A stretch of DNA of 64,000 bases from Candidatus Saccharimonadota bacterium (GTDB taxonomy: Bacteria > Patescibacteriota > Saccharimonadia > Saccharimonadales > Saccharimonadaceae), in NCBI GenBank assembly GCA_030445245.1, contig JAUCSD010000001.1:186001-250000 (forward strand), read 5' to 3'. A program made the translations under genes and the position numbers. Position 1 is the first letter of the stretch. The number at the start of each line of letters is the position of its first letter. Below, piece by piece: positions 1-64,000 of the stretch. The notes beneath the pieces are model-generated. The model was not told where the DNA came from. It ran no database searches and saw only the letters and a program-made list of their open reading frames with translations.

Positions 1-202
1 CCAGCAGGCGTTCGGACTTCCTACTGGCGGTGTTGGGATTGGCGACGACCATCCGAGCGTTGCCTGTGGCGCTCTGGAAAGAGCGCAGGGCGTAGGCCTT
101 CATCCCAAAGTTGAACTGATGTTGCCACTTTGGGGAGACCTTGGGTAGCAATTGTTTTTGCGTTAGACGGCGAATACCGGTTATAATGTTAAGGTGCGGC
201 AC
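1..202 (-). CDS. Partial protein cut by window edge, unidentified
   Basis: A minus-strand frame stays open from a GTG at 202 to the left edge (67 codons). It has a strong Shine-Dalgarno sequence, AAAGGAGG (complement of 211-218), eight bases before the GTG, which decides the start. The visible N-terminus is basic and contains the run MVVANPNTASRKSERLL. Its style resembles the N-terminus of some transposases, but no DDE motif is inside the window and I do not recognise the family. The codon use is GC-rich and the signal is SD-led, as in the orphan genes elsewhere in the window. Confidence 0.5.
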   Translation of the reverse strand, partial: MPHLNIITGIRRLTQKQLLPKVSPKWQHQFNFGMKAYALRSFQSATGNARMVVANPNTASRKSERLL

Positions 203-338
203 GGTGTATACCTCCTTTGTTTAGAAGCTTGGTGGAAGGGCTGTGCCGCTCTCTGGATAAGCAGCACATTAGATAAGAACATCTTTATTAACAGTACTTT
301 TAGACGAGTGATAGCGCCCACTCAGCCGGGTAAGGTTC

Positions 339-365
339 AGCATCTTTAGATGCTGAGTTTTTCGG
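339..365 (+). terminator. Hairpin with T tract
   Basis: CAGCATC, a TTTA loop, GATGCTG and then AGTTTTT form an intrinsic-terminator-like hairpin on the plus strand. An outer inverted repeat (CTCAGCCGG at 321-329 against CCGGCTGA at 378-385) encloses it, so it may also act at the 3' end of the minus-strand gene at 393-872. No plus-strand gene is visible upstream. The rest of 203-392 shows nothing else. Confidence 0.5.
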
Positions 366-392
366 GGACAGCCTTAGCCGGCTGAATGAGCA

Positions 393-872
393 CTATTTAT
401 CGTCGTCGGTACCTCCTTTCATAGTTAAGGTCAACTCGAACTTGCAATCATGCAGTTCGCGGAATCGTTTGATATCGCGTGTGATGGATTCAAACGTTGG
501 TTCGTCTTGTTGGGTGAGAGAAGCGGACGCCGGCTGGCTGTTGTCTTGGGCCGGTTTCGGTACGGCCGCATCCCGTTGCTCTTGCGCGAGCGTGTCACTC
601 AGAATTTGCTCACCTCTGTTGGTCAGCTGTATATGGGTGACACTCGTATTCTTTCCGCCTGGTCGGATGCGCTTTACTAAGCCCAATCTAATTAGTTCGG
701 TCGTTGTATTGCGCAGCCAAATTGTATTCTCCTGTTGCGTGTAACCGCTGCTGCGACCCACCGCAGCGTAGATATCTTCAACAGGACGCCTGTGAGGCTC
801 AAGCTTACTAGCGAAGAGTCTTTTTAAAGGCGTGGTGGCATTGGCATATGATGAGTTTTTCGAGGACGTCAT
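393..872 (-). CDS. Winged-helix-like protein with low-complexity linker
   Basis: 159 aa, family not firmly recognised. Residues about 15-95 look like a winged helix: a helical stretch, the segment WLRNTTTELIRLGLVKRI as a possible recognition helix, a basic wing (RPGGKNTS), and the strand HIQLTNRGEQIL. A Pro/Gln/Ala-rich linker follows at about 100-125, then an acidic-basic C-terminal helix. A role as a DNA-binding regulator is inferred. TTATAAT lies 11 bases before the ATG with no Shine-Dalgarno sequence, so the mRNA is probably leaderless. It is transcribed toward the left edge, divergent from nothing obvious. Confidence 0.6.
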   Translation of the reverse strand: MTSSKNSSYANATTPLKRLFASKLEPHRRPVEDIYAAVGRSSGYTQQENTIWLRNTTTELIRLGLVKRIRPGGKNTSVTHIQLTNRGEQILSDTLAQEQRDAAVPKPAQDNSQPASASLTQQDEPTFESITRDIKRFRELHDCKFELTLTMKGGTDDDK

Positions 873-995
873 ATACGTTACCTATTATAACCATGACCCG
901 CTGGAATTCAAAATTAATTGCGCGAGTAGTGTGTGGCCAGGCGGTCAGGCTGTGAGACAAGTGTGGGTGGTTCAGAGCGTCTCTATACTAAAAGT

Positions 996-1044
996 GCGCC
1001 ATGGTTCCGGAGCACCTCTAGTGTGCTCGACGGAACCATGGCGC
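996..1044 (-). terminator. Long perfect hairpin after the 1047-1442 gene
   Basis: A 14-bp perfect stem (996-1009 with 1031-1044) encloses a second 6-bp stem, GAGCAC/GTGCTC. On the minus strand it starts three bases after the stop codon and is followed by ACTTTTAG, so it fits an intrinsic terminator private to the upstream gene. Confidence 0.65.
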
Positions 1045-1046
1045 GA

Positions 1047-1442
1047 TCAGGCTGCACCGGCCAGGATACTGTAGGTAGTGATCTGTCCCCTTTTGATCTG
1101 CGGATGATCGGTCGATAATTCCACCGTGAGACGCTTTTGCTTGATTAGATCGAGGATCAGCGCTGCTAGGAATTGTATCGAACGAATTCGGTCGCTAACA
1201 TCTCGTGTAGGCAAGCTGCTGAGGAAGTTGACGTTCTGTCCGGAGGGGTGTGGGGCTTGGAGACCATGTCCCGGTCTACCTTCTACGTACAGCGCGAACA
1301 AGGCGAATGCCAGATCGGCCGGAACGCTACGCTTAACAGCACGTATTGTCAGCACACCCTCGCACGCTAAGTCGATGACTCCACGAGCGATAGCCTCCTG
1401 CTCCTTTTCGTCAACAGGTGGGTCTTTGTAAGAACGGGGCAT
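1047..1442 (-). CDS. GC-rich orphan protein, unidentified
   Basis: 131 aa, no family recognised. The ATG at 1442 is chosen because GGGAGG lies just before it (GGGAGGATAC-ATG); an upstream ATG at 1490 has no such signal. The protein is mostly helical, with a hydrophobic centre (DLAFALFALYVEG) and a second hydrophobic helix (IQFLAALILDLI). It is monocistronic, diverges from the ABC-F gene and is closed by a perfect hairpin. It is GC-richer than its neighbours, and belongs to the set of SD-led orphan genes interspersed in this window. TAATAT about 40 bases upstream may be its -10 element. Confidence 0.6.
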   Translation of the reverse strand: MPRSYKDPPVDEKEQEAIARGVIDLACEGVLTIRAVKRSVPADLAFALFALYVEGRPGHGLQAPHPSGQNVNFLSSLPTRDVSDRIRSIQFLAALILDLIKQKRLTVELSTDHPQIKRGQITTYSILAGAA

Positions 1443-1517
1443 GTATCCTCCCGTGTAGGCGGTGGTTACAGTCGCCAAAAATATTACCATATAAATATCA
1501 AAATAGCAAAGATGTGC

Positions 1518-1523
1518 TATACT
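1518..1523 (+). promoter_or_regulatory. -10 element for leaderless ABC-F mRNA
   Basis: TATACT ends nine bases before the ATG at 1533, and no Shine-Dalgarno sequence fits between them. Transcription starting about seven bases after the hexamer would leave a leader of two or three bases. The same layout recurs at most transcript-heading genes in the window. Confidence 0.55.
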
Positions 1524-1532
1524 TCTACAGAT

Positions 1533-3188
1533 ATGATCGCGGATATTACAGTCACAGAAAAGAGTTTTGGTCCCAAGGTGCTAATGCATGGGATTAAATT
1601 TTCTATTGATGATGGCGAAAAAGTTGGAGTAATCGGCCGTAACGGTGTTGGTAAATCAACCCTATTCGGTATTGTTACCGGTGCTGACAAAGACTTTACT
1701 GGTGATATTATTTTTAAACGTGGCACTGTCGTAGTAGCCACAGCCCAGGAACATCATGATGTTGGCGATCAGACGGTCTTGCAATACATTCTTTCTGGCT
1801 TACCGGAATACTCTGCTCTAAGTCACATTGTTGAAACATATCCACTTACCATGGGCGACGATATGAAGATTATCAATGAGTATACCGATGCACTGCAACG
1901 GTTTGACGACAAGGGATTCTACCAGATTGAGGAACAGATCGAGCGTGAGTTGGATAATTTTCAATTACCTTCAGGTGTTGCTCACCGGACATTCGCCTCC
2001 CTTTCGGGTGGTCAAAAACGTCTGGTGGAAGTGGTTAAAATCATGCACTCCGATGCGCATCTAGCGCTTGTTGACGAGCCGACTAACCACATGGACTACG
2101 TGGCTAAAGCGCAGTTCATTGATTGGATGCAATCTGCTCGTGAAGCAATGCTAGTCATCACTCACGACCGTGACGTACTTAATGAAGTCGATCGTATTAT
2201 CGAGCTCAAAGATGGCGAGAGTGTCAGCTATAAGGGTAATTACAACGCCTACCTTAAACAGAACGCGGTTAGTACTGGTACTCAAATGAATGATTTCGAG
2301 ATGATCGAAAAACGAATAGCTAACCTTAAGGTGAAGGTTATTGATTATCAGCGTCTAAAGGAGAAGTCACGTAATCCTGGTACGATTCAAAAATTCAAAC
2401 GTCTTGAGGAAAATTCACGTAAAGAGCTGGGCGAACTTCAGGCTAAAGAACGACCAACGTTTTGGATCGATAAAGAATCAGCTGCTAATCTTAATTACAA
2501 AGTGGCCGCTCAATACGATAAGTTCAAATCTAAGAACATTCGTATGAATCTCAAGAACGATGAGTCTCGTAGTAAACACGTACTTGTCGACGTAAAGAAT
2601 TTGTCACTTGGCTATGGCGAAGCGCCGCTATTTAAGGGCATTAACATTGATCTTCGTGAAGGAGAGGCTGTTGAAGTCCGTGGGCGTAACGGTGCCGGTA
2701 AGACGACACTCATTAAAGCCCTTCTTAGTCATGACAAGGAACCTACTGAAATTGTTCGTTTTGACGGCGACATTACATTGGATAAACAAATTCGAATTGG
2801 AGTATACGAACAGGAAGTATCCCACAGTTACTTCGAACTAACACTACAGGATGCTATCGAACGAATGTATCTTGACCGTGGACTATCTATTAGCGTGCCG
2901 AAAATTCGCGCATTGCTAAGCGACTATCTTTTTACTGAGGGTGATGGTAAGGTGCCACTTTCGAAGCTCTCAGGTGGTCAAAAAGCTCGTTTCCAGGTAA
3001 TTGCTATGCTTGCCAATGATCCTCAGTTACTGATTCTTGACGAGCCAACCAACCACCTTGATCTACCAAGTATTGAAGAACTTGAGACGGCTCTTGCCAA
3101 ATACTCTGGTGCTATGATCTACATCAGTCACGATGGTTTCTTCCGTGATGCACTCGGTGGCGACGTCGTGCAAGTCGGCTCGGTATAG
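1533..3188 (+). CDS. ABC-F family ATPase (ribosome-associated)
   Basis: 551 aa, soluble, with two ABC cassettes and no membrane segment, as in the ABC-F translation factors (EttA, Uup, YbiT, resistance proteins). The first Walker A is GRNGVGKST (about residues 35-43), with LSGGQKR and DEPTNHMD after it. The charged linker (about 250-320) contains SRNPGTIQKFKRLEE. The second cassette has GRNGAGKTT, LSGGQKAR and DEPTNHLD. Members bind the ribosomal E site and act on stalled or antibiotic-bound ribosomes; which subfamily this is cannot be told here. The start at 1533 is preferred over 1512 because the -10 hexamer overlaps the longer version. Confidence 0.9.
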   Translation: MIADITVTEKSFGPKVLMHGIKFSIDDGEKVGVIGRNGVGKSTLFGIVTGADKDFTGDIIFKRGTVVVATAQEHHDVGDQTVLQYILSGLPEYSALSHIVETYPLTMGDDMKIINEYTDALQRFDDKGFYQIEEQIERELDNFQLPSGVAHRTFASLSGGQKRLVEVVKIMHSDAHLALVDEPTNHMDYVAKAQFIDWMQSAREAMLVITHDRDVLNEVDRIIELKDGESVSYKGNYNAYLKQNAVSTGTQMNDFEMIEKRIANLKVKVIDYQRLKEKSRNPGTIQKFKRLEENSRKELGELQAKERPTFWIDKESAANLNYKVAAQYDKFKSKNIRMNLKNDESRSKHVLVDVKNLSLGYGEAPLFKGINIDLREGEAVEVRGRNGAGKTTLIKALLSHDKEPTEIVRFDGDITLDKQIRIGVYEQEVSHSYFELTLQDAIERMYLDRGLSISVPKIRALLSDYLFTEGDGKVPLSKLSGGQKARFQVIAMLANDPQLLILDEPTNHLDLPSIEELETALAKYSGAMIYISHDGFFRDALGGDVVQVGSV

Positions 3189-3235
3189 ATTTCTCGATTT
3201 ACAGATGCTTGTAAGGCTATTCTTAGTATAAATAA

Positions 3236-3268
3236 TAAAAAACAGGACCTTAAACAATCCTGTTTTAT
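3236..3268. terminator. Bidirectional terminator
   Basis: AAACAGGA and TCCTGTTT form a stem flanked by an A run on one side and a T run on the other. It lies between the convergent ABC-F and glutaredoxin genes and can serve both. Confidence 0.75.
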
Positions 3269-3283
3269 TATTTACAACGAAAT

Positions 3284-3574
3284 CTAGACGCTAGCTGATA
3301 CGAGCTGCTTTTCTTTTAGGACTTCATCAATCTTACGACGATCGAAACCAAGTACGAGGCTACCGGCGATGTCAGTTACAGGTACACCCTGGAAATCACC
3401 ACCATTTTTTTTCATGAGTTCCTCGTACGCATCTTTATCTTCTTCGATGTCTTTCTTAATATATTTCACGCCAAGTCGATTAAGATATTGCTCCTCGGTC
3501 TTACAAAAGGCACACCATGTCGTGCTGTAAATGATTACCTTAGCGTCGTCATCCGTCTGTTTTGTATCGTTCAT
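3284..3574 (-). CDS. Glutaredoxin-like thiol-disulfide protein
   Basis: 96 aa with the glutaredoxin/NrdH fold pattern: strand VIIYST, redox motif CAFC (Cys21, Cys24), a helix, IKKDIEED, the cis-Pro segment GVPVTDI, then GFDRRKIDEVL. It probably reduces protein disulfides in the cytoplasm. It is a stand-alone gene with AGAGGGAAG before the ATG and TATA-rich -10 candidates upstream. The Phe in CxFC and the absence of a thioredoxin WCGPC motif argue against a true thioredoxin. Confidence 0.8.
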   Translation of the reverse strand: MNDTKQTDDDAKVIIYSTTWCAFCKTEEQYLNRLGVKYIKKDIEEDKDAYEELMKKNGGDFQGVPVTDIAGSLVLGFDRRKIDEVLKEKQLVSASV

Positions 3575-3659
3575 ACACTTCCCTCTGTCTTTACTATATA
3601 CAATATAGTATACAGGAAAAGATTGATTATGTAACGGTTATGCTCTATAAATATAGGTA

Positions 3660-5840
3660 ATGATACGTGTATTCGAAAATAGAGCTGGTTTTGCGCTCCC
3701 AACAATTCTTATTGCGTCTATGGTTATGCTTATTGTTCTTATTACATCTGTGAGCGCCACTTCAAGCGTTCGTTCAGGACTCGACGGACAATACTATACT
3801 CAACTTGCTCGTGAAGCAGCCGAATCAGGGCTTGCTCGAGCGAATGGTTGTCTGCAAGATAGTGGATACATCTCTACTTGGGACACCAGTGCCCTCTATC
3901 CAAATACGAGCTGTACTGGAGGGTATGCCTGTACAAACAGCGCAAGCTGTTTCGTGATGCAGCGGCCGACTATTCGTACGAGTTTTACTGTGGGTCCGCC
4001 AGAGAATCAGACCGTGTCGCAGGTTGTTCGTTCGATAGGAAAAGTGGAGCTTCTCCGTGCCTCAAATGGAGAAGTTTGGCGTACGTATACGTTCACCGCG
4101 AGTGGTCGCATCGGGAAAGATCTTAGCTTCAGTACAGTAGCTTTTGGGTATTCTGGAGGTAATGGTGGTTATTTTGCGACGATTGCCGCAGACGGTAAGA
4201 TTCAGGCAACGGGGTATAACGGATCGGGACAGTTGGGCAATGGGACGACTTCTAGCACCCTCACGCCGACGAAGTTTAAGCTGAATGGTGATGACAAAGC
4301 CTCTGCTATATTCACCAACTTTTTATCTAATGGCATAAATATGTTTGTATTAACCGATAAAGGGACGGTATATGGTGCGGGCAGCAATGATAGAGGCCAA
4401 CTTGGTGATGGGACATTTACATCCCCTCGTTCAACTCCAGTGAAGTTTGGCTTGCCGGCCGGCGTGACGGCTAAATTCGTTGATATTGCGGGTTCGCAGA
4501 CGTATGTACTGGGTAACGATAATAATCTTTATTCAAGTGGAGCCTGCAACAATGGTCTACTCGGTTATAGCTACACTATTTCGGGCTGTGCAAATAAGTC
4601 TACTTATACTCGCGTCGCCTTACCTACGGTAAATGCAACAGACTTAAATACAATTCCAACGACGAATATTGTTACAGACTACCTATCGACCTTCGTGTTG
4701 ATGCAAGGTGGTAAGGTGTATGGCTGGGGTAATAATGGTCACACTCAATTTGGTAATACTACTACTGAAACGGCAGTGCCTATGCAGCTTGGTACGTTTG
4801 GTAATACTGGTCAGCCGAAAGCGACTCAGATTCAGACGGATGGTATTTCCTTTTGGGTAGTTGACGACCAGGGTACAGCTTGGGCGGCGGGTTATAACTA
4901 TTATGGCGAACTGGGTGGAGGCGCTACTCCAATGGCGGTCGATAGCCTTGGTAAATGTGTGGACAATAAGAGTGGTAACGGTATTGATCTGCAATTCTAT
5001 ACGTGTAATGACACTGTGGCACAAGAATGGACATGGCGAACTGATGGAACGATTTATAATGCTGCTACGAACCGATGTATGAATGTTCTTGCTAACAATT
5101 CAACGGTTAACCTTGCTACCTGCAATACGTCGACTTCTCAGAAGTTCACATTCCGAAACGATAGAACAGTTATGAATACGTCTTCAGGCAAATGTCTTAA
5201 CAATGGAGGGAATGACGGTGTTACGATCATCGTCTACACTTGCGGCGCCTACACGAACGAGTATATGTTTCTCTATGATACTGATAAGTTCAATCCTATT
5301 CCGATCCCGGCAAGTTCAGGTAATGTTATTAAGATATCATCAGATCAGTGGTCGGCCTCCCTACTTACGGATACCGGAGATGTCTATTGTTTTGGTGCTA
5401 ATGACAGTGGTCAATGTGGAGATGGATCGGCATCAACCTTCCAACCTTTCCCCGCTAAATTTATTTTGCCGGGTGGAGTTACGGCTAAAGACATCATATC
5501 GACAGCCTATGGCGCGCCGAGCGGCTCATACTTCAGCACGTTCGTCGTTGGAAGTAACGGCAAGGTGTATGGTGCAGGAGCGAACGCCTTTGGTCAGCTT
5601 GGTGATGGTACGACGACCAACCGCTCAACACCTGTTGCAATGCTCGGTATTGACGGTGTCAGTGTGAGAGCAAAGCAAGTACTCTCTGGTAATGGTACGA
5701 CAGTGGTAATTACTGAGGATAAGAAAGTATATACTGTCGGTAATAATGCAAACGGTGAGCTCGGCGACGGCACGACAACAAGTAGTTCAACCCCTCACGC
5801 TAACCGCTACACGAACGTTCTGCCGCTTACTTCGTTCTAG
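3660..5840 (+). CDS. Pseudopilin-anchored RCC1 propeller with ricin-type lectin domain
   Basis: 726 aa. The N-terminus is a type IV prepilin-like signal: a short basic leader, Gly10-Phe11, then a hydrophobic helix (ALPTILIASMVMLIVLITS). It lacks the usual Glu at +5, as in PilX-like minor pilins. Residues about 35-165 are a pilin-type body with several Cys. From about 173 there are RCC1-type repeats such as GYNGSGQLGNGT, GSNDRGQLGDGT and GWGNNGHTQFGNT. At about 427-542 a beta-trefoil ricin-B lectin is inserted (GKCVDN, CMNVLAN, GKCLNN, with repeated QEWTW/QKFTF motifs), followed by further RCC1 repeats to the end. An extracellular adhesin displayed on a pilus or membrane is inferred. A TATAAA element lies just upstream of the ATG. 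Confidence 0.8.
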   Translation: MIRVFENRAGFALPTILIASMVMLIVLITSVSATSSVRSGLDGQYYTQLAREAAESGLARANGCLQDSGYISTWDTSALYPNTSCTGGYACTNSASCFVMQRPTIRTSFTVGPPENQTVSQVVRSIGKVELLRASNGEVWRTYTFTASGRIGKDLSFSTVAFGYSGGNGGYFATIAADGKIQATGYNGSGQLGNGTTSSTLTPTKFKLNGDDKASAIFTNFLSNGINMFVLTDKGTVYGAGSNDRGQLGDGTFTSPRSTPVKFGLPAGVTAKFVDIAGSQTYVLGNDNNLYSSGACNNGLLGYSYTISGCANKSTYTRVALPTVNATDLNTIPTTNIVTDYLSTFVLMQGGKVYGWGNNGHTQFGNTTTETAVPMQLGTFGNTGQPKATQIQTDGISFWVVDDQGTAWAAGYNYYGELGGGATPMAVDSLGKCVDNKSGNGIDLQFYTCNDTVAQEWTWRTDGTIYNAATNRCMNVLANNSTVNLATCNTSTSQKFTFRNDRTVMNTSSGKCLNNGGNDGVTIIVYTCGAYTNEYMFLYDTDKFNPIPIPASSGNVIKISSDQWSASLLTDTGDVYCFGANDSGQCGDGSASTFQPFPAKFILPGGVTAKDIISTAYGAPSGSYFSTFVVGSNGKVYGAGANAFGQLGDGTTTNRSTPVAMLGIDGVSVRAKQVLSGNGTTVVITEDKKVYTVGNNANGELGDGTTTSSSTPHANRYTNVLPLTSF

Positions 5841-6030
5841 GACGGCGAGTTAAATGCCAGCCGCTACACAGGTCACACTTATATACAGATAATTCTAGGT
5901 CATATTGCAAGAGCATTTGATGCTCGGCAGCCGCTTCAGCCATTTTCTCATTCACGTAGCGACGCTTCTGTTGACAGTTTGAAGCAAAATGAAATAGTTG
6001 GTGTGGTGGTGCGTTATTTTTACGAGGCAT
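5827..6030 (-). CDS. Small zinc-finger-like protein
   Basis: 67 aa. The C-terminus has YKCDLCSGWHLTRR with Cys52, Cys55 and His59, and Cys19 could complete a metal site. This C-x2-C-x3-H knuckle occurs in small uncharacterised proteins of phage, plasmid and Patescibacterial origin. Function unknown; nucleic-acid binding is a guess. It converges on and overlaps the end of the RCC1 gene by 14 bases, and shares a divergent promoter region with the ATP synthase operon. Confidence 0.55.
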   Translation of the reverse strand: MPRKNNAPPHQLFHFASNCQQKRRYVNEKMAEAAAEHQMLLQYDLELSVYKCDLCSGWHLTRRPRTK

Positions 6031-6072
6031 ATATTGGCAAACGATCTCTCTACTGGTATAGTATATAAGTAA

Positions 6073-6336
6073 ATGAGTTCGTTACAAAACGATAGTGATA
6101 AAAAGCCTACTACGCCGCCGGACACATCGACGGTCGTTTTATTGCTAGGCACTATCGGCGATACCACTTGGCGAATGTTTGTTCCAACGATTGGTTTAAC
6201 GGTGTTAGGACTCCTGGCGGATAAACAATTTCACAGTACGCCGTGGATTATGGTTCTTGGGATTATCCTTGGCACAATTCTCGCCGTCATACTCGTGAGA
6301 CGTCAAATAAAGGAAGTACAGAAAAATGATAAATAA
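6073..6336 (+). CDS. AtpI/AtpZ-like membrane protein, head of atp operon
   Basis: 87 aa with two hydrophobic helices (about 35-50 and 55-75), a polar Pro/Thr-rich N-terminus and a charged tail ending in KEVQKNDK. Small two-helix proteins in this position are AtpI or AtpZ, assembly or Mg2+-transport-related accessory subunits of F-type ATP synthases. The assignment rests mainly on position and topology. TATAGT lies about ten bases before the ATG with no Shine-Dalgarno sequence, so the operon mRNA is probably leaderless. The gene overlaps atpB by 11 bases, consistent with coupled translation. Confidence 0.7.
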   Translation: MSSLQNDSDKKPTTPPDTSTVVLLLGTIGDTTWRMFVPTIGLTVLGLLADKQFHSTPWIMVLGIILGTILAVILVRRQIKEVQKNDK

Positions 6337-7168
6337 CTTTGCAGCACTCGATATTCATATCAGCCTCGCGTCTCAGACGTTGTTTAGCATATTCGGTTTT
6401 AACGTTACGAACGCTATGGTGACGGGCACGATTAGCCTCGTTATCTTTCTTGCTATATTTATCTACGTTACGCAAATGGTAAAAAAAGGTAAATATAATC
6501 GTTTCGTGGGTCTTATCCAGTGGGCATTCGAAGGCATGCTTTCTCAGGTGTACTCCGTTATACCTGATCGCGTTCTGGCACGCAAGATTGCTCCTTTCGC
6601 GCTCACGATCTTTTTCTATGTACTCATTTCATACTGGATGAGTGTTATGCCAGGTCTTGAGTCGATTACCTATAATCATGTACCGATTCTTCGTAGTATT
6701 ACGGCTGACATGAACTTTACGTTTGCTATTTCTATCATTGCTCTCGTGATGGTTCAGGTGTACGCGATTCAACAACATGGACAAATCGGCAACCTTCGTC
6801 GCTACATTCGCAATCCAATTAAAGATCCGATCGGCGCATTCGAAGGTTTCTTGGAATTAATCGGTGAAGTTTCACGTTATGCTGCCCTTTCTCTTCGTTT
6901 GTTCGGTAACTGTTTTGCTGGTGAAATTTTGCTAATTATCATTACTGCTCTCACCAGCTATTTCTCGGTTATTGCGTTACCGTTCTTCATGGGATTCGAG
7001 CTATTCATTGGCTTCATCCAGGCATATGTATTCTTTATATTGACGATCATCTTTACTGCTCTTGCGGTTGATTCCCATGGGGGCACTGAAGCCCATCCCG
7101 ACCACACTCATCTACCCGACCATTCCTCTACTGCTGACAAATCCTCACAGGTCACAGTACGAGAATGA
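6326..7168 (+). CDS. atpB: ATP synthase subunit a
   Basis: 280 aa, multi-pass. The conserved a-subunit signature is present as SLRLFGNCFAGE, including the Arg that faces the c-ring carboxylate, and the last helices contain GFIQAYVFFIL. It forms the two half-channels of Fo in the cytoplasmic membrane. The C-terminal tail after the last helix is His/Asp/Ser-rich (about 30 residues) and looks disordered, which is longer than in most homologues. It follows the AtpI-like gene with an 11-base overlap. Confidence 0.93.
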   Translation: MINNFAALDIHISLASQTLFSIFGFNVTNAMVTGTISLVIFLAIFIYVTQMVKKGKYNRFVGLIQWAFEGMLSQVYSVIPDRVLARKIAPFALTIFFYVLISYWMSVMPGLESITYNHVPILRSITADMNFTFAISIIALVMVQVYAIQQHGQIGNLRRYIRNPIKDPIGAFEGFLELIGEVSRYAALSLRLFGNCFAGEILLIIITALTSYFSVIALPFFMGFELFIGFIQAYVFFILTIIFTALAVDSHGGTEAHPDHTHLPDHSSTADKSSQVTVRE

Positions 7169-7204
7169 TATAATTTAAGTTAATAATTAAAGGAGAAATA
7201 ATAA

Positions 7205-7417
7205 ATGGACAAATTAGCATTCGGACTGACATATGCACTACCAGCACTTGGTGCTGCTCTTGGTGTTGGTTTCATCGGTGCCGGCGCATTGAATGCACTT
7301 GGCCGTAACCCAGAAAAATTAAGTGACATCCGTACTCTTATGATCACTGCTATCGTCTTTTCAGACTCACTAGCTATCATCGGTATTGTTGTTGCTATTA
7401 TCGCGAAATTCCTCTAG
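7205..7417 (+). CDS. atpE: ATP synthase subunit c
   Basis: 70 aa, two helices joined by the polar loop LGRNPEK that contacts the central stalk. The ion-binding carboxylate is Asp54 (FSDSLAIIG), where many bacteria have Glu. Helix 1 has the Gly-rich packing motif but no Gln at the position typical of Na+-binding c subunits, so proton coupling is favoured (inference). AAAGGAGA lies before the ATG, one of the clear Shine-Dalgarno sequences in the operon, as expected for a subunit needed in many copies. Confidence 0.95.
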   Translation: MDKLAFGLTYALPALGAALGVGFIGAGALNALGRNPEKLSDIRTLMITAIVFSDSLAIIGIVVAIIAKFL

Positions 7418-7437
7418 GGAAAGGTATTTAGTTTCGG

Positions 7438-7974
7438 ATGAATATACTTACACAATTTGCGGAAACGGGCGCAGCTTCGGGCGGCATCTTTAGCGCACTT
7501 GGCATAGACTGGCAAATGCTTATTTTCCAGATCATTGCTTTTGTTGTCTTGGTGTTGCTTCTTGGTAAGTTCGTTTATCCTGTCCTTATCAAGACGGTCG
7601 ATGCTCGTCACGATGATATTGAGGCAAGCACGAAGGCCGCCCAAGATGCCGAAAAGCAAGCGATTGAAGCTAGTAAGAACATCGAGAAAATGTTAAAGCA
7701 GGCACGCACTGAGGCTAGCGACATCGTTTCAACTGCCAAGGAAGAAGCTACTGCGGCCATCGAAGCTGCTGAGGCAAAATCGAAGACACGTGCTGAACGT
7801 ATCGTTTCAGAGGCACATGCTCAACTTGATAAAGATATCATTGCTGCTAAGAAGATGCTTCAAAACGAAACGCTGGAACTTGTCGCTCTCGCAACCGAAA
7901 AAGTTGTCGGAAAGACCGTTTCGGCTAAAGTAGATGAAAGTGTTATTTCAACTGCCGTTCGAGAGGCTCGGTAA
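7438..7974 (+). CDS. atpF: ATP synthase subunit b
   Basis: 178 aa. One N-terminal membrane helix (about 23-45, MLIFQIIAFVVLVLLLGKFVYPVL in part) is followed by a long Ala/Lys/Glu-rich coiled coil to the C-terminus, the peripheral stator stalk. The segment before the helix is unusually Gly/Ala/Ser-rich. It sits between atpE and atpH with short spacers, in the normal gene order. Confidence 0.92.
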   Translation: MNILTQFAETGAASGGIFSALGIDWQMLIFQIIAFVVLVLLLGKFVYPVLIKTVDARHDDIEASTKAAQDAEKQAIEASKNIEKMLKQARTEASDIVSTAKEEATAAIEAAEAKSKTRAERIVSEAHAQLDKDIIAAKKMLQNETLELVALATEKVVGKTVSAKVDESVISTAVREAR

Positions 7975-7979
7975 CTACT

Positions 7980-8363
7980 GTGGCTCTTCGCTTATCTCGT
8001 CGTAAGATAGCTACGTATACAGCTGACCAACTATTGGCCGGTGTGTCTAAGCGAGACGTACTCCGCTCAGTCGCAGCTTATTTAGTCGATGCCAAGCGAA
8101 CTCGTGAACTTACTCTTCTTGTTCGTGATATCGAAGACGTATTGGCTGAGCGTGGCCATATTGTTGCTGATGTAGCGAGCGCCCACCCATTAAGTGAAAC
8201 GCTTAAGGCTGAGATTAAGAAACTAGTTGGAGGAAGTACGCCTCAGCTTCGTGAATTAGTCGAATCGGATTTGCTTGGTGGTGTGCGAGTTGACGTTCCC
8301 GGCAAACGCTTTGATGGTACGATCCGTCATAAATTAACCGCCCTTCGGGCAAAACAACTGTAA
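7980..8363 (+). CDS. atpH: ATP synthase subunit delta, short form
   Basis: 127 aa from a GTG at 7980, against about 170-180 aa for typical delta subunits. The C-terminal stator-contacting part is recognisable (SDLLGGVRVDVPGKRFDGTIRHKL). The N-terminal domain that caps alpha3beta3 is shortened to a few helices. An upstream extension is blocked because the frame abuts atpF five bases away. Either the lineage uses a trimmed delta or the N-terminus has diverged. Context leaves little doubt about identity. Confidence 0.85.
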   Translation: MALRLSRRKIATYTADQLLAGVSKRDVLRSVAAYLVDAKRTRELTLLVRDIEDVLAERGHIVADVASAHPLSETLKAEIKKLVGGSTPQLRELVESDLLGGVRVDVPGKRFDGTIRHKLTALRAKQL

Positions 8364-8381
8364 AGAAATAAGAGGAATTAT

Positions 8382-9908
8382 ATGGCTGACATAGCAATAA
8401 CAGAATTGTCTCAAAATCTCCGCGATGCCATCGCTGGGCTTAAGACGTCTGAAGGCCTCGAAGAAGTCGGAATTGTTACTAGAATCGGTGACGGTGTTGC
8501 ATGGGTACACGGTCTACGAAACGCTGGCTTTTCTGAAATGCTCGAGATTGAGACAAAAGAAGGTATCGTTGAGGCATTCGCCCTTAACTTAATGGAAGAT
8601 GAAATTGGTGCAGTACTTCTAGGTAGCGACGTGAATGTTTCTGCAGGAAACACTGTTCGCCTTAAAGGCACACAACTTGAAGTACCCGTAGGTCCTGAGC
8701 TACTTGGTCGTGTTGTTGACCCGCTCGGTCGTCCACTTGATGGTGGTCCTGCTATCAAAACCAAGAAAACTGGTCTTGTTGAACGTGAAGCAGTCGGTGT
8801 CATGGGACGTAAATCAGTTCATGAGCCACTTATGACTGGTATTATGGCAATTGATGCCATGTTCCCTATCGGTCGTGGTCAGCGTGAGCTCATTATTGGT
8901 GACCGTCAGACAGGTAAAACAGCTATTGCAATTGATACTATGATTAACCAGGCTAAGCAAAAGAGTGGTGTCGTTAACGTCTATGTCGCTATTGGCCAGA
9001 AGCTATCGAAGATTGCTCGTCTTGTTGATCGCCTTAAACAAGAAGGCGTTATGGAGCAGACAATCATTGTTGCTACCGGTCCATCTGATCCAGCTTCAAT
9101 GCTTTACCTCGCGCCATATGCTGGTACAGCTATGGGTGAATACTTCCGCGACAACAAAGAGCATGCGTTGATGATTTATGACGATCTGACTAAGCACGCC
9201 GTTGCGTATCGTCAGATGTCACTTCTCCTTCGACGTCCACCAGGTCGTGAAGCGTTCCCAGGTGACGTGTTCTATCTTCACTCTCGCCTTCTTGAACGTT
9301 CAGCTAAATTATCTGATGATCTTGGTGCTGGTTCATTGACCGCACTTCCAATTATTGAAACACAAGCTGGTGATATTTCAGCCTATATCCCAACGAATGT
9401 GATTTCGATTACCGATGGCCAGATCTTCATGGAAACGGACCTATTTTATCAAGGTATTCGACCAGCCATCTCTGCAGGTCTCTCAGTATCTCGTGTAGGT
9501 GGTGCTGCCCAAACCAAAGCTGTTAAGAGCGTCGGTGGTCACTTGAAACTTGGTCTTTCGCAGTTCCGCGAACTCGCAAGCTTTGCTCAATTTGGTAGCG
9601 ATCTTGATGCTGAAACGAAGGGCCAGATTGAACGTGGTCAGCGCTTGACTGAACTTCTAAAGCAGCCACAATATCAACCAATGGGTATTTGGGAGCAAGT
9701 TTCGAGTCTTTACGTAGTAAATGAAGGTCTGTTTGACAAAGTTTCAGTTGTGAAAATTAAAGATGCCCAAGCTGCATTGTTAACTCGACTATGGACCGAT
9801 CACAAAGAAGATATGCGCAAGCTCAATAGTGGTGACAAGCCAGACGAGAAGCTCTTAGCTACAATCAAAAAAGTAGCTACTTCGGCTGCGAAAGGTTTTG
9901 AGGGTTAA
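8382..9908 (+). CDS. atpA: ATP synthase subunit alpha
   Basis: 508 aa, full family length. The beta-barrel N-domain is followed by the P-loop GDRQTGKT (about residues 168-175), the region RRPPGREAFPGDVFYLHSRL, and the alpha-specific TNVISITDGQI and RPAISAGLSVSRVGG. It is a non-catalytic nucleotide-binding subunit of F1. AGAGGAA precedes the ATG. Confidence 0.97.
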   Translation: MADIAITELSQNLRDAIAGLKTSEGLEEVGIVTRIGDGVAWVHGLRNAGFSEMLEIETKEGIVEAFALNLMEDEIGAVLLGSDVNVSAGNTVRLKGTQLEVPVGPELLGRVVDPLGRPLDGGPAIKTKKTGLVEREAVGVMGRKSVHEPLMTGIMAIDAMFPIGRGQRELIIGDRQTGKTAIAIDTMINQAKQKSGVVNVYVAIGQKLSKIARLVDRLKQEGVMEQTIIVATGPSDPASMLYLAPYAGTAMGEYFRDNKEHALMIYDDLTKHAVAYRQMSLLLRRPPGREAFPGDVFYLHSRLLERSAKLSDDLGAGSLTALPIIETQAGDISAYIPTNVISITDGQIFMETDLFYQGIRPAISAGLSVSRVGGAAQTKAVKSVGGHLKLGLSQFRELASFAQFGSDLDAETKGQIERGQRLTELLKQPQYQPMGIWEQVSSLYVVNEGLFDKVSVVKIKDAQAALLTRLWTDHKEDMRKLNSGDKPDEKLLATIKKVATSAAKGFEG

Positions 9909-9910
9909 TA

Positions 9911-12174
<2,264 letters not shown>

Positions 12175-12200
12175 TAAATTATTACATTTTATGTTATAGT

Positions 12201-12232
12201 AAAGGTCCCGACACGCCCGTGCCGGGACCTTT
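12201..12232. terminator. Hairpin after atpD
   Basis: AAAGGTCCCG pairs with CGGGACCTTT around an inner CAC/GTG stem. With A and T runs at the two ends it can act in either direction, and it would end the atpI-D transcript before atpC. TATAGT lies directly upstream at 12195-12200, so the hairpin could instead sit in the 5' leader of the following gene. Confidence 0.65.
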
Positions 12233-12253
12233 CTGATAGATAGGCAAAATGAC

Positions 12254-12829
12254 ATGCCGCCACGTTGCGCACGCCCCGGTCTTGGTGGCAACCACCGCCA
12301 TCCGCAGCGTCCTTCCTCCCATCCGCAGGAGCTGATCGAAAGGTCTGAGCGACCCAAGGATAACGAACCACTCTGGATTGGCCTTGCGATCCTCTTCCTC
12401 TTCGGTCTGATCTGGGTCGACTACCTGTTCGGCGGCGCCATCACGGTGCCGTACCTGGCGGTCGGTGCGGTTCTGGGCATCATCATCGTGATCTTCATAC
12501 CACGCGACCTCTGGGTAAGCGTGGCACGTCTCATCGCGTTCGTGATGACAGGACTGCTTCTGTGGCGTCTGTTCGCATCTGGACTGCCGCTCGCCGGCGC
12601 CGAAGCCGCGTCACCGATCGCTCAGCACATGCAGGACGAGAGTGGCAACCTCGGCAACACGTTCAACCTCGTCTGGGTGGGTGTCATGGCCATTGCGGCC
12701 ACCATCGCATTCTTCTGCTGGTGGACGAAGAAGCCGTGGCTGATCATCCTCTCGGGTCTTCTGTACCCCCTGGCCTGCTTCCCCTTCATCGGGATGTTGC
12801 TCCAGGAGGTCGCAAGAGTACACCCGTAG
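12254..12829 (+). CDS. GC-rich multi-pass membrane protein inserted in atp operon
   Basis: 191 aa, unidentified. A Pro/Arg/His-rich cytoplasmic-looking N-terminus (about 40 residues) precedes four or five hydrophobic helices, including LWIGLAILFLFGLIWVDYLF, VPYLAVGAVLGIIIVIFI and WVGVMAIAATIAFFCWW. The N-terminal 40 residues may be mis-assigned, because ATG codons at 12249 (another frame) and 12254 both have only weak Shine-Dalgarno matches. The codon use is clearly GC-richer than that of the flanking atp genes. It does not resemble AtpI or any ATP synthase subunit I know. A hairpin follows it (GGTGGGGACG at 12843-12852 with CGTCCCCACC at 12866-12875). Confidence 0.6.
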   Translation: MPPRCARPGLGGNHRHPQRPSSHPQELIERSERPKDNEPLWIGLAILFLFGLIWVDYLFGGAITVPYLAVGAVLGIIIVIFIPRDLWVSVARLIAFVMTGLLLWRLFASGLPLAGAEAASPIAQHMQDESGNLGNTFNLVWVGVMAIAATIAFFCWWTKKPWLIILSGLLYPLACFPFIGMLLQEVARVHP

Positions 12830-12842
12830 GAGCAAGCAACAC

Positions 12843-12875
12843 GGTGGGGACGCCGCAAGTCATCGCGTCCCCACC
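12843..12875 (+). terminator. 10-bp hairpin after the insert gene
   Basis: A perfect 10-bp GC-rich stem lies 13 bases after the stop at 12829. It has no T run, so termination is less certain than hairpin formation. Confidence 0.5.
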
Positions 12876-12909
12876 AGGTCGTATCCCTATCTATCAGATA
12901 TTACCCTCC

Positions 12910-12935
12910 CCCACTGTTATTTAGTGGGTTTTTTT
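12910..12935 (+). terminator. Terminator upstream of atpC
   Basis: CCCACT and AGTGGG are separated by seven bases and followed by seven T residues. Together with the hairpins at 12201 and 12843, it isolates atpC from the rest of the operon. Confidence 0.75.
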
Positions 12936-12937
12936 GT

Positions 12938-12943
12938 TACTAT
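12938..12943 (+). promoter_or_regulatory. -10 element for leaderless atpC
   Basis: TACTAT ends seven bases before the atpC ATG, with an overlapping TATTAT register. It lies directly after the terminator, so atpC appears to have its own leaderless transcript. Confidence 0.5.
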
Positions 12944-12950
12944 TATAGAT

Positions 12951-13373
12951 ATGAATTTAGAACTTATTACCCTTCTTGGCAAAAAAATCGACCAAGAAGT
13001 ATATGAAGTGATGATACCCACTGCCGAAGGTGAAATTGGTGTTTTCCCAGGTCACGAGCCACTTGTTACCATCGCTGTACCAGGTGCTATCGTTGTACGC
13101 TACGATAAAGGCGATAGCGACAGCCAACTCGATTACTTTGCTATTAGCGGCGGTGTCGTCGAGGTCTCACAAGAAAAGGTTCGTATCCTTGTAGACGAGG
13201 CTGATAATGGTGATGATATTATTGAATCAGAGAGCAAGGCAGCACTTGCTCGTGCGATCGAAATGCGTGACAACGCTAAAGACCAAGTAGAACTCGAACA
13301 GGCGCATCAACTTGTCGATCGTCACTCAGTCAGACTCAAAGTCGCGGATATTAGACGTCGTCACCGACGTTAA
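12951..13373 (+). CDS. atpC: ATP synthase subunit epsilon
   Basis: 140 aa. The N-terminal beta-sandwich is clear (EVMIPTAEGEIGVFPGHEPLV and FAISGGVVEVSQEKVRILVD), followed by a C-terminal helical hairpin (about 85-135) that in other bacteria inhibits ATP hydrolysis. The start at 12951 is chosen because the longer frame runs into the terminator's T run. It is separated from atpD by a GC-rich insert and two terminators, and its 3' end overlaps a convergent gene by 23 bases. Confidence 0.92.
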   Translation: MNLELITLLGKKIDQEVYEVMIPTAEGEIGVFPGHEPLVTIAVPGAIVVRYDKGDSDSQLDYFAISGGVVEVSQEKVRILVDEADNGDDIIESESKAALARAIEMRDNAKDQVELEQAHQLVDRHSVRLKVADIRRRHRR

Positions 13374-13650
13374 CGGGAGTATGCTCTTGCGTACTGAGAC
13401 GGAGCGCTGCGGCCGCTAGTGCATTATAGACATACGTGATTTCATCTATAATTTTCTTTTGAAGATCTGGGTTTGCGCCTGAGACAATATGCACGCGTAG
13501 TAAGACCTCACGAGCAAGTACGGCATTCGATTTAGCAAAAGCCTGCCACCGATCATTATGAGTTGGATCGGCAACATCTTCAAAGACATAATTAAGTAAG
13601 TCGGATTCTACGACTCGAGGTAATAAAGACTCGTGTTCGGCTGAAACCAT
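13351..13650 (-). CDS. Small conserved-looking protein, unidentified
   Basis: 99 aa, mostly helical and acidic (ESDLLNYVFEDVADPTHNDRWQAF, ALAAAALRL). No family recognised and no membrane segment or metal site seen. The ATG at 13650 has TATGAT nine bases upstream and no Shine-Dalgarno sequence, the leaderless pattern, so it is preferred over the ATG at 13710. The 3' end overlaps atpC by 23 bases on the opposite strand. Confidence 0.55.
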   Translation of the reverse strand: MVSAEHESLLPRVVESDLLNYVFEDVADPTHNDRWQAFAKSNAVLAREVLLRVHIVSGANPDLQKKIIDEITYVYNALAAAALRLSTQEHTPVNVGDDV

Positions 13651-13788
13651 TACCTTTAGATCATAGCAACTAATGCATATAGCGTGCAATAAACTACGTC
13701 GGCCATACATATAGCGTGTTTACCAAACCTATTGACAAGAGTAAACTTTAATATAGAACTATAATAAAATAAGTCAAGAATAGAGATT

Positions 13789-14742
13789 ATGAGTAACGAG
13801 ACTATGTCGGATAAGACTGTTGAACATGAGAAAACATACGAGCGTAACGGAAAATTTGTTGCTCGTCTTCGTGATTTAAACTTAGGCAACGGAAAAAATG
13901 GTATCCCATCGCAATATGCCGAGACTAGCAAAGAGGGACTCAATGAAATTGCTACTGAATTCGCTGAAAAGCTTCGTGAGCCAACTGACCTCAAGGCTTG
14001 TGGCTGTATTGATGGTCGCCATACTTTATGTAATGCAGACGGAAGTGCCACTGAGGTGCGTTTGCGTCGTGTCGGTGGATCAGCTTCTAACTTCGGAGTA
14101 GCCCTAAACGCTGAGGCAAGCGTTATCGACACGTTAGATCCAGACAGTGACTTGGGCGCACAGGTTATGACTGTCGATGCACATGTGAAGCGCTTGACTG
14201 GGTTCGACCGTTCAGCACACCTTGGTGGTTGTGGTGGCGCTAATGGCGAAGTCGATGACAATGAGGCTATTCATGATAACCCAGCTATTCTTGCTGCTGT
14301 TAAAGCGTTTATGGAAATCGAAGAAATACGTGAATATTTAGGTGTTGATTACGATGAGGCACTTGGCGAACGAGTTCATGTAAATGCTGGTAAGACAGCT
14401 CAACTTCTCAAAACGGCTGGATGGGTTGGTCAGAAATACGTGGACGGAGTTGTCGAGACTAATGCGGCTGGTGTTGAGGACCTTGAAGTGGATCATGACG
14501 ACAAAGAACATCACGGCCACAAAGAAAATAGCATTGTCGTTATTATCGGCGATAAGACAATCGATATTGATAATGAATTTGTCTGGAACCTTAAGGCGTC
14601 TAAGATGGCTGCCGAAGCGTTTGCTGGTCAGCGCGGTAAAGAGGGATACACTCAGGCAATTATCGCGGAAATTGCTAAGCACCTCGCTGTAGCGAACCGT
14701 CTACCTAGTGTAGATACACCAATACTTCTTATTCAGGGCTAG
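13789..14742 (+). CDS. Carbonic-anhydrase-like putative metalloenzyme
   Basis: 317 aa. Two conserved-looking blocks resemble the zinc or cadmium site of beta/zeta carbonic anhydrases: CGCIDGR (Cys73, Asp75, Arg77) and HLGGCGG (His144, Cys148). In classical beta enzymes the second block is H-x2-C; here it is H-x3-C, so the site is related at best. A His/Asp-rich patch (about 235-246, HDDKEHHGHKE) is a second possible metal-binding stretch. The C-terminal half is not recognised. CO2 hydration is an inference. Stand-alone, with TATAAT about 25 bases upstream of the ATG. Confidence 0.5.
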   Translation: MSNETMSDKTVEHEKTYERNGKFVARLRDLNLGNGKNGIPSQYAETSKEGLNEIATEFAEKLREPTDLKACGCIDGRHTLCNADGSATEVRLRRVGGSASNFGVALNAEASVIDTLDPDSDLGAQVMTVDAHVKRLTGFDRSAHLGGCGGANGEVDDNEAIHDNPAILAAVKAFMEIEEIREYLGVDYDEALGERVHVNAGKTAQLLKTAGWVGQKYVDGVVETNAAGVEDLEVDHDDKEHHGHKENSIVVIIGDKTIDIDNEFVWNLKASKMAAEAFAGQRGKEGYTQAIIAEIAKHLAVANRLPSVDTPILLIQG

Positions 14743-14747
14743 TTGAC

Positions 14748-15695
14748 TTAAGAAGCTGACAACAAAGCGCGGACTTCGTCCGTGCTTTTGGTGTGCATTA
14801 ATTGTTCACGTAGTTCACTCGCACCAGGAAAATCTCGTATATAGATCTTAAAGAAACGTTTCAAGGGATCGAATCGTCGTGGTTCGAGTTCGGTTGTGTA
14901 TTTATCAAATAGATCTAGTTGTAGACTTAGTAAGCCGAGGAGTTCTTCGCGAGTATGTTCTCTTTTTGTCTTCTCAAATGCGAAAGGATTTGTAAAAATA
15001 CCTCGACCAATCATGACGCCGTCAATGCCGTATTGTTTGATTAATTCTTCACCATGCTCACGGTCGCGAATGTCACCGTTTATAGTAAGTAGTGTCTGTG
15101 GTGCAATTTCATCACGGAGTGCTTTGATCTCTGGAATGAGCTCAAAATGCGCCGGGACCTTGCTCATTTCTTTGCGGGTACGCAAATGAATAGTGAGGTT
15201 TGCGATGTTCTGCTCGAGAAGATGAGTGAGCCATGGACGCCATTCATCGGTTGATGTAAACCCAAGCCGAGTCTTAACGCTAACTGGTAGACCGCTTTCT
15301 TTGACGCTGGCGATAAGTTGACTTGCGATTTCAGGTTGTTTAATGAGATAACTACCGCCAGATTTGACGACGTTTTTTACGGGGCAGCCCATATTTATAT
15401 CAATGCCGCTATATCCCATGGCAGCAAGGTCTTTCCCCATCTTCGCAAACTCGTCGGGTTTACTTCCCCATATCTGGGCTACCATAGGTTGTTCGTCGCT
15501 GGTAAATGCAAGTCGTCCACGGGTACTGTGAATCCCAGCAGGGCTACAGTAACTACTTGCGTTTGTAAATTCGGTGAAGAAAACATCAGGTTTTGCGGCA
15601 GTTGCAACAACATGACGAAAAACGACGTCAGTAACCGCCTCCATAGGAGCCAGAATAAAGAATGGTCGTGGTAAATCGTGCCAAAAGTTGTGCAT
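14748..15695 (-). CDS. tRNA-dihydrouridine synthase
   Basis: 315 aa, a TIM-barrel flavoprotein of the Dus family. Seen: the N-terminal [14 protein letters not shown], the catalytic-Cys loop [16 protein letters not shown], the FMN-phosphate region VKTRLGF, and [27 protein letters not shown]. It reduces uridines in the D-loop of tRNAs with NADPH. Subfamily (DusA/B/C) not assigned. It is convergent with the carbonic-anhydrase-like gene (five bases apart), and TATAAT lies 11 bases before the ATG. Confidence 0.92.
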
Positions 15696-15772
15696 AATAA
15701 CAATTTATTATATCACTATATAGCCAAGACTTCATAGCCAGATGAATATTAGCATTTTAATTTTGAATATCA

Positions 15773-15821
15773 CGTCTTCCGCTAGTCATAAGGCGTCGGG
15801 CGTTATGACTAGCGGAAGACG
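15773..15821 (-). terminator. 19-bp perfect hairpin downstream of 15887-16153
   Basis: Arms 15773-15791 and 15803-15821 pair perfectly over 19 bp, with an 11-base loop. A smaller hairpin (CGTCTG/CAGACG at about 15847-15863) lies between it and the stop codon. There is no T run, so it may protect a 3' end or be an element end instead. Confidence 0.5.
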
Positions 15822-15886
15822 GACAGGTATGACTCGACCTGTGGTCCGTCTGAGAATCAGACGCCGCCTTCCGAGTTTGAACCGCA

Positions 15887-16153
15887 TTACTCTTTCTTCT
15901 TACGGCTCTTCCTGAGCGCATCTTTCCTGTCCGTCAGTTCATCGGCAGCTTTCTCGATCTGAGCTTGAATGGCGCGTGCCTGGTCTCCAATCTCCCCTGA
16001 AGCTCCTAATGCGTAGTTGAAAAGGTCAAGGTCTCGCTTTGTGACGATGCCACTGCCGGCGACGCCCTGGCTGCGCTTTATGACACCCAGCACAGCTTGA
16101 TAGAGTTGGGGCCGGCGATTGATTTTGCGCTCTCTTCTCGCATCTTCCTTCAT
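15887..16153 (-). CDS. GC-rich orphan, basic helical protein
   Basis: 88 aa, very rich in Lys/Arg at both ends (MKEDARRERKINRR and RKSRKKKE). A helical core contains LDLFNYALGASGEIGDQARAI, and the coiled-coil-prone segment QIEKAADELTDRKDALRKS follows. No family recognised; nucleic-acid or ribosome binding is only suggested by charge. GAGGAA precedes the ATG at good spacing. Monocistronic and GC-richer than its neighbours, with a long hairpin downstream. A TTGACA box lies further upstream in the leader region. Confidence 0.6.
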   Translation of the reverse strand: MKEDARRERKINRRPQLYQAVLGVIKRSQGVAGSGIVTKRDLDLFNYALGASGEIGDQARAIQAQIEKAADELTDRKDALRKSRKKKE

Positions 16154-16279
16154 GGCTACTTCCTCGTGCGTGGGAGATACCTTTTTAGTTTCGACGAGAC
16201 GGTCTGTGGTTGAACCTCAAGGAATCATACCTGTCAAAGCTCATTGCTCATGGGTCATTGTGATGATATGAGTCAATGT

Positions 16280-16314
16280 ATTGTAATATACATCTAATAT
16301 ACGTATATTACAAT
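16280..16314. repeat. 12-bp perfect AT-rich inverted repeat
   Basis: ATTGTAATATAC at 16280-16291 is matched inverted at 16303-16314, with an 11-base spacer. It lies about 130 bases upstream of the 15887-16153 gene and next to the terminator of the 16446-16655 gene. It could be an operator for a dimeric regulator or a hairpin. Nothing else is seen between 16154 and 16329. Confidence 0.4.
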
Positions 16315-16329
16315 AAATTAAATAAAAAA

Positions 16330-16373
16330 CGTCTCCCGCTTCTCACAACAACTGTTATGAAGAATGGGAGACG
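16330..16373 (-). terminator. Terminator for the Cys-rich peptide gene
   Basis: CGTCTCCC (16330-16337) pairs with GGGAGACG (16366-16373). On the minus strand six T residues follow directly, as in an intrinsic terminator. Confidence 0.65.
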
Positions 16374-16445
16374 GACAGGAATAGTGCTCTGGCCTGTTTT
16401 TTTCGAATGGGTCGTCGTACAACCCAAACGTTCTCCCCCTGCTCA

Positions 16446-16655
16446 TTACAAGCAGACCTGACAGGTGCCGGCAGGCTTGTTGCGTTTGCCAGTCCAGTAG
16501 CCACCAAAACCGTCCCAGACGGAACAGTTCTTGCAGCCACGCGGATTGTTGTCCTTGCAGCCCTGGCAGCTTCCGCTGCCCTTGCACGCGCAGCTCGCCT
16601 TGGCCATGGCCATCGAGACAACCATGAACAGAACAAACAGACGGAGTCGTAGCAT
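16446..16655 (-). CDS. Small secreted cysteine-rich protein
   Basis: 69 aa. The N-terminus is a signal peptide by composition: MLRLR, then FVLFMVVSMAMA, then an AKA cleavage-like site near residue 20. The mature part (about 49 residues) has eight Cys at 22, 24, 30, 33, 41, 44, 65 and 68, including CQGC, CKNC and CQVC. It could bind metal or form disulfides. An exported toxin, adhesin or metal-binding peptide is possible, none established. The ATG at 16655 is chosen for AAGGTAAGGTGG upstream; the longer frame from 16727 would hide the signal peptide. A convincing terminator follows. Confidence 0.6.
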   Translation of the reverse strand: MLRLRLFVLFMVVSMAMAKASCACKGSGSCQGCKDNNPRGCKNCSVWDGFGGYWTGKRNKPAGTCQVCL

Positions 16656-16871
16656 TGCTACCACCTTACCTTCACATTGAGGTCGGATCGAAAAAATGAT
16701 GGCGAACACGCGCAGTCTGCCTACCATTTTTCTGAGACACGAAGTCAGCTTCTCGGCAAAGAAGCTACATCAGTATCTAGTAGGGGTTCATACGGAATTG
16801 TACGTACGTATGTCCGCCAGCTCAGGAGCCTGTCGCTTGGAGCGACCTGCATTTGAGATAACACTATTCCT

Positions 16872-16907
16872 GTCAAAAAACGCTTTGAAACAACGATGCG
16901 TTTTGAC
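16872..16907 (-). terminator. Terminator downstream of the helicase
   Basis: GTCAAAACGC pairs with GCGTTTTTTGAC on the minus strand, with the T run inside the descending arm. It lies 46 bases after the helicase stop. The remaining bases of 16656-16952 show only a short GTCGCT/AGCGAC hairpin. Confidence 0.5.
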
Positions 16908-16952
16908 GGCAGTGCTTCTCAGCTATTAAATATTATAAACCAGTTTAGCCGT

Positions 16953-19900
16953 TTAGTCAATTGTAGAAGGAACGGTATCTGCTATAAGATCGTCCTCAAA
17001 TTCAAGCACACCCTTATAGCTTGGCTCATACGCACTTGTATCTGGCAGATCAAGCATAATAATGCGTCGCCATACCGAGTGAATGAGCTGTCGGAAGCGA
17101 GCGAGCTCCTCGTGAGAGAATTGCGCTTCAAGGGAGATGATATCACCATTGAGTGTCGGTTCAACAAACTGAATGACACTCTTTTCAACTGTAAACTTGT
17201 TGTAGTCTCGTGAGTGATGTATAAGCAGGCAGTAGAACATCAGCTGTTGTTTGTATCGATGTAGCTTCATCTTTTCGTAGTCGGTCTTGCCTGTCCAGTT
17301 TCGAATTGCCTTACCTGTTTTGTAGTCGGTGACGGTAATTGTCTGATCCTGGATATCAACAAGATCGAGTGAGCCAGTAAGGTGGGCTTCCTCAAAGAAG
17401 ACGGCTTGACCGGCAAAGTTAAGTTCGGTTTTTTGCGACGGAGAGAATTCAGAGTACTTTACTTCAAGGAAACGCGAAAGCGCCTCACTTCCCTTTTGCA
17501 GATAGATGTCGAAGTCTCTATCGGTCAGATGTTGTGAGTGCAGATTCTCCTCAAAGTCATGTAGGATGTCTTCGATTGGGCGGTGTTTACCGGTTGCAGT
17601 GAGGTGTGAATGAGCGCGTTGCAATGTTGTATGGATTGCTGATCCATACCCCGCGCTTGGACTGGTAGCTTGCGGAAAACGAAGTAGGTTGTTCATTAAA
17701 AACGCTTGTGGACCCCCACGAGATACGTCGAGGAATGCATTTAGATGGGTGCTGCTGAGCTTATAGTTCTCGAGGGCGGGAGCGAGGAGCTCACGCATTG
17801 ATGGTGTTAGTGGTGTGACGATTGGTTGATACCATACAAGCTCCGCTGAATGAGTTAGGCTTTCGATTGAACTTGGCAACTGTGGCTGTGTAGCCTGCCA
17901 TGTCTCACCGATCAAAAAGCTAGCAGGTAGTGTATTCTTCTGTTTATCATCCGCACCGCTGTAGCTGATTTTTAGGTGCATACGAGCGCGAGTCATGGCA
18001 ACGAAAAATAAACGAAGCCGTTCATCAAACGTGTCACCGGATGGGGCGAGTGGCAGGTTTTCGGGATAGCTGATGAGACGGTTACGTGTGCGGACACGTT
18101 CACCCCACGCTGAGTCGACTGCCCCAATAACGTACACCGTATCAAACTCAAGACCTTTTGATTTATGCGCGGTCATAAGGTTAACGGCATTATCAATGTG
18201 GTGTGTGCGTGGTCGAACACTTGTAATAGTACTGCCTAATTGGCGATGAAGCTTAATGAATTCAAGGAAGGACTGAAGTGTCGGTGTCTCAAGAGGCTTG
18301 TAGTCAACTAATTTGGTACGAATGGTACGCAGAGCTTCGAGATACGTTAGGTAGGCGTCAGGAGCTTCTTTAAGTTGCTGGGCGGAGAAATAGTGTTCGT
18401 ATAGCGGAGAAACAAATTCCAATGGACTGCTTTCGTCATGTAACGTTCCCTGCTCTAGTTTAAGAGATGGATTTGAGGCGAGCGTCTGATGTTTTGGCAC
18501 ACCGATAATTTCATCGAGCATTTGCTCTAAGTGACTATGAGCAAGCAGCTGAGACGTAGTAATAAGCCAGTTCTGTAACGGCTTCAGCGCTGGAGTTGTT
18601 GCCATTATTTCCATCCATAATTGATGATTCTGTTGGGCCTGGAGGCCAAGCTGCCAGATATCAAGCGGAGGTATGGCAAACGCTGGATGGGATAGCAGCT
18701 TCGGCAGGAGACTATCGGCATCCTTATGCCGTTGTTCAAAGAGAGCAACCAGGATGCTTGAAGCATGCTCAATGAGGACGATAATATCGAGGTCGAGCAC
18801 ATTATCGCGTCGTTCATAATTAACGGGGATACCAGCACTCGCAAAGTAAGGCAGCAACGCCATTATTTCATGATGACGTCGTGCGAGTACGGCGATAGAT
18901 GCTGCCGACTGGCCACCCTTAAGCGCCGACTCAATACTGTTAAGTAACCAACTACGTTCGTCGCTGACGCTCGGGAGCTCAACAAGTTCTACGCTCGTCT
19001 CACTTGGCGTAAAATGGGCAGTCAGTGTTTTATTGAGATCTGGTACGTGATTTTCAAGTCGATCTGATCCGAGCTTGATTACGCTGCGGGCATGTGAAAG
19101 GATGGTATCACTGGACCTATAGTTATCGGTGAGGGTAATAAGTACTGTCTCGTTGAATAGATCCCGGAAGGCGCTAATATTGCCTACATCGGCACCCTGA
19201 AAGCTATAGATTGCTTGGTCGTCATCGCCTACGACGAGAATATTTGGTCGGCCATTATTTATTTCGTTATTCGTTAGATCATACAGAATACGCATTTGAG
19301 CCATGTTCGTATCCTGAAACTCATCAACCATAATATACTGATATTTTTCTTGAAGATTGAACCGAAGCTCGGGGAATACTTCCATCGCATGTACAACGCG
19401 TAAAATCATATCATCAAAGTCGTATAACTCAGCTTCTTGCATGCGAGCAAGATATTGATAGTAAACGAAACTTGTCGCTCGAAGCTTTTTTTGACGGTCG
19501 CGGGATTTTAAGACAAACTCCCCTGTCTCATCCTTCTTAAACCATGTGTTCCGCCATGAAGTTAACGGTTTAGTCGAGTTTGTTTCTTGGGCGACGGCAA
19601 TAGTAGACTCAAGACTTCCTGCGAGAACACGAGCCAGTGACGTAATTCCTGGTAGTTCGATCTCTTCATTTGTACGTTGGATAATTTCAACGAGTGGCGC
19701 GAGCTGATCAGCCGTCGTTTTAGAAAGTCGTGCTGCAAATACCTGGGCAAGCAGCGGTTCCGCCACCTCAATGACATGATCGTTAGCATCGAGTACGGCG
19801 AGTAACTCATCACTCGTGAGACCACTTTTTTTAAGTTCTGAAATGGTCGTAAGCGTATCACTAAGATGAGTGTATTCGCCGTTCATCTTACTTGCTAGCG

Positions 19901-20303
19901 GATTGCTATATTCGAGTTCATCAAAAATGCCACGAAGGAGTTGATAGCAGCTTAACTGGTCAGCGGCTCGGAAATTGGCGCCATGATAAAAGAATTCACC
20001 ATTATGATTGATGACGTCTGTGCCAAAACTGTGGAATGTATGGATAGCGACTTTATAGGCATTAACGCCAATGATATGGGTAAGACGTTCACGCATGGCG
20101 TTAGCACCACTATCGGTAAATGTGAGACAGAGGATATTTTCAGGAAGAACGTCAGTTTTCTTCAAGATGTTTGCAGCTCGCATACTAAGGAGTTCGGTCT
20201 TACCTGTGCCCGGCCCGGCAATAACCATCACTGGCCCGTCAATAAGATCAACGGCTTGTTTTTGGGCGAGATTGAGATGTGAGTAACGTTCAGTAAAATC
20301 CAT
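16953..20303 (-). CDS. UvrD/Rep-type helicase fused to PD-(D/E)XK nuclease
   Basis: 1116 aa. SF1A motifs are present: Q-motif LNLAQKQAV, Walker A AGPGTGKT (29-36), DEFQDTN (motif II), GDDDQAIYSFQGA (motif III), and near residue 730 MTAHKSKGLEFDTVYVIG, with FVAMTRAR later. The C-terminus holds a RecB-like nuclease signature, with GSLDLVDIQDQ and VTDYKTGK as the D...(D/E)xK residues at about 985-1005. The layout resembles AddA/RecB-type DNA end-processing enzymes, in one chain with no AddB gene nearby. TACAAT ends seven bases before the ATG (leaderless pattern). Confidence 0.9.
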   Translation of the reverse strand: MDFTERYSHLNLAQKQAVDLIDGPVMVIAGPGTGKTELLSMRAANILKKTDVLPENILCLTFTDSGANAMRERLTHIIGVNAYKVAIHTFHSFGTDVINHNGEFFYHGANFRAADQLSCYQLLRGIFDELEYSNPLASKMNGEYTHLSDTLTTISELKKSGLTSDELLAVLDANDHVIEVAEPLLAQVFAARLSKTTADQLAPLVEIIQRTNEEIELPGITSLARVLAGSLESTIAVAQETNSTKPLTSWRNTWFKKDETGEFVLKSRDRQKKLRATSFVYYQYLARMQEAELYDFDDMILRVVHAMEVFPELRFNLQEKYQYIMVDEFQDTNMAQMRILYDLTNNEINNGRPNILVVGDDDQAIYSFQGADVGNISAFRDLFNETVLITLTDNYRSSDTILSHARSVIKLGSDRLENHVPDLNKTLTAHFTPSETSVELVELPSVSDERSWLLNSIESALKGGQSAASIAVLARRHHEIMALLPYFASAGIPVNYERRDNVLDLDIIVLIEHASSILVALFEQRHKDADSLLPKLLSHPAFAIPPLDIWQLGLQAQQNHQLWMEIMATTPALKPLQNWLITTSQLLAHSHLEQMLDEIIGVPKHQTLASNPSLKLEQGTLHDESSPLEFVSPLYEHYFSAQQLKEAPDAYLTYLEALRTIRTKLVDYKPLETPTLQSFLEFIKLHRQLGSTITSVRPRTHHIDNAVNLMTAHKSKGLEFDTVYVIGAVDSAWGERVRTRNRLISYPENLPLAPSGDTFDERLRLFFVAMTRARMHLKISYSGADDKQKNTLPASFLIGETWQATQPQLPSSIESLTHSAELVWYQPIVTPLTPSMRELLAPALENYKLSSTHLNAFLDVSRGGPQAFLMNNLLRFPQATSPSAGYGSAIHTTLQRAHSHLTATGKHRPIEDILHDFEENLHSQHLTDRDFDIYLQKGSEALSRFLEVKYSEFSPSQKTELNFAGQAVFFEEAHLTGSLDLVDIQDQTITVTDYKTGKAIRNWTGKTDYEKMKLHRYKQQLMFYCLLIHHSRDYNKFTVEKSVIQFVEPTLNGDIISLEAQFSHEELARFRQLIHSVWRRIIMLDLPDTSAYEPSYKGVLEFEDDLIADTVPSTID

Positions 20304-20323
20304 TACTACTATTGTAGCGTAAA

Positions 20324-20872
20324 TCAGTCGTCGATGTTCGGGAACTCATCGTCGAAACTACTGAGGTCGTTCATGGCGTTTAATTCTACTTGTCGGGCGA
20401 TAGCAGCCCCGCCAACTACATAGTCTCGGAGTGATGGCCAGAAACGAACGGCACCCTGGCCTATGATATAGGTTGTTCGAGGGAGTTCATCGGTCAGCTG
20501 ATCTTTAGCGATGATTATTTTTGCAAGATGTTCATCCGATAATAACACTTCTTTCATGCGCATGATGTGGCGCATGACAGTAGGGTTATCGAGACCGTCT
20601 GTTGTTTGAAGACGCACATTAGGAGAGAGCGCCTCGTATATTCCCATGCCCGTAGAAAGTGCGGCTACGTGCTCACTGTCAAGTTGTGTTCGTGCAGCGC
20701 TACCAAGTACCTGGTGTCCTAGCCTATAGAGAAGACTAAACTGCTCTGCCTGAAGATGCTCCGCCTCAAGTCGTGCTGGATCTGCAAGAAACAGTTCTTC
20801 GAGCATTGCCGCTGTGCTGTCAGTAATGTCTCTTTTCGGAAAATCAGGTTGAAATTCGAAAGAAAGTTTCAT
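20324..20872 (-). CDS. Unidentified soluble protein
   Basis: 182 aa, predicted helical and soluble; no family recognised. The central part has a run of helices (NPTVMRHIMRMKEVLLSDEHLAKIII), and the C-terminus is acidic (DDEFPNIDD). The start at 20872 is preferred because TATAGT lies nine bases before it and the ATG at 20890 overlaps the promoter. It is followed by the helicase gene 20 bases further on, possibly as one transcript, but the helicase has its own -10 element. Confidence 0.6.
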   Translation of the reverse strand: MKLSFEFQPDFPKRDITDSTAAMLEELFLADPARLEAEHLQAEQFSLLYRLGHQVLGSAARTQLDSEHVAALSTGMGIYEALSPNVRLQTTDGLDNPTVMRHIMRMKEVLLSDEHLAKIIIAKDQLTDELPRTTYIIGQGAVRFWPSLRDYVVGGAAIARQVELNAMNDLSSFDDEFPNIDD

Positions 20873-20932
20873 AGTAGTATAACTATACACTATTTCGCAT
20901 TATTATCAACTTAATGCTACAATAGAGCTACT

Positions 20933-21421
20933 ATGCGTGACGAAATCTATGATGACATGGAGCTTGAAAAGCTTGCTAAAGACCGTTTCGGACTTGATAT
21001 TGATATTGCCCAAGTAATCGTGCGAGACATCGAAGTGAGTCGTACTGCGACTGCCACCGTCTTCCTGACCAAGAAGAAACAACTTCTGGTATATGTTAAC
21101 GGGCACTCTCGTCTGCTTCTTGGTGATATCAAAAAAATTGTCTCACGAATGGGACTCCGTGCTGAGATTTATTTTCCACCCAAAGGCCAACCTGACTACT
21201 TTGATATGATAGGCCATGAAAAGTTTCGTGAGGTATTTCCGGGACGTGGTCATATTAGTGATGCTGACATTCTCTTTTACCGAACCTTGGCACCCTATAA
21301 TCCAGCACTCGTACTCATTAGCGAAGTAAAAACCGGTGAAATTTATCAATACGACAGCGATGCGCGAAGTGACTGGCGCGTTGCCGCGCACTTTACTTAC
21401 CGTCGCATCAAAACCAGCTAG
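20933..21421 (+). CDS. Unidentified soluble protein
   Basis: 162 aa, alpha/beta by eye (VFLTKKKQLLVYVNG, LRAEIYFPPKG, ALVLISEVKTGEIYQYD); no family recognised. It diverges from the 20324-20872 gene, sharing a 60-base promoter region, and converges on the RlmD-like gene (three bases apart). TACAAT ends about nine bases before the ATG with no Shine-Dalgarno sequence. Confidence 0.6.
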   Translation: MRDEIYDDMELEKLAKDRFGLDIDIAQVIVRDIEVSRTATATVFLTKKKQLLVYVNGHSRLLLGDIKKIVSRMGLRAEIYFPPKGQPDYFDMIGHEKFREVFPGRGHISDADILFYRTLAPYNPALVLISEVKTGEIYQYDSDARSDWRVAAHFTYRRIKTS

Positions 21422-21424
21422 AAT

Positions 21425-22720
21425 TTATTTTAAATCAAGCACAACGAGATGCTCGATGTGAGGCGTTCGGGGGAAGAAGTTATAGCCACGATGAGCACGG
21501 ATGCCGTAGTTTTCGGCGAGGCGTGCTACATCGCGTGCCTGCGTAACAGGGTTACAGCTAAGGTAAATGATACGTGCAGGTTTTGCTTCGAGCAGCTTTT
21601 TAACGACATCTTCGTGAAGTCCGGCGCGTGGTGGATCAACGATTATCGTGGCGTCGGTCGTAATGTTTTCGAGGACGCTTTCGCTTGGTGCAAGAATTGC
21701 TCGAGCGGCTTTTTCACGCTGGAGTGCTGTGATATTACGCTCCATCTCACGCACGGCATGTTCACTAATTTCTACCATAGTAACATTGTTGCCACCTATA
21801 GTAAGGCCGATTGTTCCGACACCGCTGTATAGATCAACGGTTGGTTTGGTTGCATCTACCCATTCTTTCATGTCACGAAGTGCTTGTTCGTATACAGGAA
21901 TATTAATCTGGAAGAAGCCTTCCACAGCATAGGTGAATGGAATATCAAGGATAGTGTCGGTAAGGGATGTTGTTCCCCATGCTTGCATACGGTGAGTAAT
22001 GACACTAGCAGGGCTCTTAGGGTTACTGAAGATAAGTTCAAAGCCAGCAATGTTGAGTGTCTCAATTTCTTCAGGACTAAAGACGGTGAAGTTTTCATCC
22101 TTAACGTACAGTTGAGCGACGACATTTCCCTTTTGATCGCAACGAACGATGACTGTTTTAAGTACAAAAGCTTGAGTATCACGAGCTCGTAAAACATCAC
22201 GAATGGCGTGGGCAGCTTCGTTAATTGTAGGGTCGGCAAGGCTTGTGCCGTCGACGGGAATTTTACCGTGCGTGCCGCGACGGAAAAAAGCGAGGTCAAG
22301 TTGGGCTGATTCTTTGTCCCACCACCAGCTAAATTCGATTTTATTACGGTAGGCAAATTCTCGCTTATCGCTATAGACATCGATTGGTTCAGGGACGACG
22401 ATATCATGCAATTCAAATGCCTCTTCGATGAGAGCGGCTTTGTAGTGCTGCTCGGCGTCAAATGTCATGATTTGCCATGGGCTTGTAGAGAGGTAGCTCT
22501 CACCATCAACAGGTTCGATTCGTTCCTTACTTGGCTCGATAACTTCAGTTACAATGCCTTCAAGAAAACTAGATTTCTTTTTAGTAATCTGAATCTCGAC
22601 TTTTTCGCCAGGAAGACCGCCCCAGACGAATGCTTTTTTCCCGTAATCTAATTGACCAAGGGTTTGGCCGCCGCCAACGATTTTTTCAAGGGTAAGTGTT
22701 TTAAAGACTGGTTGTTTCAT
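21425..22720 (-). CDS. 23S rRNA (uracil-C5) methyltransferase, RlmD/TrmA type
   Basis: 431 aa. The N-terminal TRAM domain (about 1-65, FVWGGLPGEKVEIQITKKK) is followed by a SAM-binding Rossmann domain (VDLYSGVGTIGL, MVEISEHAV, IIVDPPRAGLHEDVV) and the catalytic-Cys motif YLSCNPVTQARDV near the C-terminus. It makes 5-methyluridine in rRNA or tRNA; RlmD and RlmC/TrmA cannot be separated here. The usual RlmD iron-sulfur Cys cluster is not obvious. TATACT ends eight bases before the ATG. Confidence 0.88.
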   Translation of the reverse strand: MKQPVFKTLTLEKIVGGGQTLGQLDYGKKAFVWGGLPGEKVEIQITKKKSSFLEGIVTEVIEPSKERIEPVDGESYLSTSPWQIMTFDAEQHYKAALIEEAFELHDIVVPEPIDVYSDKREFAYRNKIEFSWWWDKESAQLDLAFFRRGTHGKIPVDGTSLADPTINEAAHAIRDVLRARDTQAFVLKTVIVRCDQKGNVVAQLYVKDENFTVFSPEEIETLNIAGFELIFSNPKSPASVITHRMQAWGTTSLTDTILDIPFTYAVEGFFQINIPVYEQALRDMKEWVDATKPTVDLYSGVGTIGLTIGGNNVTMVEISEHAVREMERNITALQREKAARAILAPSESVLENITTDATIIVDPPRAGLHEDVVKKLLEAKPARIIYLSCNPVTQARDVARLAENYGIRAHRGYNFFPRTPHIEHLVVLDLK

Positions 22721-22897
22721 ATCTCTCTAGTATAACAGATATGTAACAGATGTGGCAGGCTCATTACTTGTTGCCGTACATAATAGGTATGTAGGATATC
22801 ATTTTGTAGGATTTCAAGACTTTTACGTAGAGAATAGGTTTTATAAAATAGTAAATGAGTGGGACGATCCACTCCGGAGGCAAGGAGACCTGAGATC

Positions 22898-23134
22898 ATG
22901 GATCTCACGCAAGTTCACGTCGTGGCGGATGCTTCGACGATTGAGGGTGCTGCCTGGGAGAAATCCAGGCGAAGCAATCCTAGCGGCAACTGCGCCGAAG
23001 TGGCCTTGATGGGCGACATCGTGGCAGTTCGTCACTCCAAGAACAAGACCGGGCCGGCGCTGATTTTCACTGGTCCCGAGTGGGACGCGCTCGTCAGCGG
23101 CGTCAAGGACGGCGACTTCGACCGGAAGTCGTAG
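22898..23134 (+). CDS. DUF397 domain protein of actinobacterial type
   Basis: 78 aa. The DUF397 pattern is complete: W-x-KS-x-R (EKSRRSNPSGNCAEVAL), VAVRHSKNKTGPALIFT and EWDALVSGVKDGDFD. In Actinobacteria this family is usually paired with an XRE-type regulator; none is found next to it here. It has GGCAAGGAGACC before the ATG, a 5' hairpin (GAGTGG/CCACTC at 22858-22875), and GC-rich codons unlike the flanking rlmD-like and pyrB genes. Recent transfer from an actinobacterium is inferred. Confidence 0.75.
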   Translation: MDLTQVHVVADASTIEGAAWEKSRRSNPSGNCAEVALMGDIVAVRHSKNKTGPALIFTGPEWDALVSGVKDGDFDRKS

Positions 23135-23149
23135 GCTTCCAGCCTCGAC

Positions 23150-23191
23150 ACACATCCGTCTGGATCTCAACAGGAGACCAGGCGGGTGTGT
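23150..23191 (+). terminator. Hairpin after the DUF397 gene
   Basis: Arms 23150-23163 and 23178-23191 pair over 14 bp with two G-U pairs. A pyrimidine-rich stretch containing TTTT follows, and pyrB converges from the other side. Confidence 0.6.
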
Positions 23192-23206
23192 ACCCTTCCC
23201 TTTTCT

Positions 23207-24136
23207 TTAGATAATTCTTTTTGAAATGATCTGATCAAGTAAAGCCATGCGAACATACAGTCCGTTGCCGGCTTGTTCAAAGTATTTTGCTCGAGGATCA
23301 CTATCAGTGAGTGGGCTGATCTCGTCGACACGTGGTAACGGGTGCATGATGATGGCATGTGCGGGTAGATGCGTAAGAATTTCCGGATCAAGTACGAAGC
23401 CATCCGTAGGTAGTGTGCTCGGATCGGCAAGTCGTTCTTTTTGCAGGCGTGTCCAATAGACGATATCGGCGGTTTTAAATGCGGACGACATGTCGATCGT
23501 TTCCTGGAATGCCGTTTTACTTGCTTTGAGTACGTCTTTTATATCTTCCCCTATTTGCAGTTCAGGCATTGAGACGAATGTTATCCGATTATTCGGGTAT
23601 GAAGATAAAAGCTGAGCAAGTGATCGAACCGTCCTGCCATTTGCAAGATCACCACCCATGACGATATGAAGATTATCAAGTCGGCCAAATTGCCTGTATA
23701 TTGTATAGGCATCGAGGAGGGCTTGGGTCGGGTGTTCCCCTTTGCCGTCTCCCGCATTGATAATCGGGGTCTGACTAACCTTTGCAGCACGGGCTGCGGC
23801 ACCAGTTTCGTGATGGCGTAGGACGATGATATCAAAGTTGTATGCATCCAATACTCGGATCGTGTCTTCAATTGTCTCGCCTTTTGCCGCCGAAGAGAAT
23901 TCACGAGCGTTCTCGGTACTTACTACGCCCATACCCAGTTTGACGGCTGCGGCTTCGAAGCTAAGTCGAGTACGAGTCGAGGGCTCATAGAACAGGCTAC
24001 ATAGCTGCCGACCCTTATGAAGTTCTGCCAATTCTTTTCGCTGCTTGGGAGATGAATAATTCCGTAATTCGTCGGCGCGGGTAAATAGTTGATCTAGCTG
24101 GCTGTGCGTGTATTGCGTAACGGCTAGAATATGCAT
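23207..24136 (-). CDS. pyrB: Aspartate carbamoyltransferase, catalytic chain
   Basis: 309 aa, full length. The carbamoyl-phosphate loop FYEPSTRTRLSFE (Ser53-Thr-Arg-Thr-Arg57), the segment GDGKGEHPTQALLD and the C-terminal HPLPRVDEI are all present. It makes carbamoyl aspartate, the second step of pyrimidine synthesis, from the product of CarAB encoded 6-10 kb away. No pyrI or other pyr gene is adjacent. TATAGT ends seven bases before the ATG, so it is probably leaderless. The two genes flanking it are both GC-rich orphans. Confidence 0.95.
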   Translation of the reverse strand: MHILAVTQYTHSQLDQLFTRADELRNYSSPKQRKELAELHKGRQLCSLFYEPSTRTRLSFEAAAVKLGMGVVSTENAREFSSAAKGETIEDTIRVLDAYNFDIIVLRHHETGAAARAAKVSQTPIINAGDGKGEHPTQALLDAYTIYRQFGRLDNLHIVMGGDLANGRTVRSLAQLLSSYPNNRITFVSMPELQIGEDIKDVLKASKTAFQETIDMSSAFKTADIVYWTRLQKERLADPSTLPTDGFVLDPEILTHLPAHAIIMHPLPRVDEISPLTDSDPRAKYFEQAGNGLYVRMALLDQIISKRII

Positions 24137-24230
24137 TACTCTGACTATAACACAATTGTGTCATGCTATTCTTTATGACATAGTAGTATATGTCAGAGAA
24201 CGACTACCCGACAGTATCGAGGAGATCGTA

Positions 24231-24734
24231 GTGGAACTTCGTGCACCGAACCCGTTGCAGCTCTATGACTTGACGCTCATCGGCCTGACCTGGCTGAGGC
24301 ACGCGAACCCGGGAGAGCTGGGCCGTCTCGGATCGAGCGTGATTCGTGTGATGTACGGCGCTGGCGTAATCCCCAATGCTGTCAGAGTAAGCGTGGGCAC
24401 TAACTACAAGCTCATCGGCCTGGCAATGCAGAACATGGAGAAGATCGAGGGGAAATGCCCGCCGAAGCGGCAGCTCGATCGCCACGTCCGCGAATCCGAC
24501 AGGCATCTGCTCGTGCTGGTGCCTCGTTCACCCTTCCTCTCTGTGAATCTGTTCAGTACCAAGGGCTACAAGCTCGTCATCACCGATGTTGGAATCGAGT
24601 ATGCCCAGGGGAAGGTGCCGAGCTACAAGCAGTACACCGACGCGGACCGTTTCATGGATTCCTGGCACCGAAACGCAAAGCAAATGCGTGCGATGTATGG
24701 AACGGGTGCAATGGTGAGTGAATCTCGCGACTAG
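24231..24734 (+). CDS. GC-rich orphan protein, unidentified
   Basis: 167 aa from a GTG at 24231, chosen for GAGGAG seven bases upstream. The protein is soluble, with many helices (LTLIGLTWLRHAN, SVIRVMYGAGVIP), and ends AKQMRAMYGTGAMVSESRD. No family recognised. It diverges from pyrB and is followed by a GACCC/GGGTC hairpin. GC-rich codons and a strong Shine-Dalgarno sequence place it in the orphan set. Confidence 0.6.
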   Translation: MELRAPNPLQLYDLTLIGLTWLRHANPGELGRLGSSVIRVMYGAGVIPNAVRVSVGTNYKLIGLAMQNMEKIEGKCPPKRQLDRHVRESDRHLLVLVPRSPFLSVNLFSTKGYKLVITDVGIEYAQGKVPSYKQYTDADRFMDSWHRNAKQMRAMYGTGAMVSESRD

Positions 24735-24800
24735 GTCTCAGACAACGTTGTAGTAGGCGTATAACTGCTATATATGACCCCGAATGGAGACTGTATAAAG

Positions 24801-24821
24801 CAGGACCCACTCGGGGTCCTG
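24801..24821 (+). terminator. Hairpin after 24231-24734
   Basis: CAGGACCC and GGGTCCTG form a perfect 8-bp stem, with CTTTTT about 15 bases later. Confidence 0.5.
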
Positions 24822-24937
24822 TCATGCCTCATGCTTTTTATGTTTCGTGTATAATGAGTAGGAAAAGTATGACTCAAATCAGCTTGCAGTAGTATGAGTA
24901 AAACCATGCAGGAATCATTATCTCTAGAAGGAGTGTT

Positions 24938-25624
24938 ATGGCAAAAGCGATCATCGGTACCGAGCATCTTAATAAGACCTACGGCAAGAAGGACTCGCTC
25001 TTCATTGCACTTAAAGACATTAATCTTGATATTAAACAGGGCGAATCGATCGCCATCATCGGTAAGAGTGGCTCGGGTAAAAGTACGTTAATGCACTTAC
25101 TTGCCCTGCTCGACTCACCTACGAGTGGCGAGATTACTGTAAACGGCGAATCTTCTTCACGCTTATCACGTCGCCAGAAAGATAAATTGCGTAATAAGCA
25201 GTTTGGTTTTGTTTTTCAACAGTTCTTCCTTAATGCAAATAACTCAGTGCTCGATAACGTCATCTTGCCATTGAAGATTGCTGGTAAGTCTCGGCGCGAA
25301 CGAAACCGCCTAGGCATGAAAGCACTTGAAGACGTCGAGCTTGCCGACAAAGCAAATAACAAAGCGAATGATTTAAGCGGTGGCCAGAAGCAACGAGTCG
25401 TTATTGCTCGTGCGCTTATTAACGATCCAAATATTATCTTTGCCGATGAACCAACAGGCAATCTTGATAGTGTGACTGGTCAAAAGATTGAAGAAATGCT
25501 GTTTTCTCTTAACAAGACCAAAAATATTACATTAATTATCGTTACGCACGACGCAGACCTAGCGGCTCGTTGTGATCGCCAGATTCGTATAAAAGACGGT
25601 CAGATTGAACAGGAGACAAAATAA
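24938..25624 (+). CDS. MacB/LolD-type ABC transporter ATPase
   Basis: 228 aa. Walker [10 protein letters not shown] (about 42-50), Q-loop FQQFF, signature LSGGQKQR, Walker [14 protein letters not shown] and the switch THD are all in order. Its length and the EPTGNLDS motif are typical of the MacB/FtsE/LolD group that pairs with FtsX-like permeases. AGAAGGAGTG gives a strong Shine-Dalgarno sequence, with TATAAT about 90 bases upstream. It overlaps the permease gene by one base, so the two are one operon. Confidence 0.92.
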
Positions 25625-26913
25625 TGAAGTTTTTAGACATCCTAGGCTCAGCTAGTTCAAATATGCTACGTAGCAAAGTTCGTACTATCCTTACGATCAC
25701 CGCAATTTTTATCGGTGCCTTCACCATTACGCTAACCGTTGGTATCAGCTCGGGTGTTTCGTCGTACATAGACAAGCAGCTTGGTAACATCGGTGCAGAA
25801 AACGTACTCCTTATTCGACCCAAAGTTGATCTTGATACTGGCAGTGGCCCAAAGAAGTATGATCCGGAACATACGGTGAACAGTGCTGCACAAGCGAGAT
25901 CAGGCAACGTCACACTAACAAGTAAAGATATTGAAAAAATAAAGACCCAGGATGGCATAAAAGACGTGCAGCCTATCATTGCTGCTGTGCCAGATTATAT
26001 TCAGAACGGTAGCGGCGATAAGTATCAGATAAGCACTCAGTCGTTTATCGATGGCAGCAGATTTGATCTTGCAAGTGGCAAGCTCCCTGACAATAGCGCA
26101 ATACAACCAGAGGTTCTGTTACCTGTGTCATTTGTCAGTCCTCTTGGCTTCTCGTCTAATGAATCAGCGGTTGGGCAAACGGTCACGTTTGCGATTAAAA
26201 CATCTCTTGGTAAGCAAGAAATGGTTAGCGCGAAAATCAGTGGCGTGCAGCAGCAGTCATTACTTTCCGATGCTGGAGGTGCCAGCGCTAATAAGAAGCT
26301 CATCTCTGAGCTGACGGCTATTCAAACGCGTGGCTTACCTGCAGATACGGCCAATAAATATCCTGCCGCATCTGCTCAGCTAGCAAGTGGTATTAGTGAT
26401 AGTCAGCTGCAGATGATCAAGGACGGCTTGAAATCAAAGGGTTACCAAGCTCTCACCGTTGCGGACCAGATTGGCATCATTAAGCAAGTTATTGATGCGA
26501 TTACCTATGTGCTCATATTCTTTGGTGCCATTGCCCTGCTCGCTGCGAGCTTCGGTATCATCAATACGCTTTATATGTCCGTTCAAGAACGAACCAAGGA
26601 GATCGGTCTTATGAAGGCCATGGGCATGAGTCGTTCGAAAGTCTTTCTGCTTTTTAGCGTCGAGGCGATCCTTCTTGGATTCTGGGGTAGTGGTATCGGT
26701 GCGTTGGCAGCAATTGGCGCCGGTCAGCTTGTTAACAAGATTGCTTCAGCTGGTTTTCTAAAAGATCTGCCAGGCTTCAGTTTAACCGAGTTCCCTATTC
26801 TCTCAATTGCATCAATCATGCTACTTATTATGACGATTGCATTCCTAGCAGGTACGCTGCCAGCACGTCGTGCAGCTAAGCAAGACCCTATCGACGCTTT
26901 GCGATACGAATAG
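25624..26913 (+). CDS. FtsX/MacB-family permease
   Basis: 429 aa. One N-terminal helix (about 16-40), a large extracytoplasmic domain (about 45-285), then three helices ending in the FtsX-domain pattern (VQERTKEIGLMKAMGMSRSK, then LPARRAAKQDPIDALRYE at the C-terminus). With the preceding ATPase it should form a mechanotransmission-type exporter or extractor, possibly of a peptide or lipoprotein. No adaptor (MacA-like) gene is adjacent. Confidence 0.9.
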   Translation: MKFLDILGSASSNMLRSKVRTILTITAIFIGAFTITLTVGISSGVSSYIDKQLGNIGAENVLLIRPKVDLDTGSGPKKYDPEHTVNSAAQARSGNVTLTSKDIEKIKTQDGIKDVQPIIAAVPDYIQNGSGDKYQISTQSFIDGSRFDLASGKLPDNSAIQPEVLLPVSFVSPLGFSSNESAVGQTVTFAIKTSLGKQEMVSAKISGVQQQSLLSDAGGASANKKLISELTAIQTRGLPADTANKYPAASAQLASGISDSQLQMIKDGLKSKGYQALTVADQIGIIKQVIDAITYVLIFFGAIALLAASFGIINTLYMSVQERTKEIGLMKAMGMSRSKVFLLFSVEAILLGFWGSGIGALAAIGAGQLVNKIASAGFLKDLPGFSLTEFPILSIASIMLLIMTIAFLAGTLPARRAAKQDPIDALRYE

Positions 26914-26929
26914 GCTTATCTGTTATCAG

Positions 26930-26964
26930 ATTAAAAAGACCGCTCGAAGAGCGGTCTTTTTAAT
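26930..26964. terminator. Terminator of the ABC exporter operon
   Basis: ATTAAAAAGACCGCTC pairs with its exact complement across a GAA loop, with A and T runs on the two sides. Confidence 0.85.
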
Positions 26965-27007
26965 CGGTATTACGGGTTGCGGAAGTTCATGATAGCAGTG
27001 TTCACGC

Positions 27008-27040
27008 GGTGGGCGTCGCAAGCGTGCTGCGACGCCCACC
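27008..27040 (-). terminator. 13-bp perfect hairpin after the 27057-27380 gene
   Basis: GGTGGGCGTCGCA at 27008-27020 pairs with 27028-27040. There is no T run. It starts 16 bases after the stop of the minus-strand gene, like the hairpins at the other GC-rich orphans. Confidence 0.5.
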
Positions 27041-27056
27041 AAAGGGAGGGGTGAGT

Positions 27057-27380
27057 TCACTCGATGAGCTTGATCGAGATGTGGTTGTTTTCTCCCTTCG
27101 TGAGCATCACTCGTGGATAGACGTATCCGAACGAGGGAAGATCGTGCTCGTTCACCACCATCACGATGCCCTGGATTGATCTGCTCCTGCGTGAGTGAGT
27201 GATCAGGGCGATGGCGTAGACCGTGCTCGTGACGGGCGACACGATGCGGGCGAGTTTGACAGGACCTCGCCTCACTGTGCATAGCGATGGAAGGTTGTCG
27301 AAGGTCACCTCCTCATAGGTGAAACCAGCTCGAAGTTCCCCCATCCACGGCTCTTGGTCTGCAGCTTCTCGAGAACCCAT
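27057..27380 (-). CDS. GC-rich orphan, beta-rich protein, unidentified
   Basis: 107 aa. The ATG at 27380 has AAGGGAG just before it. Strand-like segments alternate with turns (LCTVRRGPVKLARIV, TVYAIALITHS, GIVMVVNEHDLP, NHISIKLIE), suggesting a small beta-barrel or PilZ/OB-like fold, not confirmed. A TTGACA and TATCAT pair about 18 bases apart lies upstream, so the leader is about 55 bases long. GC-richer than its neighbours. Confidence 0.6.
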   Translation of the reverse strand: MGSREAADQEPWMGELRAGFTYEEVTFDNLPSLCTVRRGPVKLARIVSPVTSTVYAIALITHSRRSRSIQGIVMVVNEHDLPSFGYVYPRVMLTKGENNHISIKLIE

Positions 27381-27483
27381 GGCGCTCCCTTGTCTACTCA
27401 CTGCCGAAGTGGTCAGTTGAGCCAAGGCGATGATAATGCATGTATGTATTTAGTGTCAAATGTTCTTGGTATACTTAAATAAT

Positions 27484-27543
27484 ATGGCACAAAAGAAACT
27501 TCATGGAGTAAATTTGGGTGGTTACTCGTCGAGAGATGGGTGA
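27484..27543 (+). CDS. Possible 19-residue leaderless micro-ORF
   Basis: A 19-codon frame, starting MAQKKLHGVNLGG and ending SSRDG, stops at TGA. TATACT ends eight bases before the ATG, matching the leaderless pattern used by the larger genes. It could be a leader peptide, a truncated gene start or chance. No downstream plus-strand gene follows; the Nudix gene converges on it. The rest of 27381-27578 shows only the promoter region of the orphan gene. Confidence 0.3.
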   Translation: MAQKKLHGVNLGGYSSRDG

Positions 27544-27578
27544 CCCGGATCAATAGACTATAGGTTGATCACTAATAG

Positions 27579-28091
27579 TTACAGCTGACTAGTATAGGCA
27601 GCCCACCCCGCTTCAATCGTTGCTAAGTCTCGAGTTTTGAGTGACGGTATTTCTCGCATATCGAAACTATTACTTTCAATAATCTCTTCACCCGTTGGCA
27701 ACATAAGACCATCTTTGGTCGTTGCCCAGTAGTACGGTAAGTAACCGATGGGATGCGGGTATGTTCTTCCTTCTTGTTGATGTGGAATTGGCCGACGTGA
27801 GATAATTTTACGAACGGCAAAAAGACGATATGTATCGATAATAAAGCCACCCTCTTCAAGCGCTTCCCGACGAAGAGCATCCTCGAGAGTCTCGTTAGCT
27901 TCAATGTGACCGCCGAGCATACCCCATCCGCGTTCACTTCGTGCCAGAACAATCTTATTGTCGTAGATGGCCACCGACATAACAGCACTGCAAAGCTCAA
28001 TGGGCGGCAGAACAGATGTCGTATAAAGCTCCCAGCTAATATCGTTATTCCATGAACCCGTCTCAAGCAACGTATGAGTTGATTTATTCAT
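27579..28091 (-). CDS. Nudix hydrolase
   Basis: 170 aa. The Nudix box is complete: GGHIEANETLEDALRREALEEGG, with the REALEE metal-binding core (at about residues 80-102). The strands before it (VMSVAIYDNKIVLARSE) fit the family. Substrate (nucleotide or sugar nucleotide) cannot be told. TATGAT ends six bases before the ATG, so probably leaderless. Confidence 0.9.
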   Translation of the reverse strand: MNKSTHTLLETGSWNNDISWELYTTSVLPPIELCSAVMSVAIYDNKIVLARSERGWGMLGGHIEANETLEDALRREALEEGGFIIDTYRLFAVRKIISRRPIPHQQEGRTYPHPIGYLPYYWATTKDGLMLPTGEEIIESNSFDMREIPSLKTRDLATIEAGWAAYTSQL

Positions 28092-28194
28092 TGAACAATC
28101 ATACCAGAGTAAAAGGCGTGTGTCTTTAGATGATTTTCTATAAATCTATTGCATATATTGACAAATGCGCATAATATGAACATAAGATGTGTAT

Positions 28195-28245
28195 ATGAGT
28201 CGGTACCCCATGCAGATGCGTGGGATTTTTGACGACTTACACTAA
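28195..28245 (+). promoter_or_regulatory. Leader peptide with terminator-like hairpin upstream of oxidoreductase
   Basis: A 16-codon frame (MSRYPMQMRGIFDDLH, stop TAA) begins six bases after TAAGAT, with TTGACA 19 bases further upstream. Inside it, CCCATGC and GCGTGGG (28207-28224) form a hairpin followed by ATTTTT. The arrangement looks like an attenuator in the leader of the gene starting at 28323. The regulating signal is unknown, and the peptide shows no run of one amino acid. Confidence 0.4.
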
Positions 28246-28322
28246 ATAATTAAATTTATTCTGATGAAGGTTACAGCCCGATAACGCGACTGCAAATGTT
28301 ACCAGTAGAAGGATAGAAGTAT

Positions 28323-29552
28323 ATGACAACCGAGACGTTGCAGCGTGCTAGCTCTGTAAGAGAAGACGATCCTGTGAAAAAAATATTAATTGTAGGACCG
28401 GGTGCGAATACAAGAAACTTACTTAATGCGCCAGGTGGGTTAAGAGAGAGTGGGCATCACGATATTTATTATGCGGGCATCTCAACGGCACCGCCTGCAA
28501 TTGAAATTCCAGAAGGCCATCTTTACGAAGTGGATACTCCAGAAGGCAGAGAAAGTCTTCAGCGACTTCTTGCTGATGAGGCGTTTCACGCTACGTATTA
28601 CAGTACGCCGGCAGAGTACCACGAAAAAGGTATAATCGATGGCCTACAAGAACTTGCTGAAGGTCGTGGTAAGGTGGTTGTAGCAACTAAGCCAGTCGTC
28701 GAAAATACTGAACAGGCGCGAAGAGTTCGCACTGCCATAAAGCTGACTCAGAGAAGGTTGCGTGAACGACTTGGTGAATCCTACAACCCTGTGGAAACTC
28801 CCCCTGTATTAGTCCATGAACATTACCTCAAGAAGGGTGCTTGGGTGGCGGTTCGTAAGCAGATTCCTGAACTTAGCAAGCGATTTGGTCGTTTAGAGAG
28901 TGCTGAAGTTCATATTCAGGAACGTCGAACAGCTAAGGACGAGGGACGAGAAAAAGTTGTCGGAGCCGGTGCTTTCGAAGATTTAGGTCCTCATGCCTTG
29001 AGTCTTGGACTTGATGCACAGAGGGCAATCAATGAGGATCCAGATGGTCTGTACCTCATTACTGATAACTCACAGATGGATGTTGATTTTGTCCGTCATG
29101 ATGATCCTGGGTTCGCTGATAATGAAACAGGGTTTAGGATACGAGGAACGACACAAGTCATAGATAAAAAGACGGCTGACACCCATGAGCTCAACTTCGT
29201 TTGGTGTGGCGGAAAAGGTCTTATTGATAAGAAGGAAGTTCGCTTAACGTTTGTAGACGAGATGGGTGTACGCACGACGATTGTCGCAGACTTAATAGCA
29301 AACAGGATAGTTGACGTTCCTGATCCAGCTCGTGATCTTTTTCCTGAGGTACAGTATGTTGATAATGGTTACGGTGAATCAGTCGCTGCGGGTCTTAATG
29401 GTGGCATACCGAAGGATAATTTCCAGTTGTATGAGGATGCTGAAAAAGTTGTTCTTTGGGGTAGTAAGCTTACTGAAAAAGGACGTGCAAAAGGGGCTCC
29501 AATTCCCTACTCTGGCAACAAATCGATAGAAGATATTTTCGCGGCCGCTTAA
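28323..29552 (+). CDS. NAD(P)-dependent oxidoreductase, Gfo/Idh/MocA or G6PDH-like
   Basis: 409 aa. The N-terminal Rossmann start is KKILIVGPGANTRNLL, with VVATKPVVENTEQARR as the cofactor or linker region. The block VHEHYLKKGAW resembles the catalytic DHYLGK motif of glucose-6-phosphate dehydrogenase, and residues about 210-370 form the large beta-sheet domain expected of that superfamily. The exact substrate is uncertain; a sugar or sugar phosphate is likely. A leader of about 125 bases with a possible attenuator precedes it, and AGAAGGATAG serves as Shine-Dalgarno sequence. Confidence 0.6.
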   Translation: MTTETLQRASSVREDDPVKKILIVGPGANTRNLLNAPGGLRESGHHDIYYAGISTAPPAIEIPEGHLYEVDTPEGRESLQRLLADEAFHATYYSTPAEYHEKGIIDGLQELAEGRGKVVVATKPVVENTEQARRVRTAIKLTQRRLRERLGESYNPVETPPVLVHEHYLKKGAWVAVRKQIPELSKRFGRLESAEVHIQERRTAKDEGREKVVGAGAFEDLGPHALSLGLDAQRAINEDPDGLYLITDNSQMDVDFVRHDDPGFADNETGFRIRGTTQVIDKKTADTHELNFVWCGGKGLIDKKEVRLTFVDEMGVRTTIVADLIANRIVDVPDPARDLFPEVQYVDNGYGESVAAGLNGGIPKDNFQLYEDAEKVVLWGSKLTEKGRAKGAPIPYSGNKSIEDIFAAA

Positions 29553-29553
29553 T

Positions 29554-32500
29554 CTAACGTGGGACGTATTCGTTCCAGTGTTTGGGGGTCATGTCTTTTA
29601 GCGCGGGGTCAGATAAGCAGCGCAAGAGCAGGCGGGCAGTTTCGGCGTTTGTAAATAGCGGTACGTGGTTGTCGATGGCTAGCCGTCGAATTGTATAGGC
29701 GTCGGTCGTATCATCTTCCCATGAAGGTATATTTATCATTAGGTCGAAAGTCTTATGTTCGATCGCACTGGCTACGCTCGGTTGCCGAGCCACGTTTACC
29801 TTATGAAGTTTGGTTGAGGTAATGCCGTGACGTTTGAAGAAGTCATGCGTACCCTCGGTCGAATATATTATCCAGTCGTTCTCCTGTAGGAGCAGCGCCT
29901 CTTCGATGAATTTGTATTTCTGTTCGTCTGGGAGGCTAACAAATACGTGCTTTCCTTTCACTTGCTGTTCTGTAGCCAGCCACGATAAATAGAATGCCTC
30001 TTCGAGATTTGCACCAATACAGGCTACTTCTCCAGTTGAAGCCATTTCCACGCCCGCTACTGGATCTGCTCCCTTGAGTCGATTGTAAGAGAACTGCGGA
30101 CTTTTAACACCGACATGATCCAATTCGAGGGTCTGGTAAACGGAATTGTTTTTAATGCCGAGCATAGCTTCCGTGGCGATCTCAATGAAATTATAGCCTG
30201 AGACCTTGGAAACGAAAGGAAATGACCGGGAAGCACGTACATTACACTCGATCACCTTCAGTTCATTGTCCTTGGCTATAAACTGAATATTGAATGGGCC
30301 GGTAACTTTAAGGTTTTTAACAACCTCCTTTGCGATCTGTTTTGCACGACGAACCGTCTCAAGATAAAGACGCTGGGCCGGATAAATTACCGTAGCATCC
30401 CCTGAGTGAATACCGGCATTTTCGATGTGTTCAGACATGGCGTAGATGATAAGTTTGCCATCTTGAGCGACTCCATCAATTTCGAGTTCTTTGGCATTTA
30501 AAATAAATTGTGAGATAACTACTGGATGATCGGGCGAAAGATGGGTTGCTTCTCTCAAGTATATTCGTAGCTCCTTGTCTGTTTGTACGACGTTCATCGC
30601 ACCTCCCGAAAGAACATACGAGGGTCGAATAAGGAGTGGGTAGCCCACCTTGCGAGCGAACTGTTTTGCCGTGGTGAGATCCGTTACTTCTTGCCAGTCT
30701 GGCTGGTCGATTCCAAGCTTGGTGAGCATTGATGAAAACTTTTGACGATCTTCTGCCCTATCGATCTGTTCGGCTGACGTACCGAGGATTGGATAATGAT
30801 TACGAGCAAGAGGGAGCGCTAAGTTATTAGCAATCTGCCCACCGACAGATACGACAATTCCTCTTGGCTGCTCAAAGTCCGCTATGTCCTGAATCCGTTC
30901 CAGGGTCAGTTCTTCAAAGTACAATCGATCCGATCGGTCATAGTCCGTAGAGACTGTTTCAGGATTTGAGTTGATGATGATTGTTTTATGGCCCTTTTCT
31001 TGGAGTGTTTTTGCGGCGTTGACTGCACACCAATCAAACTCGACTGAGGAGCCGATACAGTATGGTCCTGAGCCAATAATAGCAATCGCTTTCTTGCCGA
31101 GTGGCAATATATCATTTGTTCCACCGTGATATGTCATATACAAATAGTTTGTTTCAGCATCGAACTCACCAGCAAGCGTATCAATCTGTTTTATGAATGG
31201 GAGTATGTTCTGCTTTATTCTTAATTTCCGGATGGCATTCTCAGTCGATTGCTTCAGCTGCGCGATTGTTTTATCGGAAAAACCTTGTTGTTTGGCGTGA
31301 CGCAACAAGTCAGCGTCAAGTATTTTGGACTGGATGTCTTCTTCGGTTTGATGAATTTGAGCTATATGATTAAGAAACCACTTGTTGATATGCGATGCTT
31401 TATGAATTGCGTCGACGGTCTTACCTGCCCGTAGGGCTTCGTAAATAGCAAAGAGACGCCGATCGGTCGCTTGGGTGATCTCGCCCATAGTACTTGCAAA
31501 ATTATAGGGGTGAATAGTGAGTCCATCAGCACCGACATTAACCATTCTGATGGCCTTTTGGAGGGCTTCAGGAAAGGATCTTCCAATAGCCATGACTTCA
31601 CCGACACTTTTCATCTCTGATCCGATATGATGATCGCTCGCCTTTAATTTAGTTAAGTCCCAGCGTGGCATCTTTACTGCAATATAGTCTAGCGCTGGTT
31701 CGTAAAAGGCAGATGTCTTACCTGTCACAGCATTCTTTAATTCATGGAGTCTCCTACCCAGCATAAGCTTTGAGGCTACAAACGCTATTGGATAGCCTGT
31801 CGCCTTAGAGGCTAGTGCGCTTGAACGTGAAAGTCGCGCGTTTACTTCGATTACACGATAGTCACCATTGCTTGGGTTGAGCGCATATTGGATGTTGCAT
31901 TCACCTACGACACCTAAGTGATTAATGGTGGCAATAGCCACCTCGCGTAGGTGATGGTATTCCTCGTTAGTGAGGGTTTGCGATGGGGCGACGACGATAC
32001 TTTCACCAGTGTGAATGCCCATTGGATCGAAGTTCTCCATGTTGCAGACGATGATCGTGTTGCCGCTCCAATCACGCATTACTTCGTATTCAACCTCTTT
32101 CCAGCCGGTAAGATATTCTTCTATAAGAATTTGCGTGACTGCTTTAAAGACTTCACTGACGCGTTGTCGAAGTTCGGTCTCGTTGGCAATTCGTCCTGAG
32201 CCAAGACCGCCGAGGCTGAATCCTGAGCGAAGCATAATAGGATAGCCGAGTGCTTTGGCTGCTGTAACAGCATCTTCAAGATTATAGACTGCATAGCTTC
32301 GAGCTGTTTTGGTACCAATTTGGTCGAGTGCTTTTTTGAATAACTCACGGTCTTCGGTTGTTTTGATAACTGTCACTGGTGTTCCTAGCACTGTTATATT
32401 CAATCTCTTGAATATGCCTAGATCGTGGAGTCTTAGCCCAAGATTGAGTGCAGTTTGGCCACCGAAGCTAAGTGTGATGGCATCAGGTTTTTCCCGCTCG

Positions 32501-32733
32501 AGTATTTTTGTAACCGTCTCTATATTGAGTGGTTGGAAATAAACACGATCCGCCATTGATTTGTCTGTCTGGACAGTGGCAATATTAGGGTTGATAAGTA
32601 TGGTAAAGATACCCTCTTCCTTGAGAGCTTTGATCGCCTGCGAACCAGAGTAATCGAATTCCCCTGCTTGTCCTATTCGTAGACCCCCTGATCCAAGAAT
32701 TACAACTTTTTTAGGAAGTTTTATATTGCTCAT
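29554..32733 (-). CDS. carB: Carbamoyl-phosphate synthase, large subunit
   Basis: 1059 aa, normal length. Two homologous ATP-grasp halves are visible: GSGGLRIGQAGEFDYSG and IGSGPYCIGSSVEFDWC open the two halves, with EVNARLSRSSALASKATGYP and ECNVRASRSFPFVSKVSGY at the ends of their ATP-grasp domains. The MGS-like regulatory domain is at the C-terminus (about 930-1059). It makes carbamoyl phosphate from glutamine-derived ammonia, bicarbonate and ATP. The ATG at 32733 overlaps the carA stop as ATGA, so translation is coupled. An upstream start at 32787 would lie inside carA. Confidence 0.96.
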   Translation of the reverse strand: MSNIKLPKKVVILGSGGLRIGQAGEFDYSGSQAIKALKEEGIFTILINPNIATVQTDKSMADRVYFQPLNIETVTKILEREKPDAITLSFGGQTALNLGLRLHDLGIFKRLNITVLGTPVTVIKTTEDRELFKKALDQIGTKTARSYAVYNLEDAVTAAKALGYPIMLRSGFSLGGLGSGRIANETELRQRVSEVFKAVTQILIEEYLTGWKEVEYEVMRDWSGNTIIVCNMENFDPMGIHTGESIVVAPSQTLTNEEYHHLREVAIATINHLGVVGECNIQYALNPSNGDYRVIEVNARLSRSSALASKATGYPIAFVASKLMLGRRLHELKNAVTGKTSAFYEPALDYIAVKMPRWDLTKLKASDHHIGSEMKSVGEVMAIGRSFPEALQKAIRMVNVGADGLTIHPYNFASTMGEITQATDRRLFAIYEALRAGKTVDAIHKASHINKWFLNHIAQIHQTEEDIQSKILDADLLRHAKQQGFSDKTIAQLKQSTENAIRKLRIKQNILPFIKQIDTLAGEFDAETNYLYMTYHGGTNDILPLGKKAIAIIGSGPYCIGSSVEFDWCAVNAAKTLQEKGHKTIIINSNPETVSTDYDRSDRLYFEELTLERIQDIADFEQPRGIVVSVGGQIANNLALPLARNHYPILGTSAEQIDRAEDRQKFSSMLTKLGIDQPDWQEVTDLTTAKQFARKVGYPLLIRPSYVLSGGAMNVVQTDKELRIYLREATHLSPDHPVVISQFILNAKELEIDGVAQDGKLIIYAMSEHIENAGIHSGDATVIYPAQRLYLETVRRAKQIAKEVVKNLKVTGPFNIQFIAKDNELKVIECNVRASRSFPFVSKVSGYNFIEIATEAMLGIKNNSVYQTLELDHVGVKSPQFSYNRLKGADPVAGVEMASTGEVACIGANLEEAFYLSWLATEQQVKGKHVFVSLPDEQKYKFIEEALLLQENDWIIYSTEGTHDFFKRHGITSTKLHKVNVARQPSVASAIEHKTFDLMINIPSWEDDTTDAYTIRRLAIDNHVPLFTNAETARLLLRCLSDPALKDMTPKHWNEYVPR

Positions 32734-33833
32734 AATGATTTGTAGAACCTTTCGAGTAGCCATAAAGTATCGGTTGGGCCAGGACACGCTTCGGGGTGAA
32801 ACTGGACAGAAAAGAATGGCTTATGACGATGCGCGATACCCTCGACTGAGCCATCATTTAGATTTTTAAATGAGATACGCCAATCTTTGGGCAGTGACTG
32901 TTCATCGATCGCGTAGCCATGATTTTGACTAGTGATAAATCCTCGTTCTGTGTCTGTCTCAAGACATGGCTGGTTGTGTCCACGATGTCCGTATTTTAGT
33001 TTGTATGTATCTGCCCCGGCGGCGAGAGCCATGATCTGGGTGCCAAGGCAAATACCGAATAGTGGCTTGCCGCGTTTCATTGCTTTTCTCGCTTGCTCTA
33101 TTGTCGCTGGATAATGGGTGGGATCGCCTGGTCCATTTGATAGAAAAACGCCATCGTACTCTTCGTTACTGTAGTCATAATCCTGGGGTACTCGTTTAAT
33201 GTGTAGATCGAACTGCATAAGTGAACGTACGATATTCTCTTTGGCTCCACAATCCACAAGAATGATTTTCTTAGAACCTGATGGGTTATACGTAATGGTC
33301 TTTGATGGGGTGTTTGACTGTTTCTTAACGATCATGTCGGCAGGTTTAGTTGGGCGCATACTAATAGCTCCCAAGGTAGTGCCTTCTGTTCGAAGATGTT
33401 TAGTGAGCGCTCTCGTGTCTACTCCCATTAAGATCGGTATATTTTGTGAATGGAGCCAGTCAAGCAAAGTATGGCTTGAGCTTGAGTGGTCCGGATTCAT
33501 GGCAGCTTCGCTGACAATAACACCGCTAACTTGAATCTTGCTTGACTCAGCGGCGTGCTCATCAATACCGTAATTACCTACAAGTGGGTATGTGAAAACG
33601 AGAATCTGTCCACTATATGATGGGTCTGTCAGGGACTCGACGTAGCCAGTCATGCCGGTGTTAAATACGACTTCGCCGACATAGCTTCCCGTCTGCCAGT
33701 TCGGACTCATTCCCTTAAAATGTGTACCGTCGTGGAGATCGAGTCGTGCTTTTTTTGGTATAAAAAAATCGCCCCTCTCGGAGCGATTCCTGTGCGTAAG
33801 ATCTATGTTGGTGTTTGATCGCTTTTCTAGCAT
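32730..33833 (-). CDS. carA: Carbamoyl-phosphate synthase, small subunit
   Basis: 367 aa. The N-terminal CPSase domain (LDLHDGTHFKGM, VVFNTGMTGYVESLTDPSYSGQ) is followed by a class I glutamine amidotransferase with FGICLGTQIMALA (nucleophile Cys) and FHPEACPGP (His and Glu of the triad). It supplies ammonia to CarB. About 24 extra residues precede the usual N-terminus, and no ATG, GTG or TTG occurs between 33833 and the conserved start. The extension is encoded by a terminator-like hairpin. Confidence 0.95.
   Translation of the reverse strand: MLEKRSNTNIDLTHRNRSERGDFFIPKKARLDLHDGTHFKGMSPNWQTGSYVGEVVFNTGMTGYVESLTDPSYSGQILVFTYPLVGNYGIDEHAAESSKIQVSGVIVSEAAMNPDHSSSSHTLLDWLHSQNIPILMGVDTRALTKHLRTEGTTLGAISMRPTKPADMIVKKQSNTPSKTITYNPSGSKKIILVDCGAKENIVRSLMQFDLHIKRVPQDYDYSNEEYDGVFLSNGPGDPTHYPATIEQARKAMKRGKPLFGICLGTQIMALAAGADTYKLKYGHRGHNQPCLETDTERGFITSQNHGYAIDEQSLPKDWRISFKNLNDGSVEGIAHRHKPFFSVQFHPEACPGPTDTLWLLERFYKSL
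33762..33788 (-). promoter_or_regulatory. Terminator-like hairpin inside the carA 5' coding region
   Basis: On the minus strand AATCGCTCC, a GAGA loop, GGGGCGATT and a run of seven T lie at codons 16-24 of carA. A stem of about 8 bp with one G-U pair followed by T7 fits an intrinsic terminator. If functional it would be an attenuator of carAB, with a translating ribosome preventing the hairpin. Confidence 0.55.
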
Positions 33834-33889
33834 CTTTCATGACTTTATCAGAAGCCAGGATAAAGCGCAAGTAAAATAACTAAGCCTTG

Positions 33890-36073
33890 TTAAGGTACCT
33901 GAGGCATGATCTCATCAAGTGCGGCGTCGGTTGTTTTGACGACAATTCCGCTTGCAACGATCTTTTGAACATGCTTTTGGAACATTGCTTGGGTGCTATC
34001 GAATTCCCCAGGATTATCCCCAATGCGGTGGTAGACGAGGATGAGCCATGTTTTTGTAGCCTGAGCTTTTGCTATCCAGGCAGCGACATCCTCTGCCGTT
34101 GTTGTGCTAAGAATGTTCTGGACTCGCAGACTATATGGGGCAAAATTATCTTTCGAATTATAGCCTTCATCAGTAGTGCGGTGTGAGCGATAGTACTTCT
34201 TTATTTCATTATTAACGGTCGTATTGTAATCACCGTATGGTGAAGCAAAATTAGAGATAGGCTGGCCAGTTAGGCTGACGAGATATTGCTTTGAATGTTG
34301 TAGCTCGTATGTGAGATCGCTTGGCGCAAGACTCGTTAGGTATGGATGTGTCACGGTGTGTGAACAAATCTCATGACCACTGTTTTTGAATGCGAGGACG
34401 CCGTCTATTACCTGTTGTGACTGCCCTTCTATGAATGTCGTGGCGTAACATTGAGTTGTCTTTAGATTGTATTGATTAAGAATCGGTAATGCAGTCGTGG
34501 CATTATCTTCATGTCCATCATCAAAGGTCATCGTAAGTAGTGCTCGGTTAAAGCCTGTTGGAGTGTATGCTGCTAGGCTGTAATCATCGGTTTGAAGCCA
34601 GCCGTTTTGGCTAATGTAGAGAAATACAGATGAGGAAACAGCGCCAGCCGGAACACTAAAGGTGTCGCTGTACTGTTGCCATTGGGTCGTGCTGCCGCTT
34701 GGCTGAGGAATTGGCATACCGAAATATTGCTCGGAGCCGTCGCTCATAATAAACATAGCAACAGCGTGCGGCGTGACATTCGTTTTATACCAAGTTGTGA
34801 AGTGATACTGACTGCCAGGTTGCAGCGAAGTAATTGGATCAAAGTACCATTTTGCGTCTCCATCAACATAATTTGCCATCGTGATTTTGACGCTTTTGGT
34901 GCCAGTGTGCCCTTCATTCACGTATTGGAACGTAGGACTATTCGTACCCCAGTTATTCTTCTGCCAGTTGGCGGGCTGTGTGCCGGATGCTGTTTCGAGG
35001 GAGGCGTTAGGAATTACCGGGTTGGTTGGTATAGGACTGGGAGGTGTAGTTGTGGCAGCAGAAAGGCTGACGTCGTCAAGGGTGAGGTTCCCCACCTTAT
35101 CGATCAGGTGGAAGACGGTTGCCTTTACTGCAGAAGCGGGAGCAGTGAAAGTGGCGTTGTACGGAGCCCAGTTGGTGTTACTTATCGGTGCGGTAGCAAG
35201 TTCCTGGTAGGTGTAGACGTTATTTGCGTCAATGAAGGCCGCTACAACTCGTGTTACGACACTCGATTTGTAATAATCCTGATATGAATAACTTTTGCCC
35301 TGCGTTACTTTTGCTGGTTCTGCGTACCATTTCGCGTCACCGCTAGTGTATGTGCCGATAGTGACCTTGGCGCTTTTTGTGCCGGTGCGGCCGGTAGATT
35401 CGTAGGTGAACTGGGCATTGTTTGTACCCCAACTGCTCTTATTCCAGCTTGCTGGAACGGTACCGTTTGCAGTTTCGAAGGAATTATTAAGTATGAGATT
35501 GTTCTGGTCGACAGGTGGTGGCGTTGTTGCGACAGGACCGGTTAGGCTAAAGTCGTCCGTTTGCAACCAACCTGGTGCGGCGACAATATGCATAACGGAA
35601 ACTTTTGCAACATTTGCCGGTGTGACAAAAGTTGTGGTGAGCGCCTGCCAGTTGGCGCTGGGTGCGACTGAGTTGACGTAGGCATACGTTACTTTCCCGG
35701 TCTTATCTGTATATTGAAGGTCTATTTCAGTGCTAATGCTCGATTTATACCAACTCGTATAGGTGTATTGTGTATTTGGTTGAACAGCTACCGCATCGTG
35801 TATCCACTCCGCATCTCCATCGGTTCGAGCGGTCATTGATATGTATAGGCTATGATTACCCGTATGACCCTCGGTTGTTTTATATTGAAGGGTTGTTGTG
35901 TTAGTTCCCCATTTAGACTGGGTCCAATTTTGAGGAGTACCTGTACTGGTGGTGGTCTCGACCGATGGATTGAGGATAAGATTTGGCGGATCTGCCGCGT
36001 GGGCCGGCATAACCGTATACACCAGGGCTGCGCCAAATATTGAGATTAATAGATATAATGCTACTCTTTTCAT
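33890..36073 (-). CDS. Secreted polysaccharide deacetylase with three CBM-like modules
   Basis: 727 aa. A Sec signal peptide (MKRVALYLLISIFGAALVYTVMPAHA) is followed by three homologous modules of about 150 residues, each opening with NLILN- or IPNASLE-type strands and ending TDDFSL/LDDVSL/TDDYSL, as in CBM4/9-type carbohydrate-binding domains. The C-terminus (about 510-727) is a NodB-like deacetylase with TFDDGHED and SHTVTHPYL, whose Asp and two His bind the metal, and the later VYHRIG. It should remove N-acetyl groups from peptidoglycan or another polysaccharide outside the cell. The ATG at 36073 has GGGGGGTGG upstream; the GTG at 36082 does not. Confidence 0.88.
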   Translation of the reverse strand: MKRVALYLLISIFGAALVYTVMPAHAADPPNLILNPSVETTTSTGTPQNWTQSKWGTNTTTLQYKTTEGHTGNHSLYISMTARTDGDAEWIHDAVAVQPNTQYTYTSWYKSSISTEIDLQYTDKTGKVTYAYVNSVAPSANWQALTTTFVTPANVAKVSVMHIVAAPGWLQTDDFSLTGPVATTPPPVDQNNLILNNSFETANGTVPASWNKSSWGTNNAQFTYESTGRTGTKSAKVTIGTYTSGDAKWYAEPAKVTQGKSYSYQDYYKSSVVTRVVAAFIDANNVYTYQELATAPISNTNWAPYNATFTAPASAVKATVFHLIDKVGNLTLDDVSLSAATTTPPSPIPTNPVIPNASLETASGTQPANWQKNNWGTNSPTFQYVNEGHTGTKSVKITMANYVDGDAKWYFDPITSLQPGSQYHFTTWYKTNVTPHAVAMFIMSDGSEQYFGMPIPQPSGSTTQWQQYSDTFSVPAGAVSSSVFLYISQNGWLQTDDYSLAAYTPTGFNRALLTMTFDDGHEDNATTALPILNQYNLKTTQCYATTFIEGQSQQVIDGVLAFKNSGHEICSHTVTHPYLTSLAPSDLTYELQHSKQYLVSLTGQPISNFASPYGDYNTTVNNEIKKYYRSHRTTDEGYNSKDNFAPYSLRVQNILSTTTAEDVAAWIAKAQATKTWLILVYHRIGDNPGEFDSTQAMFQKHVQKIVASGIVVKTTDAALDEIMPQVP

Positions 36074-36231
36074 GGTATCCACCCCCCATCTAAGTTAAAC
36101 ATAAGCTATTTTCAGTGTTAGTATACACCTGATCGTTGTATAAAGTACATAGTAATTTATTAAAATACTGTGAAGCTAACCGGAGTATAGCGAGCATATG
36201 AATATTGAAGACGAAAATAGTTTCTTATTAT

Positions 36232-36262
36232 TAAAATAGATCGACATTCGTCGATCTATTTT
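36232..36262 (-). terminator. Terminator of the 25-aa gene
   Basis: AAAATAGATCGAC pairs with GTCGATCTATTTT across a five-base loop, starting five bases after the stop codon of the small gene at 36267-36344. Confidence 0.8.
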
Positions 36263-36266
36263 ATAT

Positions 36267-36344
36267 CTAAGCCTGGGCTCGTTTGAGCTTTTTCTTTAGA
36301 ATGCGTTTGCGTGAAGCGCCGTGCCAGTTCTTGTGCTTAGCCAT
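36267..36344 (-). CDS. 25-residue highly basic protein
   Basis: 25 aa: MAKHKNWHGASRKRIL, then KKKLKRAQA. Eleven or more residues are Lys, Arg or His. It is too short for usual gene callers, yet it has a TAATAT -10 element a few bases before the ATG and a strong terminator right after the stop, so it is a complete transcription unit. The composition suggests RNA or ribosome binding, like small ribosomal or COX24/AURKAIP1-type peptides, though no family match can be claimed. Confidence 0.6.
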   Translation of the reverse strand: MAKHKNWHGASRKRILKKKLKRAQA

Positions 36345-36440
36345 GTTATATTATCCAATTATGTTGTATTCATCTAATCATAGCACATTATAGGGGTTAA
36401 GTCATACAATTCAGAGGAATAGGTGCACTGGGTAAATGAG

Positions 36441-36995
36441 CTAAATAGTAATTTCCTCGATTGAACTCATAATTTCAAATAGTTTACGGGTAGTATTGCA
36501 GTTTCGAGCGGTCATTTTCTTGTACAGGGGTGTTCCGACGATCTTTACTAAGCCACTTTTTGTAACGTTTTGACGGTCGACCGCAAACAAGACTGCACCT
36601 GGCACGTAAAGTACGCTATCGATTTCTGGTTTAATGATGAGTTGTTTGAGAACATCTTCGTGATCGACATCATCCCATAAGAACATGACATCACATTTCA
36701 TTGTTGAATCATTACGCCATGAGGCAGGCAGTGCCTCGGCGACAGTCTTCATTGCATTGATATCTCGAATGAGCACTTTAACTTCAAAGCCGAATTCGGT
36801 ACGTATAGTCCTTTCGACTAAATCGACAAGCTCATTCGATGTATGCGAATTATCGCGGAAAATGATGTTGCCACTGTTTATGTAGGTCTTAATCGCTCGA
36901 AGCCCGGTTTGCTCAAGGGCTGTTTTGAGCTGCGACATGCTTACCTTGGTATTACCACCAACATTTATCCCACGCAAAAGAGCTACATATATCAT
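36441..36995 (-). CDS. DUF1697 family protein
   Basis: 184 aa. The family hallmarks are at the N-terminus (MIYVALLRGINVGG, then LKTYINSGN-like AIKTYINSGNIIF) and in the middle (KVLIRDINAMKTV). DUF1697 proteins have a two-layer alpha/beta fold and no settled function. Stand-alone gene; there is no clear Shine-Dalgarno sequence and an A/T-rich upstream region. Confidence 0.85.
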   Translation of the reverse strand: MIYVALLRGINVGGNTKVSMSQLKTALEQTGLRAIKTYINSGNIIFRDNSHTSNELVDLVERTIRTEFGFEVKVLIRDINAMKTVAEALPASWRNDSTMKCDVMFLWDDVDHEDVLKQLIIKPEIDSVLYVPGAVLFAVDRQNVTKSGLVKIVGTPLYKKMTARNCNTTRKLFEIMSSIEEITI

Positions 36996-37061
36996 AAACT
37001 CATTTTATCATTCTTTTTCGGGCACGCTCATCTCTATCGTTAGCAAGTGGCACGAGCTTTG

Positions 37062-37739
37062 CTATATCGCAGTGTTCATGGCAACGACAATTTGAGCTTG
37101 GGTCAGGGCTGTATTGAATATACGGACATCATCAATGATGACATCCGTGTCGTAGGCGGCACTATTCCAACCTGCTACATTGAAGACATCTCCTGGTGAG
37201 ACGATACCAGTGATCGAGGCTGATGCCATCTGAGTAGCATTCTGGTATACGATAACAGTAGTGCCACTATATGTAAGGGCCACATGAGTCCATGTGCCAA
37301 CTGTCATAGCAGTGCCATGATAGGCTGAAAGACTTGCTCCAAGTCGCAGATCGCACTGAAGAACATTTGGGTTACCGAAATCGGCACGCTGAGTGAAAAT
37401 ACCGACATCTGTATTGCCTCCTGTATCAATAAACCCGAAGGCGAATTTCGTCGTTCCTGCGGTTAAATCGAGTGGCTTAATCCAGCCCATGAGAGTGATA
37501 GCTGTAGCTGGTGCGGTGAATGCCGAGCTAGCCCCGATGGTTGCGGATGTGTTAGTCAGGCCAGAACTGGTATGGCCTGTGCCGGTAGCCCAGGTTGTGG
37601 TATTGAGGGTGAGTGTATGGCCATTTCCTGAACTGTCGGCAGATGTCGTGCCACTTCCCTCATTGAATCCGTATGCGGCCACCGGTGTCGGGAGTGAAAC
37701 ACGGTGGACCATGAGTCCATTTCGCACAGATCCAATCAT
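37062..37739 (-). CDS. LamG/concanavalin-type lectin domain protein
   Basis: 225 aa. After about 20 polar residues comes a jelly-roll of the LamG type: PVAAYGFNEGSGTTSADSSGNGHTLTL, then ITLMGWIKPLD, GTWTHVALTYSGTTVIVYQN and VIIDDVRIFNTALTQAQI, the usual end of such domains. It probably binds glycans or proteins outside the cell. No signal peptide is seen. The ATG lies one base after the stop of the preceding tail-fibre-like gene (TAA-C-ATG), so the two are translationally coupled and may form one surface structure. Confidence 0.8.
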   Translation of the reverse strand: MIGSVRNGLMVHRVSLPTPVAAYGFNEGSGTTSADSSGNGHTLTLNTTTWATGTGHTSSGLTNTSATIGASSAFTAPATAITLMGWIKPLDLTAGTTKFAFGFIDTGGNTDVGIFTQRADFGNPNVLQCDLRLGASLSAYHGTAMTVGTWTHVALTYSGTTVIVYQNATQMASASITGIVSPGDVFNVAGWNSAAYDTDVIIDDVRIFNTALTQAQIVVAMNTAI

Positions 37740-37740
37740 G

Positions 37741-38901
37741 TTAGTAACCCCCAGGACCAGGGGCGCCAAACCATGTTGCGCCGCCGTCGACAGTATCAAG
37801 CAATATCTTATCCATCTTAGATGCAGCCGTTGATAATACGGGTATGCCAGCAGCTCCCCATCGTACAGAAGCTGGCCAGGTTACAGTTCGTAAGCCCGTA
37901 CTATCCTGAAAAAGATAGATGAGACATGAACGGTAGGCACCCGAAGCCGGACTTGTAAGTGTTATCGTGCAGTTGCTTGTAAGTGTTAGTTTTTGAACAT
38001 TGCCATTCACAAGGTTTAGCGTAATTGCTGCTCCTGAATTACCGGCATCAAAATAAGTCTCACCCCCACCATTACTAACAGTCGTTCGGCCTGCAAGGTC
38101 GGTCGTTAAATTTGTAATATCTGATTCGGCAAGCGTTACAGCACCTCCTCTACCGGCAACACTTGTAACAGGAGCTGTAGTCCAAGCACCATCCCCTCGA
38201 AGGTAGGTCGCTGTCGTGGCCGTTCCTGATCCAAGCTGACCAACGGGTACATGTACATTTGAGTCAAGATTTGCATAGCCGCTAGCAATACCTTTATTTG
38301 CTGTAGACTCTTTAAGATCTATCGCGGCTTGTTGCGCTGTGCTCACCGGCTTTGCGCTATCGCTGGTATTGTCAATGTTGCCAAGAGCTACGTCGGCTTT
38401 AGTGAGAGCTAAGTCTGTCTTCACTTGTGCTGGCGTACGACTTGTCCATGAACCAGCTTTGCGCTGAATGAAGTCGTCGTTTGTTGGCGTGAGCACTGCT
38501 ATCGCTGTTAGGTCGCTATCAAGTGGTTGCTTGGATGCTAGTCCTGGCACGGTTGGTGCTGTTGCGGTGCCGCCAATATCACCGGCGAGTTGGATTGTAC
38601 CAAGCGTAATTGCAGTCGCTGGCGTTGCGCCTGTTGGAGGTGGACTCCATGTAAAGCCACCTGTTGCAAGGCTGTCCTTTGTGAGGATATGACCATCGAT
38701 ACCTGAGCCTGCGGCTAGTTTCGCGTCGGTAACAGAGTCGTCTTGAAGTTTTACACCCGAGATAGAGTTGGGCTGAACGGCAGATGCATCAATAGCATTG
38801 GCTTTAATGCTTCCATCGGCATCATGCGAGACGGTGAGATACTCATTAAGCAGGCCACCCCAGGTGTTTTCATCTGCTCCCGGTTGAGGTAATCTTGTCA
38901 T
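37741..38901 (-). CDS. Tail-fibre-like repetitive surface protein
   Basis: 386 aa. The N-terminus MTRLPQPGADENTWGGLL is of a type often seen in Patescibacterial proteins (from memory). The rest is Ala/Thr/Ser/Gly-rich with tail-fibre traits: SGVKLQDDSVTDAKLAAGS, GIASGYANLDSNVHVP, YLRGDGAW and SVAGRGGAVTLAESDITNL, motifs frequent in phage and prophage fibres. It ends in a beta-rich domain (about 300-386). A fibrous adhesin or contractile-device fibre is inferred. AAGAGAAGA precedes the ATG at 38901. Confidence 0.7.
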   Translation of the reverse strand: MTRLPQPGADENTWGGLLNEYLTVSHDADGSIKANAIDASAVQPNSISGVKLQDDSVTDAKLAAGSGIDGHILTKDSLATGGFTWSPPPTGATPATAITLGTIQLAGDIGGTATAPTVPGLASKQPLDSDLTAIAVLTPTNDDFIQRKAGSWTSRTPAQVKTDLALTKADVALGNIDNTSDSAKPVSTAQQAAIDLKESTANKGIASGYANLDSNVHVPVGQLGSGTATTATYLRGDGAWTTAPVTSVAGRGGAVTLAESDITNLTTDLAGRTTVSNGGGETYFDAGNSGAAITLNLVNGNVQKLTLTSNCTITLTSPASGAYRSCLIYLFQDSTGLRTVTWPASVRWGAAGIPVLSTAASKMDKILLDTVDGGATWFGAPGPGGY

Positions 38902-39031
38902 AAAGTCTTCTCTTTTATAAATTCTTACATGTACTATCATAGCAAACTGTTCGTGTTTAATATACTTGATGGTCTCTGTTATTGATTTGGACAAAGTTTT
39001 AAATTATGGCAATTGTGCCATAATAGAATCA

Positions 39032-40105
39032 ATGTATCCTCTTTCTACGTATGGCTGGACTCAAGAACTAGACTCTACCTGGAAAAGTCTTGCTTTTTCG
39101 GATACCCAGCCCGCGCGCGTGGTGGCTGATTTTGGTACGTCGCTTAAGGTAGCTTTGCCTGAGGTGATTACCGCTGAGCTGTCGGGAAAATTGGCTCACT
39201 ATACGAGTCGTCAAGATGGTCCAAAAGTCGGCGACTGGATTTCAGTGCGTGTATCAAGCAATGGCCATGCGGTTATTGAGGCCGTTATGCCTCGCCAGTC
39301 CGAACTTGCACGAAAAGTTGCCGGTAATCAAACGGTTAAGCAAGTCATTGCAGCAAATGTCGATGTGGCATTCGTTCTTCTAGCGGTGGGTAATGATTTT
39401 AATCTGGATAGGCTTCGACGCTTTTTATATCAATTATCAGTTAGTAATATCAAACCCGTCATTGTCCTTAATAAGACGGATAAAACGCGTGATATCGATA
39501 TATACCTATCTCAGTTAAACCAATTCAAACTGCCCATTATTTTGACTGCTGCTATTGAAGGTGTAGGAGTTGATGAGCTTCTCGATTTTATTCAACCCGG
39601 TAATACAGCGGTATTACTCGGCTCATCCGGCGTTGGCAAATCGACCCTGACTAATCACTTACTGGGGAGGTCTGCTCAGAAAACCCAAACGGTTCGTGAA
39701 TCTGACGAAACAGGTAAACATACGACAGTTCACCGTGAGCTTTTCGTCCTTCCTAACGGAGGACTTCTCGTCGATATGCCAGGTATTCGTGAGCTACAGC
39801 TATGGGGGACTGAAGAGGATTTGGCTGATAATTTTGATGACGTAACTGCCCTCGCTCGCCAATGCAAATACACGACATGCCGACATGGCGGCGAAGATGG
39901 CTGTGCAATACAGCAAGCCTTGAAGGATGGACGCCTTGAGCCTTCACGTTACGCGGCCTATGTGAAGATGAAAAGTGAGTTACAGGCTCTCGAGCAACGC
40001 ACGGCTACCTTGGCTAAGCGTGGTAGTGAAAAAGCCAAGCGAACTGCCGTTAAGAAACGGAACGAGAATTCATTAAAAGACATGCGTAGTGGTCGACACG
40101 AGTAG
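39032..40105 (+). CDS. rsgA: Ribosome small-subunit GTPase RsgA
   Basis: 357 aa. A circularly permuted GTPase: the N-terminal OB-like domain, then VLNKTD (G4) before LGSSGVGKST (G1) and DMPGIREL (G3), and a C-terminal zinc site CKYTTCRHGGEDGC. RsgA checks 30S subunit maturation. The start at 39032 is chosen because CATAAT ends seven bases upstream; the longer frame from 38966 has no signal. It diverges from the tail-fibre-like gene. Confidence 0.92.
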   Translation: MYPLSTYGWTQELDSTWKSLAFSDTQPARVVADFGTSLKVALPEVITAELSGKLAHYTSRQDGPKVGDWISVRVSSNGHAVIEAVMPRQSELARKVAGNQTVKQVIAANVDVAFVLLAVGNDFNLDRLRRFLYQLSVSNIKPVIVLNKTDKTRDIDIYLSQLNQFKLPIILTAAIEGVGVDELLDFIQPGNTAVLLGSSGVGKSTLTNHLLGRSAQKTQTVRESDETGKHTTVHRELFVLPNGGLLVDMPGIRELQLWGTEEDLADNFDDVTALARQCKYTTCRHGGEDGCAIQQALKDGRLEPSRYAAYVKMKSELQALEQRTATLAKRGSEKAKRTAVKKRNENSLKDMRSGRHE

Positions 40106-40120
40106 AAGTCTTGCTTGTAC

Positions 40121-40732
40121 TTATTGCGAAATGGTAACGTCTTTATTAAGATAAAATGAGTCATGAAGCTCAGTGAGTATCCACGCGGCAACATCAGCTC
40201 GGGCTATCTTATTCTTTAAGCCAACTCTTTCTTGTGAGGGTATTACGCGAATAGGTGTTCCGCTTCTAGCGTTAGTCAGCGTCGGTGCGTATACGATTGT
40301 CCAAGCTAAGCTGCTATGGCGAAGAAGATGCTCGCCAGTACGTTTATCTTTAATGATATTTTTCATGATCATACCAGTGAGCAAGCTTGCGCTATGAGTC
40401 AGTTGATCTCGTTTTGCCGCAAATGATGACAATATAATGACTCTTTTCACGCTCGTCTTCTTGGCTGCGGCTATAATTGCTTTTGTCGATTGGGTGATCA
40501 CTGGTGCCTTCAGTGACCCTAGAGTACTGATAAGTATTTCATTCTCTGCCATTGCTGAATGCATCGTTTTTTCATCAGTAGCGTCGCCTACAATTATACG
40601 TAGACCTGTCCGATCAGTTGGAAGCTTTGCAGGGTTACGGACAAGCATGGTTATGGTGTGTCCTGCATCTTGGGCTTGTCGTAGGACTTCCTTGCCCGTT
40701 GCTCCTGTCGCACCTAGTAGTAATATATTCAT
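40121..40732 (-). CDS. NAD(P)-binding atypical SDR (NmrA-like)
   Basis: 203 aa. The N-terminal GATGATGKEVLRQA is the GxxGxxG dinucleotide site of NmrA/HSCARG-type atypical short-chain dehydrogenases. VGDATDEKTM and VKRVIILSSFAA are the matching later strands. The catalytic YxxxK is not obvious, as in many redox-sensing members. Converges on rsgA; AGAGGAAG lies before the ATG. Confidence 0.85.
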   Translation of the reverse strand: MNILLLGATGATGKEVLRQAQDAGHTITMLVRNPAKLPTDRTGLRIIVGDATDEKTMHSAMAENEILISTLGSLKAPVITQSTKAIIAAAKKTSVKRVIILSSFAAKRDQLTHSASLLTGMIMKNIIKDKRTGEHLLRHSSLAWTIVYAPTLTNARSGTPIRVIPSQERVGLKNKIARADVAAWILTELHDSFYLNKDVTISQ

Positions 40733-40860
40733 GTACTTCCTCTTTAGTTTTAAGAATTCACTTTGCTTTATGTATAGTATAAACCAATAAAATTGACAGC
40801 ATGATTATGCATAGGATATTATGCTACCAACCGTAGGCTCAACGCACATAGGGAGTGCTC

Positions 40861-41193
40861 ATGGCTATGGCCACGGCGCGAATCACTTTTGGCACAGATG
40901 GGACGATCTGTGTCGAATTCACAGACGTCGAAGGGTTGAGCGCGCATTCACAACTAGAAGAAACGACGAAGAAAGCTCGACTGGATGCACTATTCGATCT
41001 GGTCGTGAAACTCAGCGGCATCACGAACGTCACGATCGAAGAGGTCGAGAGGGACACTGCTCAATGCAGCATGATCGTGTGCTGTACCTCCAACGGCGAA
41101 GCTGAAATGAAGGAGGTCGGTAAGCGTCTGTGGTCGTGTGTCATACGAACTTTCGGATCGTTGCGGATGGTGAGAATTGCTGCCCCCTCTTAA
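40861..41193 (+). CDS. GC-rich orphan protein, unidentified
   Basis: 110 aa. AGGGAG precedes the ATG at 40861. TTGACA (40793-40798) and TATTAT 18 bases later make a textbook sigma-70-type promoter with a leader of about 40 bases. The sequence is alpha/beta, with TARITFGTDGTICVEF, KKARLDALFDLVVKLSGI, a Cys pair (MIVCCTS) and a final basic strand. No family recognised. GC-richer than its neighbours. Confidence 0.6.
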   Translation: MAMATARITFGTDGTICVEFTDVEGLSAHSQLEETTKKARLDALFDLVVKLSGITNVTIEEVERDTAQCSMIVCCTSNGEAEMKEVGKRLWSCVIRTFGSLRMVRIAAPS

Positions 41194-41199
41194 CTGTAG

Positions 41200-41277
41200 G
41201 TCCATTCACGGAAAGAGTCCGTAGATGCATGTTATTGTATCTGCCGTAGATCTCCTTCCGGGGGTGGACTTTTTTCT
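41200..41277 (+). terminator. Extended hairpin with T6 after 40861-41193
   Basis: GTCCATTCACGGAAAGA at 41210-41226 (approximate) pairs imperfectly with TCCTTCCGGGGGTGGAC near 41253-41269, with several G-U pairs, followed by TTTTTTCTTT. Confidence 0.5.
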
Positions 41278-41380
41278 TTCTAAATAAAAATTGATCTACC
41301 AAAAATACGATGTTATAAATAATGATAGTCTGACTTTAGGACAGGCTACGCCCCGGATAAACCGAAAGAGGTGCGCAGTT

Positions 41381-42343
41381 ATGCGCTCGAAACTGATAGT
41401 TGGGCTGGTGGTACTAGTGATTGCGTTTGGCGTAATCATGTGGATTGGCGGCTTGACGAGCAAGGCTAACGGAGGTTCTATCGGGCTTTACACATCGACT
41501 GAGCTTGGCAGTGAGCAGTCCTATCGCGAGTTGAAGCAGGTCAAGATGGCTGGCTTCGATTCCGTGATCGCGTACGGCAGTATGAACGGTCGTACGACAG
41601 CCGCTATCCGACAGTACTTCGACGCTGCTCAGAAAATGGGTATCGGAGTGGTGTTCTCTATAAAAGATGTACTCGGTGCGACGGATACCGACCCGGCCAA
41701 TCAGGCGCATCATCGCCTGCTGTTTGGCGTTGGACAAGATCAATCAACCGACGCCCAGGTCGCGACGATAGCCGTGCAGCTTCTCGACCATCCGGCTGTA
41801 AAGAGCGTCTTGATCTCGGATGAACGTCCGAGAGGTCCTGAGGATCTGGAACAGTGGCTGCCTCGTCTCGAGAAACGCTACGATCAGATCAGCAAGATCA
41901 AGCCGACGACCATAGTGCTGTCGTGGAGTCCAGATAGTTTGGATTTCTACAAGGCAGTAAGGCGCTATGCGCACAACCTGCAAATCAACTACTATCCGTT
42001 CCCTGAGGGTCATCTTCTGCCTGTTGATGCAATTTCGGAGATCGGTGACGTGCTCTGGCGGACGGCAGGCTCCAATGGCTGTTTTGTCCTACAGGCCTTT
42101 GGTTGGGATCCTCGCGTCCACTCAGAGGGCATCAAACTCGGCTTTAACAAGAAGTCCCCTCCTCCAAGTACAGGTCAGATGGTTGAAAGTGCTCGACTGG
42201 CTGTGGAGGCGAATGGGCACGGTGGAGCTACGAACCTCGCGTTTTATGCCGCTGGCGACCCGAATGCTGCCAGTTTCAACTCCATGAAGGAGGCTATCAA
42301 GCAGATACGTAGGGCCAGCTGGTGGCGGGATAGAGGTAACTAA
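41381..42343 (+). CDS. GC-rich orphan, membrane-anchored TIM-barrel-like protein
   Basis: 320 aa. One N-terminal membrane helix (LIVGLVVLVIAFGVIMWIGG, about 5-24) is followed by an extracytoplasmic domain with the rhythm of a glycosidase-like barrel: GLYTSTELG, FDSVIAYGS, GIGVVFSIKD, VKSVLISDERP, TTIVLSWSPDS, LQINYYPFPEG, FVLQAFGWDP, TNLAFYAAGD. Acidic residues at strand ends (SDERP) could be catalytic. A sugar hydrolase is a guess. AAAGAGGTG lies before the ATG. GC-rich codons; it follows the previous orphan directly, each with its own terminator. Confidence 0.65.
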   Translation: MRSKLIVGLVVLVIAFGVIMWIGGLTSKANGGSIGLYTSTELGSEQSYRELKQVKMAGFDSVIAYGSMNGRTTAAIRQYFDAAQKMGIGVVFSIKDVLGATDTDPANQAHHRLLFGVGQDQSTDAQVATIAVQLLDHPAVKSVLISDERPRGPEDLEQWLPRLEKRYDQISKIKPTTIVLSWSPDSLDFYKAVRRYAHNLQINYYPFPEGHLLPVDAISEIGDVLWRTAGSNGCFVLQAFGWDPRVHSEGIKLGFNKKSPPPSTGQMVESARLAVEANGHGGATNLAFYAAGDPNAASFNSMKEAIKQIRRASWWRDRGN

Positions 42344-42356
42344 AGTCGGGCGATAG

Positions 42357-42396
42357 AGTCTTGGGGTATTGGGTGTAATGATCCTGCCCCAAGACT
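42357..42396 (+). terminator. 10-bp hairpin after 41381-42343
   Basis: AGTCTTGGGG at 42357-42366 pairs perfectly with CCCCAAGACT at 42387-42396. There is no T run. A second hairpin (CGACCCA/TGGGTCG) lies near 42457-42472. Confidence 0.5.
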
Positions 42397-42492
42397 GTTC
42401 GACATGAACCTACCCTACTCGTCTCATGCATGAGTATCTTGGCTGTTTTCTCGGCCGACCCATGTTGGGTCGCGGAAGTATTACTATAATAT

Positions 42493-42696
42493 CTAAGCGC
42501 CTAGATTTTGTAATACATGGTAGATGACAATACCGGGCCAGATGAATGCTTTAACGAAAGCAAATAAGACGGCACCGAAGTTATCTGTATGCTGAAGAAA
42601 ATAAATTAACGCGCCTATGAACGTTATGAACATTACTGATCCTAAGGGTCCGTGTTGGTTAATAATTTGAGTTGAGTGTTTGTCGCTATGCGTCAT
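42493..42696 (-). CDS. Small membrane protein
   Basis: 67 aa with two hydrophobic helices (GSVMFITFIGALIYFL and VLFAFVKAFIWPGIVIYHVL) and a His/Lys-rich N-terminus. Function unknown; similar small two-helix proteins are common in reduced genomes. The ATG at 42696 has AAAAGGAG upstream, so this is preferred over 42747. Confidence 0.65.
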   Translation of the reverse strand: MTHSDKHSTQIINQHGPLGSVMFITFIGALIYFLQHTDNFGAVLFAFVKAFIWPGIVIYHVLQNLGA

Positions 42697-42820
42697 AGGA
42701 GAGCTCCTTTTATATAGTAGTTTTAGTATAGCATTCGAGGACGGCACGTACTTGTAGATGCGAACTTCGCAAGATCGATGTAAGTTTTTAGTAATACTAC
42801 TACATGCGAGTGTTAAGAAT

Positions 42821-43222
42821 CTAATCGCTCAGTTGTTCTAGGCTGGGGCTGAAATTAAGCCCCTTCACAAATTCGTATGGGTTAAGTTGTGATTGTGGAT
42901 CATCAGGAAAGATATCTATCATGCGTTTATGGTAAACGATGCGTTCAATCTTGGCATATGAAAGTGCCGTGAGACACATGGCGCATGGCTCGCAACTGCA
43001 GTATGCGGTGGCACTTTCTAACTTACGTGTCCCCGTCTTTTCATTCGCTTCAATAATGGCTTTTATCTCGGCGTGATAAACGGCGATGTTGTCGGCACGC
43101 TGCGTATTGTATGAACTAGCGAGGACACCTTCTTTATTGGCAATAACGACACCGCAGCCAACTGGCTCCGGGGATAGTTTGCTTAGCTCGATTGCTCGTT
43201 TAAGATATTCTTGATCTGTCAT
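42821..43222 (-). CDS. Cytidine/deoxycytidylate-family deaminase
   Basis: 133 aa. The zinc site is complete: HAE (about residues 50-52, with the catalytic Glu) and PCAMC (SCEPCAMC). The length and the sequence GCGVVIANKEGVLASSYNTQ fit the CMP/dCMP or guanine-deaminase group more than TadA; the substrate is open. TATACT ends seven bases before the ATG. Confidence 0.88.
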   Translation of the reverse strand: MTDQEYLKRAIELSKLSPEPVGCGVVIANKEGVLASSYNTQRADNIAVYHAEIKAIIEANEKTGTRKLESATAYCSCEPCAMCLTALSYAKIERIVYHKRMIDIFPDDPQSQLNPYEFVKGLNFSPSLEQLSD

Positions 43223-43422
43223 TATGTTAAGTATACTCTTTTCCTAGTGCATCGTTTAATGGATAGATTGGTTCATATTTATTCAGATTGACGTCTATGA
43301 TAATTTATAGTATTTGTGTATAAGTGACTAGCGAGATGCGCATGGATTCAAGTACTAACTGTAATGGGTGTCTGTTAAAGAGGATTTGACGGTAGACTGA
43401 GCGTATCGCGAGAGGAATGACA

Positions 43423-43707
43423 ATGGCGCAACATCGACGTTCTCCTTCGAACGGGCCTGAACTCAGATGGCACGACGTCCCTCGAGTTCCTCATCCCATT
43501 CGTAAGTATCAACCACCCACTTCTGACAAGCTGCCTGCCGAGGGCTCCAGGATCATGTTCACACATAACGGTAAGGATAAGACCGGGATATTTCATCGCA
43601 TCTCTCAACCCGTGGGAGCATCGTGGCATATTACGGCGGAGCGTAGGATGAGGTGGATATCGGTATCCGAGATTTCTCGTTGGGCATACGCTGACGGGTC
43701 GGACTGA
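43423..43707 (+). CDS. GC-rich orphan, small basic beta-rich protein
   Basis: 94 aa. GAGGA lies six bases before the ATG at 43423 (an ATG at 43417 is too close to it). The Pro/His/Arg-rich first 40 residues precede MFTHNGKDKTGIFHRISQPV and WHITAERRMRWISVSEISRW, which look like strands of a small SH3-like barrel. No family recognised. GC-richer than its neighbours, with its own terminator overlapping the stop. Confidence 0.55.
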   Translation: MAQHRRSPSNGPELRWHDVPRVPHPIRKYQPPTSDKLPAEGSRIMFTHNGKDKTGIFHRISQPVGASWHITAERRMRWISVSEISRWAYADGSD

Positions 43708-43748
43708 CCCAGCGTTTTTCCTCACCGGTCACGTCAGTGGCCGGTGAG
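43689..43748 (+). terminator. Two hairpins at the end of 43423-43707
   Basis: GGGTC/GACCC nested in CGCTG/AGCG and followed by TTTTTC (about 43690-43719) overlaps the stop codon. CTCACCGGTCAC (43721-43732) then pairs with GTGGCCGGTGAG (43737-43748) as a second hairpin. Confidence 0.6.
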
Positions 43749-43819
43749 GAGTAGTCACACTATTGTGTCGCAGGAAATACATTTCAGGATAGTTCCGATT
43801 ATTGCTATAATGCGGATAG

Positions 43820-44380
43820 ATGACAGCCAGCATGAAGCCTACTATCGCAAAAGAGACGAAGCCAGTTACTCAAAGCGGTCGGCTGAAAGTGAGTCAAGGT
43901 AAAGCTTCAAGAGATAGACTCAGAAAAAGTGACTGGATCGTTCTCCCTCTAGGCCTAATGATTGCAGTCTGTCTATGTCTTGTCGTCTTGAAGGCGTATG
44001 CTCTCACTTACATACTAACGCCCTCCTTTCATGATCTATTTTGGTTTCCGCCCTTCCCTTCATTTTTCGTTGCCCTGTTTGGAGGAATGTATATTTATAA
44101 AACGTTACGAAGAAGATTTATTGGAAGGGTCGCTAAGATAGTCGCCTATATTCTTCTTAGTGTCTTCGTTGTTTTTATATTTCAAATTGCGATGATTGTA
44201 GGAGGGAGAGGACAGATATGCTCGGGCATTTATGGGGTGCTAATCGATTGCTCTGAGTCTCACGCTTCAACACTTTCCGCGCTTTTTGCTAACCCCTACT
44301 CTCTGATTGTCGTAAGCGGTATTGCGATAATAGGAGGCATAGCTTTACTAGTGAAGCCTCGATCTCTTCTTCCAAAGTAG
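43820..44380 (+). CDS. Membrane protein, unidentified
   Basis: 186 aa. A Lys/Arg/Ser/Thr-rich N-terminus (about 40 residues) is followed by four hydrophobic helices, with a Cys-containing loop (QICSGIYGVLIDCSES) between the last two. No family recognised. TATAAT ends eight bases before the ATG, a clear leaderless layout. Confidence 0.65.
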   Translation: MTASMKPTIAKETKPVTQSGRLKVSQGKASRDRLRKSDWIVLPLGLMIAVCLCLVVLKAYALTYILTPSFHDLFWFPPFPSFFVALFGGMYIYKTLRRRFIGRVAKIVAYILLSVFVVFIFQIAMIVGGRGQICSGIYGVLIDCSESHASTLSALFANPYSLIVVSGIAIIGGIALLVKPRSLLPK

Positions 44381-44518
44381 CTGAATCTTTCAGGGTTTAT
44401 TTATAATTACTGCTTTAACAGCATGTGTCGGGATGATTCTGTTCATTCATTCAGTTTAACCTTTGAAAAAGGATTTATCAATTAACAGACTGAAAGGTAA
44501 TGACGAATATCTTTCCAG

Positions 44519-44860
44519 CTAGACATTCCTGTGCTGCTCGGGATACCAGGCCGGTGAAGATGAGATAAGCATACTTAGCTTACCTTCAAAATAGTATATT
44601 TCTCCTGGTTGAATAAGAATCATATCTCTTGCTTGCAGAGTCGTTTCGGTATTGCTACACACTAATTTGCCAGTTCCATTAATGACATACACGAGTTCTT
44701 TACTAACATCATTGGTTACGAATCCTGATTCAGGGTAGCGTCCAGTTAGTTCTATGACTGCTCCATTGATATCTTTTTCATCATGCATTTCGTATTCAAT
44801 TACTACACATGATTCACTGTTTTGATAGCGAACAGTTTCATTAGACTTGACGACTTCCAT
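44519..44860 (-). CDS. Cupin-fold protein
   Basis: 113 aa. The strand order and motifs fit a single cupin: ELVYVINGTGKLVC, then MILIQPGEIYYFEGKL. The usual metal-binding His residues of motif 1 are missing (SKELVYVING in place of HxH), so it may bind no metal, or bind a small ligand only. TACGAT ends six bases before the ATG. Confidence 0.7.
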   Translation of the reverse strand: MEVVKSNETVRYQNSESCVVIEYEMHDEKDINGAVIELTGRYPESGFVTNDVSKELVYVINGTGKLVCSNTETTLQARDMILIQPGEIYYFEGKLSMLISSSPAWYPEQHRNV

Positions 44861-44935
44861 AACACTATCGTATCAGATCTAGCTATCTTGGCTAGAATTA
44901 TCGGTTATTAATCTTAGAAAAAGTGAATATGAAAG

Positions 44936-44977
44936 CACCCTCATTCGAGGGGCTTTCGCCATCCTTTCATGAGGGTG
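44936..44977 (-). terminator. Overlapping hairpins after 44980-45390
   Basis: CACCCTCAT (44936-44944) pairs with ATGAGGGTG (44969-44977), while the same CCCTC can instead pair with the internal GAGGG of a GAAAGC/GCTTTC hairpin. The two folds exclude each other. Confidence 0.45.
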
Positions 44978-44979
44978 TG

Positions 44980-45390
44980 TCACCAATTCGTGTCGAAACC
45001 TTCAGCTTGAAGTCGTGATTTGAGCGCATCGAGGTCTTTGCCCGCGAGCACCACAAGCTGAACATTGGTGCCGTTGCTGGCGTGACAATTGATTCCAGTA
45101 ACGCGTGATCCGGTCATTGCCAGTCGGGTGGCTTTGAAGTTGAAACCGCCGCCTCCCTTGGCTCGCTTGTGCGCTTGCACGACTCGAAGGCCTGTCTCGC
45201 TTGATGTGTCGGTCTTGAGTTTTTTTGACTTACGACCGACCCTATTCTTGTGTTCGATCGGGCCAAGACGAATCGTCGTGATTTCTGGCCATTGCTCGAG
45301 AAGTCGAAGGAGCTTGTTCAACCCCTCCACTCGCGTACTGTGGCCACTTGAGATGACCTTTCCGCTTCTTCCGTTGCTACCTCTATCCAT
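44980..45390 (-). CDS. GC-rich orphan, unidentified
   Basis: 136 aa. The ATG at 45390 has GGGAGGATCCCG upstream, and TTGACT...TAATAT (16-base spacer) precedes it. Two basic segments (GRKSKKLKTD, AHKRAKGGGG) sit between short alpha/beta elements (LLRLLEQWPEITTIRLGPIE, QLVVLAGKDLDALKSRL). The end of the protein resembles the 'metal-free' DUF2103-like or DUF4031-type small proteins only loosely, so no family is claimed. GC-richer than its neighbours. Confidence 0.6.
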   Translation of the reverse strand: MDRGSNGRSGKVISSGHSTRVEGLNKLLRLLEQWPEITTIRLGPIEHKNRVGRKSKKLKTDTSSETGLRVVQAHKRAKGGGGFNFKATRLAMTGSRVTGINCHASNGTNVQLVVLAGKDLDALKSRLQAEGFDTNW

Positions 45391-45720
45391 CGGGATCCTC
45401 CCGGAGACACAAAAGCAATACCATATTAACATATACGTAATTTAAGTCAATGAAGGTAAACTGAAAAGAGTATGAATGATATCTTGGCAATAAAATATGA
45501 CGTCATTACATTAGCTACGACGTGTGTTTGATGGATGAGTACTTCGGTCATGTGTCGCCTAGCCGAACAAGGTGTCATTGAGTGGAATCGCTCTGGCTGA
45601 GGATCGAGCGCATTCTCTTTAATACAATATGAATCTACTTGTCTAATAGTCAGTTTCCAAAAGGACGAATAGGCTGTGCAATAGGAGCTGTTCCTGCTAA
45701 GCTTAATTAAAGAACTTATT
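45391..45720. other. Intergenic stretch with no recognised feature
   Basis: About 330 bases. Apart from the promoter region of the 44980-45390 gene (TTGACT and TAATAT near 45420-45450) and a short AGGAGCTGTTCCT inverted repeat near 45683, nothing recognisable was found on either strand. Confidence 0.5.
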
Positions 45721-45876
45721 ATGAATAGTGTATCAAAAACCCGATTATTATTTGTTGTCGTTGTGGAGCGTTATGGCAAAAGCATTTGTTTCGAGACGGT
45801 TCATAACCCTCTTCATTCCGTTACTAAAAAATTAGTGATGATACTTTCTAAACTAGACAAAGAAATGGTGTACTAA
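45721..45876 (+). CDS. Possible 51-aa ORF coupled to the next gene
   Basis: 51 aa (begins MNSVSKTRLLFVVVVERY). Its TAA stop is one base before the ATG at 45878 (TAA-T-ATG), as at two real gene junctions in the window. No Shine-Dalgarno sequence and no -10 element close to the ATG are evident. It may be a leader ORF or chance. Confidence 0.3.
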   Translation: MNSVSKTRLLFVVVVERYGKSICFETVHNPLHSVTKKLVMILSKLDKEMVY

Positions 45877-45877
45877 T

Positions 45878-48508
45878 ATGCTTACTGCGAAAAAGAAGTC
45901 GAAGAAACTTTCTCGCCAATCCGTAGCTCTACGAAAAATCATTATGAAGCCTCTTTTTACTAAGGGTTACGTCGTCTTATCTGTAGGTGTATTATTTGTA
46001 ACGACGTATTATTGGGCGTTGCTGAGCGCCAGAATGCAGGCATCGAATGCCGATCAGCTCGTCGATACCTACCTATTTGAACATGGCGATACCTTCAGTG
46101 GGGCTACATTCCCAGATCAGCACACATTTCTTTTTAAATGGCCGATTTTCCTACTCATTAAGCTGTTCGGCTCAACCAGTCTTGCCTTTACGGTTGCTAC
46201 AGTAAGTATGATGCTTGTCACTGTCGGGATTCTTGCGTATATTTTGTATCGCATTGAGCGACGACCCTTAGTCTTAGGAACGCTTTGTTTGGCTCTTGCT
46301 TCCGCACTGCTACTAGTACCCACTCAGCCTTATGCTGGTGGATTGCTTCCAGTAAATATGGCGATGATAACGACGCGTAATCTAGAGTATATAGTTTTTA
46401 TCGCCAGCCTTATTCTACTTGTACGCTCGGCAAAGTGGCGAAGCTGGAAGTTTGCGACGGCAACTTTGCTCATGACGGTGCTTATCGCTAGTGACAAGCT
46501 ATTCTTGACGCTCAGCGTTGGCGGAGCGCTGCTCGCTATCATTTTTTACTCTCTAGCTCGGAAGTGGTCCTTAGTGAAGCTGATGGCGATGTGGCTAGGA
46601 ATGAGTGTTGTAGGTGTGCTACTTGCAACTGGGATGCTGTGGCTCATCAATGTCTCGGGTTTGACTCATATTGCTGATGGCACGGCCTTAGGGCCCTATG
46701 GATTTGCTCATACCGTCAAGGAGTTAGCGCTTGGTGCTATACATTTGCTTCTTAGCCTCCTGACGATAGTTGGTGCTAACCCAGCCGGTGATACAAGGCT
46801 ACTCAGTACCATACCAAGCCAAATTGTAACAAACTTACTTAGTCTTCGCGGCATCGGATTCGTGGTTAATGCGACTGTTGGGATAGCGGGGCTGACAGTG
46901 ATTGGTCGTATGGTTTTCGAGAGTATTTACCGAGACAAGGTGAAAAAGAAAAAGCATACAACAAAAGAAAAACCTGCCTGGGACGTGGCGCGTGGTGTCT
47001 CAATTTTACTTATTTGGAGCACAATTGCAACCTGTGGCGCCTTTGTGGCCAGTAACCATTATTATCCTGTTGATGCAAGGTACGTTGGAATAGCCTTGTT
47101 TACTCTATTTATCTCTCTTGCGACGTTTGCAAGAACCTACCGTTTTCGTCGTCCTGAACGAGTTGTTCTTGCTGGGATCATAATTCTGGCGACTATTTTT
47201 GCTAGTTTGGGAGTTGTTCGAAGTAGCTACGCTGAGGAAAAAAACGCACTGACGGATATGAATACGCGCAATAGTCACATCCTTGAAGCCTTAGAACAGC
47301 ATCATGTCGATACACTCGTCGGTGATTATTGGCGCGTACTCCCCACCAAGCTCGAATCGACAACACCGATGACTGTTACGCCAATGGCTGGTTGTACGCA
47401 AGTTCGTGACGTATTAAGCAGCCGGGCTTGGCAACTTGATTTGCGGCAGCATAGCTTCGCATACATACTAACTCTCGATCAAAGTCTTACTGGCTATGCG
47501 CCCTGTTCACTCAAGCAGATAGTCAGTCAATACGGTTCACCGAATAGAAGTGCCGTTATAGCCGGTACTATTAGCCAGCCCAAGGAACTGCTCCTCTTTT
47601 ACGACAAAGGTATTCATAAGAGCTCTCCTAAAGTTGCTAATCCCGTGCCGGCTACAGTTACGCCGACGACGATTGAAAGCATACCTCACAAGGAGTGTTC
47701 AGATTCTACTATAATGAATATCGTTGCTCATCAGGACGATGATCTTTTGTTTATGAATCCCGACCTGATACATGACGTTGATGCTGGACACTGTGTCCGT
47801 ACTGTGTATGTAACATCTGGTGACGCGGGAATGATGGACAAATATTATTGGCTGGGTCGTGAAAAAGGTTCGGAAGCGGCATATAACAGTATGGCTGGTC
47901 TTGCCCCAGATACTATTTGGATCGAACGTATTGTTAAATTGCCCGGTGGTCAATTTATTGTTATTGCAAACCCCCAAGGTAATATGAAACTGTCACTTAT
48001 TTTTATGCACCTACCAGATGGCAATGTGAACGGTCAAGGGTTCGACTCGACTAGTCACGAAAGTCTTTCTCGCCTTGATAATGGCCGGGTTCTTGCTCTA
48101 CATACCGCGGATCATCAGTCTACCTACTCTTCGAGCCAGCTTACTGAAGCCCTCACGCTCCTTATGCGAACATATCAACCCAATGAGATTCGTACGCAGT
48201 CCAATGTCGTAGATCATCATTATCCTGACCACAGTGATCATATGGCGGTCGGACGTTACGTCAAACAAGCGTATAGTGTATACAAAGAAGGTATGACTGA
48301 GGATGTCGTTCCGCCACTTACATTCTATATAGGTTATCCTATTCATAGTTTACCGCCGAATGTTACCGGAGAAGACCTGACAAGAAAGCAGAGTATCTTT
48401 TTTAACTATTCTCGCTTTGACGGAGGAGTGTGTGGCTCGGTCGTTCAATGCGCACAAGGCACTGTCTACAATGTTTACTTAAATCGTGAGTACAAGAGCG
48501 ACTACTGA
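45878..48508 (+). CDS. Multi-pass membrane protein fused to PIG-L deacetylase
   Basis: 876 aa. About eleven hydrophobic helices fill residues 20-465 with a glycosyltransferase-C-like layout: a first helix followed by an extracytoplasmic loop with acidic residues (LFEHGDTF). A soluble extracytoplasmic part follows. From about 608 a GlcNAc-PI de-N-acetylase (LmbE/PIG-L) domain begins, with AHQDDDLLFMNP (the AHPDD motif, here with Gln for Pro) and HYPDHSDHMAVG. Both halves are carbohydrate-related in other proteins, so polysaccharide synthesis or modification outside the cell is likely. Domain order is unusual. Confidence 0.75.
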   Translation: MLTAKKKSKKLSRQSVALRKIIMKPLFTKGYVVLSVGVLFVTTYYWALLSARMQASNADQLVDTYLFEHGDTFSGATFPDQHTFLFKWPIFLLIKLFGSTSLAFTVATVSMMLVTVGILAYILYRIERRPLVLGTLCLALASALLLVPTQPYAGGLLPVNMAMITTRNLEYIVFIASLILLVRSAKWRSWKFATATLLMTVLIASDKLFLTLSVGGALLAIIFYSLARKWSLVKLMAMWLGMSVVGVLLATGMLWLINVSGLTHIADGTALGPYGFAHTVKELALGAIHLLLSLLTIVGANPAGDTRLLSTIPSQIVTNLLSLRGIGFVVNATVGIAGLTVIGRMVFESIYRDKVKKKKHTTKEKPAWDVARGVSILLIWSTIATCGAFVASNHYYPVDARYVGIALFTLFISLATFARTYRFRRPERVVLAGIIILATIFASLGVVRSSYAEEKNALTDMNTRNSHILEALEQHHVDTLVGDYWRVLPTKLESTTPMTVTPMAGCTQVRDVLSSRAWQLDLRQHSFAYILTLDQSLTGYAPCSLKQIVSQYGSPNRSAVIAGTISQPKELLLFYDKGIHKSSPKVANPVPATVTPTTIESIPHKECSDSTIMNIVAHQDDDLLFMNPDLIHDVDAGHCVRTVYVTSGDAGMMDKYYWLGREKGSEAAYNSMAGLAPDTIWIERIVKLPGGQFIVIANPQGNMKLSLIFMHLPDGNVNGQGFDSTSHESLSRLDNGRVLALHTADHQSTYSSSQLTEALTLLMRTYQPNEIRTQSNVVDHHYPDHSDHMAVGRYVKQAYSVYKEGMTEDVVPPLTFYIGYPIHSLPPNVTGEDLTRKQSIFFNYSRFDGGVCGSVVQCAQGTVYNVYLNREYKSDY

Positions 48509-48607
48509 TTTTCCATCACCTCTCATTGGGCAAGATGCCCATTCTATGAGTGAAGCTTAAGGCGGCTTATAATTTTATCAAATCAACCTGAGTGAAAGGT
48601 GGCTTAG

Positions 48608-48997
48608 TTAGCGCTCCATTAGCTGGATAAGATTACCACATGTGTCATTGAGTACAGCTATTTTCACTGGGCCCATTTGAGTTGGCTTCGTAGTGAACGT
48701 CACACCGAGTGAGATAAGCCGTCTATATTCATCATCGATACTGTCGACCCCAAAGCTAGCTGCAGGTATTCCCTGTGCAACAAGGCCCTTTTTGTATTCT
48801 TTAGCTACTGGATTATCACTCGGCTCGAGTAGTAGCTCAGTACCCTCTCGATTCTCGGGGGATACGACAGTAAGCCATTTGAATTCTCCAACCGGAACGT
48901 CCTGCTTCTTTACAAAACCAAGTTTCTCGGTATAAAACGTCAAGGCCTTGTCCTGATCATCTACAAATACGCTGGTAAGAATAATTTTAATGCTCAT
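48608..48997 (-). CDS. Glyoxalase/VOC-superfamily protein
   Basis: 129 aa, two beta-alpha-beta-beta-beta modules: IILTSVFVDDQDKALTFYTEKLGF, ELLLEPSDNP, then FGVDSIDDEYRRLISLGV and VKIAVLNDTCGNLIQLME. This is typical of VOC proteins annotated as glyoxalase or extradiol dioxygenase-like. The substrate is unknown. TTAGGAGC precedes the ATG. Confidence 0.88.
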   Translation of the reverse strand: MSIKIILTSVFVDDQDKALTFYTEKLGFVKKQDVPVGEFKWLTVVSPENREGTELLLEPSDNPVAKEYKKGLVAQGIPAASFGVDSIDDEYRRLISLGVTFTTKPTQMGPVKIAVLNDTCGNLIQLMER

Positions 48998-49125
48998 TAT
49001 CTATGCTCCTAACTTGAGATATAACTTATGAATAAATACAGGTACTCTGCTATTTTATAGTACTTACTCATCTTTGGGCTAATTTATTTTCGATATAATA
49101 GATATGGCTAGAAAGGAGAAGTGTC

Positions 49126-49689
49126 ATGTCAAAACAAGTGTTATTTATTCAAGGTGCCGGCGAGAATGCATACAGGGAAGATGCTAAATTGGTGAGGAGT
49201 CTCCATCGTACCCTTGGGTCGGAGTATGAGATTATATACCCTACCATGCCGAACGAGGCTGACGTACACTATGGTGAATGGAGGTTACAGATCGAAACGG
49301 AGCTGGCGAAAATCCATAAACCGGCAATTCTTATCGGCCATTCCGTTGGCGGTTCAATCCTCTTGAAGTGTCTGAGCGAAATCAAAATAAGAAAACCGGT
49401 TGCTGCTTTGTTTCTCATGGCTACCCCTTTTTGGGGTGGTGATGGCTGGCGCTATGATGGATATGAAGACATCGAGCTGTCTAAAGATCTTGTAGCCAAG
49501 CTAGCGAAAGATATGCCTCTTTTTTTCTATCATTGTCGAGATGATTCTATTGTTCCATATGAGCATCTTGCCTTATATAAGAAACTTTTGCCTCATGCGA
49601 CAAGCCGTAATATAGATATCGGCGGGCATCAATTTAATGACGATCTAGTATTGATCGTACAAGACATACACGAACTGACATTTCATTAG
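49126..49689 (+). CDS. Alpha/beta hydrolase, RBBP9/YdeN type
   Basis: 187 aa. FIQGAGENAYREDA, then the nucleophile elbow GHSVGGS (Ser at about 74), FYHCRDDSIVPYEH with the catalytic Asp, and GGHQF with the catalytic His. Short serine hydrolases of this type have unknown physiological substrates. AAAGGAGAAG gives a good Shine-Dalgarno sequence. Confidence 0.88.
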   Translation: MSKQVLFIQGAGENAYREDAKLVRSLHRTLGSEYEIIYPTMPNEADVHYGEWRLQIETELAKIHKPAILIGHSVGGSILLKCLSEIKIRKPVAALFLMATPFWGGDGWRYDGYEDIELSKDLVAKLAKDMPLFFYHCRDDSIVPYEHLALYKKLLPHATSRNIDIGGHQFNDDLVLIVQDIHELTFH

Positions 49690-49751
49690 ACAAGCCAGCT
49701 TAGCTCAATACGGTATCGCTTGAAATTTGGATGTAGTCATCTAGCTGACTG

Positions 49752-52094
49752 CTACGAGGTCCATTTCCAGTTACGGATTTCGGGCATATCGACACCGTGA
49801 ATATTAATATAATCACGGTGTTTAATCAGCTTTGTTTCCATAAGTAGCTTGAGGTCTTGGGCTTCTTTGCTAGTAAGCGTAAGACGCGTGATGACATCGA
49901 TGACAAGATGGAATCGGTCAAGATTGTTTAATACCGTCATGTCAAATGCCGTCGTTATAGTCCCCTCCTCCTTATAGCCCCGAACATGCAAGTTACGGTT
50001 AGCACGTCTATATGTCAGGCGGTGTATGAGCCATGGATATCCATGGAAGGCAAAGATAATTTCCTTATCCTGTGTGAACATCTCGTTATACTCAGGATCG
50101 CTCAAGCCATGAGGGTGTTCGCTGGTTGGCTGTAGGCGCATTAAATCAACAATATTCACGACCCGAATCTTGAGGTCGGGTAGGTACTCGCGAAGAATTG
50201 AGACTGCTGCTAGGACTTCGAGTGTTGGCACGTCGCCAGCACAGGCCATAACAACATCCGGTTCTTTGCCGCGGTCGTTGCTAGCCCAATCCCATACGCC
50301 GATTCCGTGAGTACAATGCAGGGCTGCCTCTTCCATCGTGAGCCATTGGGGGCTGTCATGTTTGCCTGTTATGGTGAGATTAATATAGTTGCGACTCCGC
50401 AAACAGTGGTCCATCACAGAGAGAAGGCAATTGGCGTCTGGCGGTAAGTAGATACGGACTACTTCTGCCTTTTTATTAACGAGATGATCAATAAAGCCTG
50501 GGTCTTGATGCGTGAACCCGTTGTGATCCTGTCGCCAGACGTGTGATGTCAGAAGGTAGTTTAATGATGGTATTGGTGCGCGCCACGCGAGCTCTGAGCT
50601 CATTTTAATCCATTTGGCATGCTGATTTACCATCGAATCTACAATGCGTATGAATGCCTCGTAGCTATGAAATATTCCATGTCGGCCAGTAAGCAGATAT
50701 CCTTCGGTCCAGCCCTGTGATTGATGTTCACTTAGCATGGAGTCTAAGACTGCACCACTACGGGCAAGTGATTCGTCAGAGTCTTGAATGCGTGCCGACC
50801 ATTTGCGATCGGTTACTTCAAGCACGGCTTCGAGTCGGTTTGATACAAGTTCATCAGGGCCAAAAATTCTAAAATTACGAGGGTCACTATTGAGGCTAAT
50901 GATGTCACGAAGATACGGGCCAATGGCGTGTACGTTCCCTTCGTTAATGATACCGCGGTAAGGGATATCAACTTCGTAGTCCTGAAAATCTGGCATATGA
51001 AGTGCTCGTTGCAAGTTGCCGCCGTTAGCGTGAGGGTTTGAGCCCATGCGCCTCATGCCTATTGGAGCGAGTCGTGCAAGCTTGGCCTTTAACTGGCCGT
51101 CGCTATTAAATAGCTCATCTGGTCGATAGCTCTTTAGCCAATTTTCAAGGATGGTTACATTTTGTGGATGAGACTCGTCAACCGCTAAAGGTACCTGATG
51201 AGATCGGAAGTTGCCTTCAATCTTATGGCCATCAATTACTTTTGGTCCCGTCCAGCCTTTTGGAGAAGCAAGTATGATCATTGGCCAGCGTGGTCGCACG
51301 GTATCGTTATTGTCACGTGCATTTGATTGGATACGCTTTATCTCATCTATAGCTTCATCGAGCTTTGCGGCCATTAATTGATGCATAAGTTCAGGGTCAT
51401 CGCCTTCAACAAAATAAGGGTTCCAGCCATATCCACGGAATAACTGTTCAAGTTCTTCACGCTCAATACGGGCTAAAATGGTAGGATTGCTAATCTTGTA
51501 TCCGTTTAGGTGAAGAATCGGCAGGACGACGCCATCAGATTTGGCATTTAAGAATTTATTGGAATGCCAAGCAGTAGCAAGTGGTCCCGTCTCCGCTTCG
51601 CCATCACCAACTACGCAAGCAACAATAAGATCCGGATTATCAAATACGGCGCCGAATGCATGACTTAATGAGTAGCCGAGTTCCCCGCCCTCATGTATTG
51701 AGCCGGGTATTTGCGGTGATACATGACTGGAAAGACCACCTGGAAATGATGACATTTTGAAGAGTTTTGCAAGGCCTGCTTCGTCTTGGGTGACTTCAGG
51801 GTAATACTCGCTGAAGGTTCCCTCAAGGTATACGTTACTGACGACGGCTGGTCCTCCATGTCCAGGTCCAGATATGTACACTATATTAAGATCGTTCTTC
51901 TTAATCACCCGGTTAAGATGAGCATAGATAAAATTCTGTCCAGGAGCAGTACCCCAGTGGCCAAGCAGTAACTGCTTGATGTGTGGTAATTGGAGCGGCT
52001 CTTTTAAGAGCGGATTATCCTGTAAGTATATTTGTCCCACGGATAGATAGTTGGCAGCGCGCCAGTACGCGTCGATAGCAGATAGTTCATTCAT
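49752..52094 (-). CDS. xfp: Xylulose-5-phosphate/fructose-6-phosphate phosphoketolase
   Basis: 780 aa, full length. [78 protein letters not shown] (thiamine diphosphate site) and [14 protein letters not shown] are all present. It cleaves xylulose-5-P or fructose-6-P to acetyl phosphate. The ATG lies one base after the ackA stop (TAA-C-ATG), so the pair is translationally coupled. The alternative ATG at 52115 would start inside ackA. Confidence 0.96.
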
Positions 52095-52095
52095 G

Positions 52096-53334
52096 TTAAG
52101 CGGCGTGTTGTTCATAGTTTAGTTGCCGGTCGCTTTCTTTAGTGAGTAGTAATTCTTGAATTTGCACGGCAATGCTGTGAGCCTCATCGGCTGGGATGAC
52201 ATGTACTCCTACGCTGCTCTTCTGACTAGATATTAGGAAATTGTTTTCTTCATTAGCTTGTACGTTTATTTCAATACCCATATACTCAAGATCCTGGCAG
52301 ATACGCGCTCGTATAATTGCCGATTGTTCGCCGATGCCTCCGGAAAATATCAGTGAATTGATTCCGCCTAGTGTGGTGGTAAGGGCGCCAATTGACTTTC
52401 TAACGTCACGAATAAATAACTCCACTGCCATAGCGGCGTCACCGTTCTGTTTTTCAAGATCAAGTAGTGCATGCATATCACCCGTTAGTCCTGAGACACC
52501 AAGAAGGCCCGATTGGGAGCTTACCATGTGATTAAATTCCTCAATGTCCATGTGACTGTGCGTATGAAGGAAGCCAAAGATGTTTGGATCGAGATCACCT
52601 GATCGTGTGCTCATTATGATGCCCGAGGTTGGCGTGAATCCCATTGTTGTGTCGATAGGCTTTCCTTTGTAGGTTGCCGCCAGGCTGGCACCGCTACCAA
52701 GATGCGCTAGGACTACTCGGCCGTTCATGGCAATGTCCCCTGCCTTTTCCTGAAAAGTTGCAAGAAGGGATGTATATGATAAGCCATGAAATCCATAGCG
52801 GCGCACGCCTTCATCGTAATATTTTCGTGGAATTGGGATCAGTTTTGCTATGTGCGGAAGTTGCTGGAAAAAAGCCGTATCAAAACAGGCTATCTGTAGA
52901 ACAGACGGATAATGCTGTGAGAACTGATTAATGAGCTCATGTGCGGCTGGTGTATGATCGGGATCAAGCCGCGAAAGCAACTCCCAATCCGTGTCGGGTA
53001 TAGTATTAATTACCATAGGGTCAGCATACTTCATGCCTCCATGAACAAGTCGATGGCCAATAGCCATGATACTAGCGGGAGCTATTATGTTCGCGAGCTG
53101 GCCTATGATCATATGCGTGGCTTCGCTATGATCAATGGTGTCGAACTCCTCGGTATATGTCGGTTTGGTTGGCTGTATGATCTCTAAGAGAGCTTTTGGT
53201 TGGCCGATATTACTGATTAAGATAGTAGCAAAGGAAGACGCATCTACTATATGCTGATTCGTCTTATAAACAGCTAATTTAATACTGGATGATCCAGCAT
53301 TAACGGTGACGATATTGCCAGTTGTCGCAGTCAT
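52096..53334 (-). CDS. ackA: Acetate kinase
   Basis: 412 aa. [13 protein letters not shown] (N-terminal phosphate-binding signature), [48 protein letters not shown] and [15 protein letters not shown] are all in place. It transfers phosphate from the acetyl phosphate made by Xfp to ADP, giving ATP and acetate. TATGAT ends six bases before the ATG at 53334, so the pair is probably read from a leaderless message. An ATG further upstream, at 53382, lies before the -10 element. Confidence 0.96.
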
Positions 53335-53480
53335 GTCCCTATCATAGCAAACATAACCATAAGTGGATACGACATAGGTCACATCAATAAACAGACGAAG
53401 AACTCAGGACGGATAATCGTCTTTAGTTCAAAGTCTAGAGTATGGACCAATTTAGTATCAAGGTAGAATTTCACAGTTAC

Positions 53481-53523
53481 GCTACGCTTAAAGATCTTCA
53501 TCGTGAAGGTCTTTAAGCGTAGC
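53481..53523. repeat. 20-bp hairpin between ackA and HD gene
   Basis: Arms 53481-53500 and 53504-53523 pair over 20 bp with one G-U pair and a TCG loop. There is no T run on either strand. It lies 35 bases downstream of the HD gene and 146 bases upstream of ackA. Confidence 0.6.
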
Positions 53524-53557
53524 TATCTTAGCTAACGGATCTGTCTGAGTAAGAAAT

Positions 53558-54145
53558 TTACGGCTTAGTAGTATAAGTTGCCTTGGAGTACTCGATAAGA
53601 CCATCGAATATGTCTCGTAAGTAAGGAGATGATTTCCGAAGTTGTTCAGTATACTTGTCGCAAAACCGCTCGAATGTAATAGAAATCTCGCGGTAAGGGC
53701 GCCAGTTGTCTAAGCCGCCCATTATTAGTTGCTGCATTTTATCAACCGTCCAGACGAACAGAGACTCATCGTCTTGCCTTAGCTCATAATTGGCCATTTT
53801 TAAAACTAGATCAGGAAAATCTGAAAATTCCGTAGACAATCGCGCAAGTGCAGCTGCCTCATCCTTAACCTTTTGTTGACGATCTTCGGTGCTCGCAAAA
53901 GTGTTCACGTCACCCGCATATCTTTCAACAAAATCATGAGATAGCGCATATTTTAATATTTTGGCGATATCGAGATCGATTTTGTATCGATCATGTATAT
54001 ACCAACAAAGTAATGCTATGGTGAAGCTATGCTCAATGTCGTTCTCTCTTCGTGTGGTGTTTGCTAAATAATGATTTCGATTAATAAGCGCTAGATCTAT
54101 GCTCATTTTTTGTAATTCGAAAAGAATATGATCAGGTTTTTCCAT
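53558..54145 (-). CDS. HD-domain hydrolase (YfbR-like)
   Basis: 195 aa. The metal site follows the YfbR pattern: NDIEHSF (His), ALSHDFVERYAGD (His-Asp), with a later Asp in FVWTVDKMQQL. Members are 5'-nucleotidases of deoxynucleoside monophosphates. The start at 54145 has TATACT 11 bases upstream; the longer ATG at 54178 would overlap that element. Confidence 0.85.
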   Translation of the reverse strand: MEKPDHILFELQKMSIDLALINRNHYLANTTRRENDIEHSFTIALLCWYIHDRYKIDLDIAKILKYALSHDFVERYAGDVNTFASTEDRQQKVKDEAAALARLSTEFSDFPDLVLKMANYELRQDDESLFVWTVDKMQQLIMGGLDNWRPYREISITFERFCDKYTEQLRKSSPYLRDIFDGLIEYSKATYTTKP

Positions 54146-54285
54146 AATATGTAGATAGTATAACAAATTTAGTGACATTACGTTAAGCAGGGTCGAGATG
54201 CTGACATTGCTTATTTTAGATAAATATGTTATAATATATTACGAATCCATTACCTCTATCTCCAACCGAGAAGGACCGCATATCC

Positions 54286-54783
54286 ATGAGTCTTGCCTAT
54301 AGTAATGTTTTGGCGACTGTGGCGGTCGTGTGTCTTCCCCTCGTTGGTAGGAGCAGGATCGCACCTAAGCTCAGTCCGCTACTTCGGCGCTACTTTTTCA
54401 CCTTGACCATGTGGGGTCTCCCGTTTGCAATTGGCCAATACTGCCAAGAAAACAGATGGGGATCTCTCTGGGTCCAGTACCACCTCTTGGATCTCAGCTA
54501 CGCTCCATGGGGAATGGCACTCATTATGTGCCTGTTCCTTATCGGTGCAGATCTGCTCAATACAGAGGTGTCGAAAAGGCTACTCCTCGTGAGTAGTTTT
54601 GCCATTATCCTTGCCTTCGGGTATGGGAGTGAGGTTTGGGACACTATGTGGGCATGGTACGACGGTGAGCCGTTCGCCCTGGCGATCGATGTGGGTGATT
54701 ACATCACCATCACCGCCGGCGGTGTGGCTACTGTCGTGCTATACCTGTGGCTTCGCCAATCAGTCTCGAAAGGAATGAGCTAG
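54286..54783 (+). CDS. GC-rich orphan membrane protein
   Basis: 165 aa with four or five hydrophobic segments (LATVAVVCLPLVG, YFFTLTMWGLPFAIGQ, APWGMALIMCLFLIGADLL, LLLVSSFAIILAFGYG, TAGGVATVVLYLWL) and a Trp/Tyr-rich loop (WDTMWAWYDGEPF). No family recognised. It has a 45-base leader after TTATAAT, GAGAAGGACC before the ATG, and a perfect terminator after the stop. Confidence 0.65.
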   Translation: MSLAYSNVLATVAVVCLPLVGRSRIAPKLSPLLRRYFFTLTMWGLPFAIGQYCQENRWGSLWVQYHLLDLSYAPWGMALIMCLFLIGADLLNTEVSKRLLLVSSFAIILAFGYGSEVWDTMWAWYDGEPFALAIDVGDYITITAGGVATVVLYLWLRQSVSKGMS

Positions 54784-54790
54784 GTGCATC

Positions 54791-54812
54791 GGGCAGCGTT
54801 ACGCTGCCCTTT
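54791..54812 (+). terminator. Terminator after 54286-54783
   Basis: GGGCAGCG, a TTA loop and CGCTGCCC, followed by TTT. Confidence 0.6.
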
Positions 54813-55154
54813 CGCACGTCTATAATTAATGAAAAATAAGAAGAGATTAAAATCTGAAGCTCTCGGTGTATTAATACACAGGGTCGACTACGCCGCCATT
54901 ACCCCATACGTTGCCAAGTTACCGATTCCATTTCCCAGTTTTACGGGTCCCCCAACGCTGCAATCTGGCTGCCCAACTGCCGTAGGCTTCCTGCTACACC
55001 CGAGGGAGGAATCGGAACGGTCGTCGATGTATTTTTACTTTTGGCTGGGAATAGTGAACGTGTTCCAGGAAGAAGCTACGCTCTTAGACTCCTCTTTCTC
55101 GCTACCTTGCAAATGAATATACTGTTTCTTTATATTTTTAGTTGGGCTAAATAT
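54813..55154. other. Region with a decayed tRNA-like fragment and no convincing gene
   Basis: An open frame from 54829 would encode 95 residues but has TATAAT directly against the ATG, odd composition and overlaps tRNA-like debris. A block near 55042-55083 reads as a weak tRNA 3' end on the minus strand (TGGCTGGG then TGTTCCAGGAAGAAGC). It is related to the blocks at 56020 and 59913. Confidence 0.4.
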
Positions 55155-55448
55155 TTAGAAGTCTTCATCAGGATTATCACTCGGTTCTTTACCCCATCGC
55201 CAAGTTGGCTTAGGTGAACTAGCCAATCCGAAAAGAATAATCGTCATAACGGCGAGCGCGAAAATCGCGAGAAAGGCAATGAGTTCACCGGCAGTCGGCT
55301 GTACTGGTTTTGCTGGCAAAAGAGTCGCAGCTATAAAAATAATCGCGATTTGCATACTGACAATGAGTGTTGCTATCCATGTCACTGGAGTCCACCCCCA
55401 TCCATAGCGGCGGCGTTTCATTAAATACGTTCTGTTGTTTTTTGCCAT
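55155..55448 (-). CDS. Small two-helix membrane protein
   Basis: 97 aa. Two helices (WIATLIVSMQIAIIFIAATL and GELIAFLAIFALAVMTIILFG), a basic N-terminus (MKRRRYGWGW) and an acidic tail (PSDNPDEDF). No family recognised. TATAAT ends six bases before the ATG, and the terminator for the next unit lies upstream. Confidence 0.7.
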   Translation of the reverse strand: MAKNNRTYLMKRRRYGWGWTPVTWIATLIVSMQIAIIFIAATLLPAKPVQPTAGELIAFLAIFALAVMTIILFGLASSPKPTWRWGKEPSDNPDEDF

Positions 55449-55468
55449 GTATTAATTATAGCAAATAA

Positions 55469-55492
55469 AAAATGACGATTCCTCGTCATTTT
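55469..55492. terminator. Terminator
   Basis: AAAATGACGA, loop TTCC, TCGTCATTTT. It is followed on the plus strand by AAGCATAATC and the tRNA-like block at 55507. Confidence 0.75.
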
Positions 55493-55506
55493 AAGCATAA
55501 TCAACT

Positions 55507-55540
55507 TGGCTGGCCACGTAACCCAAAATTGGAACACGAT
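55507..55540 (-). repeat. tRNA 3'-end-like fragment (weak)
   Basis: Begins TGGCTGGCC on the plus strand, the complement of a CCA-terminated tRNA 3' end. The T-arm consensus is lost. It sits directly beside the terminator at 55469, as do the other such fragments. Confidence 0.3.
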
Positions 55541-55591
55541 ATTAATTAGCCTACTTGCGATGTATAGAAAACTAATCGAGCTCAGCCTTCT

Positions 55592-55879
55592 TTAATGTGC
55601 CTTTTTCCCAAAAGCTCCGGGACCGGCATGAAAGAGACCGATCGCAAGCATTCCTAGCATAGTCGCAATCCAACATGCAGCGGGATACCTGGCAGGATCG
55701 ACTAACAATAGGAATAGTGGAGTCGTGGCTATTGCTAGCCAGCCCGCGATAAGATTGGGTATAGGCGTGCTGCCCAAGGCTGAGGTATAGGTTCGTTTAG
55801 TTATACCCCTAACGAAATGAGGAATGCCATTACCAAACCAAACACCTGCAAGGAAGCTAACTATAATTGTATTAATCAT
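55592..55879 (-). CDS. Small multi-pass membrane protein
   Basis: 95 aa with three hydrophobic helices (IIVSFLAGVWFGNGIPHFV, LIAGWLAIATTPLFLLL, WIATMLGMLAIGLFH). No family recognised. TATACT ends seven bases before the ATG at 55879. Confidence 0.7.
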   Translation of the reverse strand: MINTIIVSFLAGVWFGNGIPHFVRGITKRTYTSALGSTPIPNLIAGWLAIATTPLFLLLVDPARYPAACWIATMLGMLAIGLFHAGPGAFGKKAH

Positions 55880-55919
55880 CAAGATGAGTATACCTCAAAA
55901 GATATTCAGAAGACAATAT

Positions 55920-55970
55920 TGACCACCAGAAAGGATTCGAACTCATGCAATAGATTAGAAGATCAAACCA
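55920..55970 (-). repeat. tRNA 3'-half-like fragment
   Basis: On the minus strand it reads GAGTTCGAATCC, then TTTCTGGTGGTCA, a T-arm and acceptor end. CTTCTAA upstream looks like an anticodon loop, with TCT as anticodon. The 5' half is missing and stems mismatch, so it is not a functional tRNA. Confidence 0.45.
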
Positions 55971-56019
55971 AAAAATAAGAACACTCACTTACAGCGTTCT
56001 TACCTCTGTAATAATTTCT

Positions 56020-56065
56020 TGGCTGGGGCTAGTGGATATGTTTAGAACTTTTCAGGAAGAATCTA
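56020..56065 (-). repeat. tRNA 3'-end-like fragment, copy A
   Basis: TGGCTGGGGCTAGTGGATAT, continuing TTTAGAAC-TTTTCAGGA, on the plus strand. It differs from the block at 59913-59952 at only two positions over about 38 bases. Its minus-strand reading ends in CCA. Confidence 0.5.
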
Positions 56066-56100
56066 CAGCCTCACTCCGGCTAGTGAAGTACCTCGCATCT

Positions 56101-56685
56101 TTAGTAAGCAACCGGGCCTAGGAGCGCGTTAAAGATCATGTTTCGATCTTGCTGTTGAATACTCGTTCCTTCGTCGGCACATATAGATTGTGCACCGGAG
56201 GCATAATAGTAATACCCTGCTATCGGTTCGTTATTATTCACTACCGACGTGCTCACAAGGTTTTCTAGCTTTACTTTGGTTCTGCTCAATACAGCAAGTC
56301 TTATCACTGAACCCATATTATTAGGCTCAATACATTGTCCACCTAAAGCTTCTACGCGTTTTGTCGAAAACTCGTAGTCTTCTTCTATGTCCTTATTATT
56401 AGCTTCTACCTGCTTCTTGTAGTACGTAATCGCAGTAGTGTCAGTTGGCAACTTAAACTTTATATTCCAGTCTTTAAGTACTAAATAACCCTCATTCGGA
56501 TCTTTAACTTTTTCGGCTGGCTGGTTTGTTGTCGGTTTCTTTTGGTTAGAGCTTGTATCTGCAGATTTTTTATTGATAAAATTCTGCCAAAAAACAAGCC
56601 CGAGAGTAGCGACAAGAGCAATAACTAGAATGATAATGATAACGACGTGGGTGCTGCCTGTTTGTTTGGAAGAAGTTTTAATCAT
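56101..56685 (-). CDS. Single-helix membrane-anchored protein
   Basis: 194 aa. An N-terminal membrane helix (HVVIIIILVIALVATLGLVFW, about 13-33) is followed by a Ser/Lys/Pro-rich spacer and a soluble extracytoplasmic domain with two Cys (GQCIEP, QSICAD) that may pair. The NEGYLVLKDWNIKFKLP segment resembles the start of small Patescibacterial surface proteins; function unknown. TATTCT lies just before the ATG. Confidence 0.7.
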   Translation of the reverse strand: MIKTSSKQTGSTHVVIIIILVIALVATLGLVFWQNFINKKSADTSSNQKKPTTNQPAEKVKDPNEGYLVLKDWNIKFKLPTDTTAITYYKKQVEANNKDIEEDYEFSTKRVEALGGQCIEPNNMGSVIRLAVLSRTKVKLENLVSTSVVNNNEPIAGYYYYASGAQSICADEGTSIQQQDRNMIFNALLGPVAY

Positions 56686-56737
56686 ACTCTAAGAATACAT
56701 TATTCTGCTTATATTTATTATTAAATTTTTACAAACA

Positions 56738-56762
56738 AAAGAACTTCATTATGAAGTTCTTT
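56738..56762. terminator. Terminator
   Basis: AAAGAACTTCA, a TTA loop and TGAAGTTCTTT, 15 bases before the tRNA-like block at 56777. Confidence 0.8.
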
Positions 56763-56949
56763 AAGCATAATCATCTTGGCTGGGGCGGAGGGATTCGATC
56801 TCCCCGACATTGCCGTCCACGAGGACGGTGAAGTCGTTGGGAACCGGGCGCCGATCACTATAGATGTCGGCGCGAGTCCGGTCGAGGCCGAGTCGCTTGA
56901 GGTCGGTGGCGTACAAACGGGCGGGCGGGTTGTAAAGGTGAACGCGCAT
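56761..56949 (-). CDS. GC-rich orphan, 62 aa, 3' end in tRNA-like debris
   Basis: 62 aa. TTGACG, a 17-base spacer and TATAGT form a strong promoter about 80 bases upstream, and TGAGGAGACG lies before the ATG. The first 50 residues (MRVHLYNPPARLYATDLKRL, then RADIYSDRRPVPNDFTVLVDGN) are followed by a C-terminus read through the tRNA-like block at 56777-56808. The gene may therefore have lost its original end by recombination. No family recognised. Confidence 0.55.
   Translation of the reverse strand: MRVHLYNPPARLYATDLKRLGLDRTRADIYSDRRPVPNDFTVLVDGNVGEIESLRPSQDDYA
56777..56808 (-). repeat. tRNA 3'-end-like fragment (best preserved)
   Basis: The minus strand reads GATCGAATCCCTCCG, then CCCCAGCCA, very close to a tRNA T-arm, acceptor strand and CCA. 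The sequence upstream encodes the orphan protein, so no tRNA 5' part is present. Confidence 0.55.
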
Positions 56950-57120
56950 GGCGTCTCCTCAGGTATGAAGGAATGACCGGCCATTTTGGCAGGTCGGGAC
57001 TCAAAGTTAATGAATCTTGAAAGATACTATATATTAATAATGTATAAACGTCAACTAAGCTAAGTGCGGAGACTTGAATTATATATTAAGAGACTTTTCT
57101 AATGGAGACACTAAAAATAA

Positions 57121-57158
57121 TTATTTAGTCATGAAGGATTCAAACACATACATCAGAT
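57121..57158 (-). repeat. tRNA 3'-end-like fragment (weak)
   Basis: The minus strand reads GTGTTTGAATCCTTCATGAC, a T-arm-like stretch without a good acceptor end. The degenerate hairpin at 57168-57207 separates it from the next fragment. Confidence 0.3.
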
Positions 57159-57217
57159 AATAAAAAAGCTCCTCGAAGATTATATTTCTTGGAACTCTTT
57201 TTTTCTGAATAAACTCA

Positions 57218-57250
57218 TGGCTAGAGATAAGGGACTCGAACTTAGCTAAT
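57218..57250 (-). repeat. tRNA 3'-end-like fragment
   Basis: The minus strand reads AAGTTCGAGTCCC, then TTATCTCTAGCCA, a T-loop and CCA-ended acceptor with broken stems. Confidence 0.45.
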
Positions 57251-57291
57251 AGCATGTGCTATTTTTATTATAATCTTATCGTCTTATGAAC

Positions 57292-57978
57292 CTAATCAGC
57301 AATCTCAAGCTCAAGAGGTAGATGGTCGGATACCTCATTGCTGGGAACGGTAAACTTCAAACAACGAACCGCAGGACTTAAAAATACATAGTCAGAGTAG
57401 TATTGCTTAGTATCGGGATACCTCTCCCAGACGTAACGATTGCGGGTATTCGTAATGCCGTATTCGTTAATCAGATCATGATAGTCCCGCGCACTGAACA
57501 TCTGTATGCTATTAGTCTCTGGAAAGACATTGAAGTCTCCACCGATAACAACCTGCTTTTCGTTCTTGAAGAATTCAAGAAGTGTCGTTGTTTGTAGTAT
57601 TCTATCTGGATTATCGAGCTTATCAACTGGACGAGACATGCCATGGAAGTTACATACGAACAGACGTTCTTCTCCTGTCTTTATTTCAACATACAAACCA
57701 AGTCCTGCTCGTGGATGATCCTTGAGGATCGAGCCAGAAGATATCACTGTAATATCTTTGCGAACATACGTGGTTTGTGCAAAGTCGTTGGTACTAGTGA
57801 TGAACTTCCTGTCAGTATAGACATCATATTCGGGTAAGGCTTGCGCGCATAGGTACTGTAGATCGCCGTCCGCTTCTTGGAAGCAAAAAATGTCAGTAGT
57901 TGGAGCCTTTTGTTGCAAATACGATGTAAGTGCTTGCTCGATTTTTCCGTGCCATACATTCAAAAATACTATTCTCAT
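57292..57978 (-). CDS. Endonuclease/exonuclease/phosphatase-family protein
   Basis: 228 aa. The EEP fold motifs are in order: LNVWHGK, FCFQEADG (metal-binding Glu), NFHGMS, IGGDFNVFPETN (Asp/Asn) and the final SDHLPLELEI (Asp-His). Substrate may be DNA, RNA or a phospholipid. The start at 57978 fits the fold; the frame from 58041 adds an unlikely 21 residues. Confidence 0.88.
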   Translation of the reverse strand: MRIVFLNVWHGKIEQALTSYLQQKAPTTDIFCFQEADGDLQYLCAQALPEYDVYTDRKFITSTNDFAQTTYVRKDITVISSGSILKDHPRAGLGLYVEIKTGEERLFVCNFHGMSRPVDKLDNPDRILQTTTLLEFFKNEKQVVIGGDFNVFPETNSIQMFSARDYHDLINEYGITNTRNRYVWERYPDTKQYYSDYVFLSPAVRCLKFTVPSNEVSDHLPLELEIAD

Positions 57979-58076
57979 CTGCCCTACTTTGCCATAATAG
58001 TCTGTTAGAAGCAAGCAAGTCTTTGCTTCGCAATAAATCAAGTAGTAGCTATATGAACCTCGTTTGATAATGTGAC

Positions 58077-58147
58077 ATCGCCTATTAGTCTCACGTCTTT
58101 ACTGCGGAACCAATAGGCGATATGGAGCGCCCTCACTGAGGAGCGCT
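58077..58147 (-). terminator. Two hairpins after the 48-aa gene
   Basis: AGCGC-CCTC pairs with GAGG-A-GCGCT around the stop codon (58126-58147). Further on, ATCGCCTATT (58077-58086) pairs with AATAGGCGAT (58112-58121). Confidence 0.55.
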
Positions 58148-58292
58148 ACAATGTCGCATGACAACGCGAGCACACCGTCTTAGGGTGCTTCGCGGTTCCG
58201 CTTACAGGACGGGCGCTATGTCCATGCTGCGCACAGAACTCTGCCGGAGTCGGCTTCGGTGGTTGCTGTGCGGGAGTCGTGTTTGACATCAT
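58146..58292 (-). CDS. 48-aa GC-rich zinc-ribbon-like protein
   Basis: 48 aa, below common size cut-offs. GAGGAGGTG lies five to eight bases before two ATGs (58292 and 58289). The N-terminus is Pro/Gln-rich (TTPAQQPPKPTPAEF). Cys20-x2-His23 and Cys41-x2-Cys44 form a plausible zinc knuckle. It is followed by strong hairpins. GC-rich and SD-led, as in the other orphans. Confidence 0.6.
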   Translation of the reverse strand: MMSNTTPAQQPPKPTPAEFCAQHGHSARPVSGTAKHPKTVCSRCHATL

Positions 58293-58375
58293 ATTCACCT
58301 CCTCATCGGTGAAGACTAAACAGCAATCAAAAAGAAGAGGATGTTGATATCAAGAAGACTTGTAGTCACTATCTC

Positions 58376-59722
58376 CTACATCTTCATTTGCTTGTAGGCT
58401 TCTTGCAAAATCTCTAGCATTTTAGCGTAGGTTTCGACCGAGTTATTCTCTGTCTTTTGTGGTGAGTAGAGGTACACGACATTGTCCACTACCTCTATAT
58501 TTACCTCAAATGGCAGCGCCTCTAGCTTTTCCATAAAGGCCGGGTGCAGTAACTCAAAGCTTGTCGCACCTTCGTATGTGGTAGCAAACACTTCGTATTT
58601 TTTATTAAAATCACCCCACTCCATCGATATTTTTTCAAGCCTTTTAGGCTTAAGCAAATTTGTCCACTTTTTACGCCGTACTACGATGTCACCATACGTC
58701 TTTGGCACGTTCGTCTGGGCTATGAGGTAACTACCACTATTTTTTGGATTGAGATCATAGGTATATAGCTGCAAAAGATAATTATTATTGTAAATACCAA
58801 TGATATGGTTATTGATGTCGGACACGCCAAAGTTTACCCGACCAAATAGCCGCCCGCGCTTAGGTATCAACAGCCAACCCCAATCTAGGCTGTAAAAGTA
58901 GCCGTACTTCTGTGCTAGTTGCTGCAACGAGGCGTCAGCCTTCCACGTAGTAGCCGTTACTTGCTCGATGCCATCTAGGTACCATTCGTTTCCTACCCGC
59001 TTAAAGCTCCAGTATTCAGTAAACTGGCTTTTGTCTACGTATAATTCTTCGCCTGTCAACTCATCTATTAACACATCTCTAGCATGCGCCGTAATACCAA
59101 CAGTTACCGTATCCTCGGCGTTATTGAGGCTGTCGCGTAACTCGGTGATCATTACCTGATCAATCACGGGTTCGTTGACTTTGTTAATGCGCCTTGCCTG
59201 CAGCAGCGCCGCAATCATAAGGCTGGAATGCTGCTGGTAGTGTAACGTCATGTACTGGCTAAATCGCTCCCATGACCGAGCTGTCCAGTCCTGTTGATAC
59301 ATCATAAACACGTCGCTGGCACGCCGAAGTATCACTTGCTCGTTCCAGACAGGATCAAACGAGGCTGCTTGCTTTAGCTCTTCTGTTTCCCGCTTGTTGC
59401 GTTTTAGCTTAGAGAACCAGTTGTATAGCCCGGCGCCCGTACCAAGTACTGCGCAAGCGGCGATCATGCCACCGATAAAAATACCAGTCGATGCCACCCA
59501 AAATACGCAGTAAATAGCGCAGAGCATCCAGCCAATAACTTGCGCTGCCATCCAAGATGTCAAATTCTCCTGCCTCTTACGCAAGAGCGCGCCTATAAAG
59601 TGCATAGGCAAATACCCTAGTAAATAGATGAGTACGCCACCACCGTCTCCGCCACTCGAAGAACCTCCGCCGCCGGCGCGGGCTACAGAGTGCAGTGGTT
59701 CAAGAAGTTGATGGAAGAGCAT
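58376..59722 (-). CDS. Membrane protein with Tim44-like and DUF3137-like domains
   Basis: 448 aa. A Gly/Ser-rich stretch (about 17-29) and two or three helices (about 30-105) anchor it. Residues about 130-260 match the Tim44-like pattern (ASDVFMMYQQDWTARSWERF, ELRDSLNNAEDTVTVGITAHARD, YWSFKRVGNEWYLDGIEQV). The rest resembles DUF3137 (NYLLQLYTYDL, YEVFATTYEGATSFELLHPAFM, VVDNVVYLYSPQ). Tim44-like domains bind membranes or polypeptides; the role here is unknown. TATGAT lies 12 bases before the ATG. Confidence 0.72.
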   Translation of the reverse strand: MLFHQLLEPLHSVARAGGGGSSSGGDGGGVLIYLLGYLPMHFIGALLRKRQENLTSWMAAQVIGWMLCAIYCVFWVASTGIFIGGMIAACAVLGTGAGLYNWFSKLKRNKRETEELKQAASFDPVWNEQVILRRASDVFMMYQQDWTARSWERFSQYMTLHYQQHSSLMIAALLQARRINKVNEPVIDQVMITELRDSLNNAEDTVTVGITAHARDVLIDELTGEELYVDKSQFTEYWSFKRVGNEWYLDGIEQVTATTWKADASLQQLAQKYGYFYSLDWGWLLIPKRGRLFGRVNFGVSDINNHIIGIYNNNYLLQLYTYDLNPKNSGSYLIAQTNVPKTYGDIVVRRKKWTNLLKPKRLEKISMEWGDFNKKYEVFATTYEGATSFELLHPAFMEKLEALPFEVNIEVVDNVVYLYSPQKTENNSVETYAKMLEILQEAYKQMKM

Positions 59723-59880
59723 AGAAGTAATTCTATCATATCACTCTTGCTTTACCTGGGATACCCAATGAGACTTGCTATGTAGAAGCCTAGGCAAAGA
59801 AGACTTCATCCAGGCTTTCAACAGTACAAACACTTATCGCTTACACACCAACACTATATTTATACATGCCTTAAGTACGA

Positions 59881-59909
59881 GAAAAGATTGACATATCGTC
59901 AATCTTTTC
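59881..59909. terminator. Terminator
   Basis: GAAAAGATTGAC pairs with GTCAATCTTTTC, four bases before the tRNA-like block at 59913. It shares GATTGAC with the hairpin at 63098. Confidence 0.75.
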
Positions 59910-59912
59910 TCA

Positions 59913-59952
59913 TGGCTGGGGCTAATGGATATGTTTAGAATTTTTCAGGATA
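59913..59952 (-). repeat. tRNA 3'-end-like fragment, copy B
   Basis: Near-identical to the block at 56020-56057, with two differences (TAATGG for TAGTGG, and AATTTTT for AACTTTT). Confidence 0.5.
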
Positions 59953-59972
59953 TATTTCAAAAAGAACTCGCT

Positions 59973-60551
59973 TTAAGAAAATACTAGCTTTAGGGCTTCA
60001 TATCGTGGTAGAACTTCCTGTTTCACGTCGTCGAAAAATAACTTCTTGTTGAAGTCTTTCTCCATTTTACTGAGCATCCATGTCTTGAATACCCGATAGT
60101 TATCTTCTGGTCCGTAATGCCGCCAGCAGAAGAGGGGGTAAAAGTCCGTCAGGAAGTGCGCCGCGCCATCTGCCGTAGCCATGACTTTGCCTTCAGGCGT
60201 AGTAGGCATGATCTCCTTACAGCTATGAGGCTTGATGATTTCGTTTACTATAAATGTAGTTTCATCCTTGCTAAAACCGCTTTTTTGCAATAGTTCGTCA
60301 GCTAGGGCAAGACTTCTTGCTTCATGTTTAGGGTCTCTCCTGGCCATCACAGCATCTGCTATATCATGTAATAAGGCTCCAGCAACAGCCAGCTCAACGT
60401 TTGCGTGTTGAATTGTAGCTATCCTCTCAGTGTGATCAGCGACAACAAGTACGTGATTTTTATAGCTCCAGTCAATCCATACATCGGCTTCCGGATTATT
60501 AGCGGTATAGAGTGTCTCAATATTTTTTCTTAAAGTATTTAGTTTCTGCAT
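59973..60551 (-). CDS. HD-domain phosphohydrolase
   Basis: 192 aa. His in HVLVVADH, His-Asp in GALLHDIAD and a later Asp in ATADGAAH form the HD metal site. It is probably a small nucleotide or nucleic-acid phosphohydrolase; the substrate is unknown. It is not closely similar to the HD protein at 53558. TATCAT ends six bases before the ATG. Confidence 0.82.
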   Translation of the reverse strand: MQKLNTLRKNIETLYTANNPEADVWIDWSYKNHVLVVADHTERIATIQHANVELAVAGALLHDIADAVMARRDPKHEARSLALADELLQKSGFSKDETTFIVNEIIKPHSCKEIMPTTPEGKVMATADGAAHFLTDFYPLFCWRHYGPEDNYRVFKTWMLSKMEKDFNKKLFFDDVKQEVLPRYEALKLVFS

Positions 60552-60568
60552 GTATTTATGATACCAAA

Positions 60569-60595
60569 CAAAAAAGACTTCGAAAGAAGTCCTTT
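60569..60595. terminator. Terminator
   Basis: AAAAGACTT, loop CGAA, AGAAGTCCTTT, an imperfect stem next to the tRNA-like block at 60610. Confidence 0.6.
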
Positions 60596-60609
60596 AGATA
60601 TAATAATCT

Positions 60610-60635
60610 TGGCCAGAGAAGAGGTTCGTTAATTT
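60610..60635 (-). repeat. tRNA 3'-end-like fragment
   Basis: The minus strand reads AACGAACCTCTTCTCTGGCC, then A, an acceptor strand with CCA and a damaged T-loop. Confidence 0.35.
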
Positions 60636-60704
60636 AATATTCAGCGATGACAATATAGATTGCAATATTGAAGAAATCAAAAGCTTACTAGAAGATGGCT
60701 AGAT

Positions 60705-61220
60705 CTAATGCTTGAGTGTGTAAAATTCCTCAAATGCTCTTACCATTGCTGGCGTAAAGTCATCAGGGTTTGCTGCGATGTTCTCTTGCAAGTTCTCGTT
60801 GGTGAACCATTTTACCTCACTTACCTCTTCGGGTTGAAGTGTAAATCTTGTGTCTTGTGAGACTCTACCCTCAAAGACACCATTGAACTGGTTAATTGTC
60901 TTGTCATCTTCTTTCTTTTGCACTAAGAACTTGCCTATAAAAGTCAGAGGAGTCTCTACGCCAATTTCTTCTTTTAGTTCACGCAGAGCAGAAGTTTCAT
61001 ATGTTTCGCCTTCATCCACATGACCACTTGCCGCATTTGTCCATCGTCCTGGATAGAGTGGTTTTTCTAAACTACGTTTTTGTAAAAGGAAATTTCCATT
61101 CTCATCTTGCAAGACAATTTGCACAAGACGATAAAAAGAACCTCTAGCCCATGCTTCTTGGCGAGTAGCGGCTCCTATGGGTTGATCGTTTTCATCTACA
61201 ATCTGAATTCGTTCCGGCAT
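60705..61220 (-). CDS. Nudix hydrolase, IDI/YfcD-like
   Basis: 171 aa. The Nudix box is GHVDEGETYETSALRELKEEIG, with RELKEE at its core. The N-terminus (IVDENDQPIGAATRQEAWARGSFYRLVQIVL) and the following FLLQKRSLEKPLYPGRWTNAASGH are typical of the isopentenyl-diphosphate isomerase/YfcD subgroup. Isomerase activity is not claimed. TTAGGAGAGG precedes the ATG. Confidence 0.88.
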   Translation of the reverse strand: MPERIQIVDENDQPIGAATRQEAWARGSFYRLVQIVLQDENGNFLLQKRSLEKPLYPGRWTNAASGHVDEGETYETSALRELKEEIGVETPLTFIGKFLVQKKEDDKTINQFNGVFEGRVSQDTRFTLQPEEVSEVKWFTNENLQENIAANPDDFTPAMVRAFEEFYTLKH

Positions 61221-61303
61221 ACTGTACCTCTCCTAATTTGTTTGTTTTAGTATACCATTCCTAGGGTTTCGTTGTGTCTCTTGCCCTACGTCAAAACCAA
61301 ACT

Positions 61304-61333
61304 AAAAATACCTCATTTCACTGAGGTATTTTT
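61304..61333. terminator. Terminator
   Basis: AAAAATACCTCA and TGAGGTATTTTT pair perfectly over 12 bp. Confidence 0.8.
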
Positions 61334-61357
61334 GGAGTTTGATTAAATATAATCTCA

Positions 61358-61398
61358 TGGCTGGTGATGAGCCCGATGCTTCGAACCTATGCGACAGA
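61358..61398 (-). repeat. tRNA 3'-end-like fragment, copy C
   Basis: The minus strand reads GGTTCGAAGCATCGGGCTCA, then TCACCAGCCA. It aligns over about 30 bases to the block at 63217-63250 with five differences. Confidence 0.5.
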
Positions 61399-61414
61399 TA
61401 GAAAGAATAAAATA

Positions 61415-61450
61415 AAAAGCAATCCCGCCAACCATGTGGTAAGCGGGAAT
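61415..61450 (-). terminator. Terminator after 61469-61738
   Basis: On the minus strand TTCCCGC and GCGGGA pair across an ACCACATGGT-containing loop, followed by GCTTTTTATT. Confidence 0.55.
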
Positions 61451-61468
61451 CTCGACTTCGAAAGACTG

Positions 61469-61738
61469 TCAGGGATGCAAGGTGATACGCGTGTCGGAGG
61501 GCACTGATGTACCACACATAGCACAGCGCGCTGACGCGACCGAATCTTCGCCACTGGAGCTCCAGTAGATCCGCCAGGGTCGCGACCGGGGACGCTCATA
61601 GGCTTCACGCCCCTTTTCGGGACATTCCTTGGGCGTATACTTGTATTCAGTCTGGACCTTGCGGCTCAAACAGAGAAGCAAGAGGATGCCGGTGGGTACC
61701 AGCGCTATTGCTGTAGCGGTCAGGTCGTCGATGGTCAT
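61469..61738 (-). CDS. GC-rich orphan, membrane-anchored protein with CxxC
   Basis: 89 aa. One membrane helix (ATAIALVPTGILLLLCL) is followed by a basic cytoplasmic or external tail containing CPEKGREAYERPRSR, then ARCAMCGTSVPSDT, where CAMC suggests half of a zinc ribbon. GAGAGGCAG before the ATG acts as Shine-Dalgarno sequence. No family recognised. GC-rich and monocistronic, with its own terminator. Confidence 0.6.
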   Translation of the reverse strand: MTIDDLTATAIALVPTGILLLLCLSRKVQTEYKYTPKECPEKGREAYERPRSRPWRIYWSSSGEDSVASARCAMCGTSVPSDTRITLHP

Positions 61739-61949
61739 TTCTGCCTCTCAACTCTTTCGGAGCAAGATCTTTATACATTAACATGTAAATAAATATAAAG
61801 CAATAGCAATTTAGTATGAATGACTCGTTTTACTCGCAGTGAACCATCTCGGTAGCCCTTTGCGCATATCGTATCTCTTACTGCTTACGCTTTATATTTG
61901 AGTAACCATTGACATAATATAATTTAAGTAGCATAATAAGATACATATT

Positions 61950-62990
61950 ATGACATCGATCGAACAAATATTATTACAGTCTACTCGGGATGAACACCGT
62001 GAGGCTTTTGACTATGCAAACACACATACCTCTTCTGAGTTACTCAAGGACATGGAGTATCGACGCGTGGGCGGCGTTGCTATTGCAATCGCTCGCCCTT
62101 TAGAAGGACCGAGTCTCGATGAGACCATAGAAGCAGGCGATGCACCCATCGTACGTTTCTTGCCTTGGGGAAATAATGCTACCAAGAGCGATTTTAACCA
62201 GCCCGCCCAGACACAGTTACTCGCGAACGTTGCTAATAGGCCAATTATTGCGATGAGTTCTCCTTCAGTAGGCTCGACACTGAAGTTGAGCCGTAGGGAT
62301 AGAAAATACATACAGGACGGCGACTTTTCACCAGTAGCTCGTGAAATGCTTGCGAGTCTCGATGAACTCACCGAAGGTAAATTAGCTCGGGTTGCATTCA
62401 TGGGAGCCTCACAGGGCGCTGCCTTTGGTATTGCAACCGCCTCTGAGGCCCTACGTCGAGATCATTTCGAAACTGTTGAAGGCGTACTTGCGCTTGGCCT
62501 GCCCAATGTTAGGGAGCGCGGCCGTCCGGAACTATTAAACGATTTTTCTAAAGCTGGTACCGTCGAACTTCATGAAACACTTGTGCGAGGTGGCGTCCCG
62601 CAGCTCGTAACCGCCAATCACTTATCGCTACACGAGCCAAAGCGGCCATTGCACTTTTCTATGGTGACAACCGCTAAAATGTCCCGACACCCCATTCTTG
62701 GGTATGCCCTTTCAGGCGGTATGGGCAAAATTGACACGATGTGGCAACGTGACATACCGACAATTTTGCGAAATAGTGTCCCGCTTACGCTTGTGAGTGA
62801 GGGCCAAGGCGCGATTATGCCGACTGAGTCACTTCAAGCCAGAGTTGCCGAGCTTGAGGCCGGGCATGAGGAATTGGGATTAGATGAGGCTATGCTTCGT
62901 CGACTAGGTCTCGTTTCAATTGTTGATGGGAATCATACGTTAGCTGACCATATGCCGACGGTCGCAGCTCTGCTCGATCGAATCTCTTAA
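61950..62990 (+). CDS. Alpha/beta-hydrolase-like protein
   Basis: 346 aa. The nucleophile elbow is probably GASQGA (Ser at about 151) and GNHTLADH (about 327-334) could supply the catalytic His. The region RFLPWGNNATKSDFNQ may form the oxyanion loop. The fold is inferred; a lid-like helical region lies at about 195-290. It is the only plus-strand gene in the 54.8-63 kb block. TAAGAT ends seven bases before the ATG. Confidence 0.7.
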   Translation: MTSIEQILLQSTRDEHREAFDYANTHTSSELLKDMEYRRVGGVAIAIARPLEGPSLDETIEAGDAPIVRFLPWGNNATKSDFNQPAQTQLLANVANRPIIAMSSPSVGSTLKLSRRDRKYIQDGDFSPVAREMLASLDELTEGKLARVAFMGASQGAAFGIATASEALRRDHFETVEGVLALGLPNVRERGRPELLNDFSKAGTVELHETLVRGGVPQLVTANHLSLHEPKRPLHFSMVTTAKMSRHPILGYALSGGMGKIDTMWQRDIPTILRNSVPLTLVSEGQGAIMPTESLQARVAELEAGHEELGLDEAMLRRLGLVSIVDGNHTLADHMPTVAALLDRIS

Positions 62991-63097
62991 TTTTTGCATA
63001 AATCCACTAAATAGTATGGATAGTTGCGATTAGAATAAGGCCTCATTGGTATGTCACATTTTCATATGCGTTGAACCCTTTGGCTAAACAGGAATCA

Positions 63098-63138
63098 CCC
63101 ATTAAAAAGATTGACAAATTGTCAATCTTTTTAATGGG
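63098..63138. terminator. 19-bp perfect hairpin, bidirectional terminator
   Basis: CCCATTAAAAAGATTGACA pairs exactly with its complement across a three-base loop (AAT). It is the longest perfect palindrome in this part of the window and overlaps the next tRNA-like fragment. Confidence 0.7.
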
Positions 63139-63172
63139 TGGGGAGGAGAAAAGTATTCGAACTTTTTCATAG
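63134..63172 (-). repeat. tRNA 3'-end-like fragment
   Basis: The minus strand reads AAAAGTTCGAATACTTTT, then CTCCTCCCCACC, a T-arm with a 6-bp stem plus an acceptor-like end. Confidence 0.45.
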
Positions 63173-63175
63173 CAA

Positions 63176-63205
63176 AAAAGTCTACAGATCAATCTGTAGA
63201 CTTTC
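63176..63205. terminator. Terminator
   Basis: AAAGTCTACAGA and TCTGTAGACTTT pair over 12 bp, 11 bases before the next fragment. Confidence 0.75.
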
Positions 63206-63216
63206 TCATAATTTCA

Positions 63217-63250
63217 TGGCTGGACGTGAGTCCGACGCTTCGAACCCCCC
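63217..63250 (-). repeat. tRNA 3'-end-like fragment, copy D
   Basis: The minus strand reads GGTTCGAAGCGTCGGACTCA, then CGTCCAGCCA, a near-copy of the block at 61358-61398. The rest of 63251-63445 shows nothing convincing. Confidence 0.5.
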
Positions 63251-63445
63251 CTGATTGCCAATTTTATTCTACTTGGACAAAGATTAGAGAAGCTCAACTT
63301 TCTTTATGGGAAGGATATTGTAGTTGCAAGGTACGATATAGCTTGGATTCCATAGATCATTTCGTTAGTCTATCTGTCGTATCATCTATCTTGGTTAAGA
63401 TTGTCGCCTCGCATTCTACGATATTCCGAATGTTAGTTTCTTGGA

Positions 63446-63770
63446 TCAGCCTATCTCCCGCAGTTCTTGCGAGCAGCGACAGGCGACCGCAAACTTGCGA
63501 GCCCACTTCTCGGCGGCCTTACGGTTTGGCAATTCGAGGACAGTGAACCCGCCAGTGATCTCCGAGTCCGGATAGATTTCAGCTGACACTGATCCATCGG
63601 CGGAGACTAGCACACCGGATCAACCTTCTCTTCAATTCCGCCAGCGAATACGTGCACATCTGCGGCTATCGCCTCTTCAGTGACCGCATTGGCTTCTGCC
63701 CCAGAATCAGGAGCTCTTCATCCGTGAGCTGTATGGCTTTACTTGGGAAAGAAATGAGGTATTTTGTCAT
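63446..63770 (-). pseudogene. Frameshifted YCII-family (DGPF-type) protein
   Basis: The start MTKYLISFPSKAIQLTDEEL is in one frame. AEANAVTEEAIAADVHVFAG, continuing GIEEKVDPV, is in a second. VLVSADGSVSAEIYPDSEIT, continuing GGFTVLELPNRKAAEKWARK and ACRCSQELREIG, is in a third, ending at TGA. Together they make a full YCII-like protein of about 105 residues with two frameshifts, as in homologues common in Actinobacteria. Unless these are sequencing errors, the gene is dead. GC-rich coding style. Confidence 0.7.
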
Positions 63771-63848
63771 ATTTTTAATTGCCTTTCGTAGTTTTCTTGA
63801 TATTTCTATTATACAGTTTGAGTCGTCTACTTAGTCGTTGTAAGATAC

Positions 63849-63880
63849 AAAAAAAGAACTCCACATGGAAGTTCTTTTTT
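63849..63880. terminator. Terminator
   Basis: AAAAAAGAACTCC and GGAAGTTCTTTTTT pair with one bulge, 14 bases before the fragment at 63894. Confidence 0.7.
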
Positions 63881-63893
63881 ATAGTAATAATCT

Positions 63894-63925
63894 TGGCTGG
63901 GGAGGAGGTTCTGGAATAGAGCTTT
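63894..63925 (-). repeat. tRNA 3'-end-like fragment (weak)
   Basis: The plus strand begins TGGCTGGGGAGGAGGTTCTG, the complement of a CCA-ended acceptor strand with a damaged T-arm. It lies at the same distance from its terminator as the other copies. Nothing else is seen to the right edge. Confidence 0.35.
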
Positions 63926-64000
63926 CTAGAAAACCGAACCGATTTCGAAAGATACGTAGGCCACTAAACGAAAAACAGGAAAACCAATAGTACTGAAAGT

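Follow-up and report, generated by a model that had tools for sequence, protein, structure and literature searches.

What are the short tRNA-like blocks that separate single genes near one end of this window (the whole stretch of DNA that was analysed, 64,000 nucleotides), and how did they arise? We identified ten junction sites, each made up of CCAGCCA and its flanks, at 55045-63897 of the window, all ten on the minus strand. This agrees with a preliminary description, in which eight to eleven blocks pointing in one direction were counted. Each site is named below by the position of the G of its GCCA, and is listed with its left half, core and right half where these could be assigned:

63870..63930, minus strand: junction site 63897; left half type E ATTCCAGAACCTCC, core CCCCAGCCA, right half AGATTATTA
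63850..63880, minus strand: terminator-like hairpin of site 63897
63200..63255, minus strand: junction site 63220; left half type G; right half family R3, hairpin GTCTACAGAT..ATCTGTAGAC
61340..61395, minus strand: junction site 61361; left half type G
61304..61333, minus strand: terminator-like hairpin of site 61361
60592..60700, minus strand: junction site 60613; left half type F; antisense tail WPEKRFVNLIFSDDNIDCNIEEIKSLLEDG
60572..60595, minus strand: terminator-like hairpin of site 60613
59882..59990, minus strand: junction site 59916; left half type C, antisense tail WLGLMDMFRIFQ...; right half R2, hairpin 59882-59908
57200..57250, minus strand: junction site 57221; left half type A, tRNA-like
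56760..56810, minus strand: junction site 56780; left half type A, tRNA-like GATCGAATCCCTCCGCCCCAGCCA
56738..56762, minus strand: terminator-like hairpin of site 56780
56000..56120, minus strand: junction site 56023; left half type C, antisense tail WLGLVDMFRTFQEESTASLRLVKYLASLVSNRA
55492..55545, minus strand: junction site 55510; right half family R1
55469..55492, minus strand: terminator-like hairpin of site 55510
55030..55120, minus strand: junction site 55045; left half type D, antisense tail WLGIVNVFQEEATLLDSSFSLPCK; no recognisable site lies farther from the tRNA

A position-weight scan of the whole genome, using a matrix trained on the same sites that it recovers, gave 38 matches above 16 bits, compared with 0-1 in shuffled genomes. 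In an outside control of 727 kb from other genomes, no match exceeded 14.4 bits. Two pairs previously thought to be near-copies are indeed so (93% identity over 41 nt for 56020/59913 and 85% over 39 nt for 61358/63217). The hairpin spacing had been described as near-constant; at four sites the stem begins 17-18 nt past the core, and at a fifth the distance is 28 nt. Terminator-like hairpins number 11 in the region, compared with 7.0 +/- 2.6 in shuffles; because this overall excess is only modest, it is the constant placement that is notable. Most blocks had been read as a T-arm plus acceptor strand. This proved incorrect, because tRNA likeness is limited in most of them to the short core, and the T-stem is absent from many.

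The 3' end CCCAGCCA is found in tRNA-Gln only, among the 39 tRNAs of the genome. No full tRNA was identified in the window. An intact tRNA-Gln(TTG) gene is present at 66898-66972, 2.9 kb beyond the window edge, with two further sites before it. Elsewhere in the genome, tRNA-Gln(CTG) heads a 64-kb array of 15 sites. In total, 27 sites lie behind the two tRNA-Gln genes, in the orientation of the tRNA and all on the minus strand. An intact tRNA at one end, followed by repeated tRNA 3'-end sites of the same orientation, is the arrangement of an additive island. A tRNA cluster, the target first suggested, is not involved, because each array is attached to one tRNA-Gln gene. Comparable sites occur in relatives downstream of about half of the tRNA-Gln loci fetched, with about 35 sense and 2 antisense to tRNA-Gln.

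Synteny with other genera indicates about 108 kb and 39 kb of extra DNA downstream of the two tRNA-Gln genes. The following feature marks the side of the island away from the tRNA:

8382..22720, no strand assigned: conserved neighbourhood; its distance from tRNA-Gln(TTG) is 44 kb here, compared with about 5 kb in G031/G043

Within one genus, the distance from the same tRNA to the flank is 0.8-1.7, 5.6 or 13.9 kb. Thus, variable DNA lies between the tRNA and a flank conserved in relatives, in comparisons made between species and genera; an empty site at strain level was not found in these comparisons. The displaced flanks, and the sites behind tRNA-Gln, bear out the original suggestion that tRNA 3' ends are attachment sites at which repeated integration leaves fragments at borders. 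In two genomes (G189 and G229), a pattern search for tRNA-Gln ends between tRNA-Gln(CTG) and the flank found no further ends; therefore, the inserts there end in arms unlike the pattern.

Comparison of 67 sites (2211 pairs) gave 150 pairs with similar left halves, 104 with similar right halves and 6 similar in both, compared with 7.1 expected. Left and right halves thus assort independently, and therefore exchange takes place at the CAGCCA core. In antisense, most left halves code for the C-terminal half of a small ORF that is coupled to genes for large serine recombinases (LSRs). A tail profile was built from 12 sites in genomes other than this one and searched against all six frames of the genome: array sites account for the ten best matches (E 2.7e-10 to 0.28) and the best match away from them has E 1.5, although the profile and the array sites have a WLG core in common. 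The description of the blocks as decayed tRNA fragments is not supported, because in most of them the incoming element contributed the upstream half, which holds the antisense tail of the LSR-linked ORF.

Genes for LSRs abut the 3' end of a tRNA and point into it in 35 of 55 cases, and the tRNA is tRNA-Gln in 17, a share inflated by the choice of the LSR-B set from a tRNA-Gln array. The small ORF coupled to LSR-B spans the core in 15 of 16 loci, and LSR-B also occurs within the arrays of G036 and G004. The LSRs at the att sites of L197 and L094 have Resolvase N-terminal, Recombinase and zinc-ribbon domains. The genome studied here encodes one LSR, at site 585650 (Resolvase domain detected, Recombinase domain slightly below the cut-off, 20.6 vs 21.1), and has an LSR remnant at site 551121. 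Two observations count against a role for LSRs: no trace of an LSR was found in the window's own array, and the right halves of the cassettes (AATTATT type) are unlike those of observed LSR-B elements.

We conclude, with a probability of roughly 80%, that the array is an LSR-mediated accretion island at the 3' end of tRNA-Gln(TTG). Anchoring to tRNA-Gln, core exchange, tail homology, LSR adjacency and displaced flanks are computed observations; from these we infer that LSRs of several families, with a common target, catalyze insertion. Mobile DNA circles would recombine with the tRNA end at the conserved core CAGCCA (the discriminator base plus CCA). The tRNA would remain intact because an identical core arrives with the incoming circle, along with a replacement for the downstream half that includes a terminator-like hairpin. 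The previous downstream half would be displaced together with the left arm of the incoming element, and each "fragment" would therefore be a hybrid junction (attR) composed of the left half of the later-arriving element, the common core and, as right half, the sequence that previously flanked the tRNA downstream. Judged by position, the youngest insert would be the one nearest the tRNA. Full elements carry the LSR gene at their tRNA-proximal end, directed into the tRNA. In the main family, the small ORF starts at or beside the LSR stop codon and runs across the core; therefore, integration would split it and leave an orphan antisense C-terminal half at attR.

Most inserts carry one or two genes. 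Those in the window are:

61950..62990, plus strand: 346 aa, no Pfam match; the sole large gene opposing the others in the window part of the array
61469..61738, minus strand: 89 aa, no assigned function
60705..61220, minus strand: Nudix/IDI-like protein (PF00293), single-gene cassette
59973..60551, minus strand: HD-domain protein (PF01966), single-gene cassette
58376..59722, minus strand: 448 aa, Tim44-like/DUF3137
57292..58041, minus strand: exo/endonuclease-phosphatase family (PF03372)
56101..56685, minus strand: 194 aa, no assigned function, single-gene cassette
55592..55882, minus strand: 96 aa, no assigned function, single-gene cassette
55155..55448, minus strand: 97 aa, no assigned function, single-gene cassette

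Some cargo genes have homologues in other arrays, with about 40-65% identity, and an 8-kb conjugation block is shared with G004 (mostly 77-92% identity); no identical cassette was found when cargo was compared between arrays. The Nudix cassette was considered as a mobile unit in named genomes and rejected: homologues, including some in Saccharibacteria MAGs, are not flanked by these sites.

The cassettes could be nothing more than a graveyard, in which complete LSR elements of 5-25 kb, either conjugative or phage-like, integrated serially and deletions later removed the recombinase and most genes of each. We consider this nearly as probable as not. The second array includes an LSR with a 25-kb conjugative-like element, the LSR remnant noted above, and a PLD-like gene whose distance from the core is fixed; two sites have the intact gene and a third has a truncated copy. 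Accretion with decay is also the standard course of ICE/IME tandems (PMC5704250). However, random deletion is expected to give ragged ends and LSR scars, whereas the 58 intervals between sites have a median length of 884 bp, 26 of them contain a single gene, and in 18 of 19 intervals with a single sense gene a distance of 24-171 bp separates the stop codon from the core that follows. Many intervals are thus compact single-gene cassettes without an LSR that end near a recombination site, the layout of an integron. Small cassettes also lie directly behind intact tRNA-Gln in several genera (L096, L115, L127, L129).

These LSR-less single-gene cassettes may be mobilised in trans, or may be shrunken full elements. 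A more tentative extension of the accretion reading, to which we give somewhat less credence than to decay, is an equivalent of the integron based on serine recombinases. Small cassettes, each with one gene and a promoter and with minimal attachment arms, would be captured singly at tRNA-Gln by LSRs acting in trans, and the LSR-coupled ORF spanning attP would be broken by integration and restored by excision, possibly as a directionality switch. The hosts of this proposed capture system are small-genome, apparently patescibacterial bacteria. A search of IMG/VR viral contigs for a free attP circle, with an LSR query and four patterns, gave no match.

Construction of the array by tRNA-targeting tyrosine integrases that were later lost, the agents first proposed, is very improbable. 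tRNA 3' ends are the usual targets of such integrases, and some type A sites (585650, 365358 and L197:331) carry 35-46 bp of tRNA-Gln, above the usual core length. However, no PF00589 protein was found near any tRNA-Gln in 61 genomes, and the sites have LSR genes, adjoining and pointing into tRNA-Gln, and LSR-linked tails instead. Neither a tyrosine recombinase beside the tRNA, as in classical islands and tycheposons, nor, in the 61 genomes, IntI with attI was identified. Xer/dif mobilisation was considered, because GATTATGCTTAAA loosely resembles a dif arm, and was set aside. That the blocks are structured or processed RNA, with tRNA-like 3' ends and terminators serving mRNA 3'-end formation, is least credible of all: every block directly follows a gene and precedes a terminator-like hairpin, but an Rfam scan at gathering thresholds found no match at the blocks, many lack the T-stem, and they lie mainly downstream of tRNA-Gln in the same orientation with freely reshuffling halves.

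Several known systems share features with this array. SCC and composite SCC islands of staphylococci use serine recombinases at a fixed chromosomal gene end and form tandems that include recombinase-less elements, as here. Their target is rlmH rather than tRNA-Gln, their units are usually many kilobases long, and the ccr genes are not known to be split by integration. Integrons likewise have compact, mostly single-gene cassettes, largely in one orientation, with a fixed entry and a recombination site ending each gene, in both mobile and chromosomal forms. However, IntI is a tyrosine recombinase and attC sites are folded; here, entry is at a tRNA, cassettes have a terminator-like hairpin at their start and the arrays have no IntI nearby. 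SSV-type archaeal integrases, which are tyrosine recombinases, also have a recombinase-linked coding sequence that spans attP and is split upon tRNA integration. There the int gene itself is split; here it is a small ORF after the serine recombinase or, in other families, the LSR C-terminus.

The tRNA-anchored additive flexible genomic islands of streamlined bacteria, in Ca. Actinomarinales (PMC7771536) and at tRNA-Lys in Methylophilaceae (PMC10872708), resemble the array, as excerpts of these papers describe them, in cassettes added at a tRNA, partial-tRNA repeats, and a fixed place with variable size and content. The repeats here differ in being short cores with element-derived left halves, and the same excerpts describe no serine recombinase, split recombinase-linked ORF or half-exchange analysis. 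Tandem accretion of ICEs, IMEs and CIMEs through site-specific recombination, the subject of a review (PMC5704250), also involves serial integration at one site, decay of older elements and chimeric att sites between them. The tRNA-targeting IMEs in a table of that paper have tyrosine recombinases; the array here differs in its LSRs and in that many units are single genes.

If the LSR-mediated accretion reading is correct, very small-genome, probably epibiotic bacteria acquire genes through a defined entry point, using serine rather than tyrosine recombinases and cassettes of integron-typical size. The split ORF tail beside CCAGCCA would then be a marker for cassette islands in metagenomes, and the LSRs would form a set with a naturally common, conserved tRNA target. 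It would also provide a testable idea, that a serine integrase locks its insertion by cutting its own companion gene.

The genome, a single contig of 1,164,240 bp of which positions 186001-250000 form the window, encodes 39 tRNAs as predicted by ARAGORN, none of them inside the window. We went through all of it in stretches of 20 kb. The preliminary description reported fragments of tRNA 3' ends, and their shared core corresponds to the end of an intact tRNA, tRNA-Gln, the only kind among the 39 that ends in CCCAGCCA. The tRNA-Gln genes are:

252898-252972 (window coordinates 66898-66972), minus strand, tRNA-Gln(TTG), which lies upstream of the array, 2.9 kb beyond the end of the window
613876-613950, minus strand, tRNA-Gln(CTG)

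Using an iterative position-weight scan (window site 55510 was added by eye), we located 12 such fragments, or sites, behind tRNA-Gln(TTG), ten of them in the window, and 15 behind tRNA-Gln(CTG), spread over 64 kb. All are in tRNA sense. Isolated sites at 365358 and 955206 (one with ~35 bp of tRNA-Gln) are far from any tRNA-Gln, and are perhaps relocated array pieces. There are 38 hits above 16 bits in the genome (counting tRNAs and three doubtful ones) versus 0-1 in shuffled genomes. Because these sites also served to train the matrix, an outside control is important: no score exceeded 14.4 bits in 727 kb of other genomes.

In the tRNA direction, each site comprises a left half of ~25-90 bp, the core C(C)AGCCA and a right half. 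Left halves fall into recurring types, of which type A is tRNA-like. The others are:

type B, TTGGAACAAGTCCCTCC
type C, TTCTAAACATATCC
type D, CCTGGAACACGTTC
type E, ATTCCAGAACCTCC
type F, AACGAACCTC
type G, TTCGAAGC

The right half is usually [AT]GA-AATTATT-like, with a hairpin that begins 17-28 nt past the core in the scanned cases. Right-half families recur across genera and are also found directly behind intact tRNA-Gln genes (e.g., family R3 in the related genomes G028 and G004). We compared 67 fragments, taken from this genome and its relatives: the left halves are alike in 150 pairs, the right halves in 104 and both halves in 6. Given that 7.1 pairs alike on both sides are expected under independence, the halves join freely at the core. 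Judged from these comparisons, free joining is the expected product of site-specific recombination there; neither duplication nor gradual decay of tRNA copies would yield it. R3 right halves (genome 613163 and 609665, window 63220) have a second T-arm-like stretch, AAAGTTCGAATCYCTTTTCTCC, beyond the hairpin, as if from a gene-less mini-insert without its core. A 62-aa ORF (MRVHLYNPPARLYATDLKRLG...; window 56760-56952, minus strand) crosses site 56780 and stops in its right half, so that this site is in part coding sequence on the sense strand.

The fragments had been tentatively ascribed to tyrosine recombinases, an attribution that these genomes do not support. No member of the tyrosine recombinase family PF00589 was identified near any tRNA-Gln in 61 genomes; most genomes have one strong match, perhaps Xer. 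Instead, in the elements read directly, large serine recombinases (LSRs) adjoin the tRNA and point into it. We assessed 55 distinct LSR genes whose flanks were long enough, and in 35 of them a tRNA 3' end is at or near the stop codon (Gln 17, a share inflated because one query family came from a tRNA-Gln array; Glu 5; Met, Gly, Leu and Trp 2 each; five others 1 each).

The LSR-B family, present in ~30 genomes at roughly 40-60% identity, is most often 70-135 bp from tRNA-Gln. LSR-B was examined at 16 loci. In 15 of these, the LSR stop codon is only a few bases from the start of a small ORF (M[ST]NQT..N....LRSIWLG) that crosses the core. In integrated copies this ORF runs on into antisense tRNA (...WLGMRDSNPRSRDQNPLPYHLAN), and the left half of array sites, read in antisense, encodes its other C-terminal half (WLGRRDLFQTFD...EIR.LLDEE). 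We searched all six frames of this genome with a profile of 12 such tails from other genomes, and the ten best matches are all at array sites (E 2.7e-10, 5e-9, 9e-7, 4e-6, 2e-4, 8e-4, 0.006, 0.047, 0.11 and 0.28; the next, elsewhere, 1.5), a signal partly due to the shared WLG core. The strong matches span 29-31 positions, and one begins beyond this core. Because there are at least two further tail types (DFILVGQRLEQLGF and the GLVPK type of an element at locus L103), several LSR families appear to share the tRNA-Gln target.

One LSR is kept in the genome:

583972-585810, at site 585650, LSR of 612 aa (PF00239, E 7.8e-9)

It heads a ~25-kb element ending at site 560215 that encodes TraG/VirB4-like and TrwB-like ATPases, a type I restriction-modification system and a PLD-like protein. 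We consider 560215-585810 a putative integrative conjugative element; an 8-kb block is common to G004, mostly at 77-92% protein identity. A second LSR, a fragment, is at site 551121, and none was found in the window's own array.

Across all arrays, 58 intervals of up to 6 kb between sites (cassettes; length was the sole criterion for calling ORFs) measure 884 bp at the median, and 26 contain a single gene. The stop codon is 24-171 bp ahead of the next core in 18 of 19 intervals with a single sense gene, a compact gene-to-core fit that is integron-like. No LSR that serves the compact cassettes in cis was identified. LSR-less cassettes may have been mobilised in trans or may have shrunk from larger elements. 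The PLD-like gene is present at three sites: at 560215 and 604676 it begins 122-130 bp from the core, and at 609665 it is truncated, so decay of larger elements does happen. The compact fit differs from what random deletion predicts.

Cargo in the window includes a Nudix/IDI-like enzyme, an HD hydrolase, an exo/endonuclease-phosphatase protein, a Tim44-like protein and several unknowns. The nearest homologues of one cargo gene are in MAGs, at about 50% identity, and in a Candidatus Saccharibacteria MAG at 45%. Together with the small genome size, they point to Patescibacteria, probably Saccharibacteria. Just past the window edge but inside the array, and against its direction, are an 82-aa ORF and then a gene for an asparagine-synthase-like protein (PF00733; genome 250107-251989, window coordinates 64107-65989), a pair reminiscent of the precursor and cyclase of a lasso peptide or another RiPP. 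In the tRNA-Gln(CTG) array, a full 6-phosphogluconate dehydrogenase gene (PF00393, 591285-592799) is cargo of a cassette-sized interval. This array also encodes three large proteins (585852-587285, 593045-594706 and 611319-612854) that are related and resemble one another at the N-terminus; collagen-like GPAGPAGP stretches occur in at least one. All three may be surface proteins spread with cassettes.

The family and order were represented by 61 genomes, and tRNA-Gln was located in 59 of them. Further sites occur in about half of 40 downstream regions fetched from relatives, about 35 in sense versus 2 antisense to the tRNA. A gene block ~1.6-5 kb behind tRNA-Gln(CTG) in G035, G034 and G030 begins here at 503 kb, with order and direction kept, about 110 kb from that tRNA. 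Since genes ~5 kb from tRNA-Gln(TTG) in G031 and G043 are 44 kb away here (window 22.7 kb and below), the stretch at window ~22.7-66.9 kb is lineage-specific; its tRNA-proximal 12 kb holds the recognisable sites. Within one genus, a stretch ~0.8 kb behind tRNA-Gln(CTG) in G034 is at 5.6 kb in G189, and another, at 1.7 kb in G034, is at 13.9 kb in G229, where LSR-B is next to this tRNA. Empty sites in relatives, proposed as a check in the preliminary description, are thus approximated, with the flank near the tRNA in G034 and displaced in G189 and G229, at the level of species rather than strains. Draft contigs of G004, G026, G012 and G040 (L095, L126, L206 and L210) break off within ~50-570 bp behind tRNA-Gln; variable inserts or repeats at this place would be expected to disrupt assembly in this way.

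Earlier papers describe islands built up by addition at tRNAs and marked by recurring tRNA pieces in Actinomarinales (PMC7771536) and Methylophilaceae (PMC10872708), and treat tandem accretion of decayed ICE/IME as established (PMC5704250). We found no literature on such arrays in Saccharibacteria or with serine recombinases, in a search that left out most subscription journals and bioRxiv preprints, so absence is unproven. In these genomes, the 3' ends of LSR genes also fall at or within the antisense of genes for tRNA-Glu, Met, Pro, Cys, Val, Gly, Leu, Asn, Trp and Asp (loci L168-L171, L174, L175, L178, L180, L182, L184, L187-L189, L214, L220, L226, L234 and L242). Judging by these gene ends, LSRs seem to target tRNAs generally in this group, with the LSR C-terminus apparently read off the tRNA.
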